Source of the DNA: a bacterium BRH_c32 | GTDB lineage: Bacteria; Bacteroidota; Ignavibacteria; Ignavibacteriales; Melioribacteraceae | Length of the DNA stretch: 64,000 nt | Assembly: GCA_001516025.1 (NCBI GenBank) | Contig: LOEU01000024.1 | Span: 186,001-250,000, forward strand | Reading direction: 5' to 3' | Shown: positions 1 to 64,000 of the stretch, one piece after another | Position numbering within the stretch: the first letter of the stretch is position 1 | Layout: each line of letters starts with the position of its first letter | Notes under the pieces: model-generated | The model's input: only the letters and a program-made list of their open reading frames with translations | What the model was told of the DNA's origin: nothing | Database searches by the model: none | Translations under genes and position numbers: made by a program

Positions 1-351
1 ACACGCCGAGAATTAATTGTTATTGATAATGGAGCAATAGTAATAGATAGTCCGGGTATGCGCGAACTTGGAATTATTTCAGCCGAATCGGGACTCGAGG
101 ATACTTTTAATGAAATTGCGGAACTTTCAAGTCAATGTAGATACGACGATTGCACACATACAATTGAGAAAGGATGCGCTATATTGAAATCTCTTGAATC
201 GGGAGAAATTTCTCAAGAAAGATATGATAATTATATTAAGATGTATAAAGAATCGCTTTATAACGAAATGTCATATCAGGAAAAAAGGGCAAAAGATAAA
301 AAGTTTGGCAAAATGATCCACAATTATTTGAAGAACGATTTTAAGAAATAA
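1..351 (+). CDS. rsgA: Ribosome small-subunit-dependent GTPase RsgA, C-terminal part (5' end outside window)
   Basis: Reading frame 1 is open from the first base, so the gene starts before the window; 116 residues remain. RsgA is a circularly permuted GTPase that helps mature the 30S subunit in the cytoplasm. Visible are the stretch before G3 (TRREL), the G3 box DSPG encoded at 46-57, then MRELG and the C-terminal zinc-binding segment with Cys codons at 136, 151 and 175 and His at 157 (C-x4-C-x-H-x5-C), which is diagnostic for the family. The ATG at 58 lies inside this conserved core and is not the true start. The G4, G5 and G1 boxes and the OB domain must lie upstream. No terminator is visible after the stop. 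Confidence 0.93.
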   Translation, partial: TRRELIVIDNGAIVIDSPGMRELGIISAESGLEDTFNEIAELSSQCRYDDCTHTIEKGCAILKSLESGEISQERYDNYIKMYKESLYNEMSYQEKRAKDKKFGKMIHNYLKNDFKK

Positions 352-367
352 CCCGCAATTAACAAAA

Positions 368-553
368 TTATTCTAAAGAGATTAAACTATTCTTGTTAGA
401 ATTTTCTATTTCCAATCTGATACTCTTGCGGAGTTTTATATTCTGAGAAATCAATTCGTGTAATAGCATTTGTATTTCAATTATAAAATAGTCCTTTATG
501 TAGTCTAAATCAATCTCAGATTTTAGGGGATATTTACACTTATAAAATCTCAT
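368..553 (-). CDS. Possible small hypothetical protein
   Basis: A 61-codon frame with an ATG start fills most of the gap between rsgA and the pterin dehydratase gene. The product is rich in Ile, Leu, Lys and Asn and has no motif that I recognise. I see no convincing ribosome binding site before the ATG, and in AT-rich DNA a frame of this length can arise by chance. It would be convergent with rsgA, 16 bases from its stop. It may be a real small gene or simply unused spacer; nothing in the sequence decides this. Confidence 0.2.
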   Translation of the reverse strand: MRFYKCKYPLKSEIDLDYIKDYFIIEIQMLLHELISQNIKLRKSIRLEIENSNKNSLISLE

Positions 554-629
554 CGTATTTCGATATCAGTTAATGAAACCAATTCCACAATTTTTTGGGT
601 AAAATTTTGTATTTTTTTTAAGAGACGGA

Positions 630-920
630 TTACCCTTTAGCTATGCTATCCATTTTTGAGGCGAGATTGAAATCAAGAGAGGTTATTCCTCCTGCATCGT
701 GAGTCGAAAGCTCCACTTTTACTTTATTATAAGAATTCGACCAATCGGGATGATGATCTAAAGACTCTGCAACAATTGCTGCCTGAGCCATAAATCCGAA
801 TGCCTGAACAAAATCATTAAATTCAAATTCGCGAAAAAGTTTATCTTTTTTTAATGACCATTTAGTATGTTTTTCCAAGAAGAGATCTATTTCGGTTTTG
901 GTTGCTTTTTTTTGTGCCAT
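630..920 (-). CDS. phhB: Pterin-4a-carbinolamine dehydratase
   Basis: A 96-residue protein of normal length for the PCD/DCoH family. It dehydrates 4a-hydroxytetrahydropterin, which recycles tetrahydropterin cofactor used by aromatic amino acid hydroxylases. The family signature is visible: His56-His57-Pro58 with Trp60, then a Tyr-x2-Val-x-Val strand and a distal His at residue 74 in THDAGG. It starts 4 bases after the terC stop on the same strand, so the two are probably co-transcribed. No phenylalanine hydroxylase is in the window, so its partner enzyme is not shown here; in other bacteria PCD can also occur without one. Confidence 0.88.
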   Translation of the reverse strand: MAQKKATKTEIDLFLEKHTKWSLKKDKLFREFEFNDFVQAFGFMAQAAIVAESLDHHPDWSNSYNKVKVELSTHDAGGITSLDFNLASKMDSIAKG

Positions 921-924
921 TTAA

Positions 925-1845
925 TTATTCCTTTTCTTTAATTAATATTGATAAAAGAATTGATATCGATAACGTTACAAATATAACCAATAATGATATT
1001 GCTGCTGATATTTCAAAGAAAGCAGAGATCAACATTTTGATTCCGATGAATAGGAGTATAAACGAGATCCCGTATTTAAGATAATGAAAAAGATGAATAA
1101 TCCCGGCGAGCGCGAAAAACAGCGAACGTAACCCGATTATTGCAAAGAGATTTGAAGTAATGGCAATGAAAGGATCTTGAGTAATTGAAAGGACTGCGGG
1201 AATCGAATCGAGTGCAAAAATTACATCTGTCGATTCGAGCATTATAAGAGTAATAAAAGCTATCGTAACGTAAATTTTATTATTATGCATTACAAAAAAA
1301 TGTTTATTACTTGCTCTGGTATCAATACGTAATATTTTTTTTGCAATCCGTACGAATATATTATTCCCCGGCTCGGATTCTTGATCACCCGAATAGAGTA
1401 TCTTGAAGGCGGTATATAATAGTATGGCTCCGAATACATAGCTCATAAATGCAAATTTATTAATCAATTCCACGCCCGCAGTTATGAACAAAATCCTCAA
1501 AATAACTGCACCGATAATTCCCCATAAAAGTATAGTCGGCTGGTATCGGTCTTCTATATGCATAGCTGAAAAAATCATAATGAAAACAAATAGATTATCA
1601 ACCGAGAGAGAATACTCGATTATATAACCTGTAATAAATTCGATTGCTTTAGTTTGACCCGAAGGGAGGAAAAGATAGATTGATAATCCGAATATTAGAG
1701 CGGTTGCGATCCAGATGGCAGTCCAAATTAATGCTGATTTTACTCCCACTGCTCCGGAACGATGATCTGTTACGAACATATCAATTATAAATACTGCCGA
1801 AAATAGAACTACAAAGACAATCCAAAAGAGAAGATATATATCCAT
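925..1845 (-). CDS. TerC/Alx family integral membrane protein
   Basis: A 306-residue polytopic inner-membrane protein with about nine hydrophobic segments. The two TerC hallmark motifs are present: EYSLSVDNLFVF near residue 91 and ESTDVIFALDSIPAV near residue 205, whose acidic residues in membrane helices are thought to handle a divalent cation. Members include Alx and TerC; several have been linked to manganese export or to supplying metal to exported enzymes. The length fits the Alx-like branch. It is the first gene of a minus-strand pair with the pterin dehydratase. The substrate cannot be read from the sequence; tellurite resistance should not be inferred from the name. Confidence 0.88.
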   Translation of the reverse strand: MDIYLLFWIVFVVLFSAVFIIDMFVTDHRSGAVGVKSALIWTAIWIATALIFGLSIYLFLPSGQTKAIEFITGYIIEYSLSVDNLFVFIMIFSAMHIEDRYQPTILLWGIIGAVILRILFITAGVELINKFAFMSYVFGAILLYTAFKILYSGDQESEPGNNIFVRIAKKILRIDTRASNKHFFVMHNNKIYVTIAFITLIMLESTDVIFALDSIPAVLSITQDPFIAITSNLFAIIGLRSLFFALAGIIHLFHYLKYGISFILLFIGIKMLISAFFEISAAISLLVIFVTLSISILLSILIKEKE

Positions 1846-2027
1846 ATTTTTATATTAATACCATTCTATAAGTAACCCATTCATTTCTTTAAGAATAAAT
1901 CTATTATTTATTTCAACTACAAGAAAGATAATAGATTAAATTCATACTGAAAGATATAATAGAAAGTTCCGAATAAAGATGCGAAAAATATTTCAGAATA
2001 GGACAAGAATATTCTATATTAGCGAAA

Positions 2028-2037
2028 TATTTTTAAC
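2028..2037 (+). promoter_or_regulatory. Candidate -7 element TATTTTTAAC
   Basis: An AT-rich TAnnTTTA match ends 20 bases before the ATG of the M28-cyclophilin gene. It resembles the Bacteroidota -7 box (TAnnTTTG), and similar strings lie at the same distance before several other starts in the window. No TTTG -33 box is seen upstream, so confidence is low. Confidence 0.3.
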
Positions 2038-2057
2038 ATTTTCTCACAGGTCATGCT

Positions 2058-3983
2058 ATGCAAAAAATAATTTCAAAAATTGTTTTCGTATTATTTTTAA
2101 GTGCATCTTTTATTTATTCGCAAGATGCTACGTTTAATAAAATAGTAGAATTAGGAACGAAAGATAATCAATCAATGCGACATTTAGATTATCTAACAAA
2201 TGTATTCGGCGGCAGAATTACCGGCTCGAATGCTTATAATAATGCACGTGATTGGGTAGCTAACGAATTAAAGAATTGGGGCATGGAAGTGGAATTTGAT
2301 TCCGCAGGAGTAGTGCCCGTTGGTTTTAATAGAGGTCCATGGTTCGGAAAAATTATATCTCCTGAACCGATGCTTCTTGAATTTGCGACTCCATCATACA
2401 CCGCCGGCACTAAAGGCAATCAAAAGGGACATGTAGTTATTTTGCCTTCGGATGAAAAAGAATACAATGCAATTAAAGGGAAGCTAAATGGTGCTTGGGT
2501 ATTAATCGATGGAATTAATGATGGATTACCACGCGACAGAGATTCGATCAGTCCGATTACAACCAAACTAACCGAAGCCGGTGCACTCGGAACAATTATG
2601 CTTACAAAATCCCCTATTCGCGTACTTGACGCAAAGACAGTAACCGCATGGGACAATCTTCCAAAACTATGCGATATAAGACTACTTGACACAAACTATA
2701 ACAAAATAAAATCACTCGTTGCCGAAGGTAAAGAAGTAATTTTAGAATTTGATATTAGAAATAATTTTTATCCGGGACCGATAACTTTTAGCAGTGTAAT
2801 AGGAACTATTAAAGGTACGACTTATCCGGATGAATATATCGTACTCGGAGCGCATCTCGATTCTTATGATGTAGCAAGCGGTGCAGTGGATAATGGTTCG
2901 GGTGTAGCAAGAATGATGGAGGCAGTTCGTTTATTGGTAAAATCAAAAGCAAAATTAAAACGCTCATTAATAATTCAATTATTTGCCGCCGAAGAGAGAG
3001 GATTGCTTGGTTCGAAAGCATGGGTAAACGGTCATAAAGATTTGCTCCCAAAGATAACTGTAATGCTTAATCATGATAGTGGTACAAATCCCGTTATTGG
3101 ACTTGGCGTTCCCAAACCGATTTATGATGCAGTTCGTCCGGTGGTAGCACCTATTGAGAGTTTGAAACTTGCTTATCCATTTGCTTTAATTGAGACAGGA
3201 AAATACCGCAAAGCAGGAAGAGGCGGAACCGATAGTCATTCATTTAATATGGAAGGAGTGCCGGCACCATGGCTTATAACACGAGGACCGCATCAATACG
3301 GAACAATTTGGCATACGGATTTAGATAGTTATGATCAGATAATAGTAGATGCTCAAGAGCAGTCATCTTTAATGATAGCTCTTCTCACCTATCAAATTGC
3401 TAATATGGATAAGATGCTTCCGAGAGAAGGTTCATTTTTAGAAGATGGAGTTTATGCAGATTTTAATACAAGTAAAGGAAGATTTTCGGTTAAGTTAGAA
3501 TATGAAAAAGCACCTATGACGGTATCGAATTTTGTAGGATTAGTTGAAGGAAAGATAAAGAATGATGCAGTAGCCGAAGGGAAACCATATTTTAATGGAA
3601 CATTATGGCATCGAGTAGTACCGGCTCAATTAATTCAAGCGGGTAAATCAGCCGGTACAGGATTTCAGAGCCCCGGATATATGTTCCCGAATGAAATTGT
3701 AGATGGATTAAATCATAATGAAGCCGGAGTAATTGCGATGGCAAATGCCGGACCAAATACTAATGGAAGTCAATTTTATATTACATTATCCCCAGCCGAA
3801 GCATTAAACGGAAATTATACCGTATTTGGTCATGTAATAGAGGGAATGGATGTAGTAAATAAGATAGCACAAGATGATAAGATTCAGTCAATTTCTATAA
3901 CAAGGATCGGCGAGAAAGCATTAAATTTCAAGCCCGATACCGAGTCGTTTATGAAATTAGTAAAGGATGCCGAGAAGAAGTAA
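2058..3983 (+). CDS. Exported M28 zinc peptidase fused to a cyclophilin-type prolyl isomerase
   Basis: A 641-residue protein with an N-terminal signal peptide (hydrophobic residues 8-20, probable cleavage near SQ). Residues about 30-450 are an M28 metallopeptidase of the PGCP type with a PA-like insert. The expected zinc ligands are His266 (GAHLDS), Asp278 (DNGSG), Glu313 beside catalytic Glu312 (AAEERG), Asp340 (NHDSG) and His419 (WHTDLD). Residues about 465-625 are a cyclophilin, with WHRVVP around His518-Arg519, then MANAGPNTNGSQFYIT and YTVFGHVIEGMDVV. The frame runs through both parts without a break. The protein probably acts in the periplasm or outside the cell, trimming peptides while the second domain isomerises prolyl bonds. 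The fusion is unusual to me. The gene is flanked by spacers and followed by a terminator, so it is probably monocistronic. Confidence 0.9.
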   Translation: MQKIISKIVFVLFLSASFIYSQDATFNKIVELGTKDNQSMRHLDYLTNVFGGRITGSNAYNNARDWVANELKNWGMEVEFDSAGVVPVGFNRGPWFGKIISPEPMLLEFATPSYTAGTKGNQKGHVVILPSDEKEYNAIKGKLNGAWVLIDGINDGLPRDRDSISPITTKLTEAGALGTIMLTKSPIRVLDAKTVTAWDNLPKLCDIRLLDTNYNKIKSLVAEGKEVILEFDIRNNFYPGPITFSSVIGTIKGTTYPDEYIVLGAHLDSYDVASGAVDNGSGVARMMEAVRLLVKSKAKLKRSLIIQLFAAEERGLLGSKAWVNGHKDLLPKITVMLNHDSGTNPVIGLGVPKPIYDAVRPVVAPIESLKLAYPFALIETGKYRKAGRGGTDSHSFNMEGVPAPWLITRGPHQYGTIWHTDLDSYDQIIVDAQEQSSLMIALLTYQIANMDKMLPREGSFLEDGVYADFNTSKGRFSVKLEYEKAPMTVSNFVGLVEGKIKNDAVAEGKPYFNGTLWHRVVPAQLIQAGKSAGTGFQSPGYMFPNEIVDGLNHNEAGVIAMANAGPNTNGSQFYITLSPAEALNGNYTVFGHVIEGMDVVNKIAQDDKIQSISITRIGEKALNFKPDTESFMKLVKDAEKK

Positions 3984-4370
3984 GTAAGATTTCGATAAAA
4001 GTGAAGATATTTTGAGAACTCTTGATGAATCCGCATAGAATCATATCTTTGTCATCGGTTCATAGCGATTCACTTGTGTTGATGATAGACTTAGTTTTTA
4101 TATGAAGTAACACATTTTTATAAGATCTTAATGCCACCCATAATAAGGTGGCATTTTTTTATCAATTCTTCTATACCATTCGAGAATAGATTTTTCTAAA
4201 TTATGAGAAGTTAATAAGACCTTTTATCGCATCTTTCTCAAATCCTATTATTATCCCTTAAAATGCGCTAAAAAAGTTATTTAATTAGTTATAACGATCA
4301 AAATTAATAGGAATGATTATTGCAGCAATCGGGTATTCTAAAAAATAATTGCTTTGAGGTAAAAAAAATA
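3984..4370. other. Non-coding spacer between the M28-cyclophilin gene and the mutase gene
   Basis: About 390 bases with no supported gene. It holds one clear terminator hairpin (4130-4160). The part after it should contain the promoter of the methylmalonyl-CoA cluster. I see a loose inverted repeat around GTTAT...ATAAC near 4279-4299, but no cobalamin riboswitch (no B12-box-like conserved core) despite the B12-dependent enzyme that follows. A TTG at 4320 opens the mutase frame early, but it has no ribosome binding site and adds residues outside the family. Confidence 0.5.
4130..4160 (+). terminator. Intrinsic terminator after the M28-cyclophilin gene
   Basis: A perfect 9-bp stem, AATGCCACC (4130-4138) pairing with GGTGGCATT (4147-4155), with an 8-base loop and followed by a T run to 4160. 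It lies about 150 bases past the peptidase stop, leaving a long 3' untranslated stretch. Confidence 0.85.
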
Positions 4371-6050
4371 ATGAGTAGTATTGAAGAACTAAAATTAAAA
4401 GTTCAAGAGAAATTCAAGAATTGGGAAGAAACCAATTACAAAAAATCCACGAACAAATTCCCCGAAAGATTAAAAGAATTTACAACACAATCATTTACCA
4501 AAGTTGACCCATTATATTATCAGAATGATTTAGCGGAGAATTATAATGAGAAATTAGGATTCCCGGGAGAATTTCCATTTACAAGAGGAATTCAGCCAAC
4601 TATGTATAGAGGCAGATTCTGGACAATGAGGCAGTATGCAGGGTTCGGAACCGCTAAAGAATCGAACGAAAGATACCGTTATTTATTAGGACAGGGACAG
4701 AGTGGCTTATCGGTAGCTTTTGATCTACCTACTCAAATTGGATATGATAGTGATGATCAGATGGCATTGGGCGAAGTTGGAAAAGTGGGTGTGGCAATTG
4801 ATACCTTAGCAGATATGGAAATTTTATTCGATCAAATTCCGCTTGATAAAGTATCCACCTCAATGACAATAAATGCTCCGGCAGCCGTATTACTTGCAAT
4901 GTATATTGCGGTAGCCGAAAAGCAAGGAGTAACAAAAGACAAAATTAGTGGTACTATTCAAAACGACATATTAAAAGAGTATATAGCACGCGGAACTTAT
5001 ATCTACCCTCCGAAACCATCGATGAGATTAATCACAAACATATTTGAATATTGCGCTAAAGAAGTGCCAAAATGGAATACAATTTCCATTTCAGGGTATC
5101 ATATTCGCGAAGCCGGTTCTACAGCCGCTCAAGAAGTTGGCTTTACAATTGCAGATGGTATCGAATATGCAAATGCAGCTATAAAAGCAGGATTAAGCGT
5201 AGATGATTTTGCCGGACAGTTATCTTTCTTCTTTAATGCTCATAACGATATGTTCGAAGAAGTGGCTAAATATCGTGCAGCACGCAGATTATGGGCTAAG
5301 ATAATGAAAGAGAGATTTGGAGCAAAGAAAGAGAAATCATTGATGCTTCGTTTTCATACTCAGACTGCCGGCTCCACTCTTACGGCTCAGCAGGTGGACA
5401 ATAATATTATACGTGTTACAATTCAGACTTTAGCGGCAGTATTGGGCGGGACACAATCGCTCCATACAAATTCACGAGATGAAGCATTGGCACTCCCGAC
5501 AGAAGATTCGGTAAAGATTGCTCTACGCACTCAGCAGATAGTAGCTTATGAAAGCGGTATTACAAATACTATCGATCCACTTGCCGGCTCATATTATGTA
5601 GAAGCATTAACAGACCAAATCGAAAAAGAAGCAGAAGAATATATTAGTAGAATCGATTCTCTAGGTGGAATGATTCCGGCAATTGAGCAAGGATATGTCC
5701 AAACCGAAATTCAGAGATCTGCTTATAAATTCAATCAGGAATTAGAAGCAAACGAGAGAATAGTAGTTAGCTTGAATAAATTTACAGAGAAGGAAGCTCC
5801 AAAAGGTAAACTTCTAAGAATTGATGAAAAAGTTCAGCAAGAACAGATTGCGTTCTTAAATAAAGTGAAAAGCGAAAGAGACAACGAAGCAGTAAAAGAA
5901 AAATTAGCAACATTAAAAACTGCCGCTCAGGGTGATGATAATTTAATGCCCCTAATTCTTGATGCAGTAAGAGCTTATGCAAGTGTTGGAGAAATTTCGA
6001 ATGTATTGCGTGAAGTTTATGGCGAATATAAAGAACATGTAGTTATATAA
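4371..6050 (+). CDS. Methylmalonyl-CoA mutase, large (catalytic barrel) subunit
   Basis: A 559-residue protein carrying only the substrate-binding barrel; the C-terminal B12-binding domain found in full-length mutases is absent and is not encoded nearby. It interconverts succinyl-CoA and (R)-methylmalonyl-CoA by adenosylcobalamin radical chemistry once joined to a small subunit. Tyr89 (RQYAGF) and Arg207 (YIARGTY) are the residues that select methylmalonyl-CoA over isobutyryl-CoA, where Phe and Gln are found; Gln197 (GTIQND) and the SGYH motif are also present. I chose ATG 4371 because GAGGT lies 10 bases before it; an upstream TTG at 4320 would add 17 unsupported residues. It heads a co-directional cluster with the epimerase 15 bases downstream. 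Confidence 0.92.
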
Positions 6051-6065
6051 AATAGGAAACAGAAA

Positions 6066-6473
6066 ATGAAACTAAACAAAATAGAACATATAGGCATTGC
6101 GGTAAAAGATTTAGATGCGGCAATTAGATATTATCAAAGAGTGCTCGGATTAGAATGTTATAATATTGAAGAAGTGAGAGATCAGAAAGTAAGAACCGCA
6201 TTTTTTTTGGTAGGCGAAACAAAGATTGAATTATTGGAATCGCTTGAAGATGATGGACCGATAGGAAAATTCATTGAGAAAAAAGGTGAAGGCGTTCATC
6301 ATATTGCATTCGCAGTTGATAGCGTTGCAGATTCATTAAAAGAGGCAGAAGAAAAAGGGATTCAATTAATTGATAAGTCCCCGCGCAAAGGCGCAGAAAA
6401 TATGAATATAGCATTCTTACATCCAAAAAGTACATTTGGTGTATTAACGGAATTTTGCGAAGAAGGCGAATAA
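6066..6473 (+). CDS. mce: Methylmalonyl-CoA epimerase
   Basis: A 135-residue protein of the vicinal-oxygen-chelate fold, the usual length for this enzyme. It interconverts (R)- and (S)-methylmalonyl-CoA, linking the mutase (R) to the decarboxylase/carboxyltransferase (S). Two beta-alpha-beta repeats are visible, starting with IEHIGIAV and VHHIAFAV. Candidate metal ligands are His8, the Glu55 region (KIELLE), His78/79 and Glu129 (LTEF). It lies between mutase and carboxyltransferase genes on the same strand, which strongly supports this call over another glyoxalase-fold enzyme. Confidence 0.92.
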   Translation: MKLNKIEHIGIAVKDLDAAIRYYQRVLGLECYNIEEVRDQKVRTAFFLVGETKIELLESLEDDGPIGKFIEKKGEGVHHIAFAVDSVADSLKEAEEKGIQLIDKSPRKGAENMNIAFLHPKSTFGVLTEFCEEGE

Positions 6474-6515
6474 GAAAATAATTATTAGAATAATAAAGGA
6501 ACTTAAGGAGTTCAA

Positions 6516-8075
6516 ATGACAATTGAGGATAAAATAAAAGAGCTTACGGAGATGCGCGCCAAAGCAAGATTAGGCGGAGGCGAAGCTCGTATTAAATCAC
6601 AGCATGAAAAAGGTAAATTCACTGCACGCGAAAGAATTGATATGCTTCTTGATGAAGGAAGTTTTGAAGAATTTGATATGTTCGTTTCGCATAGAACAGT
6701 TGATTTCGGTCTTGATAAGCAATCATATCTATCGGATGGAGTTGTTACCGGTTATGGTACAATCGATGGAAGATTAGTATATGTATTTTCTCAGGATTTC
6801 ACGGTATTCGGAGGTTCACTTTCAGAGATGTATGCGCAAAAAATATGCAAGGTAATGGATATGGCTATGAAAGTAGGCGCACCTGTAATAGGTATTAATG
6901 ATAGCGGTGGCGCACGTATTCAAGAAGGTGTTAAAAGTCTTGGCGGATATGCGGATATTTTTCAGCGTAATATTATGGCTTCCGGAGTGATACCACAGAT
7001 ATCGGCTATTTTTGGACCATGTGCCGGTGGTGCTGTTTATTCACCTGCTCTTACAGATTTTATTATCATGTCCAAAGAAACAAGTTATATGTTTGTTACC
7101 GGTCCTAAGGTAGTAAAAACAGTAACAGGCGAAACTGTTACAGATGAAGAACTCGGCGGAGCGCAGGTTCATGGTTCTAAATCAGGAGTTACACATTTTG
7201 TTGCAGATGACGAACAAGAAGGGATCTTATTAATCAGGAAATTAATTAGTTATATGCCTCAGAATAATTTAGAAGATCCGCCGGTATTACCATGTGATGA
7301 TCCGATTGATCGCCTTGACGATTTATTAAATACTATTATTCCTGAGAATCCGAATAAACCTTATGACGTAAAAGATGTTATTCATTCGATTGTAGATTAT
7401 AATGAGTTCGTAGAAGTCCAGAGACATTACGCACCAAATATCATAACGGGTTTTTCAAGATTCAATGGAATCCCTGTTGGCATAGTAGCAAATCAGCCTG
7501 CATATTTAGCCGGAGTATTAGATATCAATGCATCTCGCAAGGCAGCACGCTTTGTCCGTTTCTGCGATGCATTTAATATTCCCGTTGTTACTTTAGTTGA
7601 CGTTCCCGGTTTCTTACCCGGCACAGCACAGGAATACGGTGGAATTATTATTCACGGCGCTAAATTATTATATGCTTATGGTGAAGCGACCGTTCCTAAA
7701 GTAACGGTGATATTAAGAAAAGCATATGGCGGTGCTTATGACGTAATGAGCTCGAAGCATTTAAGAGGCGATATTAATTATGCTTGGCCTACTGCAGAGA
7801 TTGCCGTAATGGGTCCAAGAGGTGCTATCGAAGTGCTTCACGCAAAAGAACTAAAAGAGATCACCGATCCGCAAAAAAGATTGGAATTTGTAAATGAAAA
7901 AGAAGCTGAATACAAAGCCAAATTTGCTACTCCTTATGTAGCGGCAAAATATGGTTATATAGATGACGTAATAGAACCAAGGAATACGCGATTTAGAATA
8001 ATTAGAGCATTACAGGCATTGGCAACTAAAAAGGATAGTAATCCGCCTAAAAAACATTCCAATCTGCCGCTTTAG
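6516..8075 (+). CDS. mmdA: Methylmalonyl-CoA decarboxylase alpha / propionyl-CoA carboxylase beta carboxyltransferase
   Basis: A 519-residue acyl-CoA carboxyltransferase with N- and C-terminal crotonase-like halves. It moves CO2 between (S)-methylmalonyl-CoA and biotin on the carrier protein. Features include [15 protein letters not shown] near residue 35, the first oxyanion region with [24 protein letters not shown], and in the second half [16 protein letters not shown] and [16 protein letters not shown] strong AAGGAG precedes the ATG. Because the downstream genes encode a biotin carrier and a membrane decarboxylase beta subunit, and there is no biotin carboxylase, the decarboxylating Na+-pump assignment is preferred. 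The protein alone cannot be told apart from PccB. Confidence 0.9.
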
Positions 8076-8090
8076 GAGAAAAAAAAGACA

Positions 8091-9422
8091 ATGACAAAAT
8101 TAAAAATGAAACACGTATTATTAATTCTGATGCTTCCGATATTAATTGTTTTAGTTTCTTCATGTTCGATTGCCGAGAAGAAAACAAAAATAGAATTTGG
8201 ACTTGAAGTGGGTGAAACCTATTCAATCCAGATTTCTAATTCAATAAAGAGCAACGAAGAATTAGATAATACTATAATTAAGAAAGATGAAAAAGTTTTA
8301 GCTGGATTTTCATTTATTCCTACTTCAATATCACCTGAGGGTGAAATAAAATTAAAAGGATCAATTAATTTTATTGAAGTATTGAAAGAAGGGCCGCTCG
8401 GACAGATTGCATATAATTCTGAATTGGACAGCGCTGATATTCCACTGATGGCTAAACCATATTATAATATTCTTAACAAGGAGTTTTCGCTCAAGATATT
8501 AAAAGATGGGACGGTAAATGCGGTTTTTGGAATGGATTCGATAATCGCTCACGCAATGGATTATTTTGAAATAGAAGAACCCCAGCTTATTGATTATCTA
8601 AAAGAATCGTTAGAAAATCAATTTAGTAATGAAGTTCTATTTGAACAATTTGAAAGAATGTTCGCCGTATTTCCGACAAAACCGGTGGGAATTAATGATA
8701 CTTGGACAAAGAAAGTAAAACTAAGTGCAAAAACTCCATTTATAATAGATAATGAATATCGTTTATTAGAACGCAATAATGGTGTAGCAATAATATTAGT
8801 TAATTCAAGAATTGCTTCCGATAAAGATAGAATCAAAGCAAATCCAAGAAGATATATTGATCAAGATTTAGTAGGAACTCAAATCGGGAAAGTACAGATT
8901 GATGAGATAACAGGATGGATCGGCAGAGCTAAATTCGAGTATAAAATACATTCAACAAGAAGTAACGCACCTACAAAATTAAATGCAGGCGAACCGCTCT
9001 TAGTATTAAGTGAAATGGAGATTAAATACGAGCCATTTGCAAGCAGCAAATTCAAAGAAATTGCATTTACTCCCGATGCAGTACTAAAAGGCGATGGAAT
9101 TGGAATGACGCTTACAGGAATGGGAGTAGTATTTACTTCTTTAATTCTTCTTTATATTATTTTTTCTAATATGAAACGTGTAATAAATTTCCGATTTAAT
9201 TTTGGCAAAAAAGAGAAGGAAATAAATGCAGCTAAATTAAAAGAAATAGAAAAAGAAGAAGTGATGACCGGAGAAGTAAATGCGGCTATTGCGGCAGCAC
9301 TATTTTTCTTATCGCAAGAAATGCACGATACGGAAAATGCAGTATTAACAATTAAGAGAGCATCTAAAACATATTCGCCATGGAGTAGTAAGCTTTATGG
9401 TATCAGACAGAATCCAAGATAA
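8091..9422 (+). CDS. Lipoprotein domain fused to OadG/MmdD-like sodium-pump gamma/delta subunit
   Basis: A 443-residue protein with two clear parts. Residues 1-25 are a lipoprotein signal with lipobox V-S-S-C ending at Cys25. Residues 26 to about 325 are a beta-rich extracytoplasmic domain that resembles the DUF6263 type of Bacteroidota lipoproteins (a tentative match). Residues about 335-443 look like the small membrane subunit of Na+-pumping decarboxylases: a membrane helix near 340-362 beginning GMTLTGMGVVF, a charged linker, then AAIAAALFF, HDTENAVLTIKR and SPWSSK. The small subunit normally stands alone at about 80-120 residues and anchors the complex. Its place between the alpha and biotin-carrier genes (15-base gaps each side) supports membership of the pump. 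The fusion's role is unknown. Confidence 0.82.
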   Translation: MTKLKMKHVLLILMLPILIVLVSSCSIAEKKTKIEFGLEVGETYSIQISNSIKSNEELDNTIIKKDEKVLAGFSFIPTSISPEGEIKLKGSINFIEVLKEGPLGQIAYNSELDSADIPLMAKPYYNILNKEFSLKILKDGTVNAVFGMDSIIAHAMDYFEIEEPQLIDYLKESLENQFSNEVLFEQFERMFAVFPTKPVGINDTWTKKVKLSAKTPFIIDNEYRLLERNNGVAIILVNSRIASDKDRIKANPRRYIDQDLVGTQIGKVQIDEITGWIGRAKFEYKIHSTRSNAPTKLNAGEPLLVLSEMEIKYEPFASSKFKEIAFTPDAVLKGDGIGMTLTGMGVVFTSLILLYIIFSNMKRVINFRFNFGKKEKEINAAKLKEIEKEEVMTGEVNAAIAAALFFLSQEMHDTENAVLTIKRASKTYSPWSSKLYGIRQNPR

Positions 9423-9437
9423 TAAACGGATGGGAAA

Positions 9438-9884
9438 ATGAAAAAATTCAAATTTAAGATTCATGGCAATAAGTATGACGTTGAAGTACTAAACGTCGAA
9501 GATAATATAGCAGAAATAGATGTAAATGGTACTACATACACGGTTGAAGTAGATAAAGACTTAAAGCCGGTAAAAACGCCAAAGATGGTTCGTTCGATGG
9601 CAGTACCATCAACTGAAACAGTTAAAACACAATTAAAAACAAGCAGTCCCGCAGCTCCTAAAGGCGTTGGTACTATTAAGTCTCCCCTTCCGGGAGTAAT
9701 TCTTAATATATTGGCAAAAGAAGGACAACCTGTAAAGATTGGAGATCGGATATTGGTTCTTGAAGCAATGAAAATGGAAAACAATATTGAGGCCGATAAA
9801 GAAGGAATCATTAAATCGATAAAAGTAAAAGCAGGAGATTCCGTTTTAGAGGGTGATTTATTAGTTGAAATTGGGAGAGATTAA
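9438..9884 (+). CDS. Biotin carboxyl carrier subunit of the decarboxylase
   Basis: A 148-residue protein with a variable N-terminal part, a flexible Pro/Ala/Ser linker near residues 58-76 and a C-terminal biotinyl domain (about 78-147). The biotin attachment site EAMKM is at 109-113, so Lys112 should be biotinylated. It carries CO2 from the carboxyltransferase to the membrane beta subunit. Its stop overlaps the next start as TAATG, which indicates translational coupling with the beta subunit. No biotin protein ligase gene is in the window. Confidence 0.92.
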   Translation: MKKFKFKIHGNKYDVEVLNVEDNIAEIDVNGTTYTVEVDKDLKPVKTPKMVRSMAVPSTETVKTQLKTSSPAAPKGVGTIKSPLPGVILNILAKEGQPVKIGDRILVLEAMKMENNIEADKEGIIKSIKVKAGDSVLEGDLLVEIGRD

Positions 9885-11029
9885 TGGAAGGTCTTTATAA
9901 ATTTTTTGAATATTCGGGTTTTGCAAATATAACTCCCGGACACGTAGTGATGATTTCGGTAGGATTATTATTTATCTATTTGGCAATCGCAAAAGAATAT
10001 GAACCATTATTATTAGTCCCAATTGGTTTCGGCATTATTGTCGGCAATATTCCATTCGTAGAAAATATTGGACTCCAATTAGGAATATATGAAGACGGTT
10101 CCGTAATGAACTATCTATATTTCGGTGTATTGAAAGGAGTATATCCACCTCTTATTTTCTTGGGTATAGGAGCAATGACCGATTTTTCAACATTATTATC
10201 AAATCCGAAATTGATATTACTCGGAGCTGCTGCACAGGTGGGAATATTTTTAACTTTCATGGGTGCGCTTGCACTCGGATTCACTCCTGAACAGGCTGCA
10301 TCAATCGGTATAATCGGTGGAGCAGATGGTCCGACAGCTATATTCCTTTCATCAAAATTAGCCCCTGAATTAGTAGGAGCAATAGCGATATCGGCATATT
10401 CTTATATGGCATTAGTCCCTGTATTGCAGCCGCCAATAATGAGACTCCTTACAACTAAAGAAGAACGAGTAATCAGAATGAAACCGCCTCGTGCAGTTTC
10501 AAAAACCGAGAAGATAATGTTCCCGATTATTGGATTACTATTGACTACATTTATCACTCCGAGCGCATTGCCGCTTCTTGGAATGTTATTCTTCGGTAAT
10601 GTTTTAAAGGAAAGTGGAGTTACCAAGCGATTAGCAGATACGGCAAAAGGATCGTTAATTGATATAGTTACAATTCTAATCGGTTTAACTGTTGGTGCTT
10701 CCACTCAGGCATCAACATTCCTGAGACCACAATCAATATTAATCTTCGGACTTGGAGCAGTTTCATTTATGGTTGCTACTGCCGGAGGGGTTCTATTCGC
10801 TAAATTTATGAATCTATTCTTAAAAGGTGAAAACAGAATTAATCCATTGATTGGAAATGCCGGTGTATCAGCAGTACCGGATAGTGCTCGTGTTTCTCAG
10901 GTTATCGGACAGGAATATGATAAGACAAATCACTTATTAATGCATGCAATGGCACCAAACGTAGCCGGAGTAATTGGCTCGGCTGTGGCTGCAGGTATAT
11001 TAATGAGTTTCTTGCTTCACGTTTTATAG
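9884..11029 (+). CDS. mmdB: Na+-translocating (methylmalonyl-CoA) decarboxylase beta subunit
   Basis: A 381-residue polytopic membrane protein of the OadB/MmdB/GcdB family. It decarboxylates carboxybiotin and uses the energy to export Na+. Key motifs are GGADGPTAIF, holding the essential membrane Asp, and GNAGVSAVPDSARVSQ near the C-terminus. The second half repeats the first in overall pattern. The start codon overlaps the biotin carrier stop by one base. The substrate (methylmalonyl-CoA rather than oxaloacetate or glutaconyl-CoA) is inferred from the linked mutase and epimerase, not from this subunit. It is the last gene of the cluster. Confidence 0.93.
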   Translation: MEGLYKFFEYSGFANITPGHVVMISVGLLFIYLAIAKEYEPLLLVPIGFGIIVGNIPFVENIGLQLGIYEDGSVMNYLYFGVLKGVYPPLIFLGIGAMTDFSTLLSNPKLILLGAAAQVGIFLTFMGALALGFTPEQAASIGIIGGADGPTAIFLSSKLAPELVGAIAISAYSYMALVPVLQPPIMRLLTTKEERVIRMKPPRAVSKTEKIMFPIIGLLLTTFITPSALPLLGMLFFGNVLKESGVTKRLADTAKGSLIDIVTILIGLTVGASTQASTFLRPQSILIFGLGAVSFMVATAGGVLFAKFMNLFLKGENRINPLIGNAGVSAVPDSARVSQVIGQEYDKTNHLLMHAMAPNVAGVIGSAVAAGILMSFLLHVL

Positions 11030-11098
11030 TACGAAAAATTCCCCTTTAATTTTCCAAATAAAGCTTTATCTTGCTTTATTAATTAACATAGGAAAGTT

Positions 11099-13081
11099 AT
11101 GAGGGGAATTTTTTTATCTATAATCGCATTCTTGGTATTGAATGTTACAATACATCCGCAATCCGGCGCCGAACTATGTTCATCTGCAAAAATTAAATCT
11201 TACGAAAAACTATTTAAAAGCGATCAGATAAATTATCCGGGTGATAGTAATATAGATATTACTTACTATAAGTTAGATCTTCAATTTTATTATTCATCTA
11301 AATTTTTATCCGGGACTGCAAATATTAATGGAGTATCAAAAAAAGAAAATCTTGGACAGATATTTTTAGATCTAAATAGATCAATGACTGTCCAAAATGT
11401 AATTTTCGAGAATCAGATTCTTACAACCAACCATACAATTCAAAATAGATTATATATTACATTACCTGCCGGACGAAATTTAAGATTTAATGAACCATTT
11501 TCGCTTGAAATTAAATATAACGGATATCCGGAAAGCAGCGGCGGATTTGGCACTATTGCATTTGGAGACCGAGGACTAAAATCAATATACACATTAAGCG
11601 AGCCTTATGGTTCTAAGGATTGGTTCCCGTGTAAAGATACTCCTGCAGATAAAGCTGATTCATCGGATGTATGGATAACCTCGGAGCCATTTTTTGTATC
11701 GGTTTCAAACGGTAAATTAATGGAAACAGTTACTAATCAGGATGGAACGAAAACATATAAATGGAAAAATAGTTATCCGATTGCTCCTTATTTAATATCT
11801 GTTGCGATGTCGAATTTTGTCATTTATAATACATCATTTAATTATGCCGAAGGCAAATCGATGCCTGTGGATCATTATATTTATCCGGTCTCTTGGTCCG
11901 AGAATACTAAATTTGCTTTAGATAAAACGATAGATATGTTAAGAATCTTCACAGAAAAATATGGAGAATATCCTTTTATAAAAGAGAAGTATGGACATGC
12001 GCAATTTGGATTCGGCGGTGGAATGGAGCATCAAACTATCTCTTCAATGGGTTCTTTTGAAGAGACCATAGTGGCTCATGAGCTTGCTCATCAATGGTTT
12101 GGTGATAAAGTAACATGTAAGAACTGGGAAAATATTTGGCTTAATGAAGGGTTCGCAACATATTCTGAATCGATCTATTTGGAAGCGAAATATGGTAAAG
12201 CAGCTTTTATGAATGACGTTCAGGCGAATATGAATGGGGCTATGAATGCACAAGGTCCATTATACCTTAAAGATATTAGCAGTGTAAATTCCATTTTTAA
12301 TTATAATAGATCGTATGCTAAGGGAGCAATAGTACTTCACATGCTTCGTGGTGTTATGGGAGATGATAATTTTTTCAAAGCGATGAGAACATATCACGAT
12401 AAACCGGCATTTAGATATGGAGTTGTAACGACTGAAGATTTTCAGGGTGTTTGCGAAGAAATAAGCGGAATCTCTCTTGATTATTTTTTTAGAGAATGGA
12501 TCTATGGCGAAAACTATCCTCGCTATAATATTGGATGGAATCAATCATTAGTTCCGGGAACGAATAAATATAAATTGCTCTTTAGATTAAAACAAACATC
12601 GAATAATAATCCACAGTTTTTCACAATGCCATTTGAACTTAAGATCGGTTTTGGCAGCGGTAGAGATACAACCGTAGCAGCATTCAATTCATCAAAAGAA
12701 GAGGTATTTGAATTTTTTGTAAGTGAAAAACCGGTTTCAATTTCGTTTGATCCAAATTCAAAAATTCTCAAAGAAGTGCTTTCTATTTCAGCTTTAAGAG
12801 ATGAATCCTTGTTACCTGTAGAATATTCCTTGAGTCAAAATTACCCTAATCCATTTAATCCTACAACGATAATTGAATATTCACTTCCTCTTTCGGGAAA
12901 TGTAAAAATCACTTTATTTGATGCTATCGGTAAAGAAGTCAAAGAATTAGTAAACAAATATGAAGATCGAGGATATCACAAAATAGAATTTAATGCTGAA
13001 AATCTTGCAAGCGGTATTTATATTTACAAATTAGAAATCGATAATTTCATCGATTCAAAAAAGATGATATTAGTTAAATAA
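11099..13081 (+). CDS. Secreted M1 family aminopeptidase with type IX sorting domain
   Basis: A 660-residue protein. Residues 1-22 form a signal peptide. The M1 catalytic core has GGGMEH (exopeptidase motif), HELAH with zinc ligands His327 and His331 and catalytic Glu328, and third ligand Glu350 in LNEGFATY. Residues about 573-660 are a type A T9SS C-terminal sorting domain: SQNYPNPFNP, a central GKEV turn, and a final LASGIYIYKLE strand pattern ending in a Lys. The protein is therefore exported by Sec, then passed through the outer membrane by the type IX system, and may be anchored on the surface. It should remove N-terminal residues from peptides. This is the only clear T9SS cargo seen in the window. 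Confidence 0.93.
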   Translation: MRGIFLSIIAFLVLNVTIHPQSGAELCSSAKIKSYEKLFKSDQINYPGDSNIDITYYKLDLQFYYSSKFLSGTANINGVSKKENLGQIFLDLNRSMTVQNVIFENQILTTNHTIQNRLYITLPAGRNLRFNEPFSLEIKYNGYPESSGGFGTIAFGDRGLKSIYTLSEPYGSKDWFPCKDTPADKADSSDVWITSEPFFVSVSNGKLMETVTNQDGTKTYKWKNSYPIAPYLISVAMSNFVIYNTSFNYAEGKSMPVDHYIYPVSWSENTKFALDKTIDMLRIFTEKYGEYPFIKEKYGHAQFGFGGGMEHQTISSMGSFEETIVAHELAHQWFGDKVTCKNWENIWLNEGFATYSESIYLEAKYGKAAFMNDVQANMNGAMNAQGPLYLKDISSVNSIFNYNRSYAKGAIVLHMLRGVMGDDNFFKAMRTYHDKPAFRYGVVTTEDFQGVCEEISGISLDYFFREWIYGENYPRYNIGWNQSLVPGTNKYKLLFRLKQTSNNNPQFFTMPFELKIGFGSGRDTTVAAFNSSKEEVFEFFVSEKPVSISFDPNSKILKEVLSISALRDESLLPVEYSLSQNYPNPFNPTTIIEYSLPLSGNVKITLFDAIGKEVKELVNKYEDRGYHKIEFNAENLASGIYIYKLEIDNFIDSKKMILVK

Positions 13082-13088
13082 TTTTCTT

Positions 13089-13097
13089 TATTTTTAC
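13089..13097 (+). promoter_or_regulatory. Candidate -7 element TATTTTTAC
   Basis: A TAnnTTTA string 22 bases before the ATG of the pullulanase-like gene, in the 38-base gap after the aminopeptidase. No TTTG -33 box is evident. Listed because of the recurring position of this motif in the window. Confidence 0.28.
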
Positions 13098-13119
13098 GAA
13101 AAAAAAACGATAATAAATT

Positions 13120-15228
13120 ATGAACTCTATTAACAAAATTAGTGTTGTTATATTATTAATAGTTTTATTCACTACAACAAATAGCGAAGGAGCAACATTG
13201 TTTGTAAAAGAAAGATTTGTTTCAAAAGATACTATTCAGTTTATACAAAGACAGAAAGAACTTGACAGGATTTATTCCGATAAAAAACTTGGATCATTCT
13301 TAGAGAATGGAAAAACTGTATTCAGAGTATTCGCTCCCTCTGCGATAGAAATAAAATTATTGACTTTCAAAAAAGTTGATAGCAAAAACTCAAAGGATTA
13401 CTCGATGACAAAAGATGAAAATGGTGTTTGGGAAGTAATCTTAGACGGTGATTTGTGCGGGACATTTTACGGCTACAAAATTTTTCATAAAGGGGATGAC
13501 CTAAATAGCGAAAAGCCATTATGTATTGATCCATATTCAAAATCTGTTGCTACCTATACAACATATCGTAATCCTAGAAAATCTATTGTTTATAATAAAA
13601 CATATAATTGGGAAGGAGATACTTGGATTCAGCGCGATTGGAGAGACTTAATAATTTATGAAATGCATGTAAGAGATATGACAATACACTCAAGTTCGGG
13701 AGTTAAAGATAAAGGAACATACAAAGGATTAGTGGAGAAGAAAAGAGCGGGCGGATTAGATTATCTAAAAAACCTAGGCGTTAATACAGTTGAGCTTCTC
13801 CCTGCCCATGATTTTGGTTATATAGAACTGCCATATAAAGATTCAGTTGCAGGTCAATTTAATACTTGGAATCCTTATGAAAGAAATCATTGGGGATATA
13901 TGACCGCTGCATTTTTTGCTCCGGCATCTTATTATAGCCAAAAGACTAAAGAGCTTAAATGGAATAAATGGATGGGTGCAGATTCCAAGCAGGTTACTGA
14001 TTTTAAGGATATGGTTAAGGGGCTGCATAAAGAAGGGATAGGCGTAATGATGGATGTGGTCTATAATCATCTATCGGAATATGAAATCGGGAACCTCAAA
14101 GAGATTGATAAAGAGTATTATTTTAGATTAGATAATAAAGGTAATTGCCTTGCTGTAAGCGGATGCGGTAATGACTTAAAGACCGAACGCAAAATGACAA
14201 GAAGACTAATTATCGAGAGCATTCTTTATTGGATGCAGGAATATCATATAGATGGATTTAGATTTGATCTTGGTAAACTGATTGATTGGGAAACCATCGA
14301 AGATATTATTCATGAAGCAAAGAAGATCAATCCGAGTGTTGTATTTGTCTGCGAGCCATGGGGCGGCGGATATGATCCACAGGGATTTTCTTTGAGAGGA
14401 TGGGGTGCTTGGAACGATCAAATCAGAAACGGAATCAAAGGAGAAAATCCATTTACTGACCTCGGTTGGATATTTGGTAAATGGCAAGGTAATAATAATG
14501 CAACTAGGATTAAGAGTTACGTAAACGGGACTTTAATGCGCGATAGCCTTGGTCTTTTTATGAAAAAAGAGCATTCCGTTAATTATCTTGAATCGCACGA
14601 TGGATATACTCTTGGCGATTTTATTCGTTTGGGACTTAATGATGTTGCTCCTGATCAAATATTAAAAAATCGTGATAAGAATGCGAAGCTCACTCCGAAA
14701 CAATTGAAATTAAATAAATTAGGAGCACTATTCTTATTGACTTCGCAAGGTATGACCATGATTCATTCGGGGCAGGAATATGCTCGCTCAAAAGTAATTC
14801 CATATAATGTAAAAGTTGAAGACGAGCATAAAGGAAGACTTGACCATAATTCATACAATAAGGATAACGAAACAAATTATATAAATTATAAACACGCAGC
14901 AGTCAATAAAGAATTATTTGATTACTATAAAGGTTTAATTCTACTTCGCAAAACTTATGGTGCATTTAGACATGCTGAATATGAACAAATAAAATTCGGG
15001 GATAATAAAGTAACTCCCTTCTCATTCGGTTATCTATTAGAGCATGAAGGTAATACATTTATTATAGCATTTAATGCAGATAATGAAAAAAGTGTTAGTT
15101 TTGATCTGCCCGAAGGCGAATGGCAAGTCCTTGTAAATAAAGATAAAGCCGGGATCGATATAATAAATAATGTGTTCTTAAAAATAGATCTTGATCCTTC
15201 GACAGGGATGGTGCTTAAGAAAAATTAA
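13120..15228 (+). CDS. Exported GH13 alpha-glucan debranching enzyme (type I pullulanase-like)
   Basis: A 702-residue protein with a signal peptide (hydrophobic 8-18). Residues about 58-160 are a CBM48-like early-set domain (TVFRVFAPSA, GTFYGYKIF), followed by a GH13 barrel and a small C-terminal beta domain. The four GH13 regions are readable: DVVYNH; GFRFD with nucleophile Asp383; VCEPWGGG with acid/base Glu412; and ESHDG with Asp494. A YNWEGD motif near residue 162 resembles the type I pullulanase YNWGYDP box. It probably cleaves alpha-1,6 branches of glycogen or pullulan in the periplasm. No T9SS domain is present. It shares its last four bases (TTAA) with the converging kinase gene. Confidence 0.86.
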   Translation: MNSINKISVVILLIVLFTTTNSEGATLFVKERFVSKDTIQFIQRQKELDRIYSDKKLGSFLENGKTVFRVFAPSAIEIKLLTFKKVDSKNSKDYSMTKDENGVWEVILDGDLCGTFYGYKIFHKGDDLNSEKPLCIDPYSKSVATYTTYRNPRKSIVYNKTYNWEGDTWIQRDWRDLIIYEMHVRDMTIHSSSGVKDKGTYKGLVEKKRAGGLDYLKNLGVNTVELLPAHDFGYIELPYKDSVAGQFNTWNPYERNHWGYMTAAFFAPASYYSQKTKELKWNKWMGADSKQVTDFKDMVKGLHKEGIGVMMDVVYNHLSEYEIGNLKEIDKEYYFRLDNKGNCLAVSGCGNDLKTERKMTRRLIIESILYWMQEYHIDGFRFDLGKLIDWETIEDIIHEAKKINPSVVFVCEPWGGGYDPQGFSLRGWGAWNDQIRNGIKGENPFTDLGWIFGKWQGNNNATRIKSYVNGTLMRDSLGLFMKKEHSVNYLESHDGYTLGDFIRLGLNDVAPDQILKNRDKNAKLTPKQLKLNKLGALFLLTSQGMTMIHSGQEYARSKVIPYNVKVEDEHKGRLDHNSYNKDNETNYINYKHAAVNKELFDYYKGLILLRKTYGAFRHAEYEQIKFGDNKVTPFSFGYLLEHEGNTFIIAFNADNEKSVSFDLPEGEWQVLVNKDKAGIDIINNVFLKIDLDPSTGMVLKKN

Positions 15229-18200
15229 ATATTGTAGAAAACTTTTCGTAGAGATTTTTCGATAGAGGATTTAAAGACTGCAAGATTAACTGGCTTTGTG
15301 AATATAAACTCAATGCCCAAGTCTTTATATCCTTTTTCTATTTTAGGTGTAATGTCACTGCTAAGAACTATAATAGGTGGTTTAATCTTAAAATCTGAAA
15401 TTGAGACTTGCTTCACTAAATCCATCCCGTTCATAATTGGCATCTGATGATCAGTAATAACCAATGCGGGAGAATTAGTTTTAATAAGTTTAAATGCTTC
15501 CCTTCCATCTTCTGCTTCAATGATTGTATATTCGGGAATAATGTTCTTAAGTATTTTAGAATAGAGAATTCGGTCCGCCTTTGTATCATCGACTAGTAGA
15601 ATAATTGTAGAGGAAACGGGGATAGTAAATATAAATTCAGAACCTTTACCGAGAACGCTTTCCACGCGAATTTCTCCGCCATGCTTTTTGATTATATCAT
15701 GTACCAAGGATAAACCGAGACCGGTCCCTTTTTCACCTGATGTACCTGAAGTAGTAAATTTCGCATCGACTTTGAAAAGCTTAGCAATATCATCCTTCTT
15801 AATACCAACACCATTATCCTTAATTCTAAATTCAATTTTATTTTTATCACTGGAAGGAGCTGAGGAGATAGAGATATCCCCTCCCTTTCGAGTGAATTTA
15901 ATTGCATTCGATATAAGATTATTAACCGCCTGCGAGAAGAGGCTTTCATCTGCATGAATGTATAAGTCTTTAGAGAAATTCAATTCGAGATTGATATTTT
16001 TTTGAAGTGCTGCCCCTCCAAGTACTTTCAAGGACTTTTCGAAAATATCTTTTGAACTGATTCGTTCGGGCTCAAACTTAATTCGACCTGTTTGAATACG
16101 TGTATAGTCTAAAAGAGAATTTACTAAAGAGAGCATACTCTTGGAAGACTCTTGGATAAAATGAATATATTCTATACGTTTCTCATTGCTAATTTTCTCT
16201 TCATTCAATAAGATATCAGTAAATCCAAGAATTGAACTAAATGGTGTTCTTAAGTCGTGTGAAATAATTGAAATGAATCGGTCTTTTGTTTCGTTTAGTT
16301 CTTTTAAGTTTTCCGTGAAATTTTTTAATTCATCATCAGCTTTTTTACTAAGGGAAATATCATTAATAATTCCAAATGCATTAAATACGTCTCCTTTAGA
16401 ATTTCTTACTACCGAAATTTTATTTCTAATCCAGACAGTTCCGCCGAATTTATCCAATATTCGATATTCAAAAACTTCATTATCTCTAGAAATATCATCG
16501 AAAAATTGTTTTTGTTTGTTCTGTATCTCTTCCAAATCATTCGGGTGCACTATGTTAAACCATAGATTATTATCTTTAATAAATTCATCAGGTGAATAGC
16601 CTGTGATCTTTTTAATTGCAGGAGTATAAAGAACCGTCTTCATGTGATTTTCGATTCTCTCAGCAACCCAAAAAGATTCATCGATATTATTAGCAAGATT
16701 TCTATATCGTTCTTCAGATTTTTTAAGTGCATCTTGAGATTTCTTTTCTTCTGTTACATCACGAATAATCCAAACAGAAAAAACTTCTTTTGATACATCA
16801 TAAATGGAGATTGATACTTCGGCAATAAAAACTTTATTATCGGTTCTAATAGCAGCAAATTCAAATCTAGGGGGAATTTCAATTCCTTTATTAATACTAT
16901 TTAAGTAGTTACGCACACTTGAGCGGTCATTAGAAGCCACAAATTCTATGATATCTTTTCCGAGTGATGATCCTGCACTTTCAAGTCCGAACATATTTAC
17001 AAACGAATCATTTATAATTACCAACTTTCCATCAGAGACTAAAGCAATACCATCCTTAGAAGCTTCAAATACAGATCTGATAAGTAAGAGATCTTTTTCA
17101 GCTTCTTTTTGCAACGTTATATCGGTTAAAATAGCATTAAAATAGATCGGTTCACCGGCAAGATTATATGAAGGAGTAAAACTTGCCAGGACTATAATTC
17201 TTTTTTTATCAGAGGTGATTAGAGGAAGTTCTATATTCTGATCTCTTCCACTAAAGAGTTCATTAAATTTTATTTTGTTCTTTTCAATATAGAATGGCTC
17301 AATAAAATCGGTAAAGTTTTTTATCTTCTCCGGATTTTGGTCGGGTAAAAATCGTTCATTAAAAAATGGATTAGAATAAATTATATCGCCGTTTAGATCA
17401 AGAATACAGATAAACTCATGTGAATTTATAACTATGTTTCTAAATTTCTCTTCCGAGTTTCTAAGCTCTCTTTCTAGTCTGTATCTTTCCGTTACATCAG
17501 AGCAGAGCGCAACAAGCATTTTTTCATTATCCGAAGATACGGGTGCAAGTCGAACTAAAATTCTTCTCTCGTCATCCGGATTGCTATTAAGTTTTAAATG
17601 TCCTTCCCATCTGCCTGAAAGTGCCACTTCTTCCACTATACTTTCAAAAAACAACTTATCGAGTTGAGGGATTACTTTACCAATGAACTGATTAAATACT
17701 TGGCTTTTGTTGTACTCAAAAAGTGTAGTTGCCTTCTCATTCCAATAGATGACGTTACCGGAATTATTCAATCCTATAACCGCATCGACAATGGTAGTTA
17801 CAATCTCGTGATACTTTCTTAATTCATTTACTTCTTTAAGAGATTGATTTGCAATTTTCACTTCTTCTGAAACATCCTTACCTACAATAAACACCAATTC
17901 ATTATGAGAGAGAGAATCGAAAATCGGGATTATATTTAGATCAATATGATAGTCTCGGAAATTCATCGGAAAAGAAAATCGTTGCTTAGAAGGTGCCTTG
18001 GATTTTGAAGTAGTTAAAATTAATTGCTTTAATTCGGGGTTAGTAATCTTTTCTCTTGCTGATTTTATCTGCTCCTGCGGTTTTTCTATAAAATAATCAA
18101 AAAGAAAATTTGACGAATTGGATTTAAATTTTATATTCAGATCAAGATCACATATCATATAATAATCGGAAAAAGAATCTATGACAGAGATAAGATAATC

Positions 18201-18620
18201 GTTGGCATTAATTAATTCAGTGGAATCAGGTTTATCAATTTTTATATCCTCTACAATAAGAACACCACCTTGAAACTCTGTGCTAAGAAAGATCGAGACG
18301 CCCTTAACAATTACAGAAAAAGAACCGCCTTTAGCAGTGGGCTTTTTGAAAAAAGCAAATTCAAAATCCTCAGCGAATTGTAGGGCATTGAGTTTTTCAT
18401 TTAAATCAGTTCTTTCAAATAGTGGTAGTTCTAATATTGATTTACCTAGAATTAAATCGGAACTATACTGAATAACTCCGGGGAAACGGAAAAAATTTTT
18501 ATTAATGAATGATATTTTCCAATCCTTTTGAAAAAAGATAATGCCGAGCGGAAGCGAATTAAAAAATTGCTTTAACTGATCATCGGATGAGATATTTTCG
18601 ATAATACTATCTTTATTCAT
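15225..18620 (-). CDS. Hybrid sensor histidine kinase with six PAS domains and a receiver
   Basis: A 1131-residue protein without membrane segments, so probably a cytoplasmic sensor. About six PAS-type domains fill residues 10-770 (restarts near 145, 265, 390, 512 and 637). They are followed by HisKA with phospho-acceptor His788 (ISHDLRTPF) and an ATPase domain (NNLISNAIKF, DNGVGI, GTGLGLSLV). A C-terminal receiver (about 1007-1125) starts VDDTKADR and has Asp1057 in TDHQMP, with FTKP at the end. No output domain or response regulator gene is adjacent, so the phosphorelay partner is elsewhere. The gene starts 17 bases after the Kdo transferase stop, suggesting one transcript with the lipopolysaccharide genes. 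The signal sensed is not evident. Confidence 0.9.
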   Translation of the reverse strand: MNKDSIIENISSDDQLKQFFNSLPLGIIFFQKDWKISFINKNFFRFPGVIQYSSDLILGKSILELPLFERTDLNEKLNALQFAEDFEFAFFKKPTAKGGSFSVIVKGVSIFLSTEFQGGVLIVEDIKIDKPDSTELINANDYLISVIDSFSDYYMICDLDLNIKFKSNSSNFLFDYFIEKPQEQIKSAREKITNPELKQLILTTSKSKAPSKQRFSFPMNFRDYHIDLNIIPIFDSLSHNELVFIVGKDVSEEVKIANQSLKEVNELRKYHEIVTTIVDAVIGLNNSGNVIYWNEKATTLFEYNKSQVFNQFIGKVIPQLDKLFFESIVEEVALSGRWEGHLKLNSNPDDERRILVRLAPVSSDNEKMLVALCSDVTERYRLERELRNSEEKFRNIVINSHEFICILDLNGDIIYSNPFFNERFLPDQNPEKIKNFTDFIEPFYIEKNKIKFNELFSGRDQNIELPLITSDKKRIIVLASFTPSYNLAGEPIYFNAILTDITLQKEAEKDLLLIRSVFEASKDGIALVSDGKLVIINDSFVNMFGLESAGSSLGKDIIEFVASNDRSSVRNYLNSINKGIEIPPRFEFAAIRTDNKVFIAEVSISIYDVSKEVFSVWIIRDVTEEKKSQDALKKSEERYRNLANNIDESFWVAERIENHMKTVLYTPAIKKITGYSPDEFIKDNNLWFNIVHPNDLEEIQNKQKQFFDDISRDNEVFEYRILDKFGGTVWIRNKISVVRNSKGDVFNAFGIINDISLSKKADDELKNFTENLKELNETKDRFISIISHDLRTPFSSILGFTDILLNEEKISNEKRIEYIHFIQESSKSMLSLVNSLLDYTRIQTGRIKFEPERISSKDIFEKSLKVLGGAALQKNINLELNFSKDLYIHADESLFSQAVNNLISNAIKFTRKGGDISISSAPSSDKNKIEFRIKDNGVGIKKDDIAKLFKVDAKFTTSGTSGEKGTGLGLSLVHDIIKKHGGEIRVESVLGKGSEFIFTIPVSSTIILLVDDTKADRILYSKILKNIIPEYTIIEAEDGREAFKLIKTNSPALVITDHQMPIMNGMDLVKQVSISDFKIKPPIIVLSSDITPKIEKGYKDLGIEFIFTKPVNLAVFKSSIEKSLRKVFYNI

Positions 18621-18637
18621 TTTTATTTGGATAGCAG

Positions 18638-19915
18638 CTAAATGTATTTATTAATTTCAGAAATAATTTTATCCGTTGCTCCTATATTTTCTAAGACATA
18701 GTTTTTACAGATTGTACCCATTCTTTCTTTGAGTTCAGTATCACTAAAAATTGATCTGATAATGCGGTAACAATCCCTTCTATTATAAATCACTTTTGCA
18801 CCATTTAAATCTACAAGCTTCAATGCCTCTTGAGAGTTCTCAATTTTCGAGCCAAAGATAACCGGAATACCATAGACAGCGGGTTCAAGAACATTGTGTA
18901 TTCCTTGCTTAAAACTGCCTCCTACATAAGCAGCATCGGCATAAGAATACAAAGTAAGCAAAATTCCGATTGAATCGATAATAATCACCTTCTCATTTTG
19001 ATAATTGTTCAGGAATGAGAACCGTATTGAAGTCGCTTTATTCATTAATGAATGTTCTAATCTTTCGAGATGCATTATTGTAGGTTCATGAGGAACGATG
19101 AAAACAATCACTGAAGGATCGTTTTGTAAAAGCTTCAGGATGGCGGGAAGAACTACATCCTCATCGCTTTCCCAAGAACTACCAACAACGAATATTTGTT
19201 TATCTGCAAATAAACCATCCTTAAATAGTTTTTTATTTTTTGCAGCTAAACTTTTTTGATAAACACGATCGAATCGTGTATCACCGACTGAATCGACTAT
19301 TTCCTTACTAATACCGAACTCAAGAAAATTTTTCTTATCAAGCTCCGAAACAGTTAATATTTTTGTAAATCCCCTAAATAAAAATTTATGAAAATTAATT
19401 AGCACGGGCAATTTTCTTTTACTCGATTCTTTCATGGTAGCATCAACAATAAAATGGGGTACATCTCTTTTATCAAGTTCCCATAATAAATTAGGCCAGA
19501 AATCATATCTCATAAAGATGACGAGATTTGGCCTAACGAGATTTAGAATTCGTTGAGCATTTGCTTTTGTATCAATTGGGAGATATGAAATTACATCAAG
19601 ATAAGGATATTTAAGTGAATTACGATAACCTGACGGTGAGAAGAAAGTTACAAGAATATTAATATTATACTTTTTCTTTAGTTGTTCGAGAATAGGTTTT
19701 GCCTGTTCAAATTCACCCATTGAAGATGAATGGAACCACAGCATCTTTTTTGTTCTATCCATTCCTGCAAGATCAAGGATTAAATTTTCAAATAATTTTT
19801 TTCTATCTGCGAGACCGATTTTAATTTTTTGATTAAATAAAGAACCAATCCAAAAGAATAGTTTGAATATTGGAACGAAGAAAATATTATATACAATAAT
19901 CCAGATTTTAGACAT
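18638..19915 (-). CDS. waaA: 3-deoxy-D-manno-octulosonic acid (Kdo) transferase
   Basis: A 425-residue GT30 enzyme that adds Kdo from CMP-Kdo to lipid A precursor at the inner membrane. An N-terminal hydrophobic anchor (about residues 4-24) is followed by FHSSSMGEFEQAKP, containing the conserved Glu, then MRYDFWPN, VGSSWESDED and a C-terminal GGSFKQGIHNVLEPA donor-binding stretch. I start it at the ATG overlapping the upstream stop as TAATG; a longer frame to 19978 lies inside the heptosyltransferase gene and adds non-family residues. Coupling with the upstream glycosyltransferase fits a lipopolysaccharide core operon. Confidence 0.92.
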   Translation of the reverse strand: MSKIWIIVYNIFFVPIFKLFFWIGSLFNQKIKIGLADRKKLFENLILDLAGMDRTKKMLWFHSSSMGEFEQAKPILEQLKKKYNINILVTFFSPSGYRNSLKYPYLDVISYLPIDTKANAQRILNLVRPNLVIFMRYDFWPNLLWELDKRDVPHFIVDATMKESSKRKLPVLINFHKFLFRGFTKILTVSELDKKNFLEFGISKEIVDSVGDTRFDRVYQKSLAAKNKKLFKDGLFADKQIFVVGSSWESDEDVVLPAILKLLQNDPSVIVFIVPHEPTIMHLERLEHSLMNKATSIRFSFLNNYQNEKVIIIDSIGILLTLYSYADAAYVGGSFKQGIHNVLEPAVYGIPVIFGSKIENSQEALKLVDLNGAKVIYNRRDCYRIIRSIFSDTELKERMGTICKNYVLENIGATDKIISEINKYI

Positions 19916-20883
19916 TAGATTTCCATAAATTCGATTGTTTTTTGATATACTAATGACGGAATTAATTTCATCATACAATTAAAATGCTTTTTAGGGCACT
20001 CTTCCCTACCATAATGACTACAAGGTCTGCAAGATAAAGAATTATTCTCTAACAATAAATTTTTAGTCTTATAAGGAACAAAACCAAATTCTTTTACGGA
20101 AGAACCAAAAAGAGCTATAATAGGTTTTTGCAATGCAGATGCGACGTGCATTAATCCTGAATCATTAGTAACGATAAATTTACATTTATTCATATATCTG
20201 CCGGTTAATAATAGTTGATTATAATTGCATAAATTAATAGAACCGGGGATTCTATTTTCTAACTCTTTACATATAATTTTATCTGATGAACCTCCAAATA
20301 TAAGGGTCTTGAATCCCTTGGACGAGAATAGATTGCCTAAGTCTGCAAAGTAATTAAGCGGATACCGTTTTGTAAAATGGCGGGAACCGGGGGCAATACC
20401 GATATACTCCCCTCCTTCTAATTCAACATACCCATAATCACCTAAGAATAAGTCGAGACCCTTATCATCGAGAGCCAAATCAGGTATCGAAGCAGCGTAC
20501 ATTTCCGGAATTTGCAAAATCTTTTTATATAAATTTATTTTAAAATTGACGAGCATAAATTTCTGCAATTGTGGCTTATGAAAGCGATATACTTTTGTTT
20601 TCCCAAGTCTTGAATTTAGCTTGGAGATGATTTTCTTGCTTAAGAGATTGTTTTGTAAATCAATAATGATATCATACTTCGTTTGATGAAAATTATTTCC
20701 GTAAAATAATAGATTATTTATATAAGGATTAAATTTTAGTGTATCGGAATATTCTTTCTTGAGCAAGAAATCGATTTCGGAATCGGGGTATTTATTTTTT
20801 AGACTTCTGATTACGGGTGTAGTAAGAAGGATATCGCCAAGAGCACTTAAACGAATTATCAATATTTTCTTTACATTTGACAT
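19915..20883 (-). CDS. Glycosyltransferase family 9 (heptosyltransferase-like)
   Basis: A 322-residue GT-B enzyme of the ADP-heptose:LPS heptosyltransferase type. The N-terminus has IIRLSALGDILLTTP, the acceptor-side loop. The C-terminal half has GIAPGSRHFTKRYP and TNDSGLMHVASAL, the donor-binding signature of GT9. ATG 20883 is preferred because it places the first beta strand normally; a TTG eight codons upstream is possible. Its stop overlaps the start of the Kdo transferase, as expected for a core-oligosaccharide pair. Which heptose position it adds cannot be told from the sequence. Confidence 0.88.
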   Translation of the reverse strand: MSNVKKILIIRLSALGDILLTTPVIRSLKNKYPDSEIDFLLKKEYSDTLKFNPYINNLLFYGNNFHQTKYDIIIDLQNNLLSKKIISKLNSRLGKTKVYRFHKPQLQKFMLVNFKINLYKKILQIPEMYAASIPDLALDDKGLDLFLGDYGYVELEGGEYIGIAPGSRHFTKRYPLNYFADLGNLFSSKGFKTLIFGGSSDKIICKELENRIPGSINLCNYNQLLLTGRYMNKCKFIVTNDSGLMHVASALQKPIIALFGSSVKEFGFVPYKTKNLLLENNSLSCRPCSHYGREECPKKHFNCMMKLIPSLVYQKTIEFMEI

Positions 20884-20926
20884 AGACACCAAATAATTAA
20901 GTAACAAAAATAAATAAAATTAGGCG

Positions 20927-20959
20927 TTTGTTATATAGAAAACCTATACTTATTTTTAA
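20927..20959 (+). promoter_or_regulatory. Candidate Bacteroidota-type promoter (TTTG-N20-TATTTTTAA)
   Basis: TTTG at 20927-20930, a 20-base spacer and TATTTTTAA at 20951-20959 fit the -33/-7 promoter layout known from Bacteroidota (TTTG-N19-21-TAnnTTTG), except for A in place of the last G. It ends 19 bases before the ATG of the following small gene. Confidence 0.45.
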
Positions 20960-20978
20960 GAAATAAAAAGGAGATTAA

Positions 20979-21248
20979 ATGACAACATTACCGGCAGCAG
21001 GATTCAAGCCTGCGAATGCGGATTCAATCGAAAGCAAAATAGATACTATCGTAGAATCATTAAGTGAATATATTTCGATTAAGAATGAACGAGTACGTCT
21101 CGCATTCAATTTATATAAATTTCTAAAGGGTGAAGGAGACGGACCCGAAGTAGTATTATCATCTGCTAAAATTAGATTCGAAAATATATCTAAAGTTGAA
21201 TTAGTAACTAAAATAAACCTAAAATTAAAAGAAGCTTCCTTAGTTTAA
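20979..21248 (+). CDS. Small hypothetical protein
   Basis: An 89-residue soluble protein that I do not recognise. A good ribosome binding site (AAGGAG, 5 bases before the ATG) and a promoter-like sequence support a real gene. The N-terminus TTLPAAGFKPANAD is followed by alternating acidic and basic residues likely to form two or three helices, with a Lys-Gly-Glu-Gly-Asp-Gly-Pro turn near residue 50. It lies alone between the divergent lipopolysaccharide genes and the convergent fructose bisphosphatase gene, with which it shares a TTAA stop overlap. No signal peptide, Cys pair or membrane segment is seen. Confidence 0.65.
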   Translation: MTTLPAAGFKPANADSIESKIDTIVESLSEYISIKNERVRLAFNLYKFLKGEGDGPEVVLSSAKIRFENISKVELVTKINLKLKEASLV

Positions 21249-22261
21249 TCGTCCTCATCGGACATGAATTTTTGAACTAATTCCACATCCTCTTTACTAC
21301 CCATATAAACGGGAGTTCTTTCATGTAAAGAAGTAGGTTTTAGTTCAAGGATTCTTCTTTTACCGTTTATTGCAATTCCGCCGGCTTCTTCAATAATAAA
21401 TGCTATGGGGTTACATTCATAAACTAATCTTAATTTTCCTTTAGGATTTCTTTTATCGCCGGGATACATAAAGATACCTCCATATAGAAGAGTTCTATGA
21501 ACATCCGCCACCATCGAACCGATATACCTTCCTTGAAATGGTTTCCCTTCATATAAATTTGACTGTAGATACTTTATATAATTTTTTAATCCTTTATTCC
21601 AATGGAAATAATTACCTTCATTAACGGAGTAGATTCTTCCATGAGGAGGGATTTTAATATTATCGTGAGAAAGAATAAATTCGCCGAACGCCGGGTCTAA
21701 GGTAAAGCCATGTACTCCATGTCCATGCCCCGCAGTGTAAACAAAAATAGTACTAGAGCCATAAACGATATATCCCGCAGCAACTTGTTTATAACCTTCT
21801 TGAAGACAATCGGATAAAAGTCCCGGAGTTCCATCGGGAGAGACCCGTTTATAGATTGAAAATATCGTTCCTATACTCACGTTTGCGTCAATATTTGAGC
21901 TGCCATCGAGAGGATCGAATAAGAGAACGTATTTACCGATTTTTTGATGAGATGGAACATGAATAATCTCGTCTTCCTCTTCGGAAGCGAATACGCAAAA
22001 ATGACCGATATGATCCAGGGCTTTGATCAAGACTTCATGAGCGAACATATCAAGTTTTTTTTGATCGTCTCCCGATTCATTAGTTCCACCGGTATAACCG
22101 ATAATATCTGCAAGACCAGCTTTATTTACTTCCAATGAAATGAGTTTGCATGCAAGTCCAATCTGGTTCAAAATAGCAGAGAGTTCACCGGTAGCTTCGG
22201 GATGATCCTTTTCTCCTTCAAGGATATGACGGGGAAGAGTCATAAACTTTTTTTTAGACAT
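21245..22261 (-). CDS. fbp: Class I fructose-1,6-bisphosphatase
   Basis: A 338-residue enzyme of typical class I length that hydrolyses fructose-1,6-bisphosphate to fructose-6-phosphate in gluconeogenesis. The metal-binding signature DPLDGSSNIDANVSIGTIF near residue 120 and EEED near residue 98 are present, as are YVNEGN-like (YSVNEGN), RYIGSMVADVHR and the C-terminal NPKGKLRLVYE and GGIA elements. GGAGTAAAT precedes the ATG. It is the last gene of a minus-strand run that follows the ABC exporter by 8 bases. A gluconeogenic enzyme fits growth on peptides or organic acids suggested by the many peptidases. Confidence 0.95.
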   Translation of the reverse strand: MSKKKFMTLPRHILEGEKDHPEATGELSAILNQIGLACKLISLEVNKAGLADIIGYTGGTNESGDDQKKLDMFAHEVLIKALDHIGHFCVFASEEEDEIIHVPSHQKIGKYVLLFDPLDGSSNIDANVSIGTIFSIYKRVSPDGTPGLLSDCLQEGYKQVAAGYIVYGSSTIFVYTAGHGHGVHGFTLDPAFGEFILSHDNIKIPPHGRIYSVNEGNYFHWNKGLKNYIKYLQSNLYEGKPFQGRYIGSMVADVHRTLLYGGIFMYPGDKRNPKGKLRLVYECNPIAFIIEEAGGIAINGKRRILELKPTSLHERTPVYMGSKEDVELVQKFMSDEDD

Positions 22262-22269
22262 ATTTACTC

Positions 22270-24060
22270 CTATGCGGTTTTTGTAATTTCTTGGTCTTTA
22301 TATTGAAGCTGATATAACTTATAATAAATTCCTTTTTTAGTCAAAAGCTCCTGATGAGTGCCAATTTCTCTTACTTCGCCTTTATGCATAACAATAATTT
22401 TATCGGCATTTTGTATAGTCGAAAGTCTATGCGCAATAACTATCGAAGTTCTTCCTTTGAGAAGTTTTTCGATAGCATTTTGGATAATAATTTCTGTTTC
22501 TGTATCAATACTGGAAGTTGCTTCATCTAATATAAGTATTTGCGGATTATAAGCAAGAGCTCGTGCAAAAGAAATTAATTGCTTCTGTCCCACACTTAAA
22601 GTAGCACCTTTTTCTTTGACTTCTTCATTATATCCATTTGGAAGAGCTGAAACAAATTTATCCGCCCCAACAATTTTGGCTGCATTAATAATATCTTCAT
22701 CTGAAATATTTTCAGAGCCAAGTGAGATATTAGATTTGACAGTTCCCGAAAATAGATAAACATCTTGAAGAACGATAGAGATATGCTTTCTCAATTCTCG
22801 TTTATCAAGTTTGCTAATATCCATTCCATCTAATAAAATGGACCCTTTTTGAATATCATAAAATCGAGTAAGGATATTTATTAAAGAAGTTTTACCTGCT
22901 CCGGTGGCACCTACAATCGCTGCAGTCTGCCCCGGTTCGATTGAAAAATCTATATCCTTGAGAACATAATTATCATCATTATACGCAAACCAAACATTTT
23001 TAAAATCGATTCTTCCATTTACATTTTTAATAGGATTCGGGTTATCGACATTCTTAACAAATGTATCATCATCCATTAACTTAAAGATTCTCTCGGAAGA
23101 AGCCATCGCTGATTGGAGAATATTATATTTTTCGGATAGATCACGAATAGGTCTAAAAAACATTTCTGTATATTGAATAAATGCAAAAAGAACTCCGAGG
23201 GTCATAGTGTTTTCTAAATACTTACCACCGCCATACCAAATAATAAGTGCGATAGCGATGGAGCTTAATAATTCTACCCCCGGAAAGAAGATCGCATAAT
23301 AAAATATCGATTTTATATTTGCAATTTTGTGATCATTATTGATACAGGAAAATTTATTTAACTCATCCTTCTCTTTAGAGAAAATCTGAGTGATATTCAT
23401 TCCAGTTACATGCTCTTGCATATAAGAATTAAGCCGCGCTAGATGAAAACGTGTATCCCTATATGCTTCTCTTACTTTTCTGCGGAATAAAAATGTAGCG
23501 TATATCAATACAGGTAATACCGCAAGGGTAACTAACGATAAATCCCACGACATATAGAACATAAATATAAATATCCAGATGATCGTGAATACATCACTAA
23601 ATACAGTAACGATACCTGACGAGAACATTTCGTTAAGTGATTCAACATCATTGGTAACTCGTGTAACAGTTCTGCCGACCGGTGTTTTATCGAAGAATTT
23701 TAATGCTAATTTCTGTACATGGGAAAAGAGTTTAACCCGAAGGTCATAAACAATCTTCTGCCCCATATATTCGGTGTAATATGTCAGGAAGAATTGTACA
23801 ACCGCCTGAAAGATCAATGAGAGAAGCAAAAGAAGAGTAATATTCAAAAGTGTATTATAATCTTTCTGAACGATACTTTCATCAATGGCGATATGAACAA
23901 GATAAGGACGGACCGGGCCCAAAGCAGCCACTAATATATTAAGAATAATAGCAAGGGCTACATATTTTTTATATGGCTTAATATACTCAAGCAAACGCTT
24001 CATTAGTTTTGAATCGTACGCTTTGCCTAATATTTCATCATCTTTATGCCGATCAGCCAT
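22270..24060 (-). CDS. ABC exporter half-transporter, catalytically complete partner
   Basis: A 596-residue type IV ABC exporter half: six membrane helices (about 30-320) then a nucleotide-binding domain. Walker A is GATGAGKT with Lys390, the signature is LSVGQ, Walker B ends LILDE with catalytic Glu513, and the switch His is in AHRLS. It follows a second half-transporter gene by 17 bases, so the two should form a heterodimer of the MsbA/TM287-288/LmrCD type in the inner membrane, exporting lipids or drugs. The substrate is not indicated. It lies between serS and fbp, which gives no functional hint. Confidence 0.9.
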   Translation of the reverse strand: MADRHKDDEILGKAYDSKLMKRLLEYIKPYKKYVALAIILNILVAALGPVRPYLVHIAIDESIVQKDYNTLLNITLLLLLSLIFQAVVQFFLTYYTEYMGQKIVYDLRVKLFSHVQKLALKFFDKTPVGRTVTRVTNDVESLNEMFSSGIVTVFSDVFTIIWIFIFMFYMSWDLSLVTLAVLPVLIYATFLFRRKVREAYRDTRFHLARLNSYMQEHVTGMNITQIFSKEKDELNKFSCINNDHKIANIKSIFYYAIFFPGVELLSSIAIALIIWYGGGKYLENTMTLGVLFAFIQYTEMFFRPIRDLSEKYNILQSAMASSERIFKLMDDDTFVKNVDNPNPIKNVNGRIDFKNVWFAYNDDNYVLKDIDFSIEPGQTAAIVGATGAGKTSLINILTRFYDIQKGSILLDGMDISKLDKRELRKHISIVLQDVYLFSGTVKSNISLGSENISDEDIINAAKIVGADKFVSALPNGYNEEVKEKGATLSVGQKQLISFARALAYNPQILILDEATSSIDTETEIIIQNAIEKLLKGRTSIVIAHRLSTIQNADKIIVMHKGEVREIGTHQELLTKKGIYYKLYQLQYKDQEITKTA

Positions 24061-24077
24061 CTAATATTTCTTTCTCT

Positions 24078-25817
24078 TTAATTAAGATCTTTTAGTTCTT
24101 CTTCTAATAATTGTTTATTATGAAGCTCAGCATAAATACCGTTTAATTCCACAAGTTCACTATGCTTTCCTTCTTCTGCTATCTTTCCATTTTCTAAAAC
24201 GAAAATTATATCTGCATCTTTAACTGTCGAGATTCTATGACTAATGATAATGCTAGTCCTGCCTTTCATAAATTCTTTTAATTTTACCAATATTTCTTCT
24301 TCGGTGCGAGTATCGATTGCAGAGAATGAATCATCAAGAATAAGAATTTTAGGATCAATTGCCAGAGCACGAGCGAGAGCAGATCTTTGTTTTTGACCGC
24401 CCGAAAGAGTGATTCCCCTTTCGCCGAGAACAGTTTGAAAACCTAATGGGAATGAAGCAACTTCTTTGCTAAGCTTTGATATATCTGAAATTTTTTCCAA
24501 TGGAATTTTATTCCCGCCATAAGCTAAATTATTTTCGAGAGTATCTGAAAATAAGAATGCTTCTTGCGGAACTAGCCCTATATTCTCCCTTAAAACGTTA
24601 AGCGGAATATTCCTTACTTCGATTCCATCGATTAAAACATTTCCGGTGGTAGTATCATAAAGTCTGGGGATAAGATTTATTAAAGATGTCTTTCCCACTC
24701 CGGTAGAACCAACGAATGCGGCAGTGGCACCCCGAGGAATTTTAAGTGAGACATTATCCAAAACCAATGGTAAGTCCGTTTTATATCTAAAACTAACATT
24801 CTTAAATTCAATATCGCCTATGATTTTAGTAATTGATGAATCGGTCAATCCGGAATCAGAAATTTCGTATTTTTCGTTAAGGATTTTTTGGATTCTTTTC
24901 ATGCTCGCACTTGCCTGCTGAACCATATTAGCAACCCATCCGAATGCAATCATAGGCCAGATTAAGAGACCCAAATAAACTACAAAAGCTAGAATTTCAC
25001 CAAGTGTAATAGTGCCTTCTATAGCCATACCTCCGCCAATCCATACTACAATTATAGTAGATAGTCCTGCGGTTAAATATAATACCGGTTGGAACATCGC
25101 TTGCAATTTTACTTTCTCTAAATTCTTTTCAAAATATTCACGACTCGAGATTTTCCATTTTTCAATTTCATATTCTTCACGTACGTATGATTTTACTACC
25201 CTTATGCCGGAGAAATTCTCCTGAGCAACAGTTGTTATCTCGGAGAATTTTTCTTGAATTGCATTATACTTTTTGTGAATCTTCTTGCTTAGTATATAAA
25301 CAAGAATTGAAATGAATGGCAATGGTACTAGAGTGAACCCCGTAAGTACAGGACTGATGGTGAACATTATCGCAAGCACAATTAAAAACTTTGTTACAGT
25401 ATCGATAGCATACATAACAGATGGACCGACGAACATTCTAACGGCACTAATATCATTAGTGGCATGAGCCATAATATTACCGGTAGAATTATTCTGGAAA
25501 AATCTTAACGGAAGTTTTTGTATGTGCGCCCAAAAATCCTGCCTCACATCATATTCGATTTCCCGTGAGATTACTATAATAGTTTGACGAATAAAGAACC
25601 GGAATATACCGCTGACTAAAGCAGTGCCAACAATTAAAAGTACGTTCTGAATAATGAGTTCAATTGTAACTTTTTTTTGAAGTTCATCAATTGTATTTTT
25701 TAAAATAAGGGGTATATAAACCTGCCCGAAATTAGAGAGAAGTATAAAGAGAATTCCAAAGGCGAGCTTCGCTTTATATCGTAAAAAATATTTTTTTAAG
25801 GCAAAGAGACTTTGCAT
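24078..25817 (-). CDS. ABC exporter half-transporter with Asp in place of the catalytic Glu
   Basis: A 579-residue half-transporter with six helices and a nucleotide-binding domain. Walker A is GSTGVGKT with Lys376 and the signature is LSGGQ. In Walker B (LILDDS) the usual catalytic Glu is Asp496, while the switch His in SHRIS is kept. Such a replacement in one subunit only is a hallmark of heterodimeric exporters with one degenerate ATP site (TM287/288, BmrCD, LmrCD). The neighbour downstream has the intact Glu, which supports pairing. It starts 22 bases after the serS stop. Confidence 0.9.
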   Translation of the reverse strand: MQSLFALKKYFLRYKAKLAFGILFILLSNFGQVYIPLILKNTIDELQKKVTIELIIQNVLLIVGTALVSGIFRFFIRQTIIVISREIEYDVRQDFWAHIQKLPLRFFQNNSTGNIMAHATNDISAVRMFVGPSVMYAIDTVTKFLIVLAIMFTISPVLTGFTLVPLPFISILVYILSKKIHKKYNAIQEKFSEITTVAQENFSGIRVVKSYVREEYEIEKWKISSREYFEKNLEKVKLQAMFQPVLYLTAGLSTIIVVWIGGGMAIEGTITLGEILAFVVYLGLLIWPMIAFGWVANMVQQASASMKRIQKILNEKYEISDSGLTDSSITKIIGDIEFKNVSFRYKTDLPLVLDNVSLKIPRGATAAFVGSTGVGKTSLINLIPRLYDTTTGNVLIDGIEVRNIPLNVLRENIGLVPQEAFLFSDTLENNLAYGGNKIPLEKISDISKLSKEVASFPLGFQTVLGERGITLSGGQKQRSALARALAIDPKILILDDSFSAIDTRTEEEILVKLKEFMKGRTSIIISHRISTVKDADIIFVLENGKIAEEGKHSELVELNGIYAELHNKQLLEEELKDLN

Positions 25818-25839
25818 TCATTAATCTTTCTTAATACTG

Positions 25840-27114
25840 TTATTCAATAATTTCAAATCCGGTATAACGCTGTAATGCTTTAGGAACAATTATTTTCCCT
25901 TCGGGAGTTTGATAATTTTCTAAAATCGAAACCATCAATCTGCTTGTAGCAAGACCGGAACCATTTAATGTGTGAACAAATTCTAATTTCTTATCATCAT
26001 TTCTAAATTTAATATTAGCCCTGCGAGCTTGAAAGCTTTCGAAATTGCTGCATGAAGAAGCCTCGAGCCATTTATTTTCTGCAGGCGACCACGTTTCAAT
26101 ATCATAACATTTAGCTGCCGAGAAACTTAAGTCCCCTGTGCATAATAATAAAATGCGATAAGGCACTTTTAATTCTTTTAATATAGCTTCGGCATTAACT
26201 ACTAATTTTTCGAGTTCATCATAAGAAGTTTCGGGTCTAACGAACTTAACCATTTCAACTTTATTAAATTGATGCACTCTGAGGAAACCTTTGGAATCTT
26301 TTCCATAAGAACCCGCTTCCCTTCTGAAACATGCTGAATAACCTACATAATAAATAGGTAATTCCTTTTCCGAGAGGACTTCATCACGATGAAGATTAGT
26401 AATAGGGACTTCAGCAGTTGGTATCGGGAATAGATCATCTTTTTCACATGTGTACATATCCTCTGCCATCTTTGGCAATTGTCCCGTGCCTTTCATGGAT
26501 TCACGATTGACCAAGAATGGAGGCATAATTTCTGTATAACCGTGATTTTCCACATGATAATTAAGCATAAAATTAATTAATGCTCTTTCTAATGCAGCAC
26601 CTTTACCAACATAGACCGGGAAACCTGATCCTGAAATTTTTGCTCCTCTTTCAAAATCGAGTATCTTTAATTTTTTACCGAGTTCAACATGATCTAAAGG
26701 TTTGAAATCATTTTCAAAACTGAACCCATCGGGCAGCCATCTTCTTGATTCCACATTATCCTCAGCACTCTTACCAATCGGGACAGATTCATGAGGAAGA
26801 TTAGGAAGCCATGCTAAAATAGTATCAAGATTATTCTGGAGTTCTTTTAATTCATCATCAAGAGATTTAGTATCCTCGGCAATTTTTCGGCTTTCAGACA
26901 TTAATTCATCAGCATCACCGCCTTCTCTTTTAATCTTAGCAATATCGGAAGAGACTTTATTTTTTCTTGATTTTAATTCTTCGGTCTTTGTAATTAATTC
27001 CCTTCTTTTTTTATCGATATCAAGAAGTTCATCAACCTTATTAAATTCATTTTTGCTTGCAAGACCGGCTTTAACTAAATCACTATTTTCCCGAATAAAT
27101 TTAATATCTAACAT
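25840..27114 (-). CDS. serS: Seryl-tRNA synthetase
   Basis: A 424-residue class II synthetase that charges tRNA-Ser. The N-terminal 110 residues form the long coiled-coil arm that grips the tRNA extra arm. Then follow motif 2 ([14 protein letters not shown]), the serine-binding TAEVP and the motif 3 region [11 protein letters not shown] near residue 385. Length and domain order are standard. It follows leuS by 15 bases on the same strand and was probably co-transcribed with it. Confidence 0.96.
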
Positions 27115-27129
27115 TTCATAGTCCCGAAA

Positions 27130-29598
27130 TTATTTTACTACTATTGTATAAATTTTATTATTTACATACATCTCTTTTACTACCTGCTTACCTTCTGTAT
27201 TCAGAATTACTTTTTCATCTTTCCATACAACAGCTTTTACCTCTTCTTCTAAAGTATTGACAGGAAAATCCAATCTTGCACGGATTTTTCCATTGATTTG
27301 GACTACAATAGTAATATTATCAACTACTAATGCTTTCTCATCGTATGAATACCATACAGGAGTTTCGCTTAAAGTAGTATCCTTACCAAGAAGCTGCCAG
27401 CATTCTTCCCCAAGATGAGGAGCAAGCGGCATTAAGCAAACAGCAAGACGTTCCAATACATAAGTCTGTAATGATTTTTCGGCATCAGGCAAATATTTAG
27501 TTACATCATTAAGCAATTCCATTAAGAGAGCAACTGCAACATTAAAATGAAATCCTTCTATCTCTTTACCAATTTTACTTATTACATAATTTATTTTTTT
27601 ATAAACTATTTTTTCTCCATCGGATAAAGAATCTAATTCGTAAGATTCTCTCGAGGGTGAAGTTTTGGCAATACCTTGATGATTCATAAACAAAGTATAA
27701 ACACGCTGAACAAAACGATCAACACCAACAATACCTTTATCGCTCCAATCACCTCCAAGCTCATAAGGTCCCATAAACATAAGATACATTCTAAATACAT
27801 CGGCACCCACCTGTGTAGTAAAATCACTTGGATTAACTACGTTATTTCGGGATTTGGACATCTTTGCACCATTATTTGTAATAGTACCTTGATGAATAAG
27901 TTTTGCAAATGGTTCATCACTATTTACTAATCCTAAGTCTCTTATGAATTTATGAATAAAACGTGCATAGAGTAAGTGCATTACCGTGTGCTCTGCTCCG
28001 CCGACATACATATCGACAGGAGTCCATTTATTTGCAAGTTCCGGATCGAACATTCCCTTATCGAAATGAGGATTAAGATAGCGGAGATAATACCAAGATG
28101 AATCCATAAAAGTATCCATAGTATCAACTTCGCGCTTTCCGGCGCCGCCACACTTTGGACATGTTGTATTAGTAAATTCTTCGGAGCTTGCCAGTGGCGA
28201 ACCACCGCTCGGAGTGAACTTAACATCATATGGAAGCTCAACAGGTAATTGATCTTCGGGCACGGCAACTTCACCACACTTATCACAATAGATAATAGGT
28301 ATCGGAGTGCCCCAATAACGCTGTCTTGAAATTAACCAATCTCTCAAACGGAAATTTATTTTTGCTTTTGCATCGCCTGTTTTTGAAAGCTCTTCTACAA
28401 TAAGTGTCTTAAATTCTTCCGAATTAATTCCATCATATTTTCCTGAATTAATCATTGTACCTTCATCGGTAAATGCTTTTTCTAATAATGAATCAGGATC
28501 AGTATTTCTTTCTAAAATTACTTTTACAATCTGTAGATTGAATTTTGTGGCGAATTCAAAATCGCGTTCATCGTGTCCCGGAACAGCCATTACACATCCC
28601 GTTCCATAAGTAGCAAGAGCATAATCGGCAATCCAAATAGGAATCTTCTCACCATTAACGGGATTAATTGCATAGCTTCCGGTTGGAACACCTGTTTTTT
28701 CTTTTACCGTTGAAGTACGTTCTACTTCGGTTAATGACTTTATCGATTCTCTATATTCATTAACTTTAGTTAGAAATTCGGGTTTGGTAATTTTATCCAC
28801 CAAAGGGAGTTCAGGAGCGAGCACAACATAAGTAACTCCGAATAATGTGTCGGGGCGAGTTGTAAATACAGTGATTACATCATCAAGTCCATCAATTTTA
28901 AAATTAACTTCCGCACCTGTGCTTTTACCAATCCAATTGGTTTGCATGGTTTTAGTTCTTTCAGGCCAATCTATTGTTTCTAAGCCTTGAAGGAGTTCCT
29001 CGGCATAATCTGTAATTTTGTAAAACCATTGAGTTAGGTTTTTCTGAAACACAGTTGTGCCACACCTCTCACAGCCACCGTCATTTAGTACTTGTTCATT
29101 AGCGAGAACTGTCTGACAAGAAGGACACCAGTTAACCGGTGCGTTCTTTCTATATGCCATTCCCTTCTTAAAGAGTTGAATAAAGAGCCATTGGTTCCAT
29201 TTATAATATTCGGGAGTGCAGGTCATTAATTCCTTATCCCAATCATACATACAGCCCATAAGTTTTAATTGCTCACGAATAGCGGCAATATTTTCTAATG
29301 TACTGTCATAGGGATGAATACCGGTCTTGATAGCATAATTTTCGGCGGGAAGACCAAACGCATCATAACCAATCGGTTCAAACACATTGTATCCCTGTAA
29401 CTTTTTAAACCGTGCCCATGAATCCGTAGGAGCATAATTATACCAGTGCCCGCAATGAGTTTTGGATGCTGATGGATAAATAAACATTACAAGACAATAG
29501 AGCTTTTTCTCTATATCGGTTAAATCAGTCAAATTAACTTTGTTATTTGTCCAATATTCCTGCCATTTCTTTTCAATTTCCGCAAAGGGATATTTCAT
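27130..29598 (-). CDS. leuS: Leucyl-tRNA synthetase
   Basis: An 822-residue class I synthetase. The HIGH-type motif reads HCGHWYN near residue 40, inside IYPSASKTHCGHW; the usual bacterial form has a Gly or Leu-rich stretch here, so this is a slightly divergent version. A zinc ribbon (CPSC and CERC), the CP1 editing domain (TTRPDTLFG, GHDERD), a second CDKC/CPKC cysteine pair and KMSKS (GAKMSKSRN) are visible. I start at ATG 29598 (MKYPFAEIEKKWQ), because the conserved family N-terminus begins there; a longer frame to 29661 adds 21 unsupported residues. It heads the leuS-serS-ABC-ABC-fbp run. Confidence 0.95.
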   Translation of the reverse strand: MKYPFAEIEKKWQEYWTNNKVNLTDLTDIEKKLYCLVMFIYPSASKTHCGHWYNYAPTDSWARFKKLQGYNVFEPIGYDAFGLPAENYAIKTGIHPYDSTLENIAAIREQLKLMGCMYDWDKELMTCTPEYYKWNQWLFIQLFKKGMAYRKNAPVNWCPSCQTVLANEQVLNDGGCERCGTTVFQKNLTQWFYKITDYAEELLQGLETIDWPERTKTMQTNWIGKSTGAEVNFKIDGLDDVITVFTTRPDTLFGVTYVVLAPELPLVDKITKPEFLTKVNEYRESIKSLTEVERTSTVKEKTGVPTGSYAINPVNGEKIPIWIADYALATYGTGCVMAVPGHDERDFEFATKFNLQIVKVILERNTDPDSLLEKAFTDEGTMINSGKYDGINSEEFKTLIVEELSKTGDAKAKINFRLRDWLISRQRYWGTPIPIIYCDKCGEVAVPEDQLPVELPYDVKFTPSGGSPLASSEEFTNTTCPKCGGAGKREVDTMDTFMDSSWYYLRYLNPHFDKGMFDPELANKWTPVDMYVGGAEHTVMHLLYARFIHKFIRDLGLVNSDEPFAKLIHQGTITNNGAKMSKSRNNVVNPSDFTTQVGADVFRMYLMFMGPYELGGDWSDKGIVGVDRFVQRVYTLFMNHQGIAKTSPSRESYELDSLSDGEKIVYKKINYVISKIGKEIEGFHFNVAVALLMELLNDVTKYLPDAEKSLQTYVLERLAVCLMPLAPHLGEECWQLLGKDTTLSETPVWYSYDEKALVVDNITIVVQINGKIRARLDFPVNTLEEEVKAVVWKDEKVILNTEGKQVVKEMYVNNKIYTIVVK

Positions 29599-29687
29599 AA
29601 TTATTCGTATTTTTATGTCAAAATAAGATTTAAAATTATCAAAATAAGAAGGGTTTAGCAAATCATTATATTTTATCTTTTTTTTAG

Positions 29688-29696
29688 TAAATTTAC
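29688..29696 (+). promoter_or_regulatory. Candidate -7 element TAAATTTAC
   Basis: A TAnnTTTA match 23 bases before the ATG of the S9 peptidase gene, in the divergent spacer with leuS. The same nine bases occur at 55128-55136 before the porin gene. No TTTG box is seen at the expected distance. Confidence 0.3.
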
Positions 29697-29719
29697 TTTA
29701 AGATTTAATTGAGGAAAAA

Positions 29720-31747
29720 ATGAAAAGATTATTACTTTTATTGTTAGTTATATTATTCTCGACACAACTAATTGCACAGAAAAGAGCAATTACAGTAGAA
29801 GACCTTTGGAAAATAAAAAGAATTGGGGCTTATGATGTTTCTCCCGATGGCAAAACCATTGCTTTTACTATTTCTTCGTATGATATGGAATCCAACAAGG
29901 GCAATTCGGATATCTATTTAATTGATAGTGATGGAACAAACGTCCGTCCATTTATGAATTCTACTGCAAATGAATCGGAGCCGAAATTTTCTCCGGATGG
30001 CAAACAGATTGCTTATTCATTCAAAGAACAAATTTGGGTTGCTGATATTTTTGGTAAAAATGAGATACAATTAACAGATTTATATTCTGGTACTTCCGGT
30101 CATATCTGGTCTAAGGATGGAAAGAAGATATTATTTGTTTCGAGTGTCTATCCTGAATGTGAAACACAAGAATGCAATAAAGAAAAAGATGAAGCAAAAG
30201 AACAATCAAAAGTGAAAGCAGAAATATTCACTGAACTTATGTATCGCCATTGGAACGATTGGCGTGGGCCTAAGAGAAGTCATCTATTTGTTTTTGATAT
30301 AGCCACAAAAGAATATTATGACGTAACATTAAAGAGCAAGAATGATGTTCCCCCTATTGCTCTTGGCGGCTCTTTAGATTACTCTATTGCGCCCGATGGT
30401 TCTGATGCAGCACTTACAATGAATCAAGACGAAATGCTGGCTACATCAACCAATAATGATGTTTTTACATTTAGCATAAGCGGATTAAAAAAGAATGCAG
30501 CAGCAGAATTGAAAAAAATCTCTTCGAGTATGGGTAATGATAATCAACCTGTCTATTCTCCTGACGGTAAATATATAGCATTTAGATCAATGAAGCGTGC
30601 GGGTTTTGAAGCTGATAAATTAGATTTAATCATATATGACAGAACAAGCGGCACATCGGTGGATTACAAAGATACCATTAATTTATCGGTAGGCGAGGTC
30701 GTTTGGTCTTCTGATTCTAAATCGATCTATTTTACAGCCGAGAAAGAAATTTTAACTCCAATTTTTAGATTTGATATTGCTTCTAAAAAGGTAACCGAAT
30801 TAGTTAAAGAAAACTTAAATGGTGATATTTTATTAAGAGGTGATTTTATTTTCTTTAAGAAACAGAAATCAACAATGCCGGTCGAGCTATTCTCTTACAA
30901 CACAAAATCGGGCGAAATCAAACAGATTTCAAATTGCAACACGGAATTTATGGCTAAGTTCGATATGCAGCCGACAGAATCTTTTTGGAGCAATGGAGCA
31001 GAGGGTGCTAAAGTGCAATCTCTATTAATAAAACCACCGTTCTTTGATCCGAATAAAAAATATCCGATGATATTCTTAATTCATGGCGGACCGCAAGGAA
31101 ATTGGGCAGATGATTTTCATTTTAGATGGAACACACAGTTATTTGCTTCTAAAGGATATGTAGTTGTAGCTCCTAATCCGAGAGGCAGCACAGGATATGG
31201 ACAGAAATTTACTGATGAAATTTCGGGAGATTGGGGCGGCAAAGCGTATATCGACCTTATGAATACTTATGACAATGCGATTAAAACTTTTTCATTTATT
31301 GATGGAAAAAATACTTTTGCAGCCGGCGGTTCTTATGGCGGGTATATGGTCAATTGGATTGCAGGACATACAGATCGTTTCAATGCACTCGTATCTCATG
31401 CAGGTGTTTACAATTTAGAAAGTATGTATGGAGCAACCGAAGAACTTTGGTTCCCTGAATGGGAATATGAAGGAACTCCATGGACTAACCGTGCAATGTA
31501 TGAAAAATGGTCTCCTCACCGTTCGGCAGATAAAATAAATACTCCTATGCTTGTAGTCCATGGTGCATTCGATTTCAGAGTACCTGAAGGGCAGGCATTT
31601 GAATTATTTACGACATTACAAAGAAGAGGGATTCCAAGTAAGTTTTTATATTTTCCCGATGAGACGCATTTTGTTACAAAACCGCAAAATGCTAAACTAT
31701 GGTGGAATACAATTTTTGATTGGTTTGATAAATATACAAAGAGGTAA
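29720..31747 (+). CDS. Exported S9 family peptidase (prolyl oligopeptidase type)
   Basis: A 675-residue protein with a signal peptide (LLLLLLVILFSTQLIA, cleavage near residue 19). The N-terminal 400 residues form a beta propeller with TolB/WD-like repeats such as FSPDGKQIAYS and YSPDGKYIAF. The alpha/beta hydrolase domain carries the triad Ser538 (GGSYGG), Asp618 (GAFDFRVP) and His650 (DETHF). It is related to acylaminoacyl and dipeptidyl peptidases of S9 and probably cleaves short peptides in the periplasm. It lies 2 bases before the YkvA-like gene, so the two share a transcript. Confidence 0.93.
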   Translation: MKRLLLLLLVILFSTQLIAQKRAITVEDLWKIKRIGAYDVSPDGKTIAFTISSYDMESNKGNSDIYLIDSDGTNVRPFMNSTANESEPKFSPDGKQIAYSFKEQIWVADIFGKNEIQLTDLYSGTSGHIWSKDGKKILFVSSVYPECETQECNKEKDEAKEQSKVKAEIFTELMYRHWNDWRGPKRSHLFVFDIATKEYYDVTLKSKNDVPPIALGGSLDYSIAPDGSDAALTMNQDEMLATSTNNDVFTFSISGLKKNAAAELKKISSSMGNDNQPVYSPDGKYIAFRSMKRAGFEADKLDLIIYDRTSGTSVDYKDTINLSVGEVVWSSDSKSIYFTAEKEILTPIFRFDIASKKVTELVKENLNGDILLRGDFIFFKKQKSTMPVELFSYNTKSGEIKQISNCNTEFMAKFDMQPTESFWSNGAEGAKVQSLLIKPPFFDPNKKYPMIFLIHGGPQGNWADDFHFRWNTQLFASKGYVVVAPNPRGSTGYGQKFTDEISGDWGGKAYIDLMNTYDNAIKTFSFIDGKNTFAAGGSYGGYMVNWIAGHTDRFNALVSHAGVYNLESMYGATEELWFPEWEYEGTPWTNRAMYEKWSPHRSADKINTPMLVVHGAFDFRVPEGQAFELFTTLQRRGIPSKFLYFPDETHFVTKPQNAKLWWNTIFDWFDKYTKR

Positions 31748-31749
31748 AT

Positions 31750-32109
31750 ATGAAATATCAAGAAAATGAAGATAATTATAGTTTAGAGAATCTCGAGGAT
31801 ATTGATTCTTATAAAGAATACAAAGAAAAGAGCAAAATTGTAGAAGAAAGTTTTTGGGGAAAATTAGAAAGAGTCGGCAGCAAAATAACATTTGCTAAGG
31901 ATTTGAAAGCTCTCTTTAGTTATTTTCGCGATCCAAGTATTCGGTGGTATCGAAAAACAATCATAGTTGCGGCATTAATTTATTTTATCTCCCCTATCGA
32001 TGCGATACCGGATATGGCACCTTTGGTAGGTTATCTCGATGACCTTGGTGTCATAACTGCATTACTAAAATATTTGGGCAGCGAGATTCTACCTTATTAC
32101 GAAAAATAA
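31750..32109 (+). CDS. YkvA/DUF1232 family small membrane protein
   Basis: A 119-residue protein whose C-terminal half matches DUF1232 (YkvA): a hydrophobic stretch with the signature ISPIDAIPDMAPLVGYLDDLG around residues 77-97. The N-terminal 45 residues are very acidic and charged, without a signal peptide. AGAGGT precedes the ATG. It is probably a small inner-membrane protein. The function of the family is not settled. It is coupled to the S9 peptidase upstream and followed 9 bases later by the Nudix gene. Confidence 0.85.
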   Translation: MKYQENEDNYSLENLEDIDSYKEYKEKSKIVEESFWGKLERVGSKITFAKDLKALFSYFRDPSIRWYRKTIIVAALIYFISPIDAIPDMAPLVGYLDDLGVITALLKYLGSEILPYYEK

Positions 32110-32118
32110 AGAGAGTAT

Positions 32119-32661
32119 ATGAAGAAGCTAAATTTCAAAGTTCTTAAAACGGATATAATCCATAAAGGACGAGTGTTCGATTTAAAGATAGATGAAATAA
32201 TATATGATAGCGGCAATAAAGGGTTTAGGGAAACTGCAGTGCACCCGGGCGGTGCGGTGGTCCTTCCCGTAAAAGAAAACGGAGATATAATCTTCGTTAA
32301 TCAATTTCGTTTTCCTCATGACCAATTTGTTTTGGAACTACCTGCGGGTAAATTAGATTTCAATGAGGATCCATTTATATGCGCTAAAAGAGAGCTAACC
32401 GAAGAGACAGGTTATAGTTCGGAAAAAATTACTAAACTAGGCGCAATCTTTACAACTCCCGGATTTAGCAATGAAATTTTACATATCTATTTGGCGAAAG
32501 AACTTATTGAAGGGAAACATAATCGAGAAGAGGGTGAATTCGGGATGGAAATCGTTTCACTCTCTTTGAAAGAAGCAGAAGAAAAGATAAAATCGGGCGA
32601 AATAGTTGATGCAAAAACTATTTGCGGAATTTTATATTATAAATTATCGTTGGATAATTAA
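32119..32661 (+). CDS. Nudix hydrolase (ADP-ribose pyrophosphatase-like)
   Basis: A 180-residue protein with a perfect Nudix box, G-x5-E-x7-R-E-x2-E-E-x-G, beginning GKLDFNE and ending RELTEETGY near residues 76-98. An N-terminal beta-rich extension and the PGGAVVLPV stretch before the box resemble ADP-ribose pyrophosphatases (NudF/YqkG type), which cleave ADP-ribose to AMP and ribose-5-phosphate using Mg2+. Its last 18 bases overlap the convergent murI gene. Exact substrate is not settled by the sequence. Confidence 0.9.
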   Translation: MKKLNFKVLKTDIIHKGRVFDLKIDEIIYDSGNKGFRETAVHPGGAVVLPVKENGDIIFVNQFRFPHDQFVLELPAGKLDFNEDPFICAKRELTEETGYSSEKITKLGAIFTTPGFSNEILHIYLAKELIEGKHNREEGEFGMEIVSLSLKEAEEKIKSGEIVDAKTICGILYYKLSLDN

Positions 32662-33474
32662 TTCTTCGAGATCAATTTTATTTATGTTGGAAATTTCTTT
32701 TCCAAGAAATCGTTCAGCAATTTCTTTGAACTTAGCCGGTACGTCACTTACAAAATATTCTTGGGTGCCGGGTAAGTAAGAAGAATTTTTAAGTCCCTTC
32801 TCTATCAAATAATCTTCGACAATCTTAGCTGCAGGTGTTCCCGAATCGATTAAAGTAACTTGATCCCCAATTTCATGTTGAATAATTTTTCTTAGCGTGG
32901 GATAGTGAGTACATCCGAGAACAAGCGTGTCAATTCCTTTGGACTTTAATTCGCTTAAGTATTCCGATGCCACAAGTCTTAATGCTTCATGATCTACTAA
33001 TCCCTCTTCTGCAAATGGTACAAAAAGAGGGCATGCCTTTTCATATACTTTTGCATCAGGGTCTAGTATATGGAGTCTTGAAGAGTAAGCTTTGTTATTG
33101 ATTGTAGAATAAGTCCCTATTACACCGATGATTTTATTTTGAGATGTATGGAGTGCGTAATCAGAACCCGGCTCAATCATTCCGATTACCGGAATTGAAA
33201 GAGTGTTTTGCAAAGTTTCGAGAGCTACCGATGAAGCAGTATTGCATGCTACTACAAGAAGTTTAATATTCTTCTTTAATAAGAAGTTAGCAGCTTCCAT
33301 ACTATATTCTATTACGGTGCTATTGGATTTAGAACCATAAGGTACTCTTGCCGTATCACCAAAATAAACTATATTTTCGTTGGGAAGTAAATTTGTAACT
33401 GAGCGGACAACCGTTAAACCACCTATACCCGAATCAAAAAAACCTATCGGACTATTGCTATCTATATTTTTCAT
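32644..33474 (-). CDS. murI: Glutamate racemase
   Basis: A 276-residue cofactor-independent racemase making D-glutamate for peptidoglycan. The two catalytic cysteines are Cys77 (VACNTASS) and Cys188 (LGCTHYP), and the N-terminal FFDSGIGGLTV contains the conserved Asp14-Ser15. It is the last gene of a long minus-strand run, 6 bases after the glnD stop, and its 3' end overlaps the Nudix gene by 18 bases on the opposite strand. Confidence 0.96.
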   Translation of the reverse strand: MKNIDSNSPIGFFDSGIGGLTVVRSVTNLLPNENIVYFGDTARVPYGSKSNSTVIEYSMEAANFLLKKNIKLLVVACNTASSVALETLQNTLSIPVIGMIEPGSDYALHTSQNKIIGVIGTYSTINNKAYSSRLHILDPDAKVYEKACPLFVPFAEEGLVDHEALRLVASEYLSELKSKGIDTLVLGCTHYPTLRKIIQHEIGDQVTLIDSGTPAAKIVEDYLIEKGLKNSSYLPGTQEYFVSDVPAKFKEIAERFLGKEISNINKIDLEELIIQR

Positions 33475-33480
33475 CTATTT

Positions 33481-36033
33481 TTATAACATCTCCATAATGG
33501 TATCTGTCAATTCGACAGTAATTAATTCATATTCACTTGTTGATATTTTATTTTTGTTTCGATCTAGGATATAAAATGAATCGACTACATCATCAGCTTT
33601 CGTTGATATTTTAGCGAAATAGATCGAAAGCCCTAATTCATTCATTTTTTTCGTAATTTGATAAAGAAGTCCAAGCCGATCCGGAGAGAAGATATCTATG
33701 ATGGTATATTTTTCATGCTTTTCGAAAGAGATTTTAATTTTACCTTTCCTTTTGAAAAGTTTATTCTCTAGGCGCCACCACTTCGATTTAATTTTATTAA
33801 ATTCTTTTGTTATCTGAAGTTCATTATTGATTGCAAGCTCTAAATCATGAATAATTTTTTTATACCGAGAAGTCTCTATCACATTATGAGTTCTAAAATC
33901 GGTAACACTAAAACTATCTATTACCACTCCATCTTTACGAGTGAAAATTTTCGCATCGTAGATATTGAGATCGTTAATCGATAGAGCACCGCAGATGCGT
34001 GATAAAAGCGAATCGGAATCGAAAGCAATTACTGTAACATAAGTAAAGCTATGGTCTTCTTTAAAGAACACAGAAACAGAAGAACCTTTTTCGATTTCGT
34101 CAATATGTTGATTTATTTCTTCCTGAGAATAATGTTGTAAATAGCCAAGATCATCAATAGATTCAATATGTTCCTTGAATGAAGAATCCCCTTCTTTATC
34201 GTTTAAATAAGCATTAGTAGCATGGGAGAGAAGAACTTCGCCTGAGATTCTTTCCTTTATCATTCTCTTAGTTTTCACGAAAAGTTCATTAAGTAATTCA
34301 CTCTTCCATTGTGTCCAAACGACAGGCGAAACTGCGGAAAGATCAGCATAAGTGAGCAAGTATAAATTTTCTAACGCTTGAAGCGATGAAACTTTCTTTG
34401 CAAAAGTATCTAAAGTAACAGGATCATTTAAATTACGTCTGAAAGCAACTTGTTCCATAGTAAGATGGTGGTGAACTAAAAACTGCACCATCTGAATTGA
34501 TTGAGCATTATAACCAAGACGTTCCATTATAGAACAAGCAATCTCAGTTCCAATTATTTCATGCCCTGATATACTAATCGGTTTCGCTATATCATGGAAT
34601 AGAACAGCTAAGAATAAAATGTCTTTTTCTTTATTGCCTATAAAAAGTTTTGCCAACGTGGATGTTTCGTTTTCAAGATTCTCTAAATTATTTAGTGCAA
34701 TAAGAGTATGCTCATCGGCAGTATAGCAATGATAAACACCGGGTTGGAAGAATCCGACCAGGTCTTTAAACTCCGGTAAAAAAGCACCTAATACACCAAG
34801 TTCATTCATTGCATAGAGAGTCTTACCAACATTTTTTGGAAGCTTTAAAATCTCTCTAAAGAAAGCAGAAGAATTAGGTTCAAAAATTGATGATTCATTA
34901 AGGTCAATCACAGCCTCAATAATAGTAGAGCGCAAACTATCATCTAATCGAGCAGTATAAAAACCACGATAATAAAAAGCTCTCATAATTGTAGGCAAAG
35001 TTATTTCTTCGCTTCCTGTATATGAAACTGTATTACCCCTTAGAATAAAATCATCATCTAATTGGACGGTTAAAATCTCCGAGAATGGATTAAGAAGTTC
35101 TTCCTCTGTTTTTTTTGTGCTCGTTAAAGCAAATCTTTTGATAATATTAGCACATTCAAAATAGCGTTTCATAAAATTCTGCCAGCCAGGTTCTGCATAA
35201 CCCATAATTTTGGCAATTTTTTCTTGAGCAGAATATTCTAATCGGTCATTTTTAGTACCTGATATTAAATGAAGATGGTTCCTAACATTGATGATAAATT
35301 TATAGGCTTCGAGCAAACGCGCTACTGCCCTTGGTATTATTGCCTTTTGCTGCAGAAGAAGTTTTAAGTATGCTTCTGTTTGTGTTACTTCAGATTGATT
35401 AGTGAGAATTAAATTATTCTTAAGAGCATATACCCATTCAATTACTTGAAGGTCGCGCAGCCCTCCGGCAGTGTTTTTTACGTTTGGTTCTAATACTTTA
35501 GAAGAAGCCCCAAATTTTTGATGCCTCTTTTTGGTATCGTCAAAATATTGGAATACTAATCTTTTCCTGTTTTCTTCATTAAGTGAGTTAAGGACTTTTT
35601 CATTCCATTCATTATAGATTTTTTCATTCCCGCAAATAAAACGGGTTTCAAAAAACTGCGTAAAGGTATGCAAATCTTCATGAATAAAACGTTCAATATC
35701 AGAATACTCACGAACGGTATGACTTACTTCAAAGCCGCAGTCCCACAAAAGTGTTACTGCAGCTCTGATTTCATCTTCGTAGTCTTTTATTATCGGAACG
35801 ATGAACATAACATCGATATCAGAATAAGGAGATAATTCTCTTCTACTAAAACTGCCGACTGAAGCCACAGCGAAATTAATTCCCTTCTCTTTGAGTATAT
35901 TAAAAATATATTCTTCTATAAGAAGAGAATAAGAGACACAGAAATGCATCGGCTCGGAAATGAGTTCTTCGTTTGAGAAGATTTTATCCCGTTCAATAAG
36001 ATATCTCTCTTGTATGTTTATCGGATCAAACAT
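33481..36033 (-). CDS. glnD: [Protein-PII] uridylyltransferase/uridylyl-removing enzyme GlnD
   Basis: An 850-residue bifunctional sensor of glutamine that adds or removes UMP on PII. The nucleotidyltransferase domain has G60-S-x2-R-R-E-L with the metal pair Asp72 and Asp74 in YSDIDVMF. The central HD domain has the metal motif FHDIAKP and a HHHLT-type stretch (FLVHHHLTME). The C-terminal 200 residues hold two ACT domains (starting near TYVTVIAFD and YTIIDIFSPDR) that bind glutamine. Length is normal for GlnD. No PII (glnB) or glnA gene is in the window. It abuts the upstream lyase gene with a 1-base gap. Confidence 0.92.
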   Translation of the reverse strand: MFDPINIQERYLIERDKIFSNEELISEPMHFCVSYSLLIEEYIFNILKEKGINFAVASVGSFSRRELSPYSDIDVMFIVPIIKDYEDEIRAAVTLLWDCGFEVSHTVREYSDIERFIHEDLHTFTQFFETRFICGNEKIYNEWNEKVLNSLNEENRKRLVFQYFDDTKKRHQKFGASSKVLEPNVKNTAGGLRDLQVIEWVYALKNNLILTNQSEVTQTEAYLKLLLQQKAIIPRAVARLLEAYKFIINVRNHLHLISGTKNDRLEYSAQEKIAKIMGYAEPGWQNFMKRYFECANIIKRFALTSTKKTEEELLNPFSEILTVQLDDDFILRGNTVSYTGSEEITLPTIMRAFYYRGFYTARLDDSLRSTIIEAVIDLNESSIFEPNSSAFFREILKLPKNVGKTLYAMNELGVLGAFLPEFKDLVGFFQPGVYHCYTADEHTLIALNNLENLENETSTLAKLFIGNKEKDILFLAVLFHDIAKPISISGHEIIGTEIACSIMERLGYNAQSIQMVQFLVHHHLTMEQVAFRRNLNDPVTLDTFAKKVSSLQALENLYLLTYADLSAVSPVVWTQWKSELLNELFVKTKRMIKERISGEVLLSHATNAYLNDKEGDSSFKEHIESIDDLGYLQHYSQEEINQHIDEIEKGSSVSVFFKEDHSFTYVTVIAFDSDSLLSRICGALSINDLNIYDAKIFTRKDGVVIDSFSVTDFRTHNVIETSRYKKIIHDLELAINNELQITKEFNKIKSKWWRLENKLFKRKGKIKISFEKHEKYTIIDIFSPDRLGLLYQITKKMNELGLSIYFAKISTKADDVVDSFYILDRNKNKISTSEYELITVELTDTIMEML

Positions 36034-36034
36034 A

Positions 36035-37426
36035 TTAAATTATTTTTTTGAAACGCGCTTGGAAGAAACGTAAGTATTTTGGTTCGTAAGTCATTTCCAA
36101 ACCTTTGATTTTCTTTCTATCATCATAAACCTGAGCAATAGATTCCACCATCACATCAATATGCGCCTGAGTATAAACTCTTCTTGGGAATGTAAGACGA
36201 ACCAATTCGAGTTTAGGCATTCTGTTTAATCCGGTTTTAGGATCTCTACCCGAAGAAACAACACCACGTTCCATACCTCTAACACCTGAATCAAGATAGA
36301 TTTCTGATGCGAGTGATTGAGCAGGGTAAACATCTTGCTTAATGTGTGATAAAAATCTTTTTGCATCTAAGAATATCGCATGTCCACCGAACGGATAAAC
36401 CAAAGGAATATTATATTTTTCTAATTGCTTACCGCAATATTCCACTTGTCCGATTCTTGCTTTCACGTTATCATACTGCACCATCTCTTCAATTCCGCGA
36501 GACATAGCTTCCATATCTCTTCCTGCTAAACCACCATAAGTATGAAGACCTTCATAAATTACAACCATATTTCTCGCTTCTTCATAAACCTTTTTATTTC
36601 TTGTAGCAAGGAATCCGCCGATATTAACCATTAAGTCTTTCTTAGCACTAACCCAAAGACCATCGAAATAAGAACAGATCTCTTTTAAGATTTCTGCAAT
36701 AGTTTTTTTCTCATAACCTTTTTCTAATTCTTTAATGAAGTAAGCATTTTCCGTAGCTCGAGTGGCATCGAACCATAATTTTATTTTATGTTTCTTAGCA
36801 AATGCAGCAACTTCTTTTAAGTTTGCCATTGAAAATGGTTGACCGCCTGCCATATTTACCGGACCGGCCATACTGATATAGGCTATTTTATTAGCCCCTA
36901 CTTCTTTAACTAATTTACTTAGCTTATTAAGATCGATATTGCCCTTAAATTTAAATGTGTTCTGAGCATCATGTGCTTCATCGACAATTACATCAACGAA
37001 AGTAGCACCGGCGAGTTCTTGATGAAGACGAGTGGTAGTGAAATACATATTACCGGGAACAAAATCACCCGGTTTAATAAGTATTTTTGAGATCATGTGT
37101 TCAGCTGCTCTTCCTTGGTGAGTAGGAACAAAATAAGGCATTCCATAATATTTCTTTACATTATTCCAAAGGTTATAGAAGTTCTTGCTTCCTGCATAAG
37201 CTTCATCACCGATCATCATTCCTGCCCATTGATAATCACTCATAGCGTTAGTTCCGCTATCAGTCAATAAATCCAAATAAACATATTCGCTTCTCAATAA
37301 AAAAGTATTGTAGCCTGCTTCTTTAATAGCCATTTCTCTTTCGGCTCTGGTAGTCATCTTAAGTGGTTCGACCATTTTGATTTTGAATGGTTCAGCCCAA
37401 CTTCTTTTGATTATTTTCTTTGCCAT
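36035..37426 (-). CDS. Tyrosine phenol-lyase / tryptophanase family PLP enzyme (closer to tyrosine phenol-lyase)
   Basis: A 463-residue beta-eliminating lyase that splits an aromatic amino acid into pyruvate, ammonia and phenol or indole. PLP-binding Lys263 lies in SAKKDLMVNIGG. Several stretches match my memory of Citrobacter tyrosine phenol-lyase better than E. coli TnaA: SGTNAMSDYQWAGMM, MYFTTTR, YGGLAGRDMEAM and GVRGMERG, where Arg387 corresponds to the TPL phenol-binding Arg381 (Ile in TnaA). Automated pipelines may still name it tryptophanase. ATG 37426 (MAKKIIKRSW) is preferred over an upstream frame to 37474 that overlaps queF. It sits between queF and glnD in a tight run. Confidence 0.85.
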   Translation of the reverse strand: MAKKIIKRSWAEPFKIKMVEPLKMTTRAEREMAIKEAGYNTFLLRSEYVYLDLLTDSGTNAMSDYQWAGMMIGDEAYAGSKNFYNLWNNVKKYYGMPYFVPTHQGRAAEHMISKILIKPGDFVPGNMYFTTTRLHQELAGATFVDVIVDEAHDAQNTFKFKGNIDLNKLSKLVKEVGANKIAYISMAGPVNMAGGQPFSMANLKEVAAFAKKHKIKLWFDATRATENAYFIKELEKGYEKKTIAEILKEICSYFDGLWVSAKKDLMVNIGGFLATRNKKVYEEARNMVVIYEGLHTYGGLAGRDMEAMSRGIEEMVQYDNVKARIGQVEYCGKQLEKYNIPLVYPFGGHAIFLDAKRFLSHIKQDVYPAQSLASEIYLDSGVRGMERGVVSSGRDPKTGLNRMPKLELVRLTFPRRVYTQAHIDVMVESIAQVYDDRKKIKGLEMTYEPKYLRFFQARFKKII

Positions 37427-37454
37427 TAAATACACTCCATTAGGTGGTTTGTTT

Positions 37455-37805
37455 TTATTTAGTATGTTCAACAATTACAACAGATGAAATACCGCCTCTC
37501 GGATTCCAATTAGCTGTAATTTTTATATAACGTGGCTGTAGAACCGCAACCAAATCATTTAAAATATTATTAGTAACTGCCTCAAAATATATTCCGTCAT
37601 TTCTATAGGAACCAAGATAGAACTTATACGATTTTAATTCCACACAAACTTCATCGGGGATATATTCAAGATCGATTATCGCAAAATCGGGCTGACCCGT
37701 CTTTGGGCATACAGATGTAAACTCGGGTGATGTGTGAATAATTGTATAGTCTCTATCCGGCTGCGGATTAGGAAACACTTCTAATATTTTTTGTTTATCC
37801 TTCAT
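37455..37805 (-). CDS. queF: NADPH-dependent 7-cyano-7-deazaguanine reductase
   Basis: A 116-residue type I (short) QueF that reduces preQ0 to preQ1 for queuosine in tRNA. The nucleophile Cys33 (TSVCPKTGQPDF), proton donor Asp40 and the QueF motif E56-L-K-S-Y-K-F-Y are all present. The position that is His in the FHE motif of the Bacillus enzyme reads Phe74 (YFEA), with Glu75 retained; whether this is normal for this lineage I cannot tell. It is separated from queC by a restriction-modification pair but stays in the same transcriptional run. Confidence 0.93.
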   Translation of the reverse strand: MKDKQKILEVFPNPQPDRDYTIIHTSPEFTSVCPKTGQPDFAIIDLEYIPDEVCVELKSYKFYLGSYRNDGIYFEAVTNNILNDLVAVLQPRYIKITANWNPRGGISSVVIVEHTK

Positions 37806-37813
37806 ATATATAC

Positions 37814-38551
37814 CTATATTTTTTCTTTACCTGAATTAAATTTAACAAGTTTTTGCCAATCTATTATACCGTTAACGCAAAATTCATTTGAAAATTGCTG
37901 AGTAAATTTATTGAGCAAAGCAGAATATTTTTGAATATATAAATCATTTCTTTCCTTTGCTTTGTAATCCAAGGGTTCAATAAATCTAAGATACATCTCT
38001 TTTTCGTTTGAAATTAATTCCCAAAATTGTTGACCGGCTAATTTAAGATATTCACCTTTATCAATTTTATTAACTCTACCATAGCAACATCCATTAACAG
38101 CTACTACATTGATCTTCTTGGCGTTAGTTCCTAAAATTCTTTTTGCTTTTCTAAAATTATCTCTCATTCTGACTATCTGACTAGAATTCCCCCAGTTGGG
38201 TCCAGATTTTACAGTAACAATATATTTAATAGAGTCCTTTTCAAATTCTAAATCAATTCCTTCTGCAGCTGATTTCTTGCCATTATGAACTGTCTGGCAG
38301 ACATAAATTGCTAATCCCTCGAGAAAAGTACCAAACATCGTTTCTTCTTGTGAAGATAAATATGCATCAACAAGATTTTGAATAAGGTCCTGAGACGTCA
38401 AGATATTTTTTGCCTTAAATAGGTAAGGGTTCTTTCTAAGTAAAATATCATTTAAATTCAGTTCACCTATTTTATTAAGGCGTGCTTCATTAAATTCATT
38501 AATATTATTTTCGATGTAACTTATTAGTTTTTTGGTTTCGATCCTTGCCAT
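37814..38551 (-). CDS. Type II restriction endonuclease (PmeII-like, tentative)
   Basis: A 245-residue protein. The stretch EGIDLEF followed by YIVTVKSGPNWGNSSQ (residues 98-125) looks like a PD-(D/E)xK nuclease core, with Asp100 and Lys115 as candidate active-site residues and Glu79 as another acid; the KSGPNWGN motif is one I associate with PmeII-type enzymes. The middle acidic residue of the usual D/E-x-K is Thr113, so the exact catalytic set is uncertain. The gene's start overlaps the methyltransferase end by 47 bases, and queF follows 8 bases after its stop. Overlap with a methyltransferase is the strongest support for the call. Confidence 0.75.
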   Translation of the reverse strand: MARIETKKLISYIENNINEFNEARLNKIGELNLNDILLRKNPYLFKAKNILTSQDLIQNLVDAYLSSQEETMFGTFLEGLAIYVCQTVHNGKKSAAEGIDLEFEKDSIKYIVTVKSGPNWGNSSQIVRMRDNFRKAKRILGTNAKKINVVAVNGCCYGRVNKIDKGEYLKLAGQQFWELISNEKEMYLRFIEPLDYKAKERNDLYIQKYSALLNKFTQQFSNEFCVNGIIDWQKLVKFNSGKEKI

Positions 38552-39389
38552 AAATTATCTCCGGCTCTGCAACAAATAAATTCTGAGTTAATTGCGATTC
38601 AGCTAATTTATAATATTCATCAATAATTTCAATTCCTATACCCACTCTAAACATTCTTTGAGCAACTATGATCGTTGTTCCCGAGCCCATAAAGGGGTCT
38701 AAAACAACATCTCCTTCTTTTGTAAAAAGTTTAATAAACCATTCCGGCAATTCATCGGGAAATGCGGCGCTATGATTTTTATTATTACATTCAGTTGCCA
38801 AGTGAAGTACGTTAGTCGGATAAACCAGATCTCTCGAGATCCAATTTGAAATATTCTTTCCAAATCCACTGCCATTTTTGGCATTATCTCTTCTTTTATC
38901 TGTCTCACTAAGATTTTTCAATCTTGTTTTTGCCCAATCCCCAACCGGAACCATTACTTCTTCTTGATACATTTTAAATTTTTTTGATTTATTAAATTGG
39001 AGTAATCTCTCCCATGAATCTCTAAATCTATTAGGCCATTTCCCCGGGAATGAATTTTTTTTGTGCCAAATAAATTCTTCCGTCCATAACCAACCTTGCT
39101 TTCTTAACTCTTTAATGAGATCAAGTACATAAGTATGTTTTTCACCATTAATCACTTTTTCTTTTATATTAAGGACGAAAGTACCATCTTCCTTTAGGAC
39201 ACGGAGAAGTTCTTCAGAAAAAGTTAAGAACCATTCGACATATTTATCAGGATGAATTCCACCATAAGTATTTTTACGGCTATCTGCATAAGGAGGAGAA
39301 GTAAAAATTAAATCTACTGAATTACTTTCAATCTCTTTCAGTAATACCTTAGAATCTCCCAACAATATTTTTGATTTATTTTCTAACAT
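38505..39389 (-). CDS. Type II DNA methyltransferase, beta-class (N4-cytosine or N6-adenine)
   Basis: A 294-residue methyltransferase. The catalytic motif IV, S31-P-P-Y34 in FTSPPYADSR, precedes the SAM-binding motif I, LDPFMGSGTT near residues 230-240, which is the beta-class order. SPPY is more usual in N4-cytosine enzymes, though some adenine enzymes share it. The region between (KNSFPGKWPNRFRDSWE) is typical of m4C partners of type II systems. ATG 39389 (MLENKSKILLGDS) is chosen; a longer frame to 39443 runs into queC. The endonuclease frame overlaps its 3' end, and queC ends 7 bases upstream. Confidence 0.88.
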   Translation of the reverse strand: MLENKSKILLGDSKVLLKEIESNSVDLIFTSPPYADSRKNTYGGIHPDKYVEWFLTFSEELLRVLKEDGTFVLNIKEKVINGEKHTYVLDLIKELRKQGWLWTEEFIWHKKNSFPGKWPNRFRDSWERLLQFNKSKKFKMYQEEVMVPVGDWAKTRLKNLSETDKRRDNAKNGSGFGKNISNWISRDLVYPTNVLHLATECNNKNHSAAFPDELPEWFIKLFTKEGDVVLDPFMGSGTTIIVAQRMFRVGIGIEIIDEYYKLAESQLTQNLFVAEPEIIYGKDRNQKTNKLHRK

Positions 39390-39396
39390 AAAATAA

Positions 39397-40089
39397 TTAT
39401 AGTAGATTATAATTTGGTTTAGTGTTGTAAGGAATGGGATCATCGAAGCCGGCTTTTTGGAAACCTCTTAATCTAAATGCACAGCTATCGCAAACACCGC
39501 ATGCCTCCTCGTCATTCTGATAACAAGACCAAGTAAGATGAAGCGGAGCATTTAGCTCAATCCCTTTCTTTACAATCTCTTCTTTACTAAAATTAATTAT
39601 CGGTGTAATTACTTTAATATCTGTTTTCGGTTTCGTTCCTATTCGAATAACCTCTTCAAATGCTTTATAAAAATCGGGACGGCAATCCGGATAGCCGCTG
39701 GCATCTTCATAAACAGCTCCGATAAAGATTGCGTTTGCGTTCAATACCTCCGCCCATGCTGTAGCCGCAGATAGTATATTAGCATTACGAAACGGAACAT
39801 AAGTTGTAGGCACTTCGTGATTATTTAAATCTGCTATTGTTACATCCATTTTATTATCAGTAAGAGAAGAACCGCCAATTTGAGTAAAATGAGAAAAATC
39901 GATTACCAATTTATTTTTAACATTATAGAATTCTGCAATATCATGAAACGCTTTTAATTCTCTCTTTTGTGTTCTCTGACCGTAATTAACATGAAGTAAT
40001 GCTAAATCGTATTCCTGCTTTGCATAAGCGGCAGTTACGCAGCTATCCATTCCACCGCTGAGGGCAACTACTGCTAATTTTTTATTCAT
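39397..40089 (-). CDS. queC: 7-cyano-7-deazaguanine synthase
   Basis: A 230-residue enzyme that converts 7-carboxy-7-deazaguanine to preQ0 with ATP and ammonia. It has the PP-loop SGGMDS (residues 11-16), the YVPFRN and GYPDCRPDF stretches and a C-terminal zinc cysteine set in CYQNDEEACGVCDSC. It is the first gene of a seven-gene minus-strand run ending at murI. The 171-base spacer upstream is shared with the divergent YciO-type gene; I see no preQ1 riboswitch in it. Confidence 0.95.
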   Translation of the reverse strand: MNKKLAVVALSGGMDSCVTAAYAKQEYDLALLHVNYGQRTQKRELKAFHDIAEFYNVKNKLVIDFSHFTQIGGSSLTDNKMDVTIADLNNHEVPTTYVPFRNANILSAATAWAEVLNANAIFIGAVYEDASGYPDCRPDFYKAFEEVIRIGTKPKTDIKVITPIINFSKEEIVKKGIELNAPLHLTWSCYQNDEEACGVCDSCAFRLRGFQKAGFDDPIPYNTKPNYNLL

Positions 40090-40180
40090 AGTATTTTTTC
40101 TAATTTATCCTTAAAAGATAGCAAAATCCGATTGTAAATGGAAAAAAAGGGGAATTTTTATTGAAGTAATTCGATTTCAA

Positions 40181-40208
40181 TTGACTATTAAATTTACTAT
40201 TTTATATT
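40181..40208 (+). promoter_or_regulatory. Candidate promoter TTGACT-N16-TATATT
   Basis: TTGACT (40181-40186), a 16-base spacer and TATATT (40203-40208) fit a classical sigma-70 promoter about 50 bases before the YciO-type start. A TAAATTTAC string (40189-40197) also lies inside. The element overlaps the divergent queC spacer. Confidence 0.4.
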
Positions 40209-40260
40209 ACATTTCTGTTCTTGAAGTATCTTCATAATTTATATAAGAGAGGAGCATTTT

Positions 40261-40875
40261 ATGGAATATTACGAGCTGCATCCTGTTACACCACAATTAA
40301 GATATATTAATAAAGCAGTAGAAGTATTGAGAAATGGTGGAGTAATAATCTACCCAACCGATACAGTATATGGAATCGGTTGTGATATTTTTAACAAAGA
40401 GGCTTTGGAGCGCGTTTATGATATTAAACACGAAGCCGGAACAAAATTATTCAGTTTTATTTGCCCGGACTTGAAAGATATTGCTAAGTACGCAAAAGTC
40501 TCCGACTATGCATATAAGTCAATGAAAAGACATCTTCCGGGACCTTATACATTTGTTTTACCCGCGGCAAAAGAAGTTCCAAAAAAATTATGGTCAAATC
40601 GAAATACAGTTGGGATCAGAGTGCCTAATCATGCAATCGCAATACTACTGGCAAAAGAATTAGGAAATCCGATTATAAGTACAAGCGCAACAAAAAGAAA
40701 TGGAGAACCATTATATGATCCATTAGAAATCCAAGCAATATTTAATAGTCAAGTTGATTTGATGTTAGCTGCGGGAGCACTTGAAGGAGTTCCATCAAGC
40801 ATTATAGACCTAAGCGGAGATAGTGCCGAAGTCATTCGAGAGGGTGCCGGAGATGTTAGTGCTTTTGTAGTGTAA
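40261..40875 (+). CDS. YciO-type member of the TsaC/Sua5 (YrdC) family
   Basis: A 204-residue protein with the YrdC fold. The N-terminus (YYELHPVTPQLRYINKAVE) matches the YciO branch, as recalled from E. coli YciO, rather than TsaC. Shared family motifs are GGVIIYPTDTVYGIGC, LPGPYTFVL, VGIRVPNH and ISTSAT. The TsaC motif K-x-R-P is replaced by KHEAGTK, so threonylcarbamoyl-AMP synthase activity is uncertain and another RNA- or nucleotide-linked role is possible. AGAGGAGC precedes the ATG. A hairpin terminator follows about 75 bases after the stop. Confidence 0.85.
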   Translation: MEYYELHPVTPQLRYINKAVEVLRNGGVIIYPTDTVYGIGCDIFNKEALERVYDIKHEAGTKLFSFICPDLKDIAKYAKVSDYAYKSMKRHLPGPYTFVLPAAKEVPKKLWSNRNTVGIRVPNHAIAILLAKELGNPIISTSATKRNGEPLYDPLEIQAIFNSQVDLMLAAGALEGVPSSIIDLSGDSAEVIREGAGDVSAFVV

Positions 40876-40950
40876 TTGTTGCTTTAACCCATAGTAAGTT
40901 GGCAGGTTTAATATGCCCGACCGGGAAAAATAAATTAACAGTAAGAAAAG

Positions 40951-40981
40951 AGCAGTGAGGATATCCTTACTGCTTTTTTTA
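40951..40981 (+). terminator. Intrinsic terminator after the YciO-type gene
   Basis: AGCAGTGAGG (40951-40960) pairs with CCTTACTGCT (40965-40974) through a 4-base loop, with one G-T pair, followed by seven or more Ts. The T run reaches the stop codon of the converging kinase gene; A-rich bases on the other side could let it work in both directions. Confidence 0.85.
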
Positions 40982-42520
40982 TTTATCAATCATTGGCAAG
41001 CTTAGAGTAAATTTAGAACCTTTTCCTAATTCACTTTCGAGTTCAATCGAACCGCCAAGCAATTCAGTATATTTTTTAATTATCGAAAGTCCTAATCCTG
41101 TACCTTGATAATCGCGGTTAGTACCTTCGCTTGCCTGCCTAAATTCTTGCCAAATAATTTCTTGCTTATTTTTCGCAATCCCTATCCCTGTATCTCGGAT
41201 AATAATATTAAAAAATTCCTGCTTTTCAATACGATTAATCGAGGTTATAATTTCTACCTCTCCTTCATTAGTAAACTTAATCGCATTATTGATCAAATTA
41301 TTTAGAATTTCTAAGAGTAAGTGAGAATCGGTATATACAATACTATCATCGCACATAAATGTTTTTTTGAAAGCAATATTCTTTAATTGTGAGGCGGCAT
41401 AAAATTGTTCATAAATTTCATCAACTAATTGATTTACGGAAACATTATCAAACTCGGCTTCGTATTTATCAAACTCCATCTTAGTAATGTTAAGGATTTT
41501 AGTTAAAGTATCCATCAATCGACGAGATGATCTTAGTATCCCTGTTGCAAGTTCTTTCTCATCTTCTTTTTCAACGATTTCATATAGTAAATTGGCATAT
41601 CCCAGAATACCAACAAATGGTGTTCTAAGTTCATGGCTCATATTTGCGAAGAAGAGAGATTTCACTCTATTCATTTCAATAGCTTTTTCATTTGCAATTG
41701 TTAGCTGCTCTAAGGTCTCGTGGCGATTTTCCACATATCTAAAAATAACTGAGGCAGTAATTAAGCCACTCAAAAGAAAAACAATTAATGCAATTCTATT
41801 ATATGTTTCTGCGAAAGGAGTACTATCCCCTATCAATGCATAATTAAGAGTAACAAAAATAAGCCAAATAAATAATGTGCTAATTAAGGTTACGATAAGT
41901 ATTCTACCATTGCTTTTTATTCGAGTGGGATTAATCAAACACAAAAATTTTCGGATCGATGAAATCCTTAACAAGGTATCGCTAAGAATGATCAGAAAAA
42001 TAAAATTTATTATATCCTTAAAAATAAAACTAATTAATAACGATACCGGAAATTTAGTAATTGTATCAGAAGTCCAAAATGGCGGATTTAACGACAACAT
42101 CACGTTAAATAAAAAGCGATATGATATAGACATTATAATAAAAAATAAGCTTAGAGTAATTAAAAAGCGTTTGAAAAAAATCTTTGGAACTTCATAAACT
42201 CTGGATTTATAAGCCCATCCCACAGAAACAAATAAGAAGATCAGAAGAAGAAAATTCAGAACATTAGCCCAGCCATTATTTTGCCATAATAAAAATGGAT
42301 AATATGCCCCTCCGAATAATCCTGTAATCAATGCAGCTCTTACTCCAAAAGCCATTGAAATAAAAATGGGCAGAAATACTGCCCATGGGATATCAATATA
42401 AGTTACTTTGAAATCAATAGTAATACCATACGGAGAAAATAGAAAACATAAAATGCCTGCAAGAGCAGGCAAAATATTTTCTTTGCTTATAAAAACTCTA
42501 TTTCCCGTATATAAAGACAA
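40979..42520 (-). CDS. Membrane-bound sensor histidine kinase
   Basis: A 513-residue kinase. About eight hydrophobic segments fill residues 15-265, resembling an integral-membrane sensor or an S-component-like fold more than a periplasmic sensor. A short coiled linker leads to HisKA with phospho-acceptor His296 (MSHELRTPF), then ATPase motifs NNLINNAIKF, DTGIGI and GTGLGLSII. The start is a TTG preceded by AGGAAGG; the next in-frame Met lies inside the membrane region. There is no receiver or regulator next to it. The signal is unknown. Confidence 0.88.
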   Translation of the reverse strand: MSLYTGNRVFISKENILPALAGILCFLFSPYGITIDFKVTYIDIPWAVFLPIFISMAFGVRAALITGLFGGAYYPFLLWQNNGWANVLNFLLLIFLFVSVGWAYKSRVYEVPKIFFKRFLITLSLFFIIMSISYRFLFNVMLSLNPPFWTSDTITKFPVSLLISFIFKDIINFIFLIILSDTLLRISSIRKFLCLINPTRIKSNGRILIVTLISTLFIWLIFVTLNYALIGDSTPFAETYNRIALIVFLLSGLITASVIFRYVENRHETLEQLTIANEKAIEMNRVKSLFFANMSHELRTPFVGILGYANLLYEIVEKEDEKELATGILRSSRRLMDTLTKILNITKMEFDKYEAEFDNVSVNQLVDEIYEQFYAASQLKNIAFKKTFMCDDSIVYTDSHLLLEILNNLINNAIKFTNEGEVEIITSINRIEKQEFFNIIIRDTGIGIAKNKQEIIWQEFRQASEGTNRDYQGTGLGLSIIKKYTELLGGSIELESELGKGSKFTLSLPMIDK

Positions 42521-42604
42521 TTACCTTCCTATTAATTAAATGAACCTCACCTTGTTTATTATCGGGAATTATATATATTTCTTAATACTAATACTATATT
42601 TTTT

Positions 42605-43375
42605 TTATTCTCTATGAACAGTAGTGGCAGCGGCTTGAGCCGTTGGGAAAACCACCATCTCCGCGATATTTACGTGTGCCGGGCGCGTAGCTACATATAT
42701 AACTGCATCGGCAATATCATCACCTACTAATGGCTTTAGACCTTTATAAACATTTTTAGCGGTTTCGGAATCGCCATAAAATCGTACTTCGCTAAAATTA
42801 GTTTCTACTAATCCCGGATCGACTGTACTAATTCTAATATTCTTATCAACTACATCTAATCTTAGAGAACGAGTGATAGCATTAACTGCAAATTTCGTAG
42901 CACAATAAACTGCACCTTTTGAATATGGCTCTCTGCCGGCGATAGAACCGATCATTATTATATGACCTTCTTTTCTTTCTACCATTTGAGGTATTATCTC
43001 GCTAGTAACGTATAGTAATCCTTTGACGTTAGTATCAATCATCTCATCCCAGCCCTCCGGATTATCATCGTAAAGTTTATTTAGTCCCCTCCCGAGTCCT
43101 GCATTATTTACCAATATATCAATCTTCTTCCATTCTTCCGGAAGTTCGGAAACCACTTTTTTAACTTCATTTCTTTTCTGAACGTCAAGCTTTAGTGCTA
43201 ATAAATTCACAGAAGATTTTGTTTTAATATCTTCGGCAATCTCGTTTAATTTTTCAATTCTTCTTGCTGTTATGATAATATTTGCACCTTCATTGGCAAA
43301 AGCATAAGCACATGATTTGCCAATTCCGGAAGTTGCACCAGTAATAAAAACCGTTTTACCCGTTAATCTGCTCAT
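42605..43375 (-). CDS. Short-chain dehydrogenase/reductase (YdfG-like)
   Basis: A 256-residue classical SDR. The cofactor motif TGATSGIG is at 12-19, Arg38-Arg39 after the second strand suggests NADP(H), NNAG is at 90-93, and the catalytic set is Asn116, Ser144, Tyr157 and Lys161. The motif DVQKRNEV and the C-terminal DPGLVETNFSEVRF with GDSETAKNVYKGL recall the YdfG-type 3-hydroxy acid dehydrogenases, which act on serine, threonine or malonic semialdehyde. Its first 20 bases overlap the upstream membrane-protein gene, so the two are translationally linked. Confidence 0.9.
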   Translation of the reverse strand: MSRLTGKTVFITGATSGIGKSCAYAFANEGANIIITARRIEKLNEIAEDIKTKSSVNLLALKLDVQKRNEVKKVVSELPEEWKKIDILVNNAGLGRGLNKLYDDNPEGWDEMIDTNVKGLLYVTSEIIPQMVERKEGHIIMIGSIAGREPYSKGAVYCATKFAVNAITRSLRLDVVDKNIRISTVDPGLVETNFSEVRFYGDSETAKNVYKGLKPLVGDDIADAVIYVATRPAHVNIAEMVVFPTAQAAATTVHRE

Positions 43376-43901
43376 ATCGTTTCCTATATTTTATAAGTTG
43401 ATAAATACGTACAATTGAATATACTGTAATAGTTAAAGTTACTATCGATAGCATTACATTTTTAATGATTTGGCTTGCTCCGCTGAAATAAAAAAACAAA
43501 CTCCAATCATTTTCAAGATTACTCCCCCAAAGAACAATTATCGTAAACATTCCGACTAAGAATAAGAGAAGAACTAAATTTGATATAATAAGAATCCTTA
43601 GAAATAAGTTTTGTTTTCTTATTAAAAGAGCGATGCCAAGTTCAGAAAAAACTATCGAAAACAATTGTGGCGAAAAGAAAACTACAAATAATGCTATAAC
43701 AAGTTTTTCACTCGTAAAACTAATTATATTATAAAGCTCTAAATTGGCAAACAAAAATGACACTTTCTCAAATCCAAATAAAACGGCAATACCACCTTGC
43801 AGCAGTTCAAATAAGAATAAGTTGAGAATTATTGCTGTAATAGTTCCAACAAAATACTTAATTGCTTTTATTATGGAGTTTGGGCTAAAATATTTATTCA
43901 C
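43356..43901 (-). CDS. Integral membrane protein of unknown function
   Basis: A 181-residue protein with about four long hydrophobic segments and few polar residues between them. I do not recognise a family. It is coupled to the SDR gene by a 20-base overlap and is divergent from the ccoI gene across a 220-base spacer. The C-terminus is basic (KYRKRYEQ), consistent with a cytoplasmic tail. Confidence 0.65.
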   Translation of the reverse strand: MNKYFSPNSIIKAIKYFVGTITAIILNLFLFELLQGGIAVLFGFEKVSFLFANLELYNIISFTSEKLVIALFVVFFSPQLFSIVFSELGIALLIRKQNLFLRILIISNLVLLLFLVGMFTIIVLWGSNLENDWSLFFYFSGASQIIKNVMLSIVTLTITVYSIVRIYQLIKYRKRYEQING

Positions 43902-44123
43902 TTAAAACCATATTTTATTAGTATAAAACAAAGTTACCAAAATCATAATTATTTCGCATTAATTTTTCATTTTGGTCAAATATGACATAAAGACTTATTT
44001 AATACGAATTTATTCGATAATTTATCCATATTTCGATAAATCTTTATAAATTACAGTAAATAAATAAAAAAGTTATCGGCTCTTTTTTTAGGCCTGATCT
44101 ATCACATCAGAGTAAAACTAAAA

Positions 44124-46532
44124 TTGAATAGCACAGAAGAAAAATCAATAAGTGAAAAGCTTGTCTGTTATCATTGCGGAGATAACTGCCCCGACGATAA
44201 AATTCATATCGACAATAAAATATTTTGCTGCAATGGATGCAAAAGTGTTTTTTCGATATTGAATAATAATGATATGTGCACTTATTATTCTATCTCCGAT
44301 GCGCCGGGAATAAACAAGAAAGATGAAAATAAAAGGAATTACGATTTTTTAGATGACCCAGATATTAAAACAAAATTTGTAGATATTAGTGATGATAGAA
44401 TTTCAAAAGCAATATTTTCAATTCCCCAGATGCATTGCAGTTCTTGTATTTGGATTTTAGAAAACTTAAATAGATTAGACAATGATATACTTTCTTCACA
44501 GGTTAATTTTCTTCAAAAATCACTCTCGGTTACATACAACAATAAGACATCCCTAAAAAAAATTGTTACGTTATTAGATTCTATCGGCTATGAGCCTTTA
44601 CTAAATTTGGAAGAAAAACGAGATTCAAAAAACAGTAGTGAATTAAGGAAGTTATATTATAAAATCGGGATAGCTGGGTTTTGTTTTGGAAATATAATGA
44701 TGCTAAGTTTCCCCGAATATTTATCAATCTCTCCACAGGATTCGGCAGGTCTCGATACACTTTTTAATTACTTAAATATTCTCCTCTCAATCCCCGTATT
44801 TTTTTATAGTGGGTCGGAATATCTTATTTCTGCATATAAGAGTCTAAAAAACAAAATTGTAAATATAGACGTGCCGATTGCATTGGGAATCATTGTGCTT
44901 TTCCTAAGAAGTTTAGTAGAAATAATTTTCTTTTCAAATGCCGGTTATTTAGACTCGATGACGGGTTTAGTTTTCTTTTTATTACTTGGGAAATTATTCC
45001 AAACCAAAACTTATGATGCATTAAATTTTGAACGTAATTATAAATCATACTTCCCTCTTGGAATAACAATAAGAAAAAACAATAGCGAAACAACAATACC
45101 GGTAGAAAAAATTGAAGTGGGAGATAGATTAATAATAAGAAATGGTGAACTTATACCTGTTGATTCTGTTTTGATAAAAGGGAATGGGACTATCGATTAT
45201 AGTTTTGTAACCGGAGAGGCATTACCGGTTAAAAAAGAACAAGGGGAAATAATTTATGCAGGAGGCAAGCAAACCGGCGGAGCTATCGAAATAGAGAGCA
45301 TTAAAGAGATTTCTCAAAGTTATCTTACGCGCCTTTGGAATAATAAAATATTTAGCAAGCAAAAAGAGATGAATAGCATCTCATTGGCAAATTATATTAG
45401 TAAATATTTTACTTTCATAGTTCTTGGTCTTGCAATTGTTTCTTCCGGTATTTGGATGTTTTATGATACTAATACAGCAATGAATGTTTTTACTGCTATC
45501 TTAATTGTAGCATGTCCATGTGCATTAGCATTGTCCACACCATTTACTTCGGGCAATGCTTTAAGAATAATGGGAAGAAATAATTTCTATCTACGCAATG
45601 TTGATCTAATAGAAGAACTAACAAAAATTACAGATATTGTTTTTGATAAAACCGGAACACTTACAATTTCCGGCAAGGCGAACATCAAATATGAAGGGAT
45701 GGAACTGACTACCAAGAAAAAATTTTTGATAAAAAGTGCCGTCAGAAATTCCACACACCCATTAAGTAAGATGATTTTTGACTACTTAGAAGGCCACTAT
45801 ATAATTATCGAAAAATTTGAAGAGATTGCAGGTGAAGGAATTTATGCGGAGATAAATCGTTCAACAATAAAATTAGGTTCTCTCCTTCTCGTTAATAAAG
45901 AAAAATTTGATATTAGCGGCGGCAATTCTGTAGTTCATTGCTCAATAAATGATGAATATATTGGTAAATTTATTATAAATAATTTCTATCGAGAGAATCT
46001 CACAAATTTGGCAAAAGAACTTAAAAGTAAATATAACATTCATGTTCTTTCGGGTGATAATAAATCAGAACATGAAAATCTAAAAAGGTTTTTTGGAAAT
46101 GATTCAATTTATTTATTTGACCAATCGCCTCAGGATAAACTTGATTATATCGCGGCACTTCAAAATGCGGATAAAAAAGTTTTGATGATGGGTGATGGAC
46201 TAAACGATGCAGGAGCATTGAGGCAGAGCGATATCGGGATATCGATAAGTGAGGATAAAAGTAATTTTTCTCCTTCATGTGATGGAATTTTGGAAGCGAA
46301 ATCTTTCGATCTTTTCACGAAATTTTTGAATTTTGCCATTTATAGCAAAAAAATAATAATAGCGAGTTTCATTATTTCATTTGTGTATAATTTTTTCGGT
46401 CTTTATTTTGCTATAAGTGGAAATTTAACTCCGATATTAGCAGCTATCTTAATGCCAATCAGTTCAATATCAATAGTTATTTTTACTACAACCGGTACTA
46501 ATTTATATGCAAAAAAGAGAGGATTAATTTAA
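44124..46532 (+). CDS. ccoI: Copper-translocating P-type ATPase for cbb3 oxidase assembly
   Basis: An 802-residue P1B ATPase of the CcoI/FixI type, moving copper across the inner membrane for the oxidase. The N-terminus has a cysteine cluster (Cys15, 18, 22, 35, 36, 39) followed by a heavy-metal domain with C105-x2-C108 (MHCSSC). The transport CPC motif is at 464-466 and the phosphorylated Asp508 lies in DKTGT, with GDGLNDAGAL near the end. No ATG is available before the conserved N-terminus, so the frame starts at TTG 44124; no strong ribosome binding site precedes it. Its stop overlaps the ccoS start as TAATG. Confidence 0.93.
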   Translation: MNSTEEKSISEKLVCYHCGDNCPDDKIHIDNKIFCCNGCKSVFSILNNNDMCTYYSISDAPGINKKDENKRNYDFLDDPDIKTKFVDISDDRISKAIFSIPQMHCSSCIWILENLNRLDNDILSSQVNFLQKSLSVTYNNKTSLKKIVTLLDSIGYEPLLNLEEKRDSKNSSELRKLYYKIGIAGFCFGNIMMLSFPEYLSISPQDSAGLDTLFNYLNILLSIPVFFYSGSEYLISAYKSLKNKIVNIDVPIALGIIVLFLRSLVEIIFFSNAGYLDSMTGLVFFLLLGKLFQTKTYDALNFERNYKSYFPLGITIRKNNSETTIPVEKIEVGDRLIIRNGELIPVDSVLIKGNGTIDYSFVTGEALPVKKEQGEIIYAGGKQTGGAIEIESIKEISQSYLTRLWNNKIFSKQKEMNSISLANYISKYFTFIVLGLAIVSSGIWMFYDTNTAMNVFTAILIVACPCALALSTPFTSGNALRIMGRNNFYLRNVDLIEELTKITDIVFDKTGTLTISGKANIKYEGMELTTKKKFLIKSAVRNSTHPLSKMIFDYLEGHYIIIEKFEEIAGEGIYAEINRSTIKLGSLLLVNKEKFDISGGNSVVHCSINDEYIGKFIINNFYRENLTNLAKELKSKYNIHVLSGDNKSEHENLKRFFGNDSIYLFDQSPQDKLDYIAALQNADKKVLMMGDGLNDAGALRQSDIGISISEDKSNFSPSCDGILEAKSFDLFTKFLNFAIYSKKIIIASFIISFVYNFFGLYFAISGNLTPILAAILMPISSISIVIFTTTGTNLYAKKRGLI

Positions 46533-46708
46533 TGTCCGTTATTATAGTACTAATTGGATTTAGTCTTCTTGTAGCAATTATTTTTTTAATACTCTTTATA
46601 CGAGCGGTAAAGAGCGGGCAATTTGATGATAAATATACACCCTCGATTCGGATTTTATTCGATGACGAGCCTAAGAAAGAAAAAGATAAAAAACATGGGA
46701 GCAGTTAA
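46532..46708 (+). CDS. ccoS: cbb3-type cytochrome oxidase maturation protein CcoS
   Basis: A 58-residue protein. One N-terminal membrane helix (about residues 3-24) is followed by the family signature GQFDDKYTPSIRILFDDE and a lysine-rich tail. CcoS is needed for cofactor (heme b/copper) insertion into the oxidase in other bacteria. Its ATG overlaps the ccoI stop, and its stop codon directly adjoins the ccoNO start (TAA-ATG), so it is translationally coupled on both sides. Confidence 0.93.
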   Translation: MSVIIVLIGFSLLVAIIFLILFIRAVKSGQFDDKYTPSIRILFDDEPKKEKDKKHGSS

Positions 46709-48835
46709 ATGAATGTAGAAAAATTCAGTTATGATAATAATATTGTCAGACTGTTCATATACGCATCATTGGTATTTGGATTTGTAGGTATGCTTGTAGG
46801 GCTAATAATGGCTATACAATTATATTATCCCGAATTAAATCTCGGCATATCATACACGACATTCGGAAGAATAAGACCACTACATACAAATGCTGTAATA
46901 TTCGCATTTGTAGGAAATATAATTTTTGCAGGAGTTTATTACTCATTGCAAAGACTAACAAAAGCAAGAATGTATAATGACTTCTTGAGCAAATTCCATT
47001 TCTGGGGATGGCAGACAATTATTGTAGCAGCCGCTATTACGTTGCCATTAGGATTAACTTCGAGCAAAGAATATGCTGAGCTTGAATGGCCTATTGATAT
47101 TGCTATTGCAATTGTGTGGTTGGTGTTTGGCGTTAATATGATAATGACAATTATCAAAAGACGTGAAGAACACATGTATGTTGCAATTTGGTTTTACATT
47201 GCTACATTTGTTACAGTTACAGTTCTGCATGTTGTCAATTCAATAGAAATTCCATTAACACTTTTTAAAAGTTATAGTGTTTATGCCGGAGTTCAAGATG
47301 CTCTAGTTCAATGGTGGTATGGGCATAACGCAGTAGCGTTTTTTCTTACCACTCCATATCTTGGTCTAATGTATTATTTTCTTCCAAAGGCGGCGAATCG
47401 TCCGGTATATTCATATCGATTATCGATTCTCCATTTTTGGGCACTAATTTTTTTATATATCTGGGCCGGTCCTCATCATTTATTATATTCAGCATTGCCT
47501 GATTGGGCACAATCTCTCGGTACAGTATTCTCAATAATGTTAATAGCTCCTTCGTGGGGTGGTATGCTTAATGGACTCCTTACTTTAAGAGGTGCTTGGG
47601 ATAGAGTAAGAACCGATCCGATTCTTAAATTTATGGTTGTTGCCGTAACTGCTTATGGTATGGCAACTTTTGAAGGTCCAATGCTTTCGTTAAGAGGTGT
47701 TAATGCAATAGCTCATTTCACTGATTGGATTGTTGCACACGTACATATCGGAGCATTAGGTTGGAATGGATTCTTAAGTTTTGGAATGCTCTATTGGATA
47801 GTACCAAGAATGTGGAAAACAGATCTTTATTCTAAAAAGTTGGCTAATCTACATTTCTGGATTGGAACTCTTGGAATAGTATTCTATTCAGTTCCGATGT
47901 ATTGGTCAGGAATTGCCCAAGCATTAATGTGGAAACAATTTACTCCGCTCGGAATATTGCAATATCCTAACTTTTTAGAAACTACATTACAAATAATTCC
48001 GATGCATATAATGAGGTCATTCGGTGGATTGCTTTATTTAACAGGTTTTATAATGATGATTTATAATTTAGCCGTTACAATAAAATTAGGAACATTCGTT
48101 AGAGATGAAGAAGCCGAAGCTGCTCCATTGATTAAGGTAAAGGACGAGTTTAAACGGGGCTTAATTCATAGATGGTTAGAAAAACGACCAATTAAATTTG
48201 CTCTTCTTTCTACGGTAGTTATTTTAATCGGTGGTGCAGTCGAATTTATTCCGACATATTTAGTAAAAAGCAATATACCGACTATCGCAAGCGTAAAACC
48301 ATATTCGCCACTTGAACTTCACGGCCGTGATATTTATATAAGAGAAGGATGTAATAACTGCCATTCACAACTTGTAAGACCATTTAGATCGGAGACAGAG
48401 AGATATGGTGAATATTCCAAAGCGGGAGAGTATGTTTATGATCATCCATTTTTATGGGGCTCAAAGCGTACCGGTCCGGATCTTCATAGAATAGGTGGTA
48501 AATATGGCAACTTATGGCATTTTATGCACATGGAAGATCCAAGGACTATGTCTCCCGGTTCAATAATGCCTCCCTATCCATGGCTTTATACAGAGAAATA
48601 TGATCGAGAACTTACTCCGAAAATGATAAGTGTAATGCGAACCCTTGGAGTTCCATATGAAGAAGGTTATGAAAAATTTGCTAATGATGATTTGGAACTT
48701 CAAGCGAAAAAGATTTCGGATGATCTGCTTCAAAGTGGAGCAGATGCTGATCCGGAGACTGATATTATTGCCTTAATAGCATATTTGCAGAGATTAGGTA
48801 CTGATATTAAATCCAAACCTTTGAACGGGAAATAG
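46709..48835 (+). CDS. ccoNO: cbb3 oxidase subunits I and II fused (CcoN-CcoO)
   Basis: A 708-residue fusion of the catalytic heme-copper subunit and the membrane-bound monoheme cytochrome c. Residues 1 to about 475 form the 12-helix CcoN part, with heme and copper ligand histidines in RPLHTNAV, WWYGHNAV, GPHHLLY and VAHVHIGALGWNG. A short linker and one more helix (about 495-515) lead to the CcoO part with heme motif C548-N-N-C551-H552 and MSPGSIMPPYPWL supplying the axial Met. It reduces O2 to water with high affinity. Fused CcoNO proteins occur in Bacteroidota. It is central to the operon from ccoI to the TauE-like gene. Confidence 0.95.
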   Translation: MNVEKFSYDNNIVRLFIYASLVFGFVGMLVGLIMAIQLYYPELNLGISYTTFGRIRPLHTNAVIFAFVGNIIFAGVYYSLQRLTKARMYNDFLSKFHFWGWQTIIVAAAITLPLGLTSSKEYAELEWPIDIAIAIVWLVFGVNMIMTIIKRREEHMYVAIWFYIATFVTVTVLHVVNSIEIPLTLFKSYSVYAGVQDALVQWWYGHNAVAFFLTTPYLGLMYYFLPKAANRPVYSYRLSILHFWALIFLYIWAGPHHLLYSALPDWAQSLGTVFSIMLIAPSWGGMLNGLLTLRGAWDRVRTDPILKFMVVAVTAYGMATFEGPMLSLRGVNAIAHFTDWIVAHVHIGALGWNGFLSFGMLYWIVPRMWKTDLYSKKLANLHFWIGTLGIVFYSVPMYWSGIAQALMWKQFTPLGILQYPNFLETTLQIIPMHIMRSFGGLLYLTGFIMMIYNLAVTIKLGTFVRDEEAEAAPLIKVKDEFKRGLIHRWLEKRPIKFALLSTVVILIGGAVEFIPTYLVKSNIPTIASVKPYSPLELHGRDIYIREGCNNCHSQLVRPFRSETERYGEYSKAGEYVYDHPFLWGSKRTGPDLHRIGGKYGNLWHFMHMEDPRTMSPGSIMPPYPWLYTEKYDRELTPKMISVMRTLGVPYEEGYEKFANDDLELQAKKISDDLLQSGADADPETDIIALIAYLQRLGTDIKSKPLNGK

Positions 48836-48843
48836 GGAGAATA

Positions 48844-49047
48844 ATGTTTTCAAAATATTTAACCGAAATAAAAGATGTATCGATATTCCCGATTTTAGTT
48901 CTCGTAGTTTTTTTTATAATGTTTATTTCTACAATATTTTGGGTGATAAAGCTAAGTAAAAACTATCGGGATAAAATGAAAAACCTCCCATTGCAGGAGG
49001 ACAAAAATTATTCAAATAATTCAGAGAATTTAAATGAAGACAAATAA
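48844..49047 (+). CDS. ccoQ: Small cbb3 oxidase subunit, CcoQ-like
   Basis: A 67-residue protein with one membrane helix (about residues 13-36) and a charged cytoplasmic tail rich in Lys, Asn and Glu. Size, topology and position between ccoNO and ccoP identify it as CcoQ/FixQ-like, a subunit that stabilises the oxidase; the sequence itself is weakly conserved. Its 3' end overlaps the ccoP start by 14 bases. Confidence 0.82.
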   Translation: MFSKYLTEIKDVSIFPILVLVVFFIMFISTIFWVIKLSKNYRDKMKNLPLQEDKNYSNNSENLNEDK

Positions 49048-49861
49048 AATAACAGGATTGATATTAGGAGTTTTCTTTTTCTTTACCGGCTCAATTAATT
49101 TATATGCGGCAGGAGAAGATAATTTAGACCAAGTAATGCAAACAATGATGATTATTACATTAGTTTTTGTTGTCGGTATTTTATTTCTGACTATTGTCTA
49201 TTCCGAAAAGAATGATAATGAAGGTAAAATTCTTTTACGTCCATTATCAGGATTTATGAAATGGCTTACAAAATCGACTCCAATAGAAAAAGAACAAGAA
49301 ATAATGTTCCATCACGATTTTGATGGAATAAAAGAATTAGATAATAAGATTCCACCGTGGTTTAATATCTTATTCTATGGTTCAATTATCTGGAGTGTGA
49401 TTTATATGTTTGTTTTTCACATTGCGGGCGATGGAAATATTCAAATTGCAGAATATCAATCTGAGATTCAAGCTGCGTCCACCGAAAGAGAAATCTTAAT
49501 TAAAACCGGCGCATTCTTAAATGAAGAAACAGTTACGATATTAACCGATGCACCCTCTTTATCGGAAGGCAAAGATATTTATCTAAAAAATTGCGCTTCA
49601 TGTCATGGCAATAATGGCGAAGGTATGGTTGGGCCTAATTTAACAGATAATTATTGGATTCATGGTGGTGATATTAAAAGTATTTTCAAAACAATTAAAT
49701 ATGGTGTTCCGGCAAAGGGAATGATTAGCTGGGAAACTCAGCTTGCACCTAAAAAGATGCAGGAAGTATCTTCTTATATAAAATCATTACATGGAACAAA
49801 TCCTGCTAATCCAAAAGCAGAAGAAGGGACATTATACGAAGAACCGGCAGAAGGTAATTAA
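49034..49861 (+). CDS. ccoP: cbb3 oxidase subunit III, CcoP, with a single heme c
   Basis: A 275-residue membrane cytochrome c. Three hydrophobic segments (about 6-24, 36-55 and 112-135) precede a single cytochrome c domain with C187-A-S-C190-H191 and a probable axial Met in PAKGMISW. The PPWFNILFYGSI stretch matches the FixP N-terminal domain. Classical CcoP has two c-type hemes; only one CxxCH is found here. It delivers electrons to the catalytic subunit. It lies between ccoQ (overlapping) and ccoG. Confidence 0.92.
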   Translation: MKTNKITGLILGVFFFFTGSINLYAAGEDNLDQVMQTMMIITLVFVVGILFLTIVYSEKNDNEGKILLRPLSGFMKWLTKSTPIEKEQEIMFHHDFDGIKELDNKIPPWFNILFYGSIIWSVIYMFVFHIAGDGNIQIAEYQSEIQAASTEREILIKTGAFLNEETVTILTDAPSLSEGKDIYLKNCASCHGNNGEGMVGPNLTDNYWIHGGDIKSIFKTIKYGVPAKGMISWETQLAPKKMQEVSSYIKSLHGTNPANPKAEEGTLYEEPAEGN

Positions 49862-49866
49862 TAATT

Positions 49867-51276
49867 ATGGCACTTGATATTCACGGAGATGAAGAACGCT
49901 TTAGAGATTCTCTGGCTACTATGACTAAGGAAGGTAAAAGGAATTGGATTTATCCTAAAAAACCTTCCGGTAAATATTATAATGCAAGAACATTAGTAAG
50001 TATCGTTCTATTAATACTTCTATTTGCTATTCCTTTTATAAAAATTAATGGACATCCGCTTTTAATATTAAATATTCTCGAAAGAAAATTTATTATTTTC
50101 GGAATACCGTTCGGTCCGCATGATTTCCATCTATTCGGACTGGCAATGATCTCGATAATTGTTTCGATTTTTTTATTTACAGTTGTCTATGGTAGAATTT
50201 TCTGTGGGTGGATTTGTCCGCAGACAATATTCCTCGAAATGGTATTCAGAAAAATCGAATACTTTATCGAAGGGGACGCAAATAAGCAGAGAGCTTTAAA
50301 TAAAGCTCCGATGGATAAAAATAAATTCTTTAAGAAATCTTCGAAGCATCTTATCTTTTTTACACTCTCCTTTCTTATATCCAATATATTTCTATCTTAC
50401 ATAATTGGAATGGATCAATTACTTAAAATAGTTACTTCACCACCATCAGAACATCTTGGCGGCTTTATATCAATACTGATTTTTTCAGGAATTTTTTATT
50501 GGGTTTTTTCATATTTCAGAGAGCAGGCTTGTACTCTTGTATGTCCTTATGGTAGGCTTCAGGGCGTGATGCTTGATCCTAATTCAATAGTAATTGCTTA
50601 TGATAATATACGAGGAGAACCAAGAGGAAAGATTAGAAAGAATGAAGTTACGAATAATGGCGATTGTATTGACTGCTATTTGTGTGTTGACGTATGTCCC
50701 ACAGGAATTGATATAAGAAACGGGACTCAGCTTGAATGCGTTAATTGCACTGCATGCGTGGATGCATGCGATGATGTAATGGAGAAAGTTAAGCGTCCAA
50801 AAGGTTTGATCCGATATGCTTCTAAGAATGAAATTGATACAGGGAAAAGGAAATTATTTACTCCGCGATCTATCAGTTATACTGTCGTTCTTCTAATTTT
50901 AGTATCACTTACATCGTACTTACTTATTACAAGGTCGGATGTGGAACTAAGCATTCTGAGAACTCCGGGACTTCTTTATCAGGAGCAACCCGATGGAAGA
51001 ATCAGTAACCTTTATGATATGAAAATAGTAAACAAAACATTTAATACGATTCCTGCCTCATTGGCACTAACTAATATTCCAGGTGCGGAGATTAAGTTAA
51101 TCGGGAACCAACTTAATGTCGGTTCGCAAGAAGTAAGAGAAGCAAAATTTTTCGTAATTATTCCTCGTAACTTAGCAAATAAATTAAGAACAAAATTAGA
51201 GATAGAAGTTATTTCTAACGGTAAAGTATTAGATGTAATAAAAACTTCATTCTTGGGGAAGGTTGACAAAAAATGA
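49867..51276 (+). CDS. ccoG: cbb3 oxidase accessory ferredoxin-like protein CcoG
   Basis: A 469-residue membrane iron-sulfur protein of the FixG/RdxA family, implicated in copper reduction or oxidase assembly. About five membrane helices carry the CGWICPQ and CTLVCPYG motifs. Two 4Fe-4S sets follow: C267, C270, C273 and C277 and then C291, C294, C297 and C301. The C-terminal 120 residues form an Ig-like domain after a last helix. Its stop overlaps the ccoH start by four bases (ATGA). Confidence 0.94.
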   Translation: MALDIHGDEERFRDSLATMTKEGKRNWIYPKKPSGKYYNARTLVSIVLLILLFAIPFIKINGHPLLILNILERKFIIFGIPFGPHDFHLFGLAMISIIVSIFLFTVVYGRIFCGWICPQTIFLEMVFRKIEYFIEGDANKQRALNKAPMDKNKFFKKSSKHLIFFTLSFLISNIFLSYIIGMDQLLKIVTSPPSEHLGGFISILIFSGIFYWVFSYFREQACTLVCPYGRLQGVMLDPNSIVIAYDNIRGEPRGKIRKNEVTNNGDCIDCYLCVDVCPTGIDIRNGTQLECVNCTACVDACDDVMEKVKRPKGLIRYASKNEIDTGKRKLFTPRSISYTVVLLILVSLTSYLLITRSDVELSILRTPGLLYQEQPDGRISNLYDMKIVNKTFNTIPASLALTNIPGAEIKLIGNQLNVGSQEVREAKFFVIIPRNLANKLRTKLEIEVISNGKVLDVIKTSFLGKVDKK

Positions 51277-51713
51277 AATTAAATTGGGGTTCTGGTATAG
51301 CAATTACTTATATTCTTTTTATGGTGGCTGTGATAATATTAGTGGTTATTTTTATGAATCAAGATGTTCATTTAGTTACAGATGATTATTATGCTAAAGA
51401 AATAGAATATCAACAACAGATAGATAAAGTGAAGAGAACCAAATTATTAAATGAACAGCCGGAGGTTACTTTTAATAATGGTGTTTTTATGGTGTCGTTT
51501 CCCAGAAGTGTTAAAAACATTATAAATGGTGAGATTCAGATTTACCGTCCATCGGATTCTAATTTAGATAAAACGGTAGAAATAATACTTGATGCCGAAA
51601 ATCGTCAATCAATTGAACCACCAATCAATAAACCGGGATTGTGGAAAGTTAAAATGGATTGGATGCGAAACGATACAAATTACTATAACGAAAAAATAAT
51701 TTTAAGTAATTAA
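51273..51713 (+). CDS. ccoH: cbb3 oxidase assembly protein CcoH/FixH
   Basis: A 146-residue protein with one N-terminal membrane helix (residues 8-28) and a periplasmic beta-rich FixH domain. The DDYYAKEIEYQQQIDK stretch after the helix and the final PGLWKVKMDW motif fit the family. In other bacteria CcoH is needed for assembly and stability of the oxidase. It overlaps ccoG by four bases and is followed 4 bases later by the TauE/SafE-like gene. Confidence 0.9.
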   Translation: MKLNWGSGIAITYILFMVAVIILVVIFMNQDVHLVTDDYYAKEIEYQQQIDKVKRTKLLNEQPEVTFNNGVFMVSFPRSVKNIINGEIQIYRPSDSNLDKTVEIILDAENRQSIEPPINKPGLWKVKMDWMRNDTNYYNEKIILSN

Positions 51714-51717
51714 TAAA

Positions 51718-52440
51718 ATGGAAATTTGGTCAGCATTTATAGTTGGATTAATCGGAAGTGTTCATTGCATTGGAATGTGTGGACCGATTGCTTTTGCAAT
51801 TCCATTCAGCGGTGATAACCGAATTAAATTTTTCTTAAGCCGCGTGCTATATAATCTCGGAAGAATAGTTACTTATTCTTTTTTTGGTTTAATTTTCGGA
51901 TATCTTGGCAGTAGAGTTGTATTATATGGATTGCAACAGGATATATCAATAGTTATCGGAGCATTGATAATACTTTATGTATTAATGCCCCGCAGGATAA
52001 AAAACAAAATATCTGCCACTTCTTATTATATGAAAATTGTCGGTTCGATTAGAGGCTACTTCAATAAATTGATCCAAAAGAAAAGTTATTCTTCATATTT
52101 GGGTATAGGAATCATAAATGGGTTCCTTCCTTGCGGGTTTGTTTATGTTGGAATAGCGGGAGCAATATCCACCGGTTCCGGATTATCAGGTGCTGCATAT
52201 ATGATGCTATTTGGATTAGGAACTTTTCCGATAATGTTCGCTGCAACATTCTTAGGCTCTGCCATAAATCTTAAAATTCGTAAAAAAATAAATAAGTTAA
52301 TTCCCGCTCTTGCATTAATACTTGGACTATTATTTGTATTGAGAGGATTAAATTTAGGCATTCCATATATAAGTCCAAAATTTAATCATCCGACTGCATC
52401 AAGCGATCCGAATCATCCGCATGTTGAGGATTGTCACTAA
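51718..52440 (+). CDS. TauE/SafE-like membrane protein linked to cbb3 oxidase assembly
   Basis: A 240-residue membrane protein with about six helices. The N-terminal GSVHCIGMCGPIAFAIP is typical of the small COG2836 type found next to cbb3 genes. The middle has GFLPCGFVYVGIAGA, repeating the cysteine motif. The C-terminus is rich in His (PNHPHVEDCH), which suggests metal handling. Copper or sulfur transport for oxidase assembly is an inference from context. It ends the cbb3 operon; an 82-base spacer follows. Confidence 0.85.
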   Translation: MEIWSAFIVGLIGSVHCIGMCGPIAFAIPFSGDNRIKFFLSRVLYNLGRIVTYSFFGLIFGYLGSRVVLYGLQQDISIVIGALIILYVLMPRRIKNKISATSYYMKIVGSIRGYFNKLIQKKSYSSYLGIGIINGFLPCGFVYVGIAGAISTGSGLSGAAYMMLFGLGTFPIMFAATFLGSAINLKIRKKINKLIPALALILGLLFVLRGLNLGIPYISPKFNHPTASSDPNHPHVEDCH

Positions 52441-52450
52441 GCTTCACTAA

Positions 52451-52458
52451 TATTTTTG
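52451..52458 (+). promoter_or_regulatory. Candidate -7 element TATTTTTG
   Basis: An exact TAnnTTTG match in the spacer before the HD-Pycsar-effector gene, 64 bases before its ATG. TTG occurs 17 bases upstream (52431-52433), shorter than the usual 19-21. It would give the gene its own promoter apart from the cbb3 operon. Confidence 0.3.
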
Positions 52459-52522
52459 CTAAATTTAATCGCATTAAAGCAATAATTATTTTATTAAATT
52501 AGTATTAATAAATGGGTTTTTT

Positions 52523-53761
52523 ATGCTAAATGAAATCATAAAAAATAGTGAAGGTTATGTTTTTGATCTTCTAAGAAAAGAAAGCAAACCGGAAAAACAA
52601 TATCATAATCTTTCTCACACTTTAGATGTAATAAAATATTCGCAAATAATCGGAAGCTCAGAGAATTTATCCGGTGAGGATTTGGAAATACTAAATATAG
52701 CAGCGGCTTTTCATGATCTCGGTTATATATTTATCGATGAAGGGCATGAAGAAAAAAGTGCTTCGATGGCTATTGAATTTCTAAAATCGCAAAGCTATCC
52801 CCAAGATAAAATCAATAAAGTAAAACAATGCATCCTCTCTACAAAAGTGCCTCAAAAGCCAAAGAATCATTTAGAAGAAATTTTGTGCGATGCGGATTTG
52901 AATCATATCGGAAGTAAAAACTTTTTTGAAAAAAATGATCTCTATCTCGCAGAGCTTAATTCAGATCATAGAAAAAATATTTCTGAAATTGATTGGATAG
53001 AATCGACTCTTAAATTCGTTACAGGTCATAAATTTTTTACTCAATACGCAAAAGATAATTTTGAAGAGCAAAAAGAAAAAAATATAAAAAAATTAAAGAA
53101 GCAATTAAAAAAAAAGATTGAAAAAGGAGTTGAGAAATTAGAAGAAAAAAATGACGAATTAGCTGAAGAAAATAAGATTAAGAGTAAAATTGGATTAGGA
53201 AAAGGAGCAGAGCGCGGAGTTGAAACAATGTTCAGAAATGTAATGAGAACTCACGTGGAATTTAGTGGAATGGCTGATAACAAAGCCAACATAATGATAA
53301 GCGTAAATACACTCGTTCTTACTGTTATATTTGCCGTCATGGTACGTAAATTGGATTCTAATCCACATCTGATTATCCCGACCTTATTATTAATTGGTTT
53401 TTGTTTAGTTGCATTAATTTTTGCCGTAATGGTTACAAGACCAAACGTAACCGAAGGTATTTTTACAAAAGATGATATACATAATAAAAAAGCTAATTTA
53501 CTATTTTTCGGTAATTTTTTTAATATGGAGTTAAATGATTTTGAGTGGGGTATGAAGGAATTGATAAATGACAGGAATTTTCTTTATTCTACAATGATTA
53601 ATGATTTTTACCATCTTGGTCAAGTTTTAGGAAGAAAATATAAATATTTACGAATTTGCTATAATGTTTTTATATTTGGATTCATTATTTCAGTTATTGC
53701 TTATACGATAGCAATAATTTATGCGCCAACAACAACTCAAATCGGACCATTTTTAGAATAA
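52523..53761 (+). CDS. HD phosphohydrolase fused to a Pycsar-effector-type membrane domain
   Basis: A 412-residue protein. Residues 1-175 are an HD domain with His32 (NLSH), His64-Asp65 (FHDLGY), His75 and Asp123 or Asp125 (CDAD) as metal ligands, so it should be catalytically active. Residues about 180-225 are a Lys/Glu-rich coiled coil. Residues about 235-405 match the Pycsar effector membrane domain (formerly DUF5706): THVEFSGMADNKANIM before helix 1 (258-275), helix 2 (283-304) ending TRP, a cytoplasmic segment and helix 3 (380-400). PycTM effectors disrupt the membrane when activated by cyclic pyrimidine nucleotides. Here no cyclase gene is next to it. SixA follows 2 bases after its stop. 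Whether it is a defence effector or a housekeeping signalling protein is open. Confidence 0.85.
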   Translation: MLNEIIKNSEGYVFDLLRKESKPEKQYHNLSHTLDVIKYSQIIGSSENLSGEDLEILNIAAAFHDLGYIFIDEGHEEKSASMAIEFLKSQSYPQDKINKVKQCILSTKVPQKPKNHLEEILCDADLNHIGSKNFFEKNDLYLAELNSDHRKNISEIDWIESTLKFVTGHKFFTQYAKDNFEEQKEKNIKKLKKQLKKKIEKGVEKLEEKNDELAEENKIKSKIGLGKGAERGVETMFRNVMRTHVEFSGMADNKANIMISVNTLVLTVIFAVMVRKLDSNPHLIIPTLLLIGFCLVALIFAVMVTRPNVTEGIFTKDDIHNKKANLLFFGNFFNMELNDFEWGMKELINDRNFLYSTMINDFYHLGQVLGRKYKYLRICYNVFIFGFIISVIAYTIAIIYAPTTTQIGPFLE

Positions 53762-53763
53762 CT

Positions 53764-54261
53764 ATGAAAAAATTATTTCTTATTAGACATGCAAAATCAA
53801 GCTGGGATAATCCCGAGCTTAGTGATTTCGATCGCCCTCTTAATATTCGAGGAGAAAGAGATGCTCCGTTTATGGGGAAAGTCTTGAAAAAGAATAATTT
53901 CTCTCCCGATTTGATAATAGCGAGCCCCGCTATGAGAGCTATTACTACCGCAAAAAGAATAGCATCGGAGATAGATTATGACCCACTAGGAATCATCGAG
54001 AATAATAAATTATATGATGCTTCGACAGGAGAAATTCTTAAAGTGATTGAAAGCATTGATAATAAATTTAATTCTGTCTTTTTGGTGGCTCATAATCCCG
54101 GATTAACTTTATTGAATAATTATCTCAGTTCACTGAAAATTGATAATCTTTCCACCTGTGCAATAAGCGGAATAGATTTTAATACCGATGACTGGAATAA
54201 GATTGAAGAAGTTAAAGGGAAATCCTGTTTTTACGAATTCCCCAAAATGTATTTCGATTAG
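53764..54261 (+). CDS. sixA: Phosphohistidine phosphatase SixA-like
   Basis: A 165-residue histidine phosphatase. The RHG motif appears as R8-H9-A (LIRHAKSSW), followed by DFDRPLNIRGERDA and the second active-site His in VAHNPGLT. The length and KSSW motif fit SixA, which removes phosphate from histidine in phosphotransfer proteins. It lies 2 bases after the HD-Pycsar-effector gene and is probably co-transcribed with it. It converges on the next gene with one base between stops. Confidence 0.9.
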   Translation: MKKLFLIRHAKSSWDNPELSDFDRPLNIRGERDAPFMGKVLKKNNFSPDLIIASPAMRAITTAKRIASEIDYDPLGIIENNKLYDASTGEILKVIESIDNKFNSVFLVAHNPGLTLLNNYLSSLKIDNLSTCAISGIDFNTDDWNKIEEVKGKSCFYEFPKMYFD

Positions 54262-54262
54262 A

Positions 54263-55087
54263 TTATTTTGTTTTCTTATAAGTAGTTAGATAAGAATTTT
54301 TTCCGGCGGCTTCGTCGCTTATAACTAAAGTTCCATTATTAGAAATTGCAATCCCTTCCGGCTGCACATGATAATTATTTAATTTTATTTTATTAATAAC
54401 CTTCCCCTGACGTGATATTTCAATAAGTCCGCGACTTTTCCCGCCAAGAACTAGAATATTTCCGCTCTCCATTAATGTAATTCCGGATGGCTTAAAATCA
54501 GAAACAAAATCATTTAATTCATTTTTCTTAATAAGGATATACGGTTCATCTATTAATTTATTATTATCAAGAGCAAATCGATAAATTGCCTTTACATTTT
54601 TTAGTTTTTTGCCCGGAGATTCTTTGCAAGATAAGAGGAGCGAATTTGTTTCTCTGTCATAGACGATTCCTTCGATATCATTTTTAGGGCTAAGGGGAGT
54701 GGAATATTCTTCAAATTGAACTTTTTCATTATTTTTTCCTTCTTTGAATTTAAGGATTGCTCCTGAACTTGAAACCAAATAAAAATATCCTTTTGCAAAA
54801 GCGATATCTTCAAAATCTCCTTTTAATAATGATTCACCAATAAAAAACTTCTTAATAATTTGCCCGGAACTAATATCTAATTGATAGATAATCCCTGCTT
54901 CATCAGTATGGCAAAATAAATTGCCGGCATCAGAGAATGTTAATCCCGATATTTCATTTAGCTCTTTGCTTAGCTTAATTTGTTCCCCACCTGAGAAATC
55001 AAAATTATTCATAACTTTTTTCTGTCCGCAATTTGTTGAAGTAAAAAGTAATATAAAAAATATAAGAATCAGTTTTTTTTGCATCAT
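54263..55087 (-). CDS. SdiA-regulated-type beta-propeller lipoprotein
   Basis: A 274-residue protein. An N-terminal hydrophobic stretch ends at Cys20 in FTSTNC; Asn at the -1 position is unusual for a lipobox, so lipidation is likely but not certain. The rest resembles the SdiA-regulated/YjiK propeller family: NEISGLTFSDAGNLF, GDFEDIAFAKG, NDIEGIVYDRE, PSGITLMESGN and QPEGIAISNNGTLVISDE at regular spacing. The role of this family is not known to me beyond this fold. Confidence 0.8.
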   Translation of the reverse strand: MMQKKLILIFFILLFTSTNCGQKKVMNNFDFSGGEQIKLSKELNEISGLTFSDAGNLFCHTDEAGIIYQLDISSGQIIKKFFIGESLLKGDFEDIAFAKGYFYLVSSSGAILKFKEGKNNEKVQFEEYSTPLSPKNDIEGIVYDRETNSLLLSCKESPGKKLKNVKAIYRFALDNNKLIDEPYILIKKNELNDFVSDFKPSGITLMESGNILVLGGKSRGLIEISRQGKVINKIKLNNYHVQPEGIAISNNGTLVISDEAAGKNSYLTTYKKTK

Positions 55088-55127
55088 AATTTTTCCAAAT
55101 CTAACAAATAACTATAAAAATAATTAT

Positions 55128-55136
55128 TAAATTTAC
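55128..55136 (+). promoter_or_regulatory. Candidate -7 element TAAATTTAC
   Basis: Identical nine bases to those at 29688-29696, 20 bases before the porin ATG in a divergent spacer. No TTTG box at the expected distance. Confidence 0.3.
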
Positions 55137-55156
55137 GAACCATAAAAGAGGAATGG

Positions 55157-56170
55157 ATGAAAAATAGTGTTTTTTTTGTTTTAATAATATTTCTTGCACT
55201 AATGAATATAAGTGCACAAAAAAATGACAAAGTAGAATTTTCCGGCTATGGCAAAGGAGGATATACATTCTATAATAGAAATATCCTTAATGGCTATAAT
55301 CAAGAAGCTTATTATGAAGGGAAAGTGCAATTAGATATCAATTTTAATAAAAGAATCGAAGGGCAATTGGATTTTAGGGGCAACTCGTTGGATAATGCCG
55401 TTAAGCTAAAAGAATTTTCTATCAAACTAAAAATTAGTGATAAGTTCCGACTTCAATTCGGAAATATTAAGAAGCCATTTGGATTGGAGTATTTAGTTTC
55501 TGACGAAGACCTAATCCAAATCAATCGAAGCTACCTTCAAGAGGCAGTAGCCGAATTAGGATATGGTGGAAGGAGCATGAGTATAATGGCATATTATAAA
55601 TACGATGATAAGGAACCGGAATTCCCTATTTCTTATAATTTTTCGTTGTTCAAAGATAATTCCCTTTTTTATGGAGCCATCGCAAGAATAAAATATCATT
55701 TTGGAAAGTATGGAGTCGGCGCTACTTATGAATATGAACATAAAGGAGGCGAAAATAAAATCTCTGCAAACGGATACGGACTTCATGCATTTTACGAAAG
55801 CGATGAATTCAATGCAATGACAGAGCTATTTTATGTTCAAGATCCGTTTGAAAGTATTAGGCAAAGATTAATGAATAAAAATGAAAAGGTCTTTGGGTTG
55901 GGAGGGAAAATATTTGTAGCATATAAATTTGATTATGACTATGAATTTCTGAAAGGATTAGAACCATTCATCCTTTCGAATATTTTTATCCCGAATCAAG
56001 ATATATCGGGTAATAATGTAATTCAAATGGTAACCGGCATTAATTATTATCTTCATAAAGATGTGAAGCTAAGGTTAAACGGTGATTTAAGACTTACAAA
56101 AAATCAATTCAATATCGAGCATACGACTGACGATTCAAGAATAATATTAGAACTCCAAATGAGATATTAA
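55157..56170 (+). CDS. Outer-membrane porin, OprO/OprP-like
   Basis: A 337-residue protein with a signal peptide (cleavage after NISAQ, near residue 20). The mature part alternates hydrophobic and polar residues as in a beta barrel and ends in Tyr after an aromatic-rich strand, as outer-membrane proteins do. The stretch FRLQFGNIKKPFGLEYLVSDEDL is typical of phosphate-selective porin O/P family members. Phosphate specificity cannot be claimed from sequence alone, but the next two genes encode a CotH-type kinase and a phosphatase. Its stop overlaps the CotH start (TAATG). Confidence 0.82.
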   Translation: MKNSVFFVLIIFLALMNISAQKNDKVEFSGYGKGGYTFYNRNILNGYNQEAYYEGKVQLDINFNKRIEGQLDFRGNSLDNAVKLKEFSIKLKISDKFRLQFGNIKKPFGLEYLVSDEDLIQINRSYLQEAVAELGYGGRSMSIMAYYKYDDKEPEFPISYNFSLFKDNSLFYGAIARIKYHFGKYGVGATYEYEHKGGENKISANGYGLHAFYESDEFNAMTELFYVQDPFESIRQRLMNKNEKVFGLGGKIFVAYKFDYDYEFLKGLEPFILSNIFIPNQDISGNNVIQMVTGINYYLHKDVKLRLNGDLRLTKNQFNIEHTTDDSRIILELQMRY

Positions 56171-57288
56171 TGAAAAATTCTGCATTAATAATTTTGTTTT
56201 TATCATTTGTTTCCTGCTCCGAGAATCTTATTGAGCCGATTGTCGATCCTAATCTCTTAAATCAAATGAATATTGTCCTCACCGAAGAGGAATATTTAGC
56301 GTTATTAAATAATAAGCTATTTGATTTCCAGGCGAATGGTAGGCTTGAATATAAAGGTATAGTATTTGATATTGAAATTGAAGCTCAAGGTGCAGGCTCT
56401 CGATATTATAATAAATGGTCTTATCATGTTAAACTGAAAAATGGCAATAGAATAAAAAATCTAGCCGAATTTAATCTAAGTGCACAAAATTTCGATAAGA
56501 CAATGATGAGTACTTTACTCGCTTCGCATCTTTACAAAAGAGCAGGATTTCCCGTCTTTGAATCAAATCATGTTTTTGTAAATCTAAACGGGAAAAGTTA
56601 TGGATTGTATTTGTTAATTGAGAAGGTGGACGAAAATTTTTTTTCGCAAAGAAATATGAGCATTTATGAACTTATTAAATTAGGTTTCGATTCTAAGTTT
56701 ACTTTCTCCGATGAGTACAATACACAATTCTATTTTGATAAAGAGATACCGGAAGACAATAACTACAATTCTTTAAATGAATTTATTCATGCTCTAGATA
56801 CTGCACGGATTGAGATATTAGAAGAATCATTAAAGCCATATTTAGATGTTCGTAATTATTTAGACTATCATGCAATGACTTTTATTATTAATAATATTGA
56901 TGCCTTTTCAAATAATTTTTTTCTTTATAGAAAGAAAGCAAATAAGCCGTTTGAGATAATTCCTTGGGATTTTGATAAAGCCTTTACCAAAAATCAAAGC
57001 ATCGGACTATTTGAAGGTAACGAGATAATTAAAAAACTAATCCTTAATATTGATCTGAAAGATTATTATTTGAGGAGGATCGAATTTTTCTTAGAGAATT
57101 ATTTTACCGAAGAAGAGCTATTTCCGATTATTGATGTTGCGGCAGAGCGGATAAAAGACGGTTATAATCTCGATCCATATCTTGGTGGTTTGGGCAATGA
57201 TTTTTCTACTGAAATTAGTGAATTAAAAAATTATATTAAATATAGGAAAACAAGTTTAACACAAATTATAAGAGAAAACCTGAATTGA
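56170..57288 (+). CDS. CotH-family kinase-like lipoprotein
   Basis: A 372-residue protein. The signal ends in a lipobox with Cys16 (FVSC). The CotH kinase fold shows EAQGAGSRYYNKWSYHVKL near residues 75-93, YGLYLLIEKVDENFF and the metal motif PWDFDKAF near residue 272. Bacterial CotH proteins phosphorylate proteins, and relatives are often linked to exopolymer or phosphate functions; this one is probably anchored in a membrane facing the periplasm or outside. It is translationally coupled to the porin before it and the PAP2 phosphatase after it. Confidence 0.85.
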   Translation: MKNSALIILFLSFVSCSENLIEPIVDPNLLNQMNIVLTEEEYLALLNNKLFDFQANGRLEYKGIVFDIEIEAQGAGSRYYNKWSYHVKLKNGNRIKNLAEFNLSAQNFDKTMMSTLLASHLYKRAGFPVFESNHVFVNLNGKSYGLYLLIEKVDENFFSQRNMSIYELIKLGFDSKFTFSDEYNTQFYFDKEIPEDNNYNSLNEFIHALDTARIEILEESLKPYLDVRNYLDYHAMTFIINNIDAFSNNFFLYRKKANKPFEIIPWDFDKAFTKNQSIGLFEGNEIIKKLILNIDLKDYYLRRIEFFLENYFTEEELFPIIDVAAERIKDGYNLDPYLGGLGNDFSTEISELKNYIKYRKTSLTQIIRENLN

Positions 57289-58133
57289 AAATAGTCTTAT
57301 TTTTAGTTTTGGTTGCAATAATCATATTTCTATACGCAAGCAAAACAGATGCGCAACAAAGCAATAATAAATTTATTGAAACTACTTCCAATATTTCTGA
57401 AGCAATAATTTCCTCGGTTAATTATTATGATATCCCTATTGGAGCAGCTTTCTTCTATCGCAATAGCATTAAAAGAAGTTCCTTAAATGACATATTCACT
57501 ATCTCTCCATTTGGATTTGATCATGAAGTAAATGAAAGTGTTTCTATTAACGGAAATCATTCTATGGGTAGTATGGATAAGGATATCATTCCACGCACTC
57601 TATTTTTTTCACGTTTAGCTATTACTACCGGACTAAATCTTTTCACTGATCTCGAAATTACTCCTAAAGAATATCAGAAAATATTTCTTATGCAGAAATC
57701 CATCATCTATACTTATACAGCTACAGAAATTGTAAAAAATTTAGTAAGAAGAGACAGACCAGACGGATCAGATACGCAGAGTTTTTTTAGCGGACATACG
57801 GCTAATACCTTTGCTGCTGCTACATTTCTTCATTTAGAACTCTTCGACCTCTATGATGAATGGGATTTGGCAAAAGAAAACCCCATTTTTAATAGTGCTC
57901 TTCGAACTACCACTTTTTCGGTACTTTATGGATGGGCAGGTTACGTCGGTTATAGCCGGCTTAGAGATAATAAGCATTATCTTTCTGATGTCGTTATTGG
58001 TGCAGCTGTAGGATCTCTTATTTCATATTTTCTATATGATTCTTATTTCGGAAAAGAAAGCACACCATTTGATATGATATCCTTATCCTCAAATGGCAAG
58101 CAGGTTGGATTAGCGCTGAATATTACTTTTTAA
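57285..58133 (+). CDS. PAP2 family phosphatase, exported
   Basis: A 282-residue protein with an N-terminal signal or anchor (residues 2-18). It has the three PAP2 motifs: KNLVRRDRPDG, SFFSGHTANTF and GYSRLRDNKHYLSDVVIG, giving the vanadium-haloperoxidase-type active site. It removes phosphate from lipid phosphates or similar substrates. The start is a TTG overlapping the CotH stop (TTGA). Its stop shares TTAA with the converging C39-like gene. Substrate unknown; the operon partners suggest phosphate chemistry outside the cytoplasm. Confidence 0.87.
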   Translation: MKIVLFLVLVAIIIFLYASKTDAQQSNNKFIETTSNISEAIISSVNYYDIPIGAAFFYRNSIKRSSLNDIFTISPFGFDHEVNESVSINGNHSMGSMDKDIIPRTLFFSRLAITTGLNLFTDLEITPKEYQKIFLMQKSIIYTYTATEIVKNLVRRDRPDGSDTQSFFSGHTANTFAAATFLHLELFDLYDEWDLAKENPIFNSALRTTTFSVLYGWAGYVGYSRLRDNKHYLSDVVIGAAVGSLISYFLYDSYFGKESTPFDMISLSSNGKQVGLALNITF

Positions 58134-58966
58134 TAGATCTTATACATTCCATATTTACCGCATGCATACATCATTAATAAAGCTGCAATATCGATTGCAG
58201 CACGCTTTTCATTCTTCTCAGGGATGACAAGATCATAAAGCTCTGCTACAAATTTCAAATTCAAGAGTATTTTTTTTAATTCGGCATAAGAAGGTTCGCC
58301 ATGCCAATTGGCAACTCGATGAATTAAATTATTTTCGTTACGGCGAAGAAATTCAGAAAAGGTTATTATTTTATTTTTTTGTTTTGTTCTCGGCTGGCAT
58401 ACATATATTAAGTCATTCGTATATTTATCCCAATCTTTTGCTAAATCTTTGTTCTTATCGTACATAACTATTTTTGCTTTTTTAGGAGTAAATCGAGCTC
58501 GTGTATGAACATTGAATTTAGGAACAAGAGCATAACCATCATAACTTTTAATCTTTGATTCTTTATCGAAGTACCTCCAAAGACGCATTAATTGATTATC
58601 TGATTGGACAGAGATAACCTTATCTTGTTCGCTATCGATTACAACAAAATGTCCTTTTTGATAACTGACAACTGTGCACCAATGCTCCCAATTCTTAACG
58701 CTCAAGATACATGGAGAACCATTTTTCAATTCTTGAATTAATATTTTTTTCGCTTCATCGGGTTCGTTTGATTGGAAATGTTTCAGTTTGCAATTGAAAT
58801 GACGTGCAGCTCTAGCTAACCCGATTTCATCGGTGCCCGACCACCAATTGCTACCTGCAATTATTCCGATCTCGTCTTCTTTTTTAAAAACTCCAAGCAT
58901 CACCAATGCATATTTTAATGCAAATGGTCCGCACTGATATTTATTTGGTTGAGGATAAAAACTCAT
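58130..58966 (-). CDS. C39-like cysteine peptidase
   Basis: A 278-residue protein with no signal peptide. The N-terminal 150 residues match peptidase C39-like domains, with Cys12 in YQCGPFALK, His95 in WEHWCTVV and Asp111 in FVVIDSEQ as the triad. The C-terminal half (about 150-278) is helical and unlike the ABC-linked bacteriocin peptidases. It is divergent from an ATP-grasp ligase gene, 92 bases apart. The pair suggests peptide bond formation and cleavage on a common substrate, which is inference only. Confidence 0.78.
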   Translation of the reverse strand: MSFYPQPNKYQCGPFALKYALVMLGVFKKEDEIGIIAGSNWWSGTDEIGLARAARHFNCKLKHFQSNEPDEAKKILIQELKNGSPCILSVKNWEHWCTVVSYQKGHFVVIDSEQDKVISVQSDNQLMRLWRYFDKESKIKSYDGYALVPKFNVHTRARFTPKKAKIVMYDKNKDLAKDWDKYTNDLIYVCQPRTKQKNKIITFSEFLRRNENNLIHRVANWHGEPSYAELKKILLNLKFVAELYDLVIPEKNEKRAAIDIAALLMMYACGKYGMYKIY

Positions 58967-59006
58967 AATGACCTGAAGTAAATCTTCAACAAAAATAGTA
59001 AATCTT

Positions 59007-59039
59007 TTGATAAGCCATACAAAATTGTTAACTTTTAGA
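59007..59039 (+). promoter_or_regulatory. Candidate Bacteroidota-type promoter (TTTG-N19-TAACTTTTAG)
   Basis: TTTG at 59007-59010, a 19-base spacer and TAACTTTTAG at 59030-59039, 19 bases before the ATP-grasp ATG. It fits the -33/-7 promoter layout of Bacteroidota apart from the last base of the -7 box. Confidence 0.45.
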
Positions 59040-59058
59040 AAAAAATTTTGAAGAATAA

Positions 59059-60102
59059 ATGAAAGTTGCGGTCGTATTTAATGAAGCGTATCCGGAGATA
59101 AAAGATGCGTACGAAACTCATATTCCAAAGGAATTGGGTTTTAAACCTTATTTTGCAATTACTGAATATGACCCGATAAATGAATACGAATCGATCGCAG
59201 CAGCATTAAGAAAAGGAGGAATTGAAGCCTATATTCTTAATGTAATGGACGACTTAAATATTTTCATAGAAGACTATCAAAAAAACAAACCTGATGTAAT
59301 ATTCAATTTAGTAGAGATATTTAAAGACCAGCCTCGGCTCGAAACTGCATTCACGGGATTATTTGAATTAATGGAGATTGCTTATACCGGAGCTCCGCCA
59401 TTGGCTTTAGCAACTTGCCAAAATAAAACACTCACTAAAAGAATAGTAAGTGCATTTGGAATCCGCACTCCCAGATTCAAATTTATAGATGAACTTAAGA
59501 GTTCGTATAAGCACGGATTGCACTATCCCGTAATCGTGAAGCCTGCTTGGGAAGATGCAAGTGTAGGAATTGAGAATGAATCGATAGTAATGAATCATTA
59601 CGACCTTATTAAAAGAATCGAATATGTTTTTAGTGAATATAAACAACCGGTATTATTAGAAGAGTTCATTCAAGGAAGAGAATTGAATGTTGCAGTATTC
59701 GGTGATAAAGAACCTAAGGCATTACCAATAAGTGAAATCGATTTTAGTAAAATGCCGGCGCATCTTTATAATATCGTAAGTTACCAAGCTAAGTGGGATC
59801 CGTTTCACGAAGCATATCATAAGACTATCCCGATATGCCCCGCCAAGCTTAGCAATAAGACAAGAAAAGAAGCCGAAAAGATGGCAATCGCATGCTTTAA
59901 GGCAATGGGATGTAGAGATTATGCACGGATAGATATGAGGCTTTCTAAGAACGATGGTCTGCTATATGTATTAGAAGTGAATCCAAATCCCGATCTTACT
60001 GAAGATGCCGGATTGATGCGCTCATCAAGACAGGGTGGATTATCTTATAGGAAGACATTAAAAAAAATTGTTGAGTTTGCTTATCAAAGAAGTAAAAAGT
60101 AA
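59059..60102 (+). CDS. ATP-grasp ligase, D-alanine--D-alanine ligase-like
   Basis: A 347-residue ATP-grasp enzyme. Visible are the N-terminal Rossmann-like part (FNLVEIF, YTGAPPLALATCQNKTLTK), the ATP-binding YPVIVKPAWEDASVGI, the hinge LLEEFIQGRELNVAVF and the metal site RIDMRLSKNDGLLYVLEVNPNPDL. It resembles Ddl but lacks context for peptidoglycan synthesis: no mur genes adjoin it and the substrate loop differs. It may join amino acids or peptides. A C39-like peptidase gene is divergent from it. It adjoins the DUF1289 gene on the opposite strand with no gap. Confidence 0.85.
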   Translation: MKVAVVFNEAYPEIKDAYETHIPKELGFKPYFAITEYDPINEYESIAAALRKGGIEAYILNVMDDLNIFIEDYQKNKPDVIFNLVEIFKDQPRLETAFTGLFELMEIAYTGAPPLALATCQNKTLTKRIVSAFGIRTPRFKFIDELKSSYKHGLHYPVIVKPAWEDASVGIENESIVMNHYDLIKRIEYVFSEYKQPVLLEEFIQGRELNVAVFGDKEPKALPISEIDFSKMPAHLYNIVSYQAKWDPFHEAYHKTIPICPAKLSNKTRKEAEKMAIACFKAMGCRDYARIDMRLSKNDGLLYVLEVNPNPDLTEDAGLMRSSRQGGLSYRKTLKKIVEFAYQRSKK

Positions 60103-60312
60103 TTATTTCGATTCGTATTTCTTTCTGCGTGATTCTACTTTAATTAATAGTTCTTCTTTTTCCTTATCGCCCATGGCACACCACGATATTATCTCATCCA
60201 TAGTCCTATAACATCCTGTACAGAGTTTATTGGAATTATCAATAAAGCAGTCTCCATTGCATGGCGATTTTATTTCGATTGCATTTTCATTATTATTTAA
60301 CATAAGCCACAT
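60103..60312 (-). CDS. DUF1289 family cysteine-rich small protein
   Basis: A 69-residue protein (66 if the second ATG at 60303 is used). The DUF1289 pattern is clear: SPC18-x3-C22, then C31-x2-C34, with YRTMDEIISW and a Met-Gly-Asp-Lys-Glu segment. The four cysteines probably bind a metal or iron-sulfur cluster. The family function is unknown. Its stop codon directly adjoins that of the ATP-grasp gene on the other strand. Confidence 0.85.
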   Translation of the reverse strand: MWLMLNNNENAIEIKSPCNGDCFIDNSNKLCTGCYRTMDEIISWCAMGDKEKEELLIKVESRRKKYESK

Positions 60313-60451
60313 AAAAAGATTTAGTGTCCTATTAACTTAAAAACAATTCCCGAATAAGTCAACCGGAAACAGTCATTATAGAAAAAGGGATTACTCTATT
60401 AGCTTCCTTATAAGAAGGAAAGTATTAACTCTTATTTTCCTTATGAAAAGG

Positions 60452-60485
60452 GAACTAAAAAAAAGCCGCTCGAAAGCGGCTTTTT
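60452..60485 (-). terminator. Intrinsic terminator after the S46 peptidase gene
   Basis: A perfect stem AAAAGCCGCT (60461-60470) pairs with AGCGGCTTTT (60475-60484) around a CGAA loop (plus strand). Read on the minus strand, the hairpin is followed by a run of eight Ts, the correct order for the S46 gene ending at 60503. Five Ts on the plus strand could make it bidirectional. Confidence 0.88.
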
Positions 60486-60502
60486 AATTATAACAAAAAA
60501 TT

Positions 60503-62602
60503 TTACTCTACGATTTTTCCGTTTTCGAGTTCTTTCACTAATCGATCAGTTTTAAATACATGCTTTAAAGATTCCATAAGTCCCCAAGAATCGGAAGATA
60601 CGGTACGATTATTCTCATGTAAGAAGATAAAATCACCGGCTAAACTCTCGAGATTACCGTCATGTGCAATACCGATGACTTCACGATTGACATTAATCAA
60701 AGAACTGCCCGAATTACCTCCAACGATGTCATTAGAAGAAGCGAACGCAATAGGTGTGGCTAAATCCATGCCTTCGGGAATAGACTGCCATCTCGGATGA
60801 AGGCCCCACGGATATGATTTTCTTCCGAATGAATTCCATCTATCATAAAGTCCGAAATAGGTAGTTTTAGCAGGAGCTAAAGTTCCGTTATATTCATAGC
60901 CCTCTACCCTTCCATCGGAGATTCTAAGTGTGCTTGTAGCATCGGGTGGAATCTGCTCGCCAAATACTGCATAGGCAGCTTCGCCAAGCAATTGCTCTAA
61001 TACCTGAAGCGTACTATTTATCTCCTTAACTTTTGGACGAAGTGCGGCTGATTGTTTTTCAACATATTGTGCAAACACAATTAGTGGATCATTTGAAGAA
61101 AGAATTTCATCGGGATTCTTTTTCAATAGTTCATCGGTCTTCTCTTTAGAGAAGAATGCACTATTAGTTTTGGCATTTAGATAATTTTTATAAACTTCGC
61201 TCTCTTTACCAAGTACAATACCGAGATAATTTAATTGTGCAGTATATAATTTATCCTGATATTCTCTTTCGATATTAGGAGGATAGAAAGCGGCTAATGT
61301 CGCTTCTAATTTATCCGATTTATATTCCGGTTTTCTATCTGCTTCGGCGAGTTTCATTTGATTTGCAAATTCAATTGCTTTCTCTGCTAAATCCAAATAG
61401 ATATTCTTCATTCTAGGAGACATATTAATAGAATAAAGTTCAGGACTTATAGCAGCATATTCGGTAATATTCTCTTCGATAGCTTTCCATACATGTCCAT
61501 ATTTTGCTTTGAGGCTAGGATCGCTATTAACTTTTTCTTTAAATTTTTTCTCAAAATCTTTTTTCTTAGCCATAATAAAATCATCGCGAAGAGCCATATA
61601 TCTGCCGGCGAACGATTTTCTTCCGTTCCCGATTCCCATTACGCTATTTAGGAGTTCTGTTTCTCTTTCAGGATGTTTCATAAATAGATCATAAAATACT
61701 TTGTAAAACTCATTATACATAGCCGTATAATATTTATACTGATAATCGCGGTAATATTCTAATTGAGCATAAGTATCAAGCCGATTAGTGCTTCCCGGTC
61801 TTCCTATTACGAATACCGTTTCCCCTTCTTTAGCACCACTCTTACTGAATTTGAAGAAGTGGTTTGTCATAACCGGTTTATCGTTTTCATAAGCACGATA
61901 GAACATAAAATCTAGTTCATAACGAGGATAAGTAAAATTATCCCAGTCCCAACCCGTAGATGCGATTTGGAAATCAGGTGCCATTACCAAGCGGATATCG
62001 GTATAACGTTTATACATATAAAGAGAATATTTTCCTCCGTTATATAATTTTACAACCTTACATACGAGCGAACTTTCTTTGGAATATTTCTCTTCGAGCT
62101 CTTTAATTTTTATTTCACGTTTCGTTACTTTCTCATTATCATCCTTACCTGTATTCATTGCCGTGATTACTTCATCGGTAACATCCACAATCTGCATCAA
62201 TTGATCAAAGAAAATTTTCGGCACTTTAATTTCATCAGACATTTTTTCCGCCCAGAATCCATCACGAAGATAATCTTTACCTTCGGGGGATAAACTCGGA
62301 AGGTCCCCTCTTCCGCAATGATGATTAGTCATTATAAGTCCATCTGCCGAAACGAAAGCAGCAGAACAGAAATTATCATATTGAAGTGCGGACATCATTA
62401 CTTCCTTTATCCATTCTTCGGATGGTTTGAAGCCATATTCTTTTTCAAAATAATCCACTGGAACACTATCGAAAGTCCACATCTTCCCCATATCTTTCAA
62501 AGAAGATTCAACTTTATTAAGATCGATTGGTTCATAGATGCTTTGAGCAGTAAGAGTGGATATGAATGAAAATACTAGGAAAAAAAAGATTAATTTCTTC
62601 AT
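60503..62602 (-). CDS. S46 family dipeptidyl peptidase (DPP7-like)
   Basis: A 699-residue exported serine peptidase with a signal peptide ending near TAQ20. The catalytic His lies in TNHHC (residues 92-96), the Asp in DNFTYPRYELDF and the nucleophile Ser631 in GGNSGSS. Gly649, 18 residues after the Ser (AHDGN), is at the position that is Gly in DPP7, which prefers hydrophobic residues, and Arg in DPP11, which prefers acidic ones. It releases dipeptides from peptide N-termini in the periplasm. A second S46 gene lies 88 bases upstream on the same strand, and a terminator follows it. Confidence 0.93.
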   Translation of the reverse strand: MKKLIFFFLVFSFISTLTAQSIYEPIDLNKVESSLKDMGKMWTFDSVPVDYFEKEYGFKPSEEWIKEVMMSALQYDNFCSAAFVSADGLIMTNHHCGRGDLPSLSPEGKDYLRDGFWAEKMSDEIKVPKIFFDQLMQIVDVTDEVITAMNTGKDDNEKVTKREIKIKELEEKYSKESSLVCKVVKLYNGGKYSLYMYKRYTDIRLVMAPDFQIASTGWDWDNFTYPRYELDFMFYRAYENDKPVMTNHFFKFSKSGAKEGETVFVIGRPGSTNRLDTYAQLEYYRDYQYKYYTAMYNEFYKVFYDLFMKHPERETELLNSVMGIGNGRKSFAGRYMALRDDFIMAKKKDFEKKFKEKVNSDPSLKAKYGHVWKAIEENITEYAAISPELYSINMSPRMKNIYLDLAEKAIEFANQMKLAEADRKPEYKSDKLEATLAAFYPPNIEREYQDKLYTAQLNYLGIVLGKESEVYKNYLNAKTNSAFFSKEKTDELLKKNPDEILSSNDPLIVFAQYVEKQSAALRPKVKEINSTLQVLEQLLGEAAYAVFGEQIPPDATSTLRISDGRVEGYEYNGTLAPAKTTYFGLYDRWNSFGRKSYPWGLHPRWQSIPEGMDLATPIAFASSNDIVGGNSGSSLINVNREVIGIAHDGNLESLAGDFIFLHENNRTVSSDSWGLMESLKHVFKTDRLVKELENGKIVE

Positions 62603-62690
62603 TTGTTAAAACCCCCTTATTTAAAAAATAGACTCCCATTCCAAGCGGAACAGGAGTTGAATTTTTGATTCTATTTCATACGATTAAAAA

Positions 62691-64000
62691 TTATTTTTCT
62701 GAACGTTTGCCACTCATTAATTCATCATATAAGTGTGCATTCTTATAAACGTTTTTGAATGCATGAAGCATAGACCTTGCATCAACAGCAACCATTCTAT
62801 TATTAACAGGATTATAGATAAAGTTACCGATGATACTTTCCATATTACCGTCAAAAGCTAAACCAACAACTTCAGCATTTTTATTAATAACTGCACTACC
62901 GGAATTACCACCAACGATATCGTTAGTAGAAACGAAATTGAAAGGAGTGGAAAGATCGATCTTATCAGCAGCATCAATCCAAATCTTATGTAAGTTCCAT
63001 GGATATTCGCCTTTCCAGCCATGGTATCTATCATACAAGCCGTAGAAGGTTGTATTTACAGGTGATTTTGTTCCATTGTAATCAAATCCTTTTAATACAC
63101 CATCGCTAAGTCTTAATGTAAAATTAGCATCCGGTGGAATTGTAGTACCATAAACTTTGAAAATTGCCTGACCTAAAAGATCATCTTGAATCTGTTCGGT
63201 TGCAGAAATTTCTCTCGCTTGTTTATTTAATTCAACCAATTTGTCTTGTGTATTAACCATAAAATAAATAAAAGGATCGTTTGATTTAAGGATTACATCA
63301 GCACCATCTTTAACTGCTTTTTTAGCAAGTTTAACTAGACCTTCTTTTGTAGCGATTTCGGATTTACTTAGTGCATAAGTAGCTGCTTCTTTCCCTTTTT
63401 TACCGTCCATCATTTTCTTTACTAATGGATCATTTTCGCCTAGATTCATTCTTATTAAATCTAATTGAACCCAAAGTTTGGTATAGTCAACTAATTTATC
63501 AAATTTATCAGAGAAGATTCCTTCGATAGTAGCATCTAATTTATCAGCTTTATAATTAGGGTCTCTTTCTTCTTCCGGTTTTTGTAATTGTTTTGCTAAG
63601 TCGATTAATTTCCTAGCATTTAAAAACTGGTCAGATGATAATCTAGGATTAATTGAAGCAGCGGATAACATCGGAGCGATCTCTCTTAATTCAGCTCTTG
63701 TTCTTTCGATAGCTTCCCAAGTTTTGCCATATAGTTTTTCTAGTTCAGGATCATTTTTTACGGCTTCTTGAAGTTTTCTTTGGAAATCTTTTTTACGAGC
63801 CATTAAATAATCATCCATTAAACCGGTATAAATCATGTGAATAACTTTTTGTGAATTTCCTAACGGAACTTTCATTGCTTCAAATTCATCTGCACGACTT
63901 GGTTCTTCTGATTTTAATGCTTCTAATGCATTATAATATGTGTCTAACATATAAGAATTATTTCTATATGTAAAATCACGGAAATATTCTAACTGTGCTA
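62691..64000 (-). CDS. S46 family dipeptidyl peptidase, C-terminal part (5' end outside window)
   Basis: The frame stays open to the window edge, giving the last 436 residues or so of a second S46 peptidase; the signal peptide and catalytic His lie outside. An internal ATG at 63950 is not the start, because the codons before it (AQLEYFRDFTYRNNSY) match the neighbouring paralog (LEYYRDYQYKYY). The Ser motif GGNSGSAVIN is present, and 18 residues later the specificity position is Gly (AFDGN), again DPP7-like. The two genes are in tandem and look like an old duplication. Confidence 0.93.
   Translation of the reverse strand, partial: AQLEYFRDFTYRNNSYMLDTYYNALEALKSEEPSRADEFEAMKVPLGNSQKVIHMIYTGLMDDYLMARKKDFQRKLQEAVKNDPELEKLYGKTWEAIERTRAELREIAPMLSAASINPRLSSDQFLNARKLIDLAKQLQKPEEERDPNYKADKLDATIEGIFSDKFDKLVDYTKLWVQLDLIRMNLGENDPLVKKMMDGKKGKEAATYALSKSEIATKEGLVKLAKKAVKDGADVILKSNDPFIYFMVNTQDKLVELNKQAREISATEQIQDDLLGQAIFKVYGTTIPPDANFTLRLSDGVLKGFDYNGTKSPVNTTFYGLYDRYHGWKGEYPWNLHKIWIDAADKIDLSTPFNFVSTNDIVGGNSGSAVINKNAEVVGLAFDGNMESIIGNFIYNPVNNRMVAVDARSMLHAFKNVYKNAHLYDELMSGKRSEK

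Follow-up and report, generated by a model that had tools for sequence, protein, structure and literature searches.

The window, a stretch of 64,000 nucleotides from the genome of the Melioribacteraceae bacterium BRH_c32, carried an operon with the gene order mcmA, epimerase, mmdA, fusion gene, biotin carrier and OAD_beta, all on the forward strand. The first genes encoded a methylmalonyl-CoA mutase subunit (4371-6050, the start chosen inside the ORF 4320-6050; PF01642 with E = 1.6e-233, and TIGR00641) and a methylmalonyl-CoA epimerase (6066-6473; TIGR03081 above cut-off). The carboxyltransferase alpha subunit was of the MmdA type (6516-8075; PF01039 with E = 7.5e-204), with 831.7 bits for TIGR01117, below its cut-off of 998.8. 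The fusion gene was followed by a biotin carboxyl carrier subunit with the biotin motif EAMKMEN (9438-9884; PF00364 with E = 3.8e-18) and by the beta subunit of a Na+-translocating decarboxylase (9884-11029; PF03977 with E = 7e-155, TIGR01109 above cut-off). Aligned with the beta subunit of the Salmonella oxaloacetate decarboxylase (OAD; 6iva), the latter kept the pump motifs GGADGPTA and NPLIGxAGVSAVP. The operon is thus predicted to encode a Na+ pump of the methylmalonyl-CoA decarboxylase type. A preceding sequence-only reading had set the fusion gene between the alpha and biotin carrier genes, and the profile searches gave the same order.

Directly 3' of the pump operon there was an M1 aminopeptidase whose C-terminus carried a type IX secretion sorting domain (11099-13081, +), and in another genome of the order, G031, an ORF of similar size was found at this place beside the pump operon. 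Elsewhere in the window, a single frame of 641 aa encoded two domains, an M28 peptidase and, after it, a cyclophilin-type prolyl isomerase (2058-3983, +).

The fusion gene was a single intact ORF of 443 aa, without internal stop (8091-9422, +), preceded by a GGAG Shine-Dalgarno-like sequence overlapping the mmdA stop. It joined a lipoprotein domain to OadG/MmdD (the gamma subunit of oxaloacetate decarboxylase and the delta subunit of methylmalonyl-CoA decarboxylase). The N-terminus, MTKLKMKHVLLILMLPILIVLVSSC, had by eye an n-region, an h-region and a lipobox with its Cys (signal peptide 8091-8165; V-S-S-C25, Cys codon 8163-8165), and from this motif alone Cys25 is predicted to be lipidated. 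The extracytoplasmic part spanned approximately residues 26-334. Within it, residues 100-277 (8388-8921) were the Pfam core of DUF6263 (PF19777, E = 2.1e-34; 119.3 bits, cut-off 26.7), and G140 and W205, invariant across the compared DUF6263 set, were kept. The OAD_gamma core followed at residues 335-404 (9093-9302; PF04277, E = 8.9e-14; 52.4 bits, cut-off 27). By hydropathy it included a transmembrane helix at ~337-360. A conserved OadG tail, common to stand-alone OadGs and ending YSPWSSKLYGIRQNPR, closed the protein (9303-9419). By analogy with the Salmonella enzyme (PMC7274780), this tail would be cytoplasmic and contact the alpha subunit or the biotin carrier.

Only two stretches of the protein were strongly hydrophobic, the signal peptide (~2-30) and the OadG helix. 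Basic residues lay behind this single helix, consistent with an N-out/C-in orientation. When each half was searched alone it still matched its own Pfam domain, which bears out the claim of the sequence-only reading that a lipoprotein with a lipobox at Cys25 and an OadG/MmdD-like module at residues 335-443 share one frame. The match to TIGR01195 (oadG_fam), a narrower model than PF04277 and one not demanded by the Pfam definition, stayed below the cut-off of 36.05, with 30.2 bits for the whole protein and 34.7 for the C-terminal part. Membership in OadG rests therefore on Pfam, the operon slot and the homologues. No second OadG-type protein was detected in the BRH_c32 genome or in the other genome carrying the fusion, so that the fused copy must supply the OadG function in both.

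To assess how widespread the fusion is, as the sequence-only reading had proposed, we looked for the fused gene in 79 genomes from the family, 164 from the order and 391 taken from the class. It was found in two of the 164 genomes of the order, BRH_c32 and HGW-Ignavibacteriae-2 (G118; PGYT01000006.1). More than 80 genomes of the order had only the stand-alone OadG, typically of 119-200 aa, in agreement with the earlier statement that OadG/MmdD is normally short and separate. Among these, G031, a genus-mate of HGW-Ignavibacteriae-2, had a stand-alone OadG in the same slot. Some of the order's stand-alone OadGs, such as those of G044, G051 and G332, had a short tail as well as a signal peptide. 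A scan of named genomes for the two fused domains, using two peptide patterns that distant fusions could escape, found HGW-Ignavibacteriae-2 only, and the only matches on plasmids were to OadG parts of genes of the Bacteroidota type. Two sets of candidates were rejected. In G046, G054 and G710, similarity that seemed to continue through stops upstream of a stand-alone OadG had suggested a split gene, but it was due to chance: the upstream stretch was the end of mmdA plus short N-terminal tails, not DUF6263. The long OadG frames in G673, G590 and G439 were merely open from stop to stop.

The HGW-Ignavibacteriae-2 fusion was 48% identical to that of the window over its whole length and lay in the same slot, with mmdA on one side and the biotin carrier gene on the other. 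Its frame and its two domains were conserved, and the lipobox was I-T-S-C. The junction, FKxIAFxPxAVxKGDGIGMT, was strongly conserved, and the tail was conserved too. Across DUF6263, junction and OadG alike, it was the third codon positions that changed most, as expected for a translated, constrained sequence. Between the two genomes the identity was 44% for DUF6263, 62% for OadG, 76% for the biotin carrier, 87% for alpha and 90% for beta, the fused DUF6263 domain being the least conserved part of the operon.

In a tree of the operon proteins, BRH_c32 and HGW-Ignavibacteriae-2 were joined with a support of 100/99 (99/94 without the oadG columns). In the rpoB tree, HGW-Ignavibacteriae-2 grouped with its genus-mates G031 and G716 (100/99), and BRH_c32 fell in another group (97/96). 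The operon data rejected a clade of HGW-Ignavibacteriae-2, G031 and G716 (AU test, p = 1.4e-7), and the rpoB data rejected a clade of the two fusion genomes (p = 2e-5). This conflict shows an exchange of the operon between lineages, in which the fusion was carried along. The horizontal movement, the rarity of the fusion and the assignment of the extra domain to a known family, DUF6263, had all been missed by the sequence-only reading. The fused DUF6263 grouped, with a support of 100/100, with stand-alone DUF6263 proteins found outside the order, in a tree with long branches. An origin from the host's own DUF6263 paralogue was unsupported, this paralogue lying on another DUF6263 branch of the same long-branched tree.

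The stand-alone DUF6263 lipoprotein of BRH_c32 was encoded close to a succinyl-CoA-ligase alpha gene, and HGW-Ignavibacteriae-2 had a similar arrangement (L085:5934-8299 and L086). In the latter genome, a tRNA-Asn (L077:10465-10537) lay ~270 bases away from where the transferred operon begins and is a possible insertion point.

In the Salmonella OAD, gamma subunits surround the beta trimer, and the C-terminal tail of gamma is cytoplasmic and serves to recruit alpha there (PMC7274780). With a cytoplasmic tail and one helix, the N-terminus of OadG is periplasmic anyway. By this analogy the fusion would have the expected N-out/C-in form of OadG, its extra domain extending the free periplasmic end. 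The unusual topology that had been read from the sequence is thus not borne out, the more so as some Bacteroidota OadGs carry signal peptides or lamin-tail domains (LTD) at their N-terminus. Since helix and tail are kept, the same role as that of the Salmonella gamma subunit is expected, with DUF6263 in the periplasm.

We slightly favor the reading that the protein is an ordinary OadG/MmdD scaffold subunit in a methylmalonyl-CoA-type decarboxylase that pumps Na+, and that it bears a lipid-anchored periplasmic cap that stabilizes the complex or docks it to an envelope partner. The protein would be exported by its lipoprotein signal, lipidated at Cys25 and retained in the outer leaflet of the inner membrane. 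Folded in the periplasm, DUF6263 (~300 residues) would be held by the lipid at one end and by the helix at the other, which would fix the protein in the inner membrane. The single helix probably binds the beta subunit, and the cytoplasmic tail would hold the carboxyltransferase and the biotin carrier. If the stoichiometry is beta3-gamma3 as in the Salmonella OAD, three lipid-anchored DUF6263 domains would ring the periplasmic face of the beta trimer. Stabilizing or docking would be the simplest role for such a cap. This role may be minor, since DUF6263 has the lowest identity in the operon and nearly all relatives do without it.

Alternatively, DUF6263 could be a nearly neutral passenger: a lipoprotein gene that happened to become joined to oadG, was tolerated since OadG has a free N-terminus, and subsequently travelled with the operon. 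The presence of the fusion in only two of 164 genomes, the low identity of the domain and the sufficiency of a stand-alone OadG in relatives would fit this history. However, two lineages whose fusions now share 48% identity still have the frame, lipobox, domain and junction in common, the residues invariant in the compared family members are also kept, and we consider a mere passenger rather unlikely.

A ligand-binding sensor or carrier, for example for a lipid or another hydrophobic molecule, that controls the pump or couples it to the state of the envelope appears doubtful as well. A sensing of substrate or Na+, suggested in the sequence-only reading, would be possible but is unsupported. 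Two AlphaFold runs from two sequences gave models of low confidence (mean pLDDT 49.6 and 54.6). The predicted layout was beta-rich with three central helices. For the full-length model, Foldseek found weak matches to lipid carriers, ApoB/MTP and the mycobacterial LmcA, and it is this layout and these matches that may hint at a carrier. But the models are too weak for a fold to be assigned and the TM-scores (<=0.4) are too poor to be trusted, LmcA and MTP were absent among the matches listed for the second model, and no sensor family was matched. Sequence searches of the PDB, one using the OadG part and one using the DUF6263 alignment, gave nothing significant.

It is quite improbable that the gene yields two separate proteins, a DUF6263 lipoprotein and a normal OadG, by an internal start or by proteolysis. 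Between residue 240 and the membrane helix, the in-frame starts of the two fusions do not correspond (ATG309 in the window, GTG329 in HGW-Ignavibacteriae-2). ATG309, which would allow such a start in the window, is absent from the sister fusion and lacks a clear ribosome site. A purine-rich stretch does precede ATG339 (337 in HGW-Ignavibacteriae-2) in both genomes, but this codon lies inside the conserved GIGMT at the start of the membrane helix, and the compared stand-alone OadGs keep this segment together with residues before it. A restart near residue 335, considered already in the sequence-only reading, is therefore unlikely to leave a complete OadG. An assembly or sequencing error that joined two neighboring genes has a negligible chance: the draft genome that contains the window has 43 contigs, but the same fusion in the separately assembled HGW-Ignavibacteriae-2 shows that it is not such an error, and no DUF6263 gene lay beside oadG in any relative inspected.

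The favored reading, a scaffold subunit with a periplasmic cap, has a counterpart elsewhere in the phylum. PF04277 occurred in long frames in few genomes, and the true fusions among these were LTD (PF00932) plus OAD_gamma, ~295-350 aa long and with a lipobox in two of them. Such fusions were seen in Na+ decarboxylase operons of Bacteroidales (L122:3407-4327, L123:3434-4321, L090, L091, L093, L095, L102). WP_007758640.1 (Bacteroides finegoldii) and WP_009276531.1 (Parabacteroides distasonis), LTD-OadGs with the same operon order, are annotated as "OadG family transporter subunit". In the library of papers searched, none dealt with an extended OadG or one bearing a lamin tail domain, and none mentioned DUF6263. 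For DUF6263, a family of unknown function, the fusion supplies an initial physical context, namely linkage to a Na+ pump subunit, at least in these two lineages. Together with the LTD fusions, it makes OadG, usually seen as a bare anchor, a repeated site for periplasmic modules in Bacteroidota. More tentatively, Na+ decarboxylase pumps of this phylum may have added unrelated extracytoplasmic domains to the free end of OadG more than once because they serve an unrecognized purpose in the periplasm, for example anchoring to the cell wall or outer membrane, or control by an envelope ligand; we consider this possible but rather unlikely.

Compared with known systems, the fusion resembles OadG/MmdD in its slot beside alpha, biotin carrier and beta, its single helix and its conserved YSPWSSKxYGxR tail, and differs from the OadG/MmdD of its relatives (~119-200 aa) by the lipoprotein domain of 300 residues. 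It shares with the stand-alone DUF6263 lipoproteins of Ignavibacteria and other Bacteroidota the signal peptide, mostly with a lipobox, and the DUF6263 domain, whereas these lack OadG and are located elsewhere in the genome. Like the LTD-OadG of Bacteroidales, it has a signal peptide (with a lipobox in some of the latter) and an extracytoplasmic domain N-terminal to the OadG module, and the LTD-OadG operon order, mce-mmdA-OadG-biotin carrier-beta, matches its own. The added domain is in one case a lamin tail of ~120-150 residues, for which the window protein had no match up to E = 1, and in the other DUF6263. Periplasmic additions to the N-terminus of OadG thus recur in Bacteroidota, and the DUF6263 version is a new and rare one.

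Follow-up and report, generated by a model that had tools for sequence, protein, structure and literature searches.

An HD domain fused to a PycTM membrane domain in Bacteroidota, and its links to class III cyclases

The PycTM domain, which together with the cyclase PycC makes up the Pycsar system, is known as a cell-killing anti-phage effector. PycTM effectors have been reported to disrupt membranes upon activation by cyclic pyrimidines (PMC11224242). Among HD hydrolases, YpgQ of Bacillus subtilis, the closest characterised bacterial fold relative of the HD domain described here, is a (d)NTP pyrophosphohydrolase (PMC8177086), and the plant YpgQ-like HD protein BDPDE1 hydrolyses cAMP and cGMP (PMC8431786), so that the HD fold permits either activity. 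In this study we analysed a 64,000-nucleotide stretch (the window) of the genome of bacterium BRH_c32 (Melioribacteraceae), in which one gene combines an HD domain with a PycTM domain. In the open-access literature, a scope outside which most subscription journals lie, we found no paper on HD-PycTM fusions or on a PycTM family outside defence.

Architecture and conservation of the fusion protein

The reading frame of the fusion is open and complete (Table 1). A Pfam scan at E 0.01 found two domains only: HD (PF01966) at residues 30–125 (E 9.5e-8; 32.8 bits, cut-off 22) and PycTM (PF18967) at residues 275–386 (E 9e-34; 116.5 bits, cut-off 27.2). The PADLOC models for PycTM and for CBASS 2TM effectors both match residues 241–401. 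Hydropathy places the hydrophobic segments at about 254–277, 279–310 and 375–405, and residues 180–228 of the linker are 53% K+E. In the AlphaFold2 model the HD domain is all-helical and confident, residues 174–220 form one long helix and the C-terminal helices are long, with a pLDDT of 91.5 for the PycTM domain. The preliminary description of this DNA had claimed an intact HD metal site, a charged coiled coil and a C-terminal domain of the Pycsar effector type. All three are borne out, the first by the Pfam HD match and the conservation described below, the second by the K/E-rich helix, and the third by the strong PycTM match obtained when the C-terminal domain was compared with profiles of the Pycsar effector family in Pfam and PADLOC.

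Table 1. Features of the HD-PycTM locus (window positions)
Feature	Position	Strand	Details
HD-PycTM fusion gene	52523..53761	+	412 aa, complete
HD domain, residues 1-170, YpgQ-like fold	52523..53032	+	Pfam HD, conservation in 84 relatives, PDB fold matches
HD domain residues			Y27-H28-N29xxH32, H64-D65, H75-E76, D123, D125, H128
K/E-rich helical linker, probable coiled coil, residues 174-220	53042..53182	+	AlphaFold2 helix, K+E content
PycTM domain, residues 229-402, three hydrophobic segments	53207..53728	+	Pfam PF18967, PADLOC, hydropathy, model
SixA-like histidine phosphatase, 165 aa	53764..54261	+	2 nt downstream of HD-PycTM, probable same operon; conserved order
SdiA-regulated-domain protein, beta-propeller type, convergent	54263..55087	-	PF06977 1.5e-14; linked to PycTM genes in many relatives
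Phosphate-selective porin O/P-like protein	55157..56170	+	PF07396 1.2e-5

In an alignment of 84 full-length relatives, the HD residues H28, D123 and D125 do not vary; 82 of the sequences have H32, and H64 and D65 are each found in 83. The PycTM domain has invariant residues as well (D252, K254, A255 and P307), which suggests that it does more than anchor the protein. The fold of the HD domain matched 2pq7 (E 3.5e-4) and YpgQ (5dqw, E 2.3e-3) best in the PDB, with probability 1.00 and just 16–19% identity; weaker matches were Trypanosoma brucei PDE-B1, PDE1B and PDE10A, and also Ppx/GppA. In the viral fold library the significant matches were phage HD hydrolases. Profile matches to phosphodiesterases (PDEs) of the PDB reached E 0.19–1.4 only, the Pfam scan of the protein gave no PDEase_I match that would place it among class I cyclic nucleotide PDEs, and a PDB sequence search with the single protein returned nothing significant. 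We considered H28 as a class I PDE signature and rejected it, since YpgQ/YedJ-like sequences carry a histidine at the same place and the YHNxxH motif is therefore not diagnostic. A search of the PDB with the model of the PycTM domain gave no match below E 0.2; hence it is sequence profiles that tie the domain to Pycsar effectors.

Linkage of PycTM to class III cyclases

The preliminary description stated that the gene has no neighbouring cyclase. This holds for the window, where no class III cyclase is encoded, but not for the genome, which has three PF00211 matches elsewhere and includes an orthologue of the cyclase that adjoins PycTM genes in relatives. This 653-aa protein (G000:C24:49389-51350) is encoded on the same contig, ~187 kb from the HD-PycTM gene.

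In relatives, PycTM is found both fused to class III cyclases and next to them. Cyclase-PycTM fusions in a single ORF occur in five genomes of one clade (L126, L127, L128, L171, L172; one confirmed by Pfam). In family f33, to which these fusions belong (clades are given by such family labels, and ORFs were called mechanically), a gene for PycTM alone may also adjoin one whose ~650-aa product carries a class III cyclase domain at its N terminus (L122, L173, L174), and in the 23 f33 genomes with both genes these lie within 3 kb of each other in 14 and within 12 kb in 19. At locus L175 four genes of the same orientation follow one another at intervals of 148, 77 and 31 nt: a metallophosphoesterase-barrel protein (MPE, 1391-5128), a cyclase (5277-7241), PycTM (7319-7957) and an HD protein (7989-8603) that is 39% identical to the HD domain of the window over 180 aa. 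Within the order to which the window belongs, the ~650-aa cyclase is present in 11/14 genomes with PycTM versus 1/26 without core PycTM (Fisher p about 2e-6, uncorrected for shared descent or genome size); the single exception (G236) has an HD-only gene beside the cyclase. The median number of class III cyclases in the order is 4 in PycTM genomes and 1 in the others. For the full fusion, a class III cyclase lies within ~12 kb in 8/62 genomes by hand tally, against 0.6 expected, again uncorrected for descent and genome size.

A PF00211 cyclase is lacking in 25/62 genomes with the full fusion, some of which consist of one contig (G170, G057, G103, G326, G210, G095). Those cyclase-free genomes that were checked (L138, L140, L142, L143, L144, L153) retain an intact HD site, and so do HD-only genes. 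Hence a class III product is not an obligatory ligand everywhere, and the HD domain has a use without a class III cyclase. This leaves two options, a ligand that varies from lineage to lineage or a core function other than the cyclase link. We also aligned the cyclases of the window's genome (L157, L155, L156) with the linked cyclases of relatives. The linked cyclases depart from the canonical residues at the positions that determine the base, with Gln at the usual Lys in most as read from the alignment, and an assignment of base preference was rejected as not interpretable. The CHASE2 cyclase of the window's genome has Lys at the adenine-reading position, where PycTM-linked cyclases mostly have Gln.

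The explanation that we favour, with a probability of roughly 45%, is that HD-PycTM is a nucleotide receptor in the membrane that carries its own hydrolase and cooperates with cyclases encoded in trans. The C-terminal PycTM domain would sit in the inner membrane and sense a nucleotide signal. The likeliest signal would be a cyclic mononucleotide produced by class III cyclases whose genes lie at other sites in the genome, with the 653-aa protein introduced above, which joins a cyclase to TolB-like and TPR parts, as the best candidate source. The cytoplasmic HD domain might hydrolyse the signal or a close relative of it and so end or limit the response. The idea of a built-in off switch, already raised in the preliminary description, gains support from the cyclase-PycTM fusions, the PycTM-cyclase operons and the L175 run; degradation by the HD domain itself stays a prediction from sequence.

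Neighbourhoods, distribution and alternative explanations

The gene for a SixA-like protein was correctly described as starting 2 bases after the HD-PycTM stop. It is not the unusual companion it had been taken for, however, as it directly follows the gene in most Ignavibacteria relatives, HD-only versions included. The His_Phos_1 match (3e-10) places its product in the histidine phosphatase superfamily, and with 55.7 bits it lies below the cut-off (74.5) of the NCBIfam sixA equivalog. Genes that recur at 81 loci, which represent the closest relatives and not a random sample, are MPE (55), SdiA-regulated-domain genes (53), PPK1 (29), SixA (25) and class III cyclases (20); within 8 kb at 129 loci the counts are 87 for MPE, 65 for SdiA-type, 35 for PPK1, 27 for SixA and 29 for cyclases, with 5 more fused. 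The possibility that the gene keeps company with conserved housekeeping genes, named in the preliminary description as evidence against its reading of the gene, is partly realised: relatives adjoin SixA, PPK1, metallophosphoesterase and SdiA-regulated-domain genes, none of them a defence gene. The window keeps SixA, the SdiA-type gene and the O/P-type porin of this neighbourhood, and from its sequence and ORF list relative L034 has such a porin at the same place. A search of the window's own genome (94% complete assembly) gave no match to MPE, and its PPK1 is located away from the HD-PycTM locus. Six loci (L115-L120) carry HD-only genes with intact sites directly before SixA, and at L134 HD and PycTM are two separate, overlapping genes followed by SixA and PPK1.

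Several further observations come from reading the sequences. The MPE of ~1240 aa (L153 10501-14214 and homologues) reads as a calcineurin-like phosphoesterase, followed by a CotH-like kinase motif (GDWDRHxxQWRW, PRDRDQ) and, at the C terminus, by an outer-membrane barrel, of which Pfam called Metallophos only. Upstream of HD-PycTM in the window, the genes at 44124-52440 look like those of a cbb3 oxidase cluster (copper P-type ATPase, a 708-aa CcoN-CcoO fusion, CcoP, CcoG, a CcoH-like protein and a DsbD_2 protein, the last checked by profile and the others by reading); a gap of 83 nt separates the cluster from HD-PycTM, which has the same orientation, and parts of the cluster also lie upstream of HD-PycTM in L006, L017, L021, L030 and L034. 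Downstream, genes for the porin O/P-like protein, a CotH-kinase-like protein and a PAP2 phosphatase (55157-58133) lie end to end on one strand or share a few bases, and possibly form one operon. At 58130-60102 a C39-like peptidase gene on the minus strand adjoins a 347-aa gene on the opposite strand that reads like an ATP-grasp ligase. In L129, L130 and L177 an HD-less PycTM gene is followed by one for an MBL-fold hydrolase of the RNase Z/cyclic-nucleotide PDE superfamily, in L129 with a receiver-cyclase gene behind both. We do not take these neighbours as proof that one kind of PDE has replaced another, because RNase Z and PDE models give them similar scores, far below cut-off.

Much of this setting could also be accounted for by a membrane-tethered YpgQ-like hydrolase of (d)NTPs, alarmones, dinucleotides or another phosphorylated metabolite, with PycTM as anchor or oligomeriser and the cyclases incidental. 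The gene would then belong to a phosphate- or polyphosphate-related locus with SixA, PPK1, the metallophosphoesterase, the SdiA-regulated-domain protein and phosphate porins, the O/P-type porin of the window among them. The fusion genomes without class III cyclases, the HD-only genes before SixA, the predominance of MPE, SdiA-type and PPK1 genes over cyclases at the 129 loci and the closest HD folds (2pq7 and YpgQ, with Ppx/GppA weakly) are all consistent with such an enzyme, and we regard it as a real, if lesser, possibility. However, it leaves unexplained the cyclase-PycTM fusions, the operons, the L175 run and the co-occurrence with the 650-aa cyclase; the invariant PycTM residues suggest more than an anchor, and of the supposed phosphate locus MPE was not found in the window's genome and PPK1 lies elsewhere. 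We therefore favour the membrane receptor with its own hydrolase over the tethered metabolic enzyme.

A role in defence is best judged from the distribution of the family. A scan of public genomes yielded 295 relatives, and the 80 best were retained. Of the 393 genomes scanned from the phylum, the HD-PycTM protein has a match in 187 and PF18967 one above cut-off in 155, mostly with one copy per genome; PycTM-domain proteins are normal chromosomal genes in about 40% of the sampled Bacteroidota genomes. Many of the strongest matches cover both domains (390–460 codons), a second class consists of PycTM alone (about 190–300 codons), and some members of the family of the window's genome have HD alone. 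The relatives are chromosomal across Bacteroidota/Ignavibacteria; a search of 50,697 phage records gave no match, and one of 72,556 plasmid records gave two. A PycTM tree of 71 rows broadly follows taxonomy, with the window protein among Ignavibacteria, and the HD-PycTM label changes 5 times on it, compared with 22.7 in shuffles. Locus L158 of the same phylum (4885-6560) reads as a Pycsar-like pair, with a receiver-type class III cyclase of 346 aa and a 186-aa PycTM 75 bp apart; this PycTM forms a very long branch whose exact placement is unsure.

That HD-PycTM is an active anti-phage effector of the Pycsar type, served by a pyrimidine cyclase in trans and kept from self-activation by its HD domain, appears improbable to us. 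It would agree with the clear PycTM match in Pfam and PADLOC, with the candidate cyclases in the genome and with a weak match of PADLOC PycC models to the fused cyclase of L128 (6e-7). Against it stand the broad, usually single-copy distribution with its taxonomic tree, the near absence from phage and plasmid records, the lack of any PADLOC match at 1e-5 among eight window neighbours and the separateness of true-looking Pycsar pairs (L158) in the phylum. Less probable still is that HD degrades a cyclic dinucleotide such as c-di-AMP that PycTM reads, which would explain conservation without class III cyclases and would fit the existence of HD-type c-di-AMP PDEs (PgpH; PMC8177086) and a gene between HD-PycTM and SixA in L018 (9314-10327) whose sequence looks like that of a K+ channel with an RCK-type domain, but Porphyromonas gingivalis, also of the Bacteroidota, has its own PgpH-type protein (PMC9259658) and the genomic links are to mononucleotide-type class III cyclases. 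The gene order of L018 is common to L013, L022, L024 and L025, one Ignavibacteria group.

The preliminary description had also offered a signalling relative that has left defence. Signalling outside defence does fit better, given the wide chromosomal spread, the taxonomy-like tree, the near absence from phages and plasmids and the lack of defence neighbours; that the protein has left defence cannot be claimed, as the data do not give the direction of change. The stable chromosomal gene across Bacteroidota and its ties to cyclases suggest a signalling system with a housekeeping role, related to that used in defence. More tentatively, Bacteroidota may possess a chromosomal cyclic-nucleotide system outside defence, in which a class III cyclase and a PycTM membrane receptor, variously fused or split, are joined by a hydrolase of the HD type or, in other lineages, perhaps of the MBL type. 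Its PycTM family would share a common origin with the PycTM effectors of Pycsar, and HD-PycTM would be a receptor that destroys its own signal. If the domain does serve a physiological signal, this would explain why PycTM genes are conserved without an adjacent cyclase, and it would provide a tractable cyclic-nucleotide receptor in a phylum where such receptors are little studied, as well as a way to trace the relationship between a defence system and a housekeeping pathway. Meanwhile, normal chromosomal PycTM-domain proteins may get labelled as parts of defence systems.

Comparison with described systems

The MBL phosphodiesterases of the Apyc1/YhfI type resemble the MBL-fold proteins found beside HD-less PycTM, which possibly take the role of HD; these neighbours match both RNase Z and cyclic-nucleotide PDE models far below cut-off. 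Class I cyclic-nucleotide PDEs (PDE1, PDE10, T. brucei PDE-B1) share the YHNxxH...HD...D layout and weak fold and profile matches, whereas the Pfam scan of the HD-PycTM protein gave no match to PDEase_I. With the YpgQ-like HD hydrolases (B. subtilis YpgQ 5dqw, 2pq7, plant BDPDE1) the protein shares the fold and the H...HD...D site, its metal ligands (H32, H64, D65, D123) being kept in 82–84 of 84 relatives; those enzymes are not fused to PycTM, and sequence identity in the fold matches is only 16–19%. CBASS 2TM effectors are matched by PADLOC models over the same region but consist of the membrane domain only, without HD. Compared with Pycsar, the window gene has no cyclase beside it (the nearest on the contig being ~187 kb away), has an added HD domain, and is chromosomal and broadly conserved outside any defence setting instead of patchy, mobile and defence-associated. 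What it shares with Pycsar is the effector domain itself, with its ADNKA and TRP motifs, and the PycTM of its relatives is fused to or stands beside a class III cyclase.
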